DNA of 26,349 nucleotides from Paramacrobiotus metropolitanus. Taxonomy: Eukaryota; Tardigrada; Eutardigrada; Parachela; Macrobiotidae. This document shows positions 1-26,349 of the stretch, piece by piece. A model generated the notes under the pieces. It was not told where the DNA came from and ran no database searches. It saw only the letters and a program-made list of their open reading frames with translations. Every line of letters starts with the position of its first letter. Positions within the stretch are counted from its first letter, which is position 1. The stretch spans positions 1 to 26,349 of the forward strand of contig NW_026570625.1 of assembly GCF_019649055.1 (NCBI RefSeq). Reading direction: 5' to 3'. Made by a program: the position numbers and the translations under genes.

Positions 1-203
1 GTTCTTTACTGCAGAATAGCACCAGTAGCACGTGACCCTCAGAAGTCAGAAAACCAAAACACATTTGCTTACAACAATTTCAGCAGGACAAACACCTGCC
101 AAACCCAGTGGTCTAGTTGAATAACATGTCACAAAGTAAAAGCAAGGTTGACATAACACCCCGCCAACTACTAGCAATTTCACAACTGTACAGAATTGTA
201 ACC
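1..203. other. Left flank, no gene seen
   Basis: This stretch lies outside the left terminal inverted repeat and is probably host DNA. I see no coding potential, tRNA or repeat in it. The six bases before the repeat (gtaacc) would be the left target-site duplication if Polinton-like integration made one. The right flank is not in the window, so this cannot be confirmed. Confidence 0.5.
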
Positions 204-284
204 AGTAGTAAACGGCGTCCCGCAAAGGATTTTGGATTCCAGTTATCTACTGGACTTCCGGACTGCAGTTTGTGACGTCACAAT
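204..284 (+). repeat. Left terminal inverted repeat
   Basis: This is an inverted match to 26269-26349, sharing AGTAGTAAACGGCGTCCCGC at the tip and an inner block ACTGGACTTCCGGACTGCAG, with a handful of substitutions and one indel. It starts with AG, as Polinton ends commonly do. It marks the left end of the element and is the expected integrase-binding and replication-priming end. Confidence 0.9.
273..280. promoter_or_regulatory. CRE/ATF-type palindrome next to the left TIR
   Basis: A perfect TGACGTCA, within the longer palindrome GTGACGTCAC at 272-281, sits at the inner edge of the left repeat. This is the consensus cAMP-response (CREB/ATF) site. The matching position in the right repeat reads TGATGTCA on the plus strand, one base off. 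Function as a promoter element is inferred only. Confidence 0.35.
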
Positions 285-404
285 AAGTAAATAAATTCCG
301 CAAAAAATTAAAACTAAAATATACTTTGTATTAATAATTTACAAAAATATTACCATAGTTACTGATTAAATCGTTAGTTGTTGACTGTATCTAAATATTT
401 ACTC

Positions 405-614
405 CTAGTTTTCTATAGTGTATAAGGAATCCCTTGACCATTGACTGTACTGTATTATTATTTGATTTATGTACGGGTATAGTATAAAGTAGGTGAAAGC
501 ATCAAAAGCTAAAGCGGATAAGACGCATAAAACAATTACGTTATTCAGAATTTTTATATAGTTTATAAGCCCAACAGCAAAATGAAAACCAGTAAGTAAT
601 AGCTTGTTATTCAT
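405..614 (-). CDS. Small hydrophobic ORF downstream of the 325-aa gene
   Basis: A 69-residue ORF whose ATG overlaps the stop codon of the upstream minus-strand gene in a shifted frame (GATGAATAA). It is rich in Leu, Ile, Val, Phe and Tyr and could form one or two membrane segments. It resembles no family I recognise. Eukaryotic mRNAs rarely express a second cistron this way, and AT-rich 3' UTR sequence often gives hydrophobic ORFs by chance, so it may be only 3' UTR. Confidence 0.2.
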   Translation of the reverse strand: MNNKLLLTGFHFAVGLINYIKILNNVIVLCVLSALAFDAFTYFILYPYINQIIIQYSQWSRDSLYTIEN

Positions 615-1840
615 CGTCCGAGGTGCTCATTTCCGATTCGCTTTCTCCTATGTCATCCACGCGTGGGTCATCACGGACTTCCGGATGGTCACCTGACAAA
701 ATGAAATAAAACCACATTAAAAATGAATACACATAGACAAGCTGATCACACCATGCAGCGCGTTCTTAGCCAGGTTTATGGCAACATCCAGTTTGTTCAA
801 AGCAGCGCTGACATCACGTCCGTTCTCAGACTGGGTCAGGTATCGGTCAGCAATGAGAGTGCTAACAGTGGACATTTCTTGGACAATGGGAAGGAACGCT
901 TCCTGGGCTGCAATAAACTGTGAAATAAAACTTAATACAAGTCAGAGGAACTACACTTACCAATGGTCATCTTCTCAATGTTTAGCTTTGATTTGAGATG
1001 TTCAAAGCCAGTTATCAGGGAGAGGCAGTGTTCCTTAATTTTGTCGTTATACATTGATACAGAGTTTGTCAGCTCAGTCAGTTGTTTCCACAAGGATTTG
1101 TACGCCTTGGTTCTGGCCTTAAGCTCACTTTCCGACAGCTGATCGGTAGGCACAAGTTCACTGGTCGTTCCAATGTGAGTTCGCGAATTTTTCTCCAGCA
1201 ATTTCGTTTCGTCTTGTTTCTTTTTGTTGTCAGCGATGATGCGTGTGATTTTCTGCGAGTAGTGTGATGGGTAATTTGATATTTCATCAATCCAGTAGCC
1301 CTCATCAGACGATGGCATACTGTCTGGCGGACAGGAAGCCAAAAGAGTTGCAATGCTTTCCATGTGATACTTTTCCATTGCTTGTGCAACGTCCAACAGC
1401 TTCTTCAGTATCACAATAATAGCAGTGAACATTGTTTTCTGATGGTGGTGAATGTACGCAAGGTCAAGAGCGCTCTTCTGGAACTTGCGCACCAGTTTAC
1501 CCTGTAAATAAATGCAACTGATAATCAGGTTACTGCATAATAACATTTCTTACCGTCTTAGTGCGCCATTCGTCGGACTGGATGTTTAAGTACTTGGTGG
1601 TGGCCACAGCCAGTCGGTTTCTATACTTGATGCTGTAGACATTGCTATGGCTGGCAAAATCCTTAAAATATTGTGGCAGTTTCGTTGCGGGTTTTGGAAT
1701 CCTAAAAGGAAGTAGACGTTAATACATACTGCCATTTCTTTTTAACTTTACTTAGGACATAAAATTAACGACTACAACGGTGGTAAAACTTACAGAATTA
1801 TTATGATTAAAAACGAATATATATTCGCTGCGCGTGCCAT
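607..1840 (-). CDS. Five-exon gene, 325-aa protein with hydrophobic N-terminus
   Basis: Five exons fit GT-AG rules and one continuous frame: 1840-1794, 1701-1554, 1501-961, 907-752 and 692-607. They total 978 nt, exactly 325 codons plus stop, and every phase matches, which strongly supports a real and intact gene. Introns are 92, 52, 53 and 59 bp. The first exon encodes MARAANIYSFLIIII, a short positive N-terminus followed by a hydrophobic run, like a signal peptide or anchor. The middle is charged, helical and probably coiled-coil. The last exon is a strongly acidic tail (ESESEMSTSDDE). I recognise no family. Being next to the left TIR and pointing outward, it could be a lineage-specific virion surface or host-interaction protein, but that is inference. 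Confidence 0.72.
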
Positions 1841-2758
1841 TTGCTTATGTTATTTTAAGTGTTCATCGAAACAGAATTACCCATAACTGTGCAGTAGTTC
1901 ATTTTTGTTTTTTATTTTAAGGGTATCATTTGGAGCATTTATCGTTTACGTGCGATTGTTGTTTACCACGTAAACGACAACTGCTCAAAAAATTTAACCC
2001 TTGTTTTTTTGGTTAATTAGCAGGTTGATTTGAAGCAGAGAGTAGTTTGAAGTTAAATTTATCAGTCAAAGTTTTCGTTTAATTTAAAGAGTATTTTTGG
2101 GAACATCTATCCTTTGCACGCATTTGTTGTCAGCGCGCAAACGACAGCTGCTCCAGAAAATACAGTCCTTTTCTACCGGTAATTAGTGTATCTGGAATCG
2201 GCAAATAGAAAGTAATTACGAATAAAAATTAACCGTCACAGCTTTATCTACTCAGTTGCCTAGAAAACAAATGTCTTTCTATGACAAACGGAGAAGAAAC
2301 AGCAGTGAAAGTAATCACATAGCAAACGTCACACTGACATTAATGACTTGACTTGGTTAATTTCACATGTGTTTATATAAGAGCTCTCACACGCAAAATA
2401 GTTTATCGAGAAAGATAATGCTGTGAAACAAATTGCTGTGCAGCAAAATGCACGCACAGGATTTTGTTGATATAGACTGTTATAATCAAATGCGTTCTCA
2501 CAGTTAAAAACAACACGTGCAAGCATTGTAACCAAACTCCTGGACATATTGTAATGCTCAATCATGAACAGCCGGACGCTCCAACGACTCCGGTAGTGAA
2601 AAAAATTTAATTGAGTAATACCACAAGTCAACTGCACCTTTAATTACAGGATACGATACGGATTCGGACAGTTCCTTCAGCTCCTATGAAACAGAAGAAG
2701 AAATTGGTACCTTTTAAAAATCCTGGCAAAAAAACAATATTGCATATATGTATAATTT
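1841..2758. other. Left-arm non-coding region with palindromic repeats
   Basis: No convincing gene in this AT-rich stretch. It holds the upstream region of the minus-strand five-exon gene and the 3' side of the minus-strand TBP-like gene. The notable content is a pair of diverged repeats (about 1910-2090 and 2091-2245), each with an internal inverted repeat. The minus-strand ORF at 2329-2637 shows no family resemblance and is probably chance. Confidence 0.5.
1910..2245. repeat. Two diverged tandem repeats, each with an internal palindrome
   Basis: Unit 1 contains TCGTTTACGTG (1942-1952) and its exact reverse complement CACGTAAACGA (1967-1977), separated by 14 nt. Unit 2, about 160 bp downstream, repeats the layout with substitutions: TTTGCACGC, TTGTTGTC, GCGCGCAAACGACAGCTGCTC. 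Both units end in a CAACTGCTC/CAGCTGCTC-like block followed by an A-rich run and GGTTAATTAG/GGTAATTAG. The symmetry survived while flanking bases changed, which suggests a selected protein-binding site or a hairpin. Confidence 0.6.
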
Positions 2759-3379
2759 TCAGACGATTGCGATTGTACCGAGGAGCAACGCGGTGTCAAT
2801 GGAGAGTGTCGAATCACCAGCTAAGGAAAATGGAAAAGAATTCCAAAATGAAGCTCGAGCAAAATCTATTTGAGAAGTTGGCAAAGTTCTGATAGACTTC
2901 CTCAATATGTTCAATTTTTTTAAACCAAGTATGTTACATTTTCCACTATTAAAGACTATACATGTGGCTTTTTTCATCTTTATTGTCATGCCTGGAAATA
3001 TCTCTGGCTCGTAGTATTTGTCACCAGTTGAATGGCCAATATTTTCAAGGTTTTGTCGTCGCAGCTGACATGAAGCAATAATATTAACAACCTTATAATT
3101 TGTTATTCGTGCTCCTTTGTAACCCGTAGCAATAAGCTTTCGCAAAAAGTATTTTGCATAATTTCGTGACTCGCGCAGTGTGCGTCCGCCATTGACAGTA
3201 ATTTTACCGTTGCGATATAATTGGCAGTGGAATTTTTTCGGATATATTACGCGCCACAAAAGACAAGAGAATTTTTTAGGATCGTATTCTGTGATAAAGT
3301 CTCTGTTCAAATTAAGCTGGTGCAAGTCGATTGGCACATTCAAGTGCGCAGTTGCGACGATATTGGTTATTTGTGCCAT
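2759..3379 (-). CDS. TATA-binding-protein-like protein
   Basis: A single open frame of 206 aa. Residues 3-88 resemble the first TBP saddle repeat: ITNIVATAHL, then EYDPKKFSCLLWRV, LYRNGKITVNGG, and a helix with SRNYAKYFLRKL. Residues about 92-165 resemble the second: ITNYKVVNIIASCQL, YYEPEIFPGMTIKM, and CIVFNSGKCNILG. Both halves keep the order of strands and helices of the TBP core, with conserved EPE-FPG and SGK features, but are highly diverged from eukaryotic TBP. The C-terminal 40 residues match nothing. The gene starts head to head with the ATPase gene, start regions within about 35 bp. Known TBPs bind TATA DNA and nucleate pol II initiation; a role in element-specific transcription is inferred. 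The frame is open although neighbours are broken. Confidence 0.85.
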   Translation of the reverse strand: MAQITNIVATAHLNVPIDLHQLNLNRDFITEYDPKKFSCLLWRVIYPKKFHCQLYRNGKITVNGGRTLRESRNYAKYFLRKLIATGYKGARITNYKVVNIIASCQLRRQNLENIGHSTGDKYYEPEIFPGMTIKMKKATCIVFNSGKCNILGLKKLNILRKSIRTLPTSQIDFARASFWNSFPFSLAGDSTLSIDTALLLGTIAIV

Positions 3380-3412
3380 GTATCCAGAAGTTGGTTATGA
3401 TCTCAGGTTCCA

Positions 3413-4180
3413 ATGGCCTTTCAGACAATAATATGTGGGCCAACAATGAGTGGTAAAACACAATATGTTCTTAAAATGCTGAAAGGAAATGCAATGGACG
3501 TCGTCCCAACCAGAATAGTGGTAGCATACAGTCAATGGCAAAACTCTTACGAAGAAATTAAAAAATTTTCCAGCAGCAGAATTTGTTAAAGGGTTAAAAG
3601 ACGATTTACTAGATTCGGAGTTTTTCTAAAACGAAAGCAATCTGCTAATTATTGATGATCTGGCGGGCGAAATGGCAAGTAGTGAGTTAGCCACGAAACT
3701 ATTTACGCAAGGAATACATCACAGAAATTTGTCAGCAATTTATATCACACAGAATTTATTTAAGCAAGGTAAAGCAAGTCGGGATATTGCCTTAAATACT
3801 CAGTATATTGTGTTGTTTAAAAATGTTCGCGACAACAACCAACTCGATTATTTATCAAGACAAACAGGATTTAAGCATCTGAAAAAAGCGTACAAAAGAT
3901 TACTGCTACTCCATTTGAACCTTTGATTTTGGATTTAAAACCAATTGTCCCGATTATTTTGCGTGTTAGATCTCATGTTGTGCAAGAAAACAAAACGGAC
4001 TTTCAAACAGCAAAATTTACACCGACCCGAATTTCTGTGCAGTGCCGTCAGCATGATAAACATTTGAAAGAATTTGCTTCTTTTTGCTGTTTCTCTCGTC
4101 GCTCAACCCCAAAGATCGCAGAGCTGTCGCGAATCATTGTAACAAAAAGCATATTAAAGGGCTGGAAGAGTGCTGCTTGA
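3413..4180 (+). pseudogene. A32/FtsK-type genome-packaging ATPase, frame-broken
   Basis: The Walker A motif GPTMSGKT lies at 3437-3460 and the Walker B-like LLIIDD at about 3642-3659. The following segment (3672-3920) has the conserved strand and sensor region ending in Gln-Asn (SAIYITQN) and the typical QYIVLFKNVRDNNQLDYLSR. These define the HerA/FtsK-superfamily packaging ATPase of Polintons, which pumps the genome into preformed capsids. The likely ATG is 3413. Frame changes occur near 3585-3640 and near 3890-3925. The last frame runs to a stop at 4178, but homology fades before that and the end is uncertain. The next gene overlaps this tail. Confidence 0.8.
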
Positions 4181-4374
4181 ATATCGTAAAAAATACCGTG
4201 AATTTATCACCAGAAAGTACGCGAATTTGCAGACGCTGGAAAAAGCCGATACGATTATTAGCTCTTCGACGGTATCCCACAAAGCTAAAAAGCGCTATTA
4301 ACACAAAAGGTGGCTTTCTGGGTGCAGTGCTGCCAGTTTTAGCAAGTGTTCTGGCCGGAGCGCTAAATTCCTAA
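4084..4374 (+). CDS. Small Polinton virion protein with hydrophobic C-terminal helix
   Basis: 96 aa in one open frame. The N-terminal half is basic and helical with a Cys-containing segment (HIKGLEECCLNIV); the middle is Arg/Lys-rich. The C-terminus is a Gly/Ala/Leu helix, KGGFLGAVLPVLASVLAGAL. This layout of basic body plus a short KGGF-Leu-rich tail is common among small Polinton and adintovirus proteins found between the ATPase and the capsid genes. Such proteins are thought to be minor virion components acting on membranes during entry, comparable to adenovirus core/pVI-like proteins. That role is inferred from position and composition. The gene overlaps the ATPase tail and is followed 9 bp later by another small ORF. 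Confidence 0.65.
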   Translation: MLFLSSLNPKDRRAVANHCNKKHIKGLEECCLNIVKNTVNLSPESTRICRRWKKPIRLLALRRYPTKLKSAINTKGGFLGAVLPVLASVLAGALNS

Positions 4375-4383
4375 TTTAAGGTC

Positions 4384-4524
4384 ATGGAGGTACATTATAT
4401 TGTGCCTGAGCGGGATATCAAGAAGCGAGCCGCCGAGCTGACAGTTTTACAAGCTCCACCTGAAGCGAACAACATTTTATCGCTTGGCGATTTGACATCA
4501 AAATCCTTTCAAGTCAAAATTTAA
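4384..4524 (+). CDS. Small ORF, probably 5' part of a broken Polinton gene
   Basis: A 46-codon frame starting MEVHYIVPERDI. In Polintons a protein of this type (short conserved N-terminus, then a long charged tail) follows the KGGF protein. Here the frame stops at 4522, and related-looking sequence continues in another frame, so this may be the first part of the gene continuing at 4571 with a frame break between about 4495 and 4570. Identification is by position and general character only. Confidence 0.35.
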   Translation: MEVHYIVPERDIKKRAAELTVLQAPPEANNILSLGDLTSKSFQVKI

Positions 4525-4570
4525 GTGAATGGCAGAAAGCACAATTACTTAGTAAAATTTAGAACGGTTC

Positions 4571-4975
4571 ATGGCATTAAAGCCCAGAGCCCTTCAAGAA
4601 GGTAATCCCTTGGATAGTCTGTCCGTAAGTATAAACGACGCCACAACTCCGACTCCATCAATCTTAACCACACCGTTAACCGAACCCAAAAAAGCGAAAA
4701 AGAAAAGAGTTCGCGCCACAACAGCATCGTCAAAATCACGCAGAAAAATCAAGAAAAAAACCCTGACTGATATTGATTCGGATGATTCGGATGAATATGA
4801 TCTCCCAGTGTTTTCATTACCGTCAAATGAAAAAGGGAAACGCGGTAAACGCGTATTGGAACAAACGCTAAACGAAACAAAAATATCACCCGATAATAAA
4901 TTCCAAGCTGTAAGCGCAGAAGAAGTACCACGCCGCCGTGGCGAGCAGTACGAGAGCAGACAAAGTTTTTTATAA
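4571..4975 (+). CDS. Lys/Ser-rich basic protein with acidic patch
   Basis: 134 aa, open. It starts MALKPRALQEGN, has a Thr/Pro/Ser-rich segment, then a strongly basic run (KKAKKKRVRATTASSKSRRK), an acidic DSDDSDEYD patch and a second basic patch. The composition suits a DNA-associated virion core protein or a nuclear-targeted protein; the Lys/Arg clusters look like nuclear localisation signals. It lies between the small virion protein and the integrase. It may be the continuation of the 4384 gene after a frame break. I do not recognise a defined domain. Confidence 0.5.
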   Translation: MALKPRALQEGNPLDSLSVSINDATTPTPSILTTPLTEPKKAKKKRVRATTASSKSRRKIKKKTLTDIDSDDSDEYDLPVFSLPSNEKGKRGKRVLEQTLNETKISPDNKFQAVSAEEVPRRRGEQYESRQSFL

Positions 4976-5017
4976 AAGGGCAAGGCATTAAAGGCCGCTG
5001 GCTAAAGGTTCTTTAAA

Positions 5018-5206
5018 ATGTCGGGTTGTGTGCCGGTAAATCTAAATTTTGGACAAGGGATGAAATTGAATTGTGTTTCTTCTTGCTGTTCTGATGACAG
5101 TGACGAAAATAAAATAGAAGATTCGTCTAAAGCTGGTGACAAAGCCAACGAGGTACCTAAAATTACTCAGCCTGTTTCCGATGGACCAGCACTATCTCAA
5201 TCCTAG
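5018..5206 (+). CDS. Small Cys/acidic ORF upstream of integrase
   Basis: 62 aa beginning MSGCVPVNLNFGQG, with a CVSSCC cluster followed by DDSDENKIEDSS. The start has an A-rich context (TTTAAAATGT). It overlaps the likely integrase start at 5178. No family is recognised. It could be a genuine small gene or a misframed piece of the upstream coding region. Confidence 0.3.
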   Translation: MSGCVPVNLNFGQGMKLNCVSSCCSDDSDENKIEDSSKAGDKANEVPKITQPVSDGPALSQS

Positions 5207-6082
5207 TGCACTGAGCAGCCTAGGGGGCTCGAGCGGTTTCACAAAAACCTTCCAGAAAATGTTTCCAAAAGCCAAAAATATTCTTGAGGGATCGATGCCT
5301 ACACTTTACATAAGCCTGTCAACCGAAAATTCCACAGGAATCCGGTGGTCGTCCTAAATAAAATAGCCAGCTCAGGTAGATTTGATGGATATGCAAAAGT
5401 TTAAAAAGTGGAACAAAATTATGGCTACGTGTTGGTTGCTATTGATTGTTTTTCTAAAAAAATAGAATGCGAGTTAATTAAGTGTAAAGATGGTTTATCA
5501 ACGGCAAAAGCACTGGAAAAATACTAGAACGCCTGGGTCCATTCGACAAAATACAGGCTGATAAAGGCCGTGAATTTTTTAATAAAAATGTCAGGGATTT
5601 ACTCAAACGGAAAGAGATTATGCTATTCAGTTCGGAAAACGATGACATAAAATGTTCCATGGCGGAGCGCGTTATTCGAACGCTGCGTGAGCGCATATGG
5701 CGCTTATTTACTAGTCGAAAATCTCCAAAATATTACGATCGGCTACAAAATATTGTATGGACATATAATCACACTCCTCACTCTTCTCATGGCTTTTGTC
5801 CTGCGGATGTGACTGAAGAAAATTCCTGCTTGTGTTTAATCGATTATACGAGAAAACAGACCATAAAAAAAGAAACCAGTATTTAAGGTGAAAGATGTCG
5901 TCAAATTGCCAAAAAAAGCAGGACTTTGAAAAAGGTTTTGAAACAAACTTTCAGGAGGAGCTTTTCGAATAGCAAAGGTAATACCACATACACCGGAGCC
6001 AGTGTATGAGCTCGAGGATGAAAAAGAGGAGCCAATAGTAGGAAAATTTTATGCAAGGGAGCTAACGCGGATTAGAAAATGA
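5178..6082 (+). pseudogene. Retroviral-type integrase (Polinton integrase), several frame breaks
   Basis: Starts at MDQHYLNPSALSSLGG, a typical Polinton integrase N-terminus. Pieces of the RNase-H-fold core follow in different frames: VAIDCFS-type strand with the first acidic region near 5390-5450, QADKGREF (second Asp) near 5555-5580, and AERVIRTLRERIW (Glu) near 5665-5700, then the TYNHTPHSSHG segment conserved in this family. Frame changes fall near 5325-5345, 5380-5420, 5515-5530 and 5860-5890. The reading ends at TGA 6080-6082, overlapping the next gene's ATG (ATGA). The family integrates the element into host DNA with a short target duplication; as written this copy cannot encode a full enzyme. 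Confidence 0.85.
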
Positions 6083-7232
6083 ATAGCTTGCAATATCAAC
6101 AGCCATTTTACATCACATTGCCGAGTGATGCTTGCACAGATATTTACTCGAATAACACTGCATCCAGTTGGAAAACCAAATTATGCAAAACGATTTCATT
6201 GTCTGGAAAATGGGAAGTTGCAATTGTCGAACTCTATTACCCAAATTCCATGTACAATCTCCTACAGAGCAGACCATGGATTGTTTGCAGGTTTACGATA
6301 TTGTAACAAATTCGGATGCTAAAACAGGGTTGGAAAAGTTTCTGTTTGAGAAAAAGCGCATTACTTTACACGCCGGTAATTATACCAACGAACAAATCAT
6401 TGCAACAATCTCTTCGCAAATTCAAGCTCCTCTTGGCAAAAGGACAAGAATCCAAAAGAGGAGAGCATTTTCTATTGAATTACTAGCTAACAATCAAAAG
6501 TGCAAATTGCAATTAATGCCAATACCGTTATTCTGGCTATTAACAATGAACTGCTGAAACGCATATTGGGGTGTCAGCATCGACAACTGTTTGCCTATTC
6601 TGATCCTGCAAATATTGTTGACCTTGCGCAAAATTTTGACGGTTTAAATCAGTTGGAGGAATTTTTCAAAGAAAAGCTCGACAACAAACAGTTGCGAAAA
6701 CAAATACAGTTTCACCGCCCCAACCACCACCGCCGCCTGCGCAGACACCAGCGCCAAAGCCAGCTGCGCTATCAGCAACAACTTCTGCTTCTGCGAAAAA
6801 AACAGAATCACCGTCATCAAAAAATACCGAAGGAACCGGTTCAAAACAAAATACGTCTGGTTTAGAAAGCGTTCAACAACCGGAACGAAAAAAGTCAAAG
6901 CCGGCACCGATAATTATCCAAAACTTTTGTTTACTGCCCAGGAAGCTATAAACGCCATGATTGGGAATCAATCTTTATATATTTATTGCGATGTTGCGGA
7001 TTTTACTTTGCTTGGTGACACGTATGCGCAGGTTTTAAGAGCAGTGCCTATTAAGGCAACTGAGGCTTTCAAAATTATCACGGAACGTTTTGAAATGCCT
7101 CATTATGTTCCACTTTTACGCCCCATTTTCGACAACATCGAAGTAACAATTGCCACTGATCTCGGAGACAACGCTAAATTCGCAACAGGAAAATCGATGG
7201 TGAAGCTCCATTTCCGACCGGCAAGATACTGA
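6079..7232 (+). pseudogene. Penton/minor-capsid-like Polinton protein, frame-broken
   Basis: The N-terminus QPFYITLPSDACTDIYSNNT followed by KWEVAIVELYYPNS is the conserved opening of a Polinton capsid-associated protein that accompanies the major capsid protein. The C-terminal piece (6927-7232) has SLYIYCDV, a GDTYAQVLRAVPIK-like strand, a PHYVPL motif and a final KSMVKLHF strand, also typical. I take it as the single-jelly-roll minor capsid (penton-type) protein; the exact fold is inferred. Between them, near 6710-6900, is a Pro/Ala/Ser/Lys-rich low-complexity stretch, probably a flexible insertion. Frame changes occur near 6280, 6440-6500 and 6690-6920. ATG overlaps the integrase stop. Confidence 0.72.
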
Positions 7233-7234
7233 AA

Positions 7235-7650
7235 ATGGGATATAAAGCTTTGCGCCTGGTCGGGATTATTTGATGATTTACTAGGTCATACACAGCTGGG
7301 GAGCGGATTTGTTCGATATCGTGGAAGCTATCAAAACGGTGGAGGTTTTGGTAGTTTTCTGCGTGCAGTATTTTCCAAGGTTGCTCGTTTTGTTGCACCA
7401 GTTGTAAGGGCGGCAGCGCCACGAGCTAAACCGCTTTAGCAGCTGCTACGCCTCATTTAAAGAAGCAGCTAGTACAGCGGTACATGAAGCTGCAAAATCT
7501 GTGGGCAACAAAATCGCCCAAGTTCTCGCACCAACTCAACAAACATCTAGCGGTAAAAAGGAAGAAAAAGTGTACAAGAAGCCAACGAAGCGGAAACGCA
7601 CTACCAAAATTCGCCGGGTCCCACCATTTGATCTTCCTGACTATATTTAG
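7235..7650 (+). pseudogene. Minor virion protein with amphipathic/hydrophobic helix, copy 1
   Basis: A short leader from ATG 7235 changes frame near 7258. The body starts LFDDLLGHTQLGSGFVRYRG, then GGGFGSFLRAVFSKVARF and Val/Ala-rich sequence, a second helical region and a basic tail (KKPTKRKRTTKIRR) ending at TAG 7648-7650. The GGGFGSFLR-type helix just before the capsid gene is a recurrent adintovirus/Polinton feature and resembles membrane-lytic or core proteins of adenoviruses. Frame breaks near 7258 and 7425-7445. The tandem duplication starts near this gene's first codons. The function is inferred from position and composition. Confidence 0.6.
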
Positions 7651-7652
7651 AA

Positions 7653-9039
7653 ATGGCTTCCATAATCGAAGGGTCAGAACCTGCCATTGCTGCAGAATCG
7701 CACATTTTGCCATACCGCCTTCGTTTGCGGACCGATTCCGGACAGAAGAAGAAAGAATCGGCCCCACAGCCGCCATTCGGAAAATATTCCGGCGGGTGGT
7801 GACATAAATTTTATATAGCTCCTTCATCAAACGCCATGGTTTCTTTACCGGATTTAAGCATAGAATTAGAAGTGGCACTAAAGAAAAGGAATGCTGATGG
7901 TAGTTGGGAGCGAATCAAAGCGACGGATACCTGTGCTCCTGTAAATAATTTGATTCATTCAATGTTTCAATCAGTTCAAGTTTCGGTTGCTAACCGATTG
8001 GTAAGCGACTGCGCAATCTATTATCCATACAGAGCAATGTTTGAGTGCTTGCTAAATTACACAAAAGAGGCGATGAATACACAGCTAACATCCTGTGGGT
8101 TTTACTTGGATGTCGCCGGAAGCTTTGAAGATTCGGTTAACAACTCAGCCGAACAATCACGACTCAGGCTTTTCGCAAAACATGAATACATCCCTTTAAG
8201 CGGGAAATTGTTTTCGGATATTTTCATGCAAGACAAGCCTTTGATAACTGGAGTTCCATTACAAATACGCTTTGTTTTGCATAAACCGGAATTCTATCTT
8301 CGCGATTTTGCGAATCCGGCGCAGGACGAATTTAAATTATTTATACGCAATCCAAGAATTTTTGTTCGCCGTTATGTTGGTAAGCAGCAGGAAAAATTTG
8401 AAAATATCTGCATAAAAAAAATCTAATGCATTACTATTACAGGGGTTCCAGAATACATGAATGCTATAAGCAAGCGGTTATTACCACAACAGCAAAATAT
8501 CCTATAGAACGTGTTCTGATGCGCCCGATCGAATTACCTGCCAACATACAAAGCACTGTTTTTAATAACATACACATTGGTCAAGTCCCCAAGGTGCTTT
8601 TTGCTTTTGTCGCAGCGGATGCTTTTAACGGCACAAAAGACAAATCCATTCAATTTTCAACACTTTAATTTGTCTCAAATCAGCGTCGAAGTTGATGGAC
8701 AGTCTTTTCCTAATCGGCCGTACGAGCCGGATTATGCAAACGGTAATTACGGAGTGCTACGATGGTCTGCTAGACACTTTAGGACGGCGTAACAGTCCTT
8801 TTGGCGCACTGCCTTTTAATCGCGACGAGTATGCAAACGGATTCTGTATTTACGGCTTTGATTTAACGCCAGAGGAACCGGACTCGGCCTCTAAGTTTAA
8901 TTCGTCAGGGTAATTTAGGCATCGAGTAGTCTTCAACCAACCGCTCAAGCAGCCCACGATCATGGTCACATTTCTTACGTTTGACGCGGTAATAGAAATT
9001 AACAATTTTCGTCAGCTAATTTGTGACTTTACCAACTAA
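7653..9039 (+). pseudogene. Double-jelly-roll major capsid protein, copy 1, frame-broken
   Basis: Conserved Polinton capsid features are present: NLIHSMFQSVQVSVANRLV, YPYRAMFECLLNY, LTSCGFYLDVAG, then after an intron AKYPIERV, FNNIHIGQVPK and the FDLTP strand near the end. A good GT-AG intron at 8380-8442 (donor GGTAAGC, branch-like TCTAAT, acceptor TATTACAG) sits near the middle, so the apparent stop there is intronic. Genuine frame changes remain near 7762-7810, 8640, 8745-8755 and 8870-8925. The protein forms the capsid shell trimer. Three of these breaks are absent from copy 2; the one near 7807 is shared. Confidence 0.88.
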
Positions 9040-9044
9040 CTAAA

Positions 9045-9456
9045 ATGGATAATCGAACAATGACAAAGATACTTTGCCAAAATCCAAAAACGGAGAGGAT
9101 ATTTCGAGGAGTTTATGCCGGATACACTTCCCGAACGCTCCAAAGCGTCAACAGCCTGGTCATCCATCCAGCCGTTTTTCGACTCATACGGACGATCTGT
9201 GGAGTATTTTGACGAGATTAGAGAATGGTTAACTGATTTACATGTTGTTTATCAAATGGAACGTATACAACAAACGTTTTCGACAGTCTGCGGTCAATTT
9301 TGCATTTTTTTTATTTATAAGCGCGCAAGCGAAGAATCATATAGAGACATTATTCATTATTTCACAAAAAATTACGCAAACAATGATGCAATGGTTTGTC
9401 AATGGGTAAACAATCACTTTAACATGAACACAGCAATGTATGCAGAGCTTGAATAA
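9045..9456 (+). pseudogene. Adenain-type cysteine protease, copy 1, active-site His segment deleted
   Basis: Compared with copy 2, 66 bp are missing between 9121 and 9175 and the joining sequence is altered. The lost part contains the GEHWLAFY segment with the catalytic histidine. A 2-nt difference near 9117 also shifts the frame from the 9045 start. The downstream part is open to its stop at 9454-9456 and keeps FFDSYG and TVCGQFC with the catalytic cysteine. This family matures capsid precursors. Copy 1 cannot be active as written. Its 3' end is intact where copy 2 is shifted. Confidence 0.85.
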
Positions 9457-9614
9457 AATAAAAAAGCAGCAAATTTTTTGGGTTTTACATTTCACATTTT
9501 ATGTCCCTGAGGTAGAAGTAAAGCAATCAGCACTTTTTTTAGCGTTTACATTTCACATTTTATGGTAACACAGACATGCTTTACCGTAACACAAAACGCA
9601 AACGATTCCGTCGC
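9457..9614. terminator. Convergent 3' region with a duplicated 20-mer (copy 1)
   Basis: The protease (plus) and PC4-like (minus) genes converge here. An AATAAA lies over the protease stop (9452-9457). The 20-mer TTTACATTTCACATTTTATG occurs at 9484-9503 and again at 9545-9564, 61 bp apart. On the minus strand it begins CATAAAA, close to a poly(A) signal. I read the region as a shared 3'-processing zone. Copy 2 has the same arrangement at 13775-13937. Confidence 0.4.
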
Positions 9615-10683
9615 TTAGACACCACCGTCTTCACCACCGTTGCCGCTGTTTCCTTCCTGGGCCTTGTTGATTTCGATAGGCAGTTTCATCTTCCCGTCTC
9701 CAATCTCCGTAATCTTCAGCTTCTCCATAGCAATACGCTTGACAGACTCCCACAGGGTATCCTTATGCTGGTCCAAAAACTGTTTGGCGTTAAAACCCAA
9801 AATGTCGTCAAATCCGGTAAGCTGGCCCCAAGGACGCAGTAACAACATCATGCCAATGAGACGTTTGCCATTTCAAGCTCAGTAATGATGTCGTTCATCA
9901 TTTCATCCGTTAGATTCAGTGTACCCAATCCCCATTCACAGGCATGGCTGGCTTCACGAACAGTTGGTTGTGTAAACAACGTGACCATTTCCCGCAACGT
10001 GCACAGTTCTCGTGCAGACGGTCAAGCCACATACCATACATGGTGAACGGTAGGCCAGCCAACAGGCTTGAAAAATCCGCTGCCGTTGGTTCGTTGTGAA
10101 TCACTAGCGAGCCACGTGCTTTCAACAAAGCATTGATGTCCTTGAACATTGACAGGTCTTGGATGGTGGTACGAAGTGATTCAAACGATTTTATCCCAAA
10201 AGAAACACCATTCTTGGTGGCCTGCATGTCGCCGTTGCCTCTCTTGCAGAACTGGCGGATATTGGCCAGCGCTACACTGTCATAGCTTGACCACACAAAA
10301 TAGACGTCGTTTCCGAGGTGAAACAGGGTGGACAGGTTACCGCTGGTTAGCTGTGGATCCCGGATTAAAGTCGTAATGTTGTTGTAGATGAGTCCAACGA
10401 GGCGCATGAACTGGTCGTTGGTGAGAAAAATGTGTTTCTCTCCCAGCGTCCATTTCGCATCTGGTCAGGAGGACTGGCAGTCGTAAAGTCGCCAATTATG
10501 AACTCCAAGGCCTGGGTGTCACTGTTGATGCGGGTGCAGATGAACTTGTCGTACCCGAACTTCATGGTAGGGAATCCTTCATAGTGGAAAGCGATCTTTC
10601 CGCTCGCAAACTTGCGCTTTGCTTCCCGACAAGATCAGTTTTATCGGGTACGAAACCGCGTTTGGAAGAGGCAGACTAGTCAT
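9615..10683 (-). pseudogene. Tandem PC4-like protein, copy 1, frame-broken
   Basis: Nearly identical to the open gene at 13938-15011, but 1-nt losses near 9875, 9993, 10466 and 10625-10675 split it into pieces. Start codon CAT is at 10681-10683 and stop TTA at 9615-9617. See the copy 2 entry for domains. The losses are mostly in short homopolymers, so sequencing error is a real alternative to decay. Confidence 0.85.
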
Positions 10684-10907
10684 GGTATATCAGAAGAAAA
10701 GGTAGACTAACTAAAGTGTCAGGAAGAATAATGAAAACGAGTTGGAATTAGAAGCCTGTATTTATAATAATCAAATACACTAAACACCCTGACCACAAAA
10801 TCCGGTTCAGCAATTTGTTGCTCAGCATTTTGTTGTTCACACTGGGCTTTATAAACCGTAGAGCAGAGCACACACGCACGCACGCACGGCTACACGCTAA
10901 CAGAACA
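10684..10907. promoter_or_regulatory. Divergent promoter region, copy 1
   Basis: 224 bp between the minus-strand PC4-like start and the plus-strand IAP start. TATAAA at 10850-10855 points to the IAP copy; TATTTATA at about 10759-10766 is TATAAATA on the minus strand, pointing to the PC4-like gene. It is nearly identical to 15012-15236. Confidence 0.5.
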
Positions 10908-11491
10908 ATGGACGGTTTTGCAAGTGCTTTTGGCCCTCGTGGGGATCCGCGCTATCCAGCCGAAAGTGTTGAGAATCGCATTGAAACATTTCGTGGTTGT
11001 GGGGTAAAATTACCCTCGAAGTGGCGAAAGAGTACGCCGAACTGGGCTGGTACTGCACGGGGATCCAGCACCAGATCCGTTGTGTTTACTGCTGTGAGAT
11101 TGAGGGACATGTCTAACGGGCATCTATCGAACACCGTGCAAGAATCCATGCTTTGGCAAAGCAGTTAAAGATAACTTCCCACAGATGTGGGTGGAATGCA
11201 ACAGGCTGCGGATGGATTACGATCAGGACAACATTGAGTACAACCATTCACCACCAAACAATCCCGACTGCGCAAAGTATAACACCATGTATGCGCGGGC
11301 GTTTTCCTGACGACAGACCGTGGCCCGAAGAAAAAAAACACTTGGTGTACAAGCTGGCCGAAGCTGGATTCTACAACTGCGGTGAGCTTTACAACAAAAC
11401 ATTCTTTGGCTATCAAGTTGACAAGAAAAACAACTCACGATTGCTGGTCGAACAGTTAAACCAGGCGAAGGGGGTTGGGGGGGCCCCGTTG
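10908..11491 (+). pseudogene. IAP-like gene, copy 1, truncated at the duplication junction
   Basis: Contains the start (MDGFASAFGPRGDPRYPAES), the partial first BIR and the region up to GFYNCG, matching 15237-15820. It is then cut at about 11491, where the sequence joins a second copy of the minor virion gene. The CFYC-containing BIR exon and the RING exon are absent. It also lacks one G in a G run near 11005 relative to copy 2. It cannot make a functional IAP. Confidence 0.85.
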
Positions 11492-11892
11492 CCTGATCCG
11501 GGATTATTTGATGATTTACTAGGTCATACACAGCTGGGGAGCGGATTTGTTCGATATCGTGGAAGCTATCAAAACGGTGGAGGTTTTGGTAGTTTTCTGC
11601 GTGCAGTATTTTCCAAGGTTGCTCGTTTGTTGCACCAGTTGTAAGGGCGGCAGCGCCGCAGGCTAAACCGCTTTAGCAGCTGCTACGCCTCATTTAAAAA
11701 ACAGCTAGTACAGCGGTACATGAAGCTGCAAAATCTGTGGGCAACAAAAATCGCCCAAGTTCTCGCACCAACTCAACAAGCATCTAGCGGCGGTAAAAAG
11801 GGAGAAAAGGGGTATTAAAGAAACCAACGCAGCGGTAACGCACTACCGAAATTCGCTGTGTCCCACCGTTTGATCTTCCTGACTATATTTAG
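11492..11892 (+). pseudogene. Minor virion protein, copy 2, lacks its own start
   Basis: Same body as 7259-7650 (LFDDLLGHTQLGSGFVRYRG, GGGFGSFLR helix, basic tail). Here the 5' end is fused to IAP sequence, so no native start codon is left. The central region has frame breaks (near 11630 and 11690), and the tail has several substitutions, including an early TAA in the basic stretch (about 11815). It looks like the more decayed copy of this gene. The stop equivalent is TAG 11890-11892. Confidence 0.7.
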
Positions 11893-11894
11893 AA

Positions 11895-13290
11895 ATGGCT
11901 TCCATAAGCGAAGGCTCAGAACTTGCCATTGCTGCAGAATCGCACATTTTGCCATACCGCCTTCGTTTGCGGACCGATTCCGGACAGAAGAAGAAAGAAT
12001 CGGCCCCAGCCGCCATTCCGGAAAATATTCCGGCGGGTGGTGACATAAATTTTATATAGCTCCTTCATCAAACGCCATGGTTTCTTTACCGGATTTAAGC
12101 ATAGAATTAGAAGTGGCACTAAAGAAAAGGAATGCTGATGGTAGTTGGGAGCGAATCAAAGCGACGGATACCTGTGCTCCTGTAAATAATTTGATTCATT
12201 CAATGTTTCAATCAGTTCAAGTTTCGGTTGCTAACCGATTGGTAAGCGACTGCGCAATCTATTATCCATACAGAGCAATGTTTGAGTGCTTGCTAAATTA
12301 CACAAAGAGGCGATGAATACACAGCTAACATCCTGTGGGTTTTACTTGGATGTCGCCGGAAGCTTTGAAGATTCGGTTAACAACTCAGCCGAACAATCAC
12401 GACTCAGGCTTTTCGCAAAACATGAATACATCCCTTTAAGCGGGAAATTGTTTTCGGATATTTTCATGCAAGACAAGCCTTTGATAACTGGAGTTCCATT
12501 ACAAATACGCTTTGTTTTGCATAAACCGGAATTCTATCTTCGCGATTTTGCGAATCCGGCGCAGGACGAATTTAAATTATTTATACGCAATCCAAGAATT
12601 TTTGTTCGCCGTTATGTTGGTAAGCAGCAGGAAAAATTTGAAAATATCTGCATAAAAAAAATCTAATGCATTACTATTACAGGGGTTCCAGAATACATGA
12701 ATGCTATAAGCAAGCGGTTATTGACCACAACAGCAAAATATCCTATAGAACGTGTTCTGATGCGCCCGATCGAATTACCTGCCAACATACAAAGCACTGT
12801 TTTTAATAACATACACATTGGTCAAGTCCCCAAGGTGCTTTTTGTGGCTTTTGTCGCAGCGGATGCTTTTAACGGCACAAAAAAGACAAATCCATTCAAT
12901 TTTCAACACTTTAATTTGTCTCAAATCAGCGTCGAAGTTGATGGACAGTCTTTTCCTAATCGGCCGTACGAGCCGGATTATGCAAACGGTAATTACTTGG
13001 AGTGCTACGATGGTCTGCTAGACACTTTAGGACGGCGTAACAGTCCTTTTGGCGCACTGCCTTTTAATCGCGACGAGTATGCAAACGGATTCTGTATTTA
13101 CGGCTTTGATTTAACGCCAGGGGGAACCGGACTCGGCCCTCTAAGTTTAATTCGTCAGGGTAATTTAGGCATCCGAGTAGTCTTCAACCAACCGCTCAAG
13201 CAGCCCACGATCATGGTCACATTTCTTACGTTTGACGCGGTAATAGAAATTAACAATTTTCGTCAGCTAATTTGTGACTTTACCAACTAA
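11895..13290 (+). pseudogene. Double-jelly-roll major capsid protein, copy 2
   Basis: The better-preserved copy. N-terminal piece starts MASISEGSELAIAAESHILP; a frame break near 12050-12056 (T run before ATATAG) is shared with copy 1. The core from 12077 has NLIHSMFQSVQVSVANRLV and YPYRAMFECLLNY; a 1-nt loss near 12303 (ACACAAAG versus ACACAAAAG) changes frame before LTSCGFYLDVAG. An intron 12620-12682 (63 bp) fits GT-AG rules and phase. After it the frame is open to TAA 13288-13290, containing AKYPIERV, FNFQHFNLSQISVEVDGQ and FCIYGFDLTPGGTG. The protein belongs to the Polinton double-jelly-roll capsid family (database relatives are labelled F54H12.2-like). The intron falls near the boundary of the two jelly rolls. 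Confidence 0.9.
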
Positions 13291-13295
13291 CTAAA

Positions 13296-13774
13296 ATGGA
13301 TAATCGAACAATGACAAAGATACTTTGCCAAAATCCAAAAACGGAGAGGATATTTCGAGGAGTTTATGCCCGGGATACACTTCCCGAACGCTCCAATGTT
13401 TTACCTGCCGCCTACATCGTCAACACGGACAAATCCAGTGGTTCTGGTGAACACTGGTTAGCATTCTATCAAAGCGAGCCGTCATCCATCGAGTTTTTCG
13501 ACTCATACGGACGATCTGTGGAGTATTTTGACGAGATTAGAGAATGGTTAACTGATTTACATGTTGTTTATCAAATGGAACGTATACAACAAACGTTTTC
13601 GACAGTCTGCGGTCAATTTTGCATTTTTTTTATTTATAAGCGCGCAAGCGAGAATCATATAGAGACATTATTCATTATTTCACAAAAAATTACGCAAACA
13701 ATGATGCAATGGTTTGTCAATGGGTAAACAATCACTTTAACATGAACACAGCAATGTATGAAGAACTTGAATAA
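13296..13774 (+). pseudogene. Adenain-type cysteine protease, copy 2, shifted near the C-terminus
   Basis: Open from MDNRTMTKILCQNPK to residue 143. His53 lies in GEHWLAFY, Asp69 in FFDSYG, Gln99 in QQTFSTVC and Cys105 in CGQFC, matching the His-acidic-Gln-Cys active-site order of adenovirus protease (family C5). One A is missing near 13651 relative to copy 1 (GCGAGAATC versus GCGAAGAATC), so the last part is read in a wrong frame to a stop at 13725-13727; the natural stop would be 13772-13774. The enzyme would process virion precursors. Catalytic residues are all present in this copy, but its C-terminal helix is lost. Confidence 0.9.
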
Positions 13775-13802
13775 AATAAAAAAGCAGCAAATTTTTTTGG
13801 GT

Positions 13803-13885
13803 TTTACATTTCACATTTTATGTCCCTGAGGTAGAAGTAGAAGCAATCAGCACTTTTTTTTAGCGTTTACATTTCACATTTTTAT
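13803..13885. repeat. Duplicated 20-mer in convergent 3' region (copy 2)
   Basis: TTTACATTTCACATTTTATG at 13803-13822 and a version with one extra T at 13866-13886, in the gap between the convergent protease and PC4-like genes. It is the equivalent of 9484-9564. The motif is kept in both positions and both duplicates, so it may be a 3'-processing or boundary element. Confidence 0.45.
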
Positions 13886-13937
13886 GGTAACACAGACATG
13901 CTTTACCGTAACACAAAACGCAAACGATTCCGTCGCT

Positions 13938-15011
13938 TTAGACACCACCGTCTTCACCACCGTTGCCGCTGTTTCCTTCCTGGGCCTTGTTGATTTCGAT
14001 AGGCAGTTTCATCTTCCCGTCTCCAATCTCCGTAATCTTCAGCTTCTCCATAGCAATACGCTTGACAGACTCCCACAGGGTATCCTTATGCTGGTCCAAA
14101 AACTGTTTGGCGTTAAAACCCAAAATGTCGTCAAATCCGGTAAGCTGGCCCCAAGGACGCAGTAACAACATCATGCCAATGAGACGTTTGCCATTTCCAA
14201 GCTCAGTAATGATGTCGTTCATCATTTCATCCGTTAGATTCAGTGTACCCAATCCCCATTCACAGGCATGGCTGGCTTCACGAACAGTTGGTTGTGTAAA
14301 CAACGTGACCATTTCCCCGCAACGTGCACAGTTCTCGTGCAGACGGTCAAGCCACATACCATACATGGTGAACGGTAGGCCAGCCAACAGGCTTGAAAAA
14401 TCCGCTGCCGTTGGTTCGTTGTGAATCACTAGCGAGCCACGTGCTTTCAACAAAGCATTGATGTCCTTGAACATTGACAGGTCTTGGATGGTGGTACGAA
14501 GTGATTCAAACGATTTTATCCCAAAAGAAACACCATTCTTGGTGGCCTGCATGTCGCCGTTGCCTCTCTTGCAGAACTGGCGGATATTGGCCAGCGCTAC
14601 ACTGTCATAGCTTGACCACACAAAATAGACGTCGTTTCCGAGGTGAAACAGGGTGGACAGGTTACCGCTGGTTAGCTGTGGATCCCGGATTAAAGTCGTA
14701 ATGTTGTTGTAGATGAGTCCAACGAGGCGCATGAACTGGTCGTTGGTGAGAAAAATGTGTTTCTCTCCCAGCGTCCATTTCGCATCTGGTCCAGGAGGAC
14801 TGGCAGTCGTAAAGTCGCCAATTATGAACTCCAAGGCCTGGGTGTCACTGTTGATGCGGGTGCAGATGAACTTGTCGTACCCGAACTTCATGGTAGGGAA
14901 TCCTTCATAGTGGAAAGCGATCTTTCCGCTCGCAAACTTGCGCTTTGCTTCCCCGACAAGATCAGTTTTATCGGGTACGAAACCGCGTTTGGAAGGAGGC
15001 AGACTAGTCAT
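13938..15011 (-). CDS. 357-aa protein with two tandem PC4-like units
   Basis: Fully open, no intron. Residues about 41-102 (MKFGYDKFI, LEFIIGDF, LGEKHIFLTNDQFMRL) and about 121-178 (FHLGNDVYFVW, VALANIRQFCKRGNGDM, TKNGVSFGIKSFESL) each follow the pattern of the PC4/p15 transcriptional coactivator single-strand-DNA-binding fold: Phe-x-x-Gly, strand, IR-aromatic strand, Gly-containing loop, KKGIS-like strand, then a helix ending in Leu. Human PC4 has one unit and dimerises; here two units in one chain could form the dimer internally. The C-terminal 175 residues, with a CARC pair and a Gly-rich acidic tail, are unrecognised. A TATAAATA lies about 77 bp upstream. PC4 acts in pol II transcription and ssDNA protection; either role would fit. 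Assignment rests on pattern, not a search. Confidence 0.62.
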   Translation of the reverse strand: MTSLPPSKRGFVPDKTDLVGEAKRKFASGKIAFHYEGFPTMKFGYDKFICTRINSDTQALEFIIGDFTTASPPGPDAKWTLGEKHIFLTNDQFMRLVGLIYNNITTLIRDPQLTSGNLSTLFHLGNDVYFVWSSYDSVALANIRQFCKRGNGDMQATKNGVSFGIKSFESLRTTIQDLSMFKDINALLKARGSLVIHNEPTAADFSSLLAGLPFTMYGMWLDRLHENCARCGEMVTLFTQPTVREASHACEWGLGTLNLTDEMMNDIITELGNGKRLIGMMLLLRPWGQLTGFDDILGFNAKQFLDQHKDTLWESVKRIAMEKLKITEIGDGKMKLPIEINKAQEGNSGNGGEDGGV

Positions 15012-15236
15012 GGTATATCAGAAGAAAAGGTAGACTAACTAAAAGTGTCAGGAAGAATAATGAAAACGAGTTGGAATTAGAAGCCTGTATTTATAATAAT
15101 CAAATACACTAAACACCCTGACCACAAAATCCGGTTCAGCAATTTGTTGCTCAGCATTTTGTTGTTCACACTGGGCTTTATAAACCGTAGAGCAGAGCAC
15201 ACACGCACGCACGCACGGCTACACGCTAACAGAACA
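15012..15236. promoter_or_regulatory. Divergent promoter between PC4-like and IAP-like genes
   Basis: 225 bp separate two divergent start codons. TATAAA at 15179-15184 lies 53 bp before the IAP ATG; TATTTATA at 15088-15095 reads TATAAATA on the minus strand, about 77 bp before the PC4-like ATG. Both spacings leave room for a short 5' UTR. A CA-rich tract (ACACACGCACGCACGCACGG) precedes the IAP start. Two clear TATA boxes in an element that encodes a TBP-like protein make this a candidate target of that protein. Confidence 0.55.
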
Positions 15237-16585
15237 ATGGACGGTTTTGCAAGTGCTTTTGGCCCTCGTGGGGATCCGCGCTATCCAGCCGAAAGTGTTG
15301 AGAATCGCATTGAAACATTTCGTGGTTGTGGGGGTAAAATTACCCTCGAAGTGGCGAAAGAGTACGCCGAACTGGGCTGGTACTGCACGGGGATCCAGCA
15401 CCAGATCCGTTGTGTTTACTGCTGTGAGATTGAGGGACATGTCTAACGGGCATCTATCGAACACCGTGCAAGAATCCATGCTTTGGCAAAGCAGTTAAAG
15501 ATAACTTCCCACAGATGTGGGTGGAATGCAACGGGCTGCGGATGGATTACGATCAGGACAACATTGAGTACAACCATTCACCACCAAACAATCCCGACTG
15601 CGCAAAGTATAACACCATGTATGCGCGGGCGTTTTCCTTTGACGACAGACCGTGGCCCGAAGAAAAAAAACACTTGGTGTACAAGCTGGCCGAAGCTGGA
15701 TTCTACAACTGCGGTGAGCTTTACAACAAAACATTCTTTTGGCTATCAAGTTGACAAGAAAAACAACTCACGATTGCTGGTCGAACAGTTAAACCAGGCG
15801 AAGGGGGTGGGGGCCCTGTTGCTCGCTGCCGACACATTTGGCTAATGTGTCGGACGCGGTAAATAACGTCGACCGGAGCGCTTCGCGCTTCCGGTCGCCC
15901 GTTGTTTACAGGACAATGGGTTTTTTATTATTACGCAGGTCTTACTGTGCCGGGAGTTTCGGTATGCCCGGATGCTGTACGCTGTTTTTACTGCTATGTC
16001 TTCATTTCTGGATTGCCGCTGGATCTGGAACCATGGATTGAACATGCCCGCCAATCACCAGCCTGTGCATATCTGATGAATGTAAAAGGCAAACGGTTCA
16101 TCAACGATGTTATACGAGCTTGCAAGTCCCCTGTTACCGACATTGGAATACAAGGTGGGTTTCATCTGTTTGTTACTTTTATTTTTTAATAATAATAATA
16201 ATATGTAGGTATGACAGTTTTGGAAAACAAAGCACGGCTCGTTGGCTTCAGTCAAGACCAAATTGATGCCGCTAAGGCCAAGAAGAAGGGCCGTTTCTAT
16301 TTTTGGGAGGAATTGGAAGAAGCGGTGGAGTTCCACAACGCCGATTTTTTGGAGCAAAAGCATTTTTTGCACTATGCCACCGAAGTACCCGTCGGAGACG
16401 ATGCCCGCACCGTTGAGCAGTTGAAATGTAAAATCTGTCTGTCGCGGTATGCCAACACGCTGATCAGTCCGTGTAAGCATTTGGTCATGTGCGGACAGTG
16501 CGCCAAAGCGACCCTAGACCGAGGAAGCCTCTGCCCGTACTGCCGTCAGCCTGTTGAAGCCGTCACGTCACTTTATTTTACTTGA
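15237..16585 (+). CDS. IAP-like protein (BIR and RING), multi-exon
   Basis: Starts MDGFASAFGPRGD. The first BIR is incomplete (IETFRGCGGKITL, GWYCTGI, CVYCC) and has a frame break near 15440 that is also in copy 1. A second BIR begins EEKKHLVYKLAEAGFYNCG, then probably an intron 15714-15938 (GTGAGC donor, T-rich acceptor). The next exon has PDAVRCFYC and PWIEHARQSPACAYL, matching the zinc pattern C-x2-C-x16-H-x6-C. Intron 16155-16208 (54 bp) is clear. The last exon has a UBA-like GFSQDQIDAA segment and a C-terminal C3HC4 RING (CKICLSRYANTLISPCKH, CGQC, CPYC) typical of IAP E3 ligases. IAPs block caspases or signal through ubiquitin; a role in keeping host cells alive is inferred. The 5' part is partly degenerate. 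Confidence 0.82.
15829..15853. repeat. Perfect hairpin, 10-bp stem
   Basis: CCGACACATT-TGGCT-AATGTGTCGG, a perfect 10-bp stem with a 5-nt loop. It begins about 8 bp after the right end of the tandem duplication, in the long candidate IAP intron. It may be the remnant of an inserted element or a replication-stalling structure. Confidence 0.75.
15859..15909. repeat. Large GC-rich hairpin, about 23-bp imperfect stem
   Basis: GTAAATAACG followed by CGACCGGAGCGC pairs with GCGCTTCCGGTCG and CGTTGTTTAC across a short TTC loop, with one or two mismatches and a small bulge. It directly follows the 15829-15853 hairpin. Its GC content is unlike the AT-rich surroundings. The acceptor of the candidate IAP intron lies 29 bp beyond. 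Confidence 0.7.
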
Positions 16586-16739
16586 TACATTTTGCTGTTC
16601 TGGAAAATTGTGTGTGACAAAATGTTGCACTGCAAAATGTAGCAGTTGCATTCTGCTGATACTATATAACTGTAATAGTTTTATTCTGCTTTCCTTTTTT
16701 CTCTACTTGCTTTCATTCGTTGTTGATTCTTTAAACGTA

Positions 16740-16754
16740 ATGGATAATGGATGA
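16740..16754 (+). promoter_or_regulatory. Overlapping four-codon upstream ORF
   Basis: ATGGATAATGGATGA encodes MDNG and stop, and contains the ATG (16747) of the next gene in another frame. Scanning ribosomes would meet the short ORF first, so it could damp translation of the downstream gene. A TATA-like ACTATATAAC is at about 16659-16668, in the 160-bp spacer after the IAP stop. Confidence 0.3.
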
Positions 16755-18238
16755 TCTTAATGCGTTTGATGGCGAAGCTCTTTGGGATAAAGTTTTAAGT
16801 GACCTGGAAATTCAGCTGCAGGACTATAATGTTCTTACGACTCCGACAACAAGTACTTTGGGTATAATTAAACGCAAAATTTTTGTACAGTTGTTGAAAT
16901 ATAAATTTGTTGTAGTTACGCAACAACAACAACAACAGCAACAACAGCAACAGCCAGAACTACACCTTCAATCAAGTCCGTGGTCTCCACCACCCATTCA
17001 GCCGATTTTTAAAGGTTAAAAAGTTTTTATCATCTCGTTCACTTAATTTATAGCTGAGAAACTCTTTAATTTTATAGATGAAGCAACTGGTGCGGAAATC
17101 TGCCACCACGGTATCTACACAATTTTTATTTCTGTGCCAGCAGCAGCAGCAACAACATACGCCTCAAGTTTCATTTTCATGTTGCAGTGGGTGACCAGAT
17201 ATTCCGTTTAACACCATTATATGGCCGCCTGGAAGACTTAAAATCTAGTCTTATGCTTTGTTTGTTATTGCAACTTATTTTCCAAAGGTATATATATATT
17301 GCAGGCATTGATCCAGTGCAAGGATATATTGCCCGCTACGAATACTACAAGCAGCGCCATCTCTACATTATTCTGTCGCCACATAACACTCTGCAGCAAC
17401 CTACAGCTCTACCTGGTGATCAACAACTTCCCGATCCATTACCCATCACAGATCAGTCGCTGTCGGTTTCAACAGCACCGCTTTCCGTTCCGTTCTCTGT
17501 TGTCACTACATCTCCGACTGCTGAAGTTGCTGGACCCAGTACCTCTGCACTTCCATCATCGTCAAAAGTAAGTTTCTTATCCTGATCCTTAACTCTTTTT
17601 GATTATTTACATTATTTATTTTGTAGATACTGTTACTGCAGCGCCAGCGGATTCTGGGGACCAGCATCTCGTGCCACCTGCCAAGCGTATCAGATTAGCA
17701 AACGCTGAATCCGTGGACTGGCTCTACCAGACCTTTACTGATAAACGGGACGACCGGACCTTCCGAAGTTATTCACAGTACCGCGATGCGTATAGCATCT
17801 TTGTCAGAAAAGGATCCAATAATCCTTTCATGGCTTTTTACCGGTTGCATAAAAAATCCAACGTACAGTTCGTTATTGCCCGCCATAAAAAATACGCGGT
17901 GCAATGAACTGGTTGTCGGAATGGATATTCTGGAAAAGATTGTAGAATGGACCAATACGCCTGCTTTTGCAAAGTACCGCCAGAAAACAGTCTCCGCCTC
18001 CACCGCCAATGCGCATCCGGAAACCCTATCTTGGTGCATTATCGACACCACGTCCAATACCCAAGCAGCTTTTGTTCATGAAAACCGTACTACGACTGCC
18101 TCTGATGACTCAGCCATGTCTGTACGTATCAGATCTGGCGATACCATAAAAAATTGTGTTGATATAAAGTCAGATGAGTTAGAATTTGTGAAGCAGTGTC
18201 AGGAACACTTTTCTGTCATTAAGAACCAGTTGCTGTGA
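16747..18238 (+). CDS. Multi-exon gene of unknown function with polyQ tract, upstream of PolB
   Basis: Exon 1 (16747-17014) starts MDDLNAFDGEALWDKVLSDL and has an 11-residue Gln run encoded by CAA/CAG. Introns 17015-17077 and 17111-17187 keep phase. Exon 3 (17188-17567) has GDQIFRLTPLYGRLEDLK, GYIARYEYYKQRHLYI and a Pro/Ser/Thr-rich low-complexity end. Intron 17568-17626 has good sites, but the next readable frame (PPAKRIRLANAESVDWLYQ, DDRTFRSYSQYRDAY) is out by one nucleotide. A further frame change lies near an A6 run at 17884-17889, after which the frame runs to TGA 18236-18238. A hydrophobic stretch read at about 17250-17306 might be an intron. The polyQ and Ser/Pro-rich linker followed by a folded C-terminal part resemble regulatory proteins. 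I recognise no family. Confidence 0.5.
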
Positions 18239-18255
18239 CCTTTCTGCTTGCAAAA

Positions 18256-21200
18256 ATGCCTCGCATAGCTGCTGACGCTGCTGATTCAGTTGATTCTAAT
18301 AATAATGATAACGATACTAATGCTGTTGATGATGACGATGTTACCGAAGACCCGCTTCATATAAAGAACTTTTTCGTGTTGAAACCGATAAACGATTTTT
18401 ACAATCGCCGTTATCAGATGACGTGTAAAAGATTTGCGTGCAAAGTTCATCGCCTCAGTCATATTCCTTTTGCTGAGATTCCCGATGTCATAACAGCCAT
18501 TTTGAACGAAATTTTAAATGAAATCCTTACTGACATCCCAGATCACGAGCGGGTAAGAATCAAGTTGCATAGCCGTCACCTCTCGTACCCTATTCACACA
18601 CCTTTCATTCGTCGTGATCAGCTAACCGTTGCGCGATTGATGAAAGAAGTTTCCCGCGTACTCAATTCCAATCAAGAATTTGTACTGGATGATTCTTTTG
18701 AGCTGGAAATCCACCATTCCAACCTTCCCGCTGGATCCTGTCGATACGATGTTCCTTTATTATTGCGCAAAAAGCTGGAGACCATGAGGAGCGTAATACC
18801 TGTTCGTAATTCAGATAACCTCTGTTTGGCTCGTGCGCTTGTTATAGCTAAGGCCCTCGCAGATGACAATATACCGCTGTACGAACGCTTGTATCACACT
18901 AAAAAACTCTGTACGGCTTCCGACAGAACGCTGCAGACAAAAATGGCTAAAGAACTCATTGCTAACGCAGGACTGGATCTTCGACAATATACTTTGGAAG
19001 ACGTTCAACAGTTTCAACTGGCCTTACCGGACTACCAAATCCTGATAACGAGTGTCGACCACCTCAATACGATCGTCTATGCCGGCGAATATGCCGAAAA
19101 AAAGATTCGTTTGCTACATCATAGTAACCATTTTGATGTCTTGAAAAGCCTGCCGGCTTGGTTCAAAACATCGTACTGGTGCGACCGTTGCAATCGCGGA
19201 TACGATCATAAAAATCGCCATCGATGCCAATACCGTTGCAAACAATGCCTGCGATTTGAATGTAATCCTGGAGAAGAAAGAATATACTGTTCGGACTGCT
19301 GCCGAACATTTTACGGTGAGGAGTGTTTCAATCATCATCGCGCTGCTGGCTCGGGAGAAAACGGGATTACGGTATGTCAAACGTTATTTGTCTGTCCATC
19401 TTGCCAATCATTTGTCTCCAGAGTTTTTCGTACCACGGACCACGTGTGCGGTGAGATTTTTTGCACGGTGTGCAAAGAACACGTATCAAATGACCACGTC
19501 TGCTACATTGAGCCCGAAGTCCTGACGGACCAGGATCTCGAAAAGCACGAACAGGCCCAGTTTCTCTATTTCGATTTTGAGACATACCCGTGTCCGGAAA
19601 CGGGCAATTTTATTCCGAACCTGGCCGTTCTTCAAAACGACAACGGCCAGGAATGGATTTTTCCTGCTGACTCGTGCGATATTGGCCGGGATATAACAAC
19701 AGAATTTTGCGAGTTTTTATTTTCCGGATTATTTAAAAACTTCTACGTCTTGGCCCATAATCTTCGAGCGTTCGACGGTTTTTTTGTTCTGAAATGGTTA
19801 CTAAGAAATGGGATAGTTCCAAAGCTGATAATGAACGGCTCAAAAATTATGCAACTAGATGTTCCTGAATTTGGCATAAAATTTCGTGATACTTTGAATT
19901 ACAATCCCCAATCGTTAGACGCTTGGGCTCAAGCGTTCGGAGCGACAGAGCAAAAAGGTAAATTCCCTCATCCCGTCAATCGCCCAGAAAATTTTGGCAA
20001 AATTATCCCCTATCCTAAGAGGGAGGAATTCAATTACAGCTTGATGAATAACAAAGAAAGAAAAGACTTTATCAAAGGATTTTATCGAAAAGATCGCAGA
20101 AAAAAGAAAGGAAAGTACAATGTCAACGAGGAGCTCGTCAAATACTGCAAGCAAGATGTTAGCACCTTACGCGTTTGCTCTCAAGAATTCCGAAAGTTGT
20201 TCATGGGTATTTCAGGTGGGCTTTGCCCATTTACTTCAGCGCTAACAATTGCGGGTATATGCCATTTTTTCTGGCGCGCACGGATACTGGAAAAAAACCT
20301 TATTGCAATTGTGAAAAACCCTAGTCAGCGCACGCAGTCAGTCAAATGTGGTAAATGGTTGTGCTACATTGAAATGACGGAAGGCAAAGCACTTGCAAGA
20401 GAACAGAAGATTGGAAAATATTACGTGGACGGTTATGACGAAGAAGCGGAAATTATTTACGAATTCTATGGCGACTACTGGCACGGCAATCCCGCAACCA
20501 CAAGACGCACATTTGTAAATCCTCATCTCAAGCAAACGATGGAGAATTTGCATGCGGCAACCGTCCAGCGAGAAATCGCCCTTGAGCAAATGGGATACTC
20601 TGTTATTAAAATTTGGGAAAGCGAGTACGACCAGAAATTGGCAGAGGATGAGGATTTTCGTGAAACACTAAAAGATATTCATGTTCACGCACCTCTTCAA
20701 CCCCGCGATGCTCTATATGGAGGCCGGACCAACGGGACACGGTTGCATTATAAATGCGAGCCCGGAGAACAAATACGGTACAATTAGTTAAGAAAGGATT
20801 ATAATCTTGATTTTATTGATAGGTGTTTTTAGGTTTGCCGATGTCATTTCGGAATATCCCTTTGTAAATTCGCGGAAGAGATATCCAGTTGGCCCACACG
20901 TGCGAATTACTGCGGACTTTGATGCAAATTTGGAAAATTACTTCGGACTATTTTACCTGACGATTCTACCGCCCAAATGTCTATGGTTACCAGTTCTACC
21001 CTATCGTACTGAAAATTAACTTTTCCGCTATGCCGGCTATGTGCTGAGACGCAGCAAAATTCTAGCTGTCATCACACAGACGCCGAAAGATCACTTACGG
21101 GCGTCTGGTGCTCTGTGGAAATCATTAAGGCACTATCCCTGGGATATACGGTGATAAAAGTCTACGAAATTTGGCATTTTCCGAGTTCTCGCGAAGGCTT

Positions 21201-22234
21201 ATTTAAAGAGTACATCCAGCATTTCTTGAAATTAAAAACGGAGGCCAGCGGCTGGCCCTCTAATGTTAAAACCGAAGAAGAGAGAAAGCTGTATATGGAA
21301 GAATTTTTACTTCGAGAAGGTGTATCTATTGACGCCGAGAAAGTGGAAAAAAACTTGGGGCTTCGCGCCCTTGCAAAGTTATTTTTAAACAAGTAAGTCT
21401 TCAATTTCCTTAGGGATACATTAGTTGAAATTGCTTAATGTTTCTATTCTCTTTATAGTTTTTGGGGTCGACTCGGGATGCGCGAGGACAGATTGTCTAC
21501 ACAGTTTATTTCCGAGCCCAAAGATTTTTATGAACTTTTATTAAATGATGCGTTGGAAATTCACAATATCGAATTCTTCAGTGACACCGTAATTCAAGTT
21601 GCTTACAAGTCCAAGGAAGACTTTATTCCAGTTAACCCAAAGACTAATGTTATCCTTGCGGCGTAAGTGCAAATTAAATATAATAAATACGTTTTTCTCA
21701 AAAATGTTTATTGGTTGGATGAATTAGGTTCACGACTGCCCATGCCCGCCTTCACTTATACAATTATATGGCCCAAGTTGGACGTAACCTGATATATTTT
21801 GATACTGATTCCTTAATGTGGATTCATCGGCAAGGAGATCCGGAAGTTCCATTGGGAAACTACATGGGGGGACTTGACAAACGAATTAAATGATGGTGAA
21901 TTCATCACAGAGGTCACCATCTGTGCTCCTAAATCTTATGCTTATGTGACGAACAAAGGAAAGCATGTCTGCAAAGTTAAAGGTTTTACACTCAATCGAA
22001 CTATCAAAAAAAACACTTAATTTAAATACTTTCACTTCACTCTGGACGACCCCTGGACCTCAAGTGTACCCCTTACGGTATTCTTCCGTGATACGGCGTA
22101 ATAAACGGACCCTTGAAATTGATGCTGTGGACCAGGTAAAGCGCTTTAAGCTTACCTATGATAAACGAAGGATACTGCCAGACTTGACGACGCTCCCATT
22201 CGGGTACGTCGACGAAAATAACGTTCCTGATTGA
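18256..22234 (+). CDS. Protein-primed family B DNA polymerase, spliced, three 3' frame breaks
   Basis: ATG 18256 (CAAAAATGC). Exon 1 (to 20777) is open for about 840 codons: an N-terminal region typical of Polinton polymerases (SVIPVRNSDNLCLARAL, about 178-195), a Cys/His cluster at about 308-417 (several CxxC pairs), Exo I YFDFETYP (about 437), Exo II HNLRAFDGFF (about 503), Exo III YCKQDVSTL (about 629), YGDYWHGNP (about 737) and the YGGRTN motif (about 819). Introns 20778-20832, 21393-21458 and 21663-21727 fit phase and restore no stop. Palm motif C is YFDTDS (about 21793-21810). Single-base frame changes remain near 21014-21018, in a G6 run 21866-21871 and an A8 run 22006-22013. The C-terminus (DLTTLPFGY) is conserved. 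It would replicate the element using a protein primer. Confidence 0.93.
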
Positions 22235-22518
22235 TTATTATTAAGCACTTGCTGCTGCTGTTGTTGTTGCTGTATCATCGCTATTGCGATAGGCAGAATA
22301 ATATCGCCTACTAAAATTATTATTACCAGAATAATTATACAAGCCGCAGCAAGCGCTGTGAGAGCTGGCTTGTGTTTTCTCTGCTGCTCCATTTTTGCAA
22401 ATAACTCTGGCACTACATCACTGGTGATTCGGCTAATTGATGACTTAAATAGTATCGATGTCTTTGAACTATAAAATAATTTTGATTTTACTGTATTTTT
22501 ATTTTGCTTACACTTCAA
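22156..22518 (-). CDS. Candidate small membrane protein with polyQ tail
   Basis: 120 aa on the minus strand, overlapping the PolB 3' end by 79 bp. Basic N-terminus, then ALTALAAACIIILVIIILVG, a clear membrane segment, followed by a second hydrophobic run, eight Gln and NNNQ. The last 24 residues are antisense to PolB coding sequence. I recognise no family. A single-pass membrane protein would fit a virus-like element, but the ORF lies in AT-rich DNA and there is no independent support. Confidence 0.35.
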   Translation of the reverse strand: MKCKQNKNTVKSKLFYSSKTSILFKSSISRITSDVVPELFAKMEQQRKHKPALTALAAACIIILVIIILVGDIILPIAIAMIQQQQQQQQVLNNNQSGTLFSSTYPNGSVVKSGSILRLS

Positions 22519-23914
22519 ATAAAATCAAGGTAAAAAGATACAAGACTTGGTTGATTTGGTTGTACAGCAGATTGAATATTATTCAGTAGCAGCATTATAC
22601 TTGATAAATTTTGAAAACCGGAATCGATTATCGAGAAAAGTATAAATTATGCTTTAAAAAACCTTTTTGCTTCACTGAATATTTTTACGAAATCAGCTTA
22701 CTCTGTTGGTTCCATTTTCCGCTTTGACCTTTGCTCCTGCTCAGCCATATGGACTTACGTTGTGATGATGCTAGCACAGTCGTGATGTCAGCCTGCAAAT
22801 GCTTACACTTATAATTACAGCAGATATAACTGATCAATTGCTATAATACATTAAAATTATATTAAATTATTCAGATATTTTACAAACGATTATTTAAGGT
22901 GAAATTTACTTTGGCGCTTGAAATGGTCGTAGTCCGTTGTAATTGTGGTAAATTATCTGCAATTAAGACATTTTAATGATATTAAAAATAAATTGCGGTA
23001 AAAATGGTATAGCAATAATTAGGATGTAACAATATTAATATTATGCTAGGAACACAGAATAATTTGGTTCCGAATAGTAAATTGTACCGTCGTAGACGTT
23101 CACGCAATGCTGTGTGTGTGGTTAGATGGTGTTCCTAATAGTATCGCTATCCCGCAGGTAATAACCTGTAAATAATTAATTTCAGTCATTAATTGCATTC
23201 GGACTCATAAAGTAGCTATAATATAATATTCAATAATAATTAATAAGTCTTACAGTATGAAACAGAGAGCAAAAAGATTAAAAAGTTGATTTTTAGGCAG
23301 AAAGAAAAATTTCGTCTAGATCAGTGTTGAAAATTTTCCGAAAGAGCCAGGGCAAACTTTTTAAGTCCCGAAACTGTTTACTGGATTACAAAATCCTAAT
23401 TCTGCTCGAGTACAACAAAACAATTAGTATTCAGTGTAAGCCTTCGGAGTATTAGGTCAGAAAAGTTAATTAGTAAATAGTAATTAGACAAGGAACTTAC
23501 GGTAGAGTTCGTGCGGAAAAAATGTGCGTAGTGCCGCCAGGAACTTTTTCTGGCCACAGATGTACACGCACACACGCTCAACAGACGCGCCAAACAAGGA
23601 AATGATATCACAATAGCACGGCCAGCCAAATCACAAACATCACCATTACACTTCATTTACAAATACATACAACTCATATTTATAGGTACCTGCTAAATTT
23701 TCTAACGTTTAAGCGTAAAATTAGAGATATTGTATTTTAGGGAGAATCGCAATCGAAAACGTATGCATTCCAATGCGATTGTTCAATAGAAAGTGATGGA
23801 ACATCACGTTCCATCGTGTTGACAGTTAAAGATTTTTCTAGCTCATAAGTCTGTGCTAGTGAGAATGAATTCAGTCAGTCATCTCCAGTCTGCAACTTCA
23901 AGATTTCCAACAAC
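22519..23914. other. AT-rich right-arm region, no firm gene
   Basis: No recognisable gene. One weak candidate is a minus-strand exon starting at 23656 (MKCNGDVCDLAG, then a hydrophobic Leu/Val/Cys stretch) that reaches a good donor (ACC|GTAAGTTCC) near 23502; no partner exon is convincing. A short inverted repeat GATGGAA/TTCCATC lies around 23795-23815, upstream of the two-exon gene at 23915. Confidence 0.4.
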
Positions 23915-24216
23915 ATGGCCAGCCAGCAAAGCAACGAGATTTCATCCACCATTCCGGAGGACAGCGACCTTCCAGAAGAAATCCGCAGATTGAATCTGGA
24001 TGCGGACACCATCGCGTTTTTGCGTCGCAGCGCTCAGCAGGCAAATTGTAAGTGCTGTTATTAATTTCTATAGCTTTTAGGTAATTTAATCATTTTTTAG
24101 TGCCATTGGCATTTTTTGCCTCTAAAATTACGCCCCAGATGCATGAAGAAATGAAGCAGGCGGCCAAATGGAAGGCCGACTTGGACGACGATCTTTACCA
24201 TAAAAAACAATTTTGA
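23915..24216 (+). CDS. Two-exon small charged protein, 82 aa
   Basis: Exon 1 23915-24047 starts MASQQSNEISSTIPEDSDLP in an ACAACATGG context. Intron 24048-24100 (53 bp, GTAAGTG donor, T-rich CATTTTTTAG acceptor) matches the size of the other introns here. Exon 2 24101-24216 ends HKKQF stop. The lengths sum to 249 nt, exactly 82 codons plus stop. The product is acidic and helical with a QMHEEMKQAAKWKADLDDDL segment, has no membrane segment, and matches no family I know. Exact splice phase and a strong start context support a real gene. Position near the right end suggests an accessory gene of this lineage. Confidence 0.6.
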
Positions 24217-24412
24217 CAATATCCAGTGTTTTTTGCCTAGCCAAATTAAACTAGGTAAATGAAATAGGATGGCAAAGGAATTTCTAGTAATTTGTTACTT
24301 GTAAACTGTGTACTTTGTGATTTTGTGGCAATTCCTTTAATACGACGGTAAATAACTAAATAAAATTCTCAGACGATAATCGTACGCAGTGTGGTTTTGC
24401 AGCGCATATAGG

Positions 24413-24650
24413 TAACGGTACAAACAGGGGCGCTATAGCTAGCAGTACACCACACAGGTGCAGCGCAGCGCGGGGGCGGGGTGAGGGGGGGGCGGTTGAG
24501 TACCAAGAGAATAGCAGAAAAGTGAGCTGCGGAGGACGCGGGGATAGGTAACGGTACGAGCAGGGGCAGCGCAGCGCGGGGGGGCGGGGGTGAGGGGGGG
24601 GACCGAGAGAATGGCAGGAAGCTGGGCTGCGGAGGGCGCGGGGATGTGAC
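24413..24650. repeat. GC-rich direct repeats with long G runs
   Basis: Two related units of about 110-130 bp share GATAGGTAACGGTAC or a close form, CAGGGGC, GCAGCGCAGCGCGGGG, GTGAGGGGGGG, GAGAATNGCAG and GCTGCGGAGG. Each has three G runs within about 25 nt (24471-24492 and 24578-24601), all on the plus strand. The block is far more GC-rich than anything around it. ORFs read antisense through it are Pro/Ala/Ser-rich by composition only. Confidence 0.7.
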
Positions 24651-25789
24651 GGACGCAGAGCTGGAGCGGCGCGGGGCTGTGACAGACGCGGGCCTGTAAT
24701 GGACGCGGTGCTGTGGAATTTATGGGCCACAACAGCGGACGATGGGGAATTACGATAGGAGCAGAGACGACGGGGTACCCGAAGAGGATTTTGGGATAGG
24801 CCACGCTGAAAGCGACGGTAGACGGGGAGAAAAACGGGAGACGTTGGACTGGCAGACTCACAGGATGATGAAGAGTACGAGAATATTTCGACGGACCGAT
24901 TTTGCCCGTTATTATGCAAAAATTTTAGGTAAGACTAATGTGCGCGTCAAAGAAGTCATTTTAGCTTTTATTGGAACTTTATTCAATTTTTCCGTGAATT
25001 TTTTGACATATAATTGTGTCACATATGCTATCAAACGCTAATAAATAGGTAAAACTACATAGTTGTGTAATAAAAATAATTACTACAGTACCACCACTTG
25101 TCGTCCAATAATTTTATTCAGTTTTCTCTGCCTGAATGAAGACCGCGATCGACCGTTTCTCACGCGAAGACTAGGACCGCTTCGTCTTCCTCTTGTTAAC
25201 GCGGGCCGGCGGTCTGGGCATCAATCTAAAGAACGGGTAACACGGCCACCATCTTCGACTCCGACAGGAATCCCCAGGACGATCTGCAGGTACACAGCTG
25301 TAATCCTTTGGTACTCTTGTCAGTGTATATAATTTGAAATTAATAATATTTTGTATGTATTTTGTATGTAATATTTTGTCTGTGATATTTTGTATGTTAA
25401 TTTATGATAATCTTTTCATGTTTTTATATTTTTTATTGGAAACGCCTTTTATTTGTTGTTTTACTAATTTTCGTTACGAAATTATCTCTGGTAATGTTGT
25501 ACATTTCGATTATATGCAATATGTACTATTCTATTCATTTAGCTTTTAACCTGTAAATTCTGATTCGTTGCGTTCGTTGTAGATAATTTTCTGATCCGTT
25601 TTGTTATGTGAAGTATTGCTGTAATGTTGACTTCGCTGTTTTATGTGAAGGAATTTCGTGGGATTGGTAGCTGTTAATTTACTGATATTGTGGTGCGGTT
25701 TTCCACGTAAATCCTATTTATAAGTGCACTAGGGTTCGCGTTGTTTATGATTTGTTCACGATTTTTGTTTATTTAGTGCTCTAACTTAC

Positions 25790-25845
25790 CCGGAAACAGA
25801 TCGCTTGGGAAAGCGATACTGACTCTGACGGGGCTTAGAGGCCAT
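25790..25845 (-). CDS. Candidate first exon on the minus strand near the right TIR
   Basis: ATG at 25845 (GGAATATGGCC context) reads MASKPRQSQYRFPKRS and reaches a consensus donor (TCCGG|GTAAGTTAG) at 25789. The nearest phase-compatible acceptor that leaves a readable frame is at about 25285, which would give an unusually long intron. A minus-strand TATAAATA at 25715-25722 lies inside that interval. A short basic N-terminus is all that can be said. Confidence 0.22.
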
Positions 25846-26268
25846 ATTCCGATGATTCTCAGCAGTCGCTATGTTTCCTATCACGGTCAAATTTTTGTGT
25901 TGGTATTTTAGCCTTTAAGCCTTACTTTGATCTGGGCACCAATGTTTGATCTCGTTTATACTAATGTTGGACGAAAACACATACAGCTGTTTCCGGTGTT
26001 GCGCTTTTGAGAATTCAATGATAGGGATGTCAGTGTGAGTGAATTACTTGGCTTTTTTTATTTTAAATATTTTATTATTAAAAGTTGTGAATAGCAACGG
26101 AGAATTTTGGCACTTTGTGCGATTGAGTAGAACAGAGTTTTAGTATCTGGAGTTTTTTTACCAGGAAAATTTCTGTCCGTTTCATTGACATATACCCTGA
26201 ATTATTTTAATTTTATTTAATTAAATTAGCTTTTTTTTTGTATTAATTTTATTAATGTTTTAATATTA

Positions 26269-26349
26269 TTATGATGTCATAAACTGCAGTCCGGAAGTCC
26301 AGTAAGGAACTGGAATTCAAAATCCCTTTGCGGGACGCCGTTTACTACT
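26269..26349 (-). repeat. Right terminal inverted repeat
   Basis: Read on the minus strand it matches 204-284 and ends exactly at the last base of the window. The element may therefore end here, or the repeat may continue beyond the window. Divergence from the left copy is low (roughly 7 differences over 80 bp), so the element is not ancient. Confidence 0.9.

What the first reader, a model, noticed from the sequence alone, without database searches (positions are those of the whole stretch)
2759..3379. A Polinton-borne TATA-binding-protein-like gene
An open 206-codon frame has both halves of the TBP saddle in order, diverged enough to be a long-standing passenger. TBP-like genes are known in some giant viruses; I do not know of them as a described Polinton component. 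It stays open while most adjacent structural genes are broken.
Basis: partly seen in the sequence, partly recalled or inferred. Interest (0 to 1): 0.88.

Follow-up and report, generated by a model that had tools for sequence, protein, structure and literature searches.

The report
Tardigrade Polintons carry their own TBP
More than a hundred virus-like Polinton elements in a tardigrade genome carry their own gene for TATA-binding protein, the factor with which cells begin transcription, and this protein would likely let each element mark its own promoters for the host's RNA polymerase; our searches of an open-access paper library turned up no earlier report of such a gene in Polintons.

The parts
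2759..3379 (-). TBP-like gene (open frame of 206 codons); codons 1-155 (2915-3379) are the two TBP repeats, codons 156-206 are out of the family's frame
   Evidence: Pfam PF00352 5.5e-30; PDB TBP 1.6e-19; intact siblings of 171 aa in L048/L049
3377..3380 (.). CATG in which the start codons of TBP (-) and ATPase (+) overlap head to head; same arrangement in L048 and L049
   Evidence: sequence; coordinates of the two genes in L048 and L049
3378..4177 (+). ATPase gene (P-loop GPTMSGKT in siblings; probably the packaging ATPase), in four frame pieces in this copy
   Evidence: blastp pieces against the intact L048 protein; siblings match Pfam Pox_A32 only under its cut-off
5405..6079 (+). rve integrase gene, three pieces
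   Evidence: blastp pieces against the L048 integrase, which matches Pfam rve 4.7e-11
7641..8423 (+). capsid protein, first copy (N-terminal part, in pieces)
   Evidence: lies in one of two copies of a direct repeat spaced 4.24-4.33 kb
11883..13290 (+). capsid protein, second copy, in pieces (C-terminal half 12697-13290)
   Evidence: genome-wide search with this half; relatives named F54H12.2-like
13296..13727 (+). adenain-type protease
   Evidence: Pfam Peptidase_C5 3.4e-6
13938..15011 (-). PC4-domain protein (357 aa); a second, broken copy lies at 9618-10634
   Evidence: own Pfam match 0.0025, under cut-off; family profile; sibling L040 PC4 1.4e-8, over cut-off; family profile against PDB finds PC4 only, 1.5e-4
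18235..20787 (+). type B DNA polymerase (first 850 aa; a further piece at 21115-21396)
   Evidence: Pfam DNA_pol_B_2 2.5e-23; the further piece 1.2e-5, just under cut-off
224..286 (+). left arm of terminal inverted repeat (63 nt, 87%)
26266..26328 (-). right arm of terminal inverted repeat

Best explanation
The window frame encodes a TATA-binding protein that is a core gene of this tardigrade's Polintons, and it likely nucleates RNA polymerase II initiation on the element's own promoters, predicted to act through host TFIIB and without TFIIA. Shown: the two-repeat TBP fold, one clade apart from host TBP, at least 225 loci, tight linkage to capsid genes, low pairwise dN/dS, retention of the DNA-wedging residues, and a PC4-domain gene in many of the same elements. 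Inferred: that the protein binds and bends DNA; that the changed central DNA-reading positions (Thr to Asn and Thr to Leu) give it a site preference other than the canonical TATA box; that it uses host TFIIB, since no Polinton TFIIB was found; and that some early genes are first switched on by the host's own TBP from ordinary TATA boxes, after which the viral TBP would serve TATA-less promoters.
For: Fold. Own clade and rejection of host origin. Linkage: 130 of 149 capsid-gene loci have a TBP match within 10 kb and 131 of 225 TBP loci have a capsid match within 10 kb, where at most 1.8% of the genome lies that near. Three layout classes by strand and distance to the capsid gene, 51, 41 and 31 loci (ten loci mapped). 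Selection: median pairwise omega 0.31 at dS 0.02-0.1 (80 pairs), 0.26 at 0.1-0.3 (78), 0.09 at 0.3-0.6 (5), 0.15 at 0.6-1.0 (8), 0.16 at 1-2 (143). Residues over 73 Polinton TBPs: F288 and F305 kept in 73 of 73, F197 in 71 (Tyr in 2), Asn257 in 71, Asn167 in 67 (3 of the other 6 are gaps); Thr222 is Asn in 66 of 66 of groups A, B and database proteins, Thr313 is Leu in 64 of 66; the TFIIA contacts N189 and R205 are absent in 73 of 73; the TFIIB contact E286 is kept in 66 of 73. PC4: 9 of the 10 PC4 matches in the genome lie within 2 kb of a Polinton TBP; the tenth is taken as the host gene (places compared). TFIIB: three loci, none at a listed TBP place. TATAAA lies upstream of 7 of 34 TBP/PC4/PolB starts against 0.9 expected, and of 3 of 44 other starts against 2.2.
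Against: No biochemical or expression data. No late-promoter motif: TATWT in 11 of 44 against 11.8 expected. The TATAAA count (7) passes its own expectation but not the highest count that shuffles reach for any 6-mer (mean 8.4); TTGTGG, in the coding end of the gene before TBP, scores higher (10). The window family's own TBP has no TATA box in the 120 bases upstream. E284, another TFIIB contact, is kept in only 39 of 73 and in 0 of 26 of group B; E191, a TFIIA contact, is still Glu in the window. The central Thr313 also varies in the five eukaryotic TBPs compared (Thr in 2). Omega is near 1 for some pairs (L002 or L005 with L048, 0.85-0.97; L025 with L026, 0.93). Contact residues and their roles are recalled, not taken from a call. 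Whether relatives outside this genome sit in Polintons could not be checked.
Confidence: 0.6

Rival explanations
1. The viral TBP is a decoy: it likely binds host TFIIB or host promoters without productive initiation and so damps host transcription in favour of the element.
For: TFIIB contact E286 kept in 66 of 73 while TFIIA contacts N189 and R205 are gone, which would suit a protein that sequesters TFIIB.
Against: The DNA-wedging residues and fold are kept under low omega, and the gene is linked to a PC4-domain gene, which fits active initiation better. A decoy would not need a DNA-binding saddle.
Confidence: 0.15
2. The TBP serves replication or integration rather than transcription: it likely bends DNA at the terminal repeats or tethers the integrase to host promoters, as TFIIIB tethers Ty3 (recalled).
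For: The elements carry an rve integrase, and TBP is a DNA-bending protein by family.
Against: No TBP-integrase fusion or adjacency in the ten mapped loci. Insertion-site preference was not tested.
Confidence: 0.1
3. It is a host TBP paralogue captured or inserted recently, without function in the element.
For: The window copy is out of frame at its last helix, and some copies drift at omega 0.66-0.97 (L002, L005).
Against: Host-plus-Polinton clade rejected, p 4.7e-47, and host plus group A, p 6e-8; one clade over three layouts; 82 of 102 full-span matches free of stops (rows); low omega.
Confidence: 0.03

Closest known systems
Eukaryotic TBP (host gene at G000:C4:406165-406662)
   Same: Two-repeat saddle; DNA-wedging aromatic positions; minor-groove Asn; E286 of the TFIIB contact
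   Different: 28-30% identity to solved eukaryotic TBPs; groups A and B lack an N-terminal extension, while group C frames are longer, 231-374 aa; Thr222/Thr313 and most TFIIA contacts replaced; F214 is Tyr in groups A and B
TBPs of giant viruses and mirusviruses
   Same: Virus-encoded TBP. PMC10132985 (passages read) gives TBP in 59% of mirusvirus genomes; PMC12085832 and PMC11464507 (passages read) give it in giant viruses; Foldseek matches giant-virus TBP models
   Different: The 8 TBPs from IMG/VR contigs (17-175 kb, kind not determined) fall outside the Polinton clade. Large viruses may bring their own RNA polymerase; Polintons are not known to (recalled)
Beta/gamma-herpesvirus TBP mimics (KSHV ORF24, EBV BcRF1)
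   Same: Works-like model: a viral TBP-like factor that recruits host polymerase II to late promoters (abstract starts seen in the listing)
   Different: Those act in a six-protein complex and read TATT; here a two-repeat TBP with sequence homology to cellular TBP, and TATWT is not enriched. Membership was not tested
Polinton/Maverick elements and adintoviruses
   Same: PolB, rve integrase, adenain protease, F54H12.2-like capsid protein, terminal inverted repeats, and an ATPase with an under-cut-off A32 match
   Different: TBP and PC4 genes; term searches of the vertebrate Maverick paper PMC8097293 and of PMC10120064 found no TATA, TBP or PC4

Membership tests
TBP family | Two TBP repeats in order | tested here: met
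   Pfam PF00352, two stretches, 5.5e-30
TBP family | TBP saddle fold | tested here: met
TBP family | DNA-wedging aromatic residues and minor-groove Asn pair | tested here: met
   Phe, Tyr, Phe, Phe in the window and both Asn present; positions recalled
TBP family | Binds and bends DNA, recruits TFIIB | not testable with these tools
   needs purified protein
TBP family | Complete C-terminal helix in this copy | tested here: not met
   window frame departs at codon 156; intact siblings keep it. A defect of the copy, not of the family
Polinton/Maverick | Type B (viral/organellar) DNA polymerase | tested here: met
   PF03175 2.5e-23; protein priming itself not tested
Polinton/Maverick | rve integrase | tested here: met
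   window pieces 92-97% identical to L048 integrase, PF00665 4.7e-11
Polinton/Maverick | Adenain-type protease | tested here: met
   Peptidase_C5 3.4e-6
Polinton/Maverick | Packaging ATPase of the A32 kind | tested here: inconclusive
   Pox_A32 0.0003-0.002 in siblings, all under cut-off
Polinton/Maverick | Double-jelly-roll capsid protein | tested here: inconclusive
   relatives named F54H12.2-like, a name recalled as that of the Polinton capsid protein; no Pfam match and no capsid chain by sequence in the PDB
Polinton/Maverick | Terminal inverted repeats | tested here: met
   63 nt, 87%, 224-286 and 26266-26328
Host TBP paralogue | Nests with host TBP in a tree | tested here: not met
   AU test p 4.7e-47 and 6e-8
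Giant-virus/mirusvirus TBP | Nests with large-virus TBPs | tested here: inconclusive
   8 and 7 TBPs of IMG/VR contigs of undetermined kind lie outside the Polinton clade; no named giant-virus or mirusvirus TBP was in the tree
PC4 coactivator (window 13938-15011) | PC4 domain | tested here: met
   window protein itself under cut-off; sibling over it; family profile finds only PC4 in the PDB

The most novel reading that the evidence does not exclude
Tardigrade Polintons run their own core-promoter system: an ancient TBP whose DNA-reading floor and cofactor face have been rebuilt, plus a viral PC4, assembles a dedicated pre-initiation complex at non-TATA promoters with host TFIIB and RNA polymerase II, making these the smallest DNA viruses or transposons known with a separate TBP code.
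Probability: 0.35. Interest if true: 0.9.

Novelty: new variant of a known kind. Interest (0 to 1): 0.78.

Why it matters
TBP is the shared heart of transcription initiation in archaea and eukaryotes, and few genomes are known to carry a second, rewired version. Here is a set of many diverged, selected TBPs on mobile elements whose promoters can be read beside the host's. It makes two questions testable: how a virus-like element of about 26 kb that brings no known RNA polymerase might keep its transcription separate, and which residues of TBP set DNA and cofactor preference.

Tried and rejected
Host paralogue insertion: rejected by the tree. Giant-virus capture: the 7-8 IMG/VR TBPs fall outside the clade, but few were sampled and their kind is unknown. 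15 of 91 rows (near-duplicates and the long rows L081, P0023, P0025) were dropped before the careful tree; the clade also holds with all 91 rows (SH-aLRT 96). One Polinton-type row (L019) was left out of the residue counts, so these cover 73 of 74.

IMG/VR scans with the single TBP, capsid alignment and ATPase alignment and the phage collection with ATPase gave nothing; the TBP alignment gave one distant TBP, L039, and its own search 11 loci. Comparing contig lengths of TBP and capsid proteins in the protein database, to show both on one metagenome contig, gave no match; inconclusive. Late-promoter motif: none. Early TATA boxes: suggestive only, also 3 of 19 upstream of the small DnaQ-fold gene.

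Host identity by telomere repeats GATGGGTTTT and TTAGGC and by the SL1 RNA family gave nothing (the SL1 search rang in no control). Identity came from names and contig lengths and a genome paper. That 19 of 149 capsid loci lack a TBP is not shown: lists are capped, five of the 19 lie under 10 kb from a contig start, and C41, C6 and C70, without TBP in the first lists, proved to have one.

Of 12 distinct papers returned by the TBP/PC4 searches, 5 were opened for passages; the other 7 were judged by title and abstract start.

Full report

This copy is not whole. Intact siblings in L048 and L049 end in the last TBP helix at 171 aa; the window frame leaves the family's frame at codon 156 in an A-run, and its remaining 51 codons are unrelated. 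The neighbours are in pieces: ATPase 4, integrase 3, and a protein that is 383 aa in L048 and has no Pfam match, 5. The cause is open. The host's own TBP gene also changes frame at an A6 run, and the published assembly used nanopore R9.4 reads polished with short reads (PMC8277472, passages), a setting in which repeats may keep homopolymer errors (inference).

Host. The genome (169.8 Mb, 533 contigs) has a contig C1 of 4,484,719 bases. Capsid proteins named Paramacrobiotus metropolitanus lie on contigs of exactly the lengths of C1, C44, C58, C70, C168 and C181. The published assembly of Paramacrobiotus sp. TYO is 170.5 Mb with a longest scaffold of 4,484,941. The host is this tardigrade.

A core gene. 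Three searches with TBP proteins and one with the Pfam model give 225 distinct loci after merging, fragments included and the host gene left out. All lists but that stopped at about 150 scored candidates, so this is a lower bound. Against 149 loci of the capsid protein (also capped), 130 have a TBP match within 10 kb, and 131 of 225 TBP loci have a capsid match within 10 kb, while at most 1.8% of the genome lies that near. Three classes dominate by strand and distance: TBP on the capsid strand within 3.5 kb downstream of it (51 loci), TBP on the capsid strand 3.5-7.5 kb upstream of it (41), and TBP on the opposite strand 3.5-7.5 kb away (31; the window's kind). In the ten mapped loci these are TBP between a PC4-type gene and PolB, TBP just upstream of the ATPase, and TBP on the ATPase side facing away from it. 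In the window, L048 and L049 the TBP and ATPase start codons overlap in the four bases CATG. In one search, 82 of 102 matches that span the protein are free of stops inside the match.

Origin. In trees of 91 and 76 TBPs, the Polinton proteins of this genome and 28 or 26 database proteins, one of them named Ramazzottius varieornatus, form one clade (SH-aLRT 96, 74 rows; 100/97, 60 rows). The host TBP groups with other eukaryotic TBPs. Forcing the genome's Polinton TBPs together with host TBP costs 320 log units (p 4.7e-47); group A plus host p 6e-8. TBPs of 8 or 7 IMG/VR contigs fall elsewhere. Several rows are long, and placements inside the clade are often weak. The capsid tree (29 rows) puts the TBP-bearing groups, a Hypsibius sequence and metagenome relatives in one clade (100/100), apart from insect, mollusc, fish and rotifer Polintons. 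The simplest reading is one old acquisition by a tardigrade-associated Polinton lineage, with later changes of gene order (inference).

Selection. Among 65 fetched records (window copy left out, some places held twice), pairwise omega has median 0.31 at dS 0.02-0.1 (80 pairs), 0.26 at 0.1-0.3 (78), 0.09 at 0.3-0.6 (5), 0.15 at 0.6-1.0 (8) and 0.16 at 1-2 (143). Pairs of the broken copies L002 and L005 with L048/L004 or each other reach 0.66-0.97, L025 with L026 0.93, and the highest is 1.04. Pairs are not independent. The pattern fits purifying selection while elements spread and drift after insertion.

Working parts. Numbering and roles of TBP contacts are recalled (human, 339 aa). Over 73 of 74 Polinton TBPs the wedge residues F288 and F305 are kept in all, F197 in 71, and F214 is Tyr in 61 and Phe in 12; Asn257 is kept in 71 and Asn167 in 67. 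The two Thr over the centre of the site are replaced by Asn (66 of 66 in groups A, B and database proteins) and Leu (64 of 66); among the five eukaryotic TBPs compared, the first is Thr in 3 and the second in 2, so these positions are not fixed there either. N189 and R205 of the TFIIA contact are absent in all 73, while E191 is still Glu in the window; the four archaeal TBPs also lack N189. E286 of the TFIIB contact is kept in 66, E284 in 39 and in none of the 26 of group B. This predicts a DNA-bending protein with changed site preference that would use TFIIB but not TFIIA. Three TFIIB-family loci exist in the genome and none is at a listed TBP place, so TFIIB would be the host's.

Promoters. 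TATAAA lies within 120 bases upstream of 7 of 34 TBP, PC4 and PolB starts (0.9 expected by shuffles) and of 3 of 44 other starts (2.2 expected), after removing near-duplicates (78 of 176 kept). It does not exceed the highest count that shuffles reach for any 6-mer. The higher-scoring words, such as TTGTGG before TBP, lie where the preceding gene is coding, so I read them as coding conservation. This is compatible with a host-TBP-driven early phase and a viral-TBP phase, but does not show it; the window family's own TBP has no such box.

Known or not. Searches for Polinton with TATA-binding protein, TBP, PC4 and TFIID, Maverick with TATA-box binding protein, adintovirus with TATA, and virophage with TATA-binding protein returned 12 distinct papers. 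Passages of five were read (PMC10675990, PMC10132985, PMC12220804, PMC12085832, PMC11464507) and none ascribes a TBP to Polintons; PMC10675990 puts TBPs in mirusvirus-like elements of an alga that also has Polinton-like viruses. The other seven were judged by title and abstract start. Term searches of the vertebrate Maverick and protist integration papers found no TATA, TBP or PC4. Subscription papers are mostly not held, and the adintovirus paper itself was not. Virus TBPs as such are known: giant viruses, mirusviruses in 59% of genomes, and TBP mimics of herpesviruses (listing). Hence: a new variant of a known kind, on a new kind of carrier.

Noticed in passing
window 13938-15011 (-) and L040:1953-2885 (-): A PC4-domain protein in Polintons; nine of ten PC4 matches in the genome lie beside a Polinton TBP, the tenth is taken as the host gene.
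   Followed up: partly
L044:6064-6519 (+), L041:2622-3122 (+): Small conserved gene ending at or over the TBP start, predicted DnaQ/DEDD-exonuclease fold with Maelstrom and Exuperantia among the matches; no Pfam family.
   Followed up: partly
window 7261-11480 and 11499-15813: Direct duplication with copies spaced 4.24-4.33 kb, nearly identical, holding capsid, protease and PC4 genes with different frame breaks in each copy.
   Followed up: no
window 15144-15446 and 16211-16585; L083:233-805 (-): BIR (under cut-off in the window) and RING domains, inhibitor-of-apoptosis type; a BIR gene with two matched stretches in L083.
   Followed up: no
G000:C4:406165-406662 (L009, L010): The host's own TBP gene shows a frame change at an A6 run, a sign of homopolymer errors in this assembly.
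   Followed up: partly
L045:4170-5234 (+): Polinton integrase with a C-terminal chromodomain (Pfam Chromo 1.2e-9).
   Followed up: no
No Paramacrobiotus TBP-like protein is named among the listed hits although its Polinton capsid proteins are, so the TBP genes may be unannotated there.
   Followed up: no
window 932-1546 (-): Open frame of 204 aa without a Pfam family over cut-off near the left end of the element.
   Followed up: no
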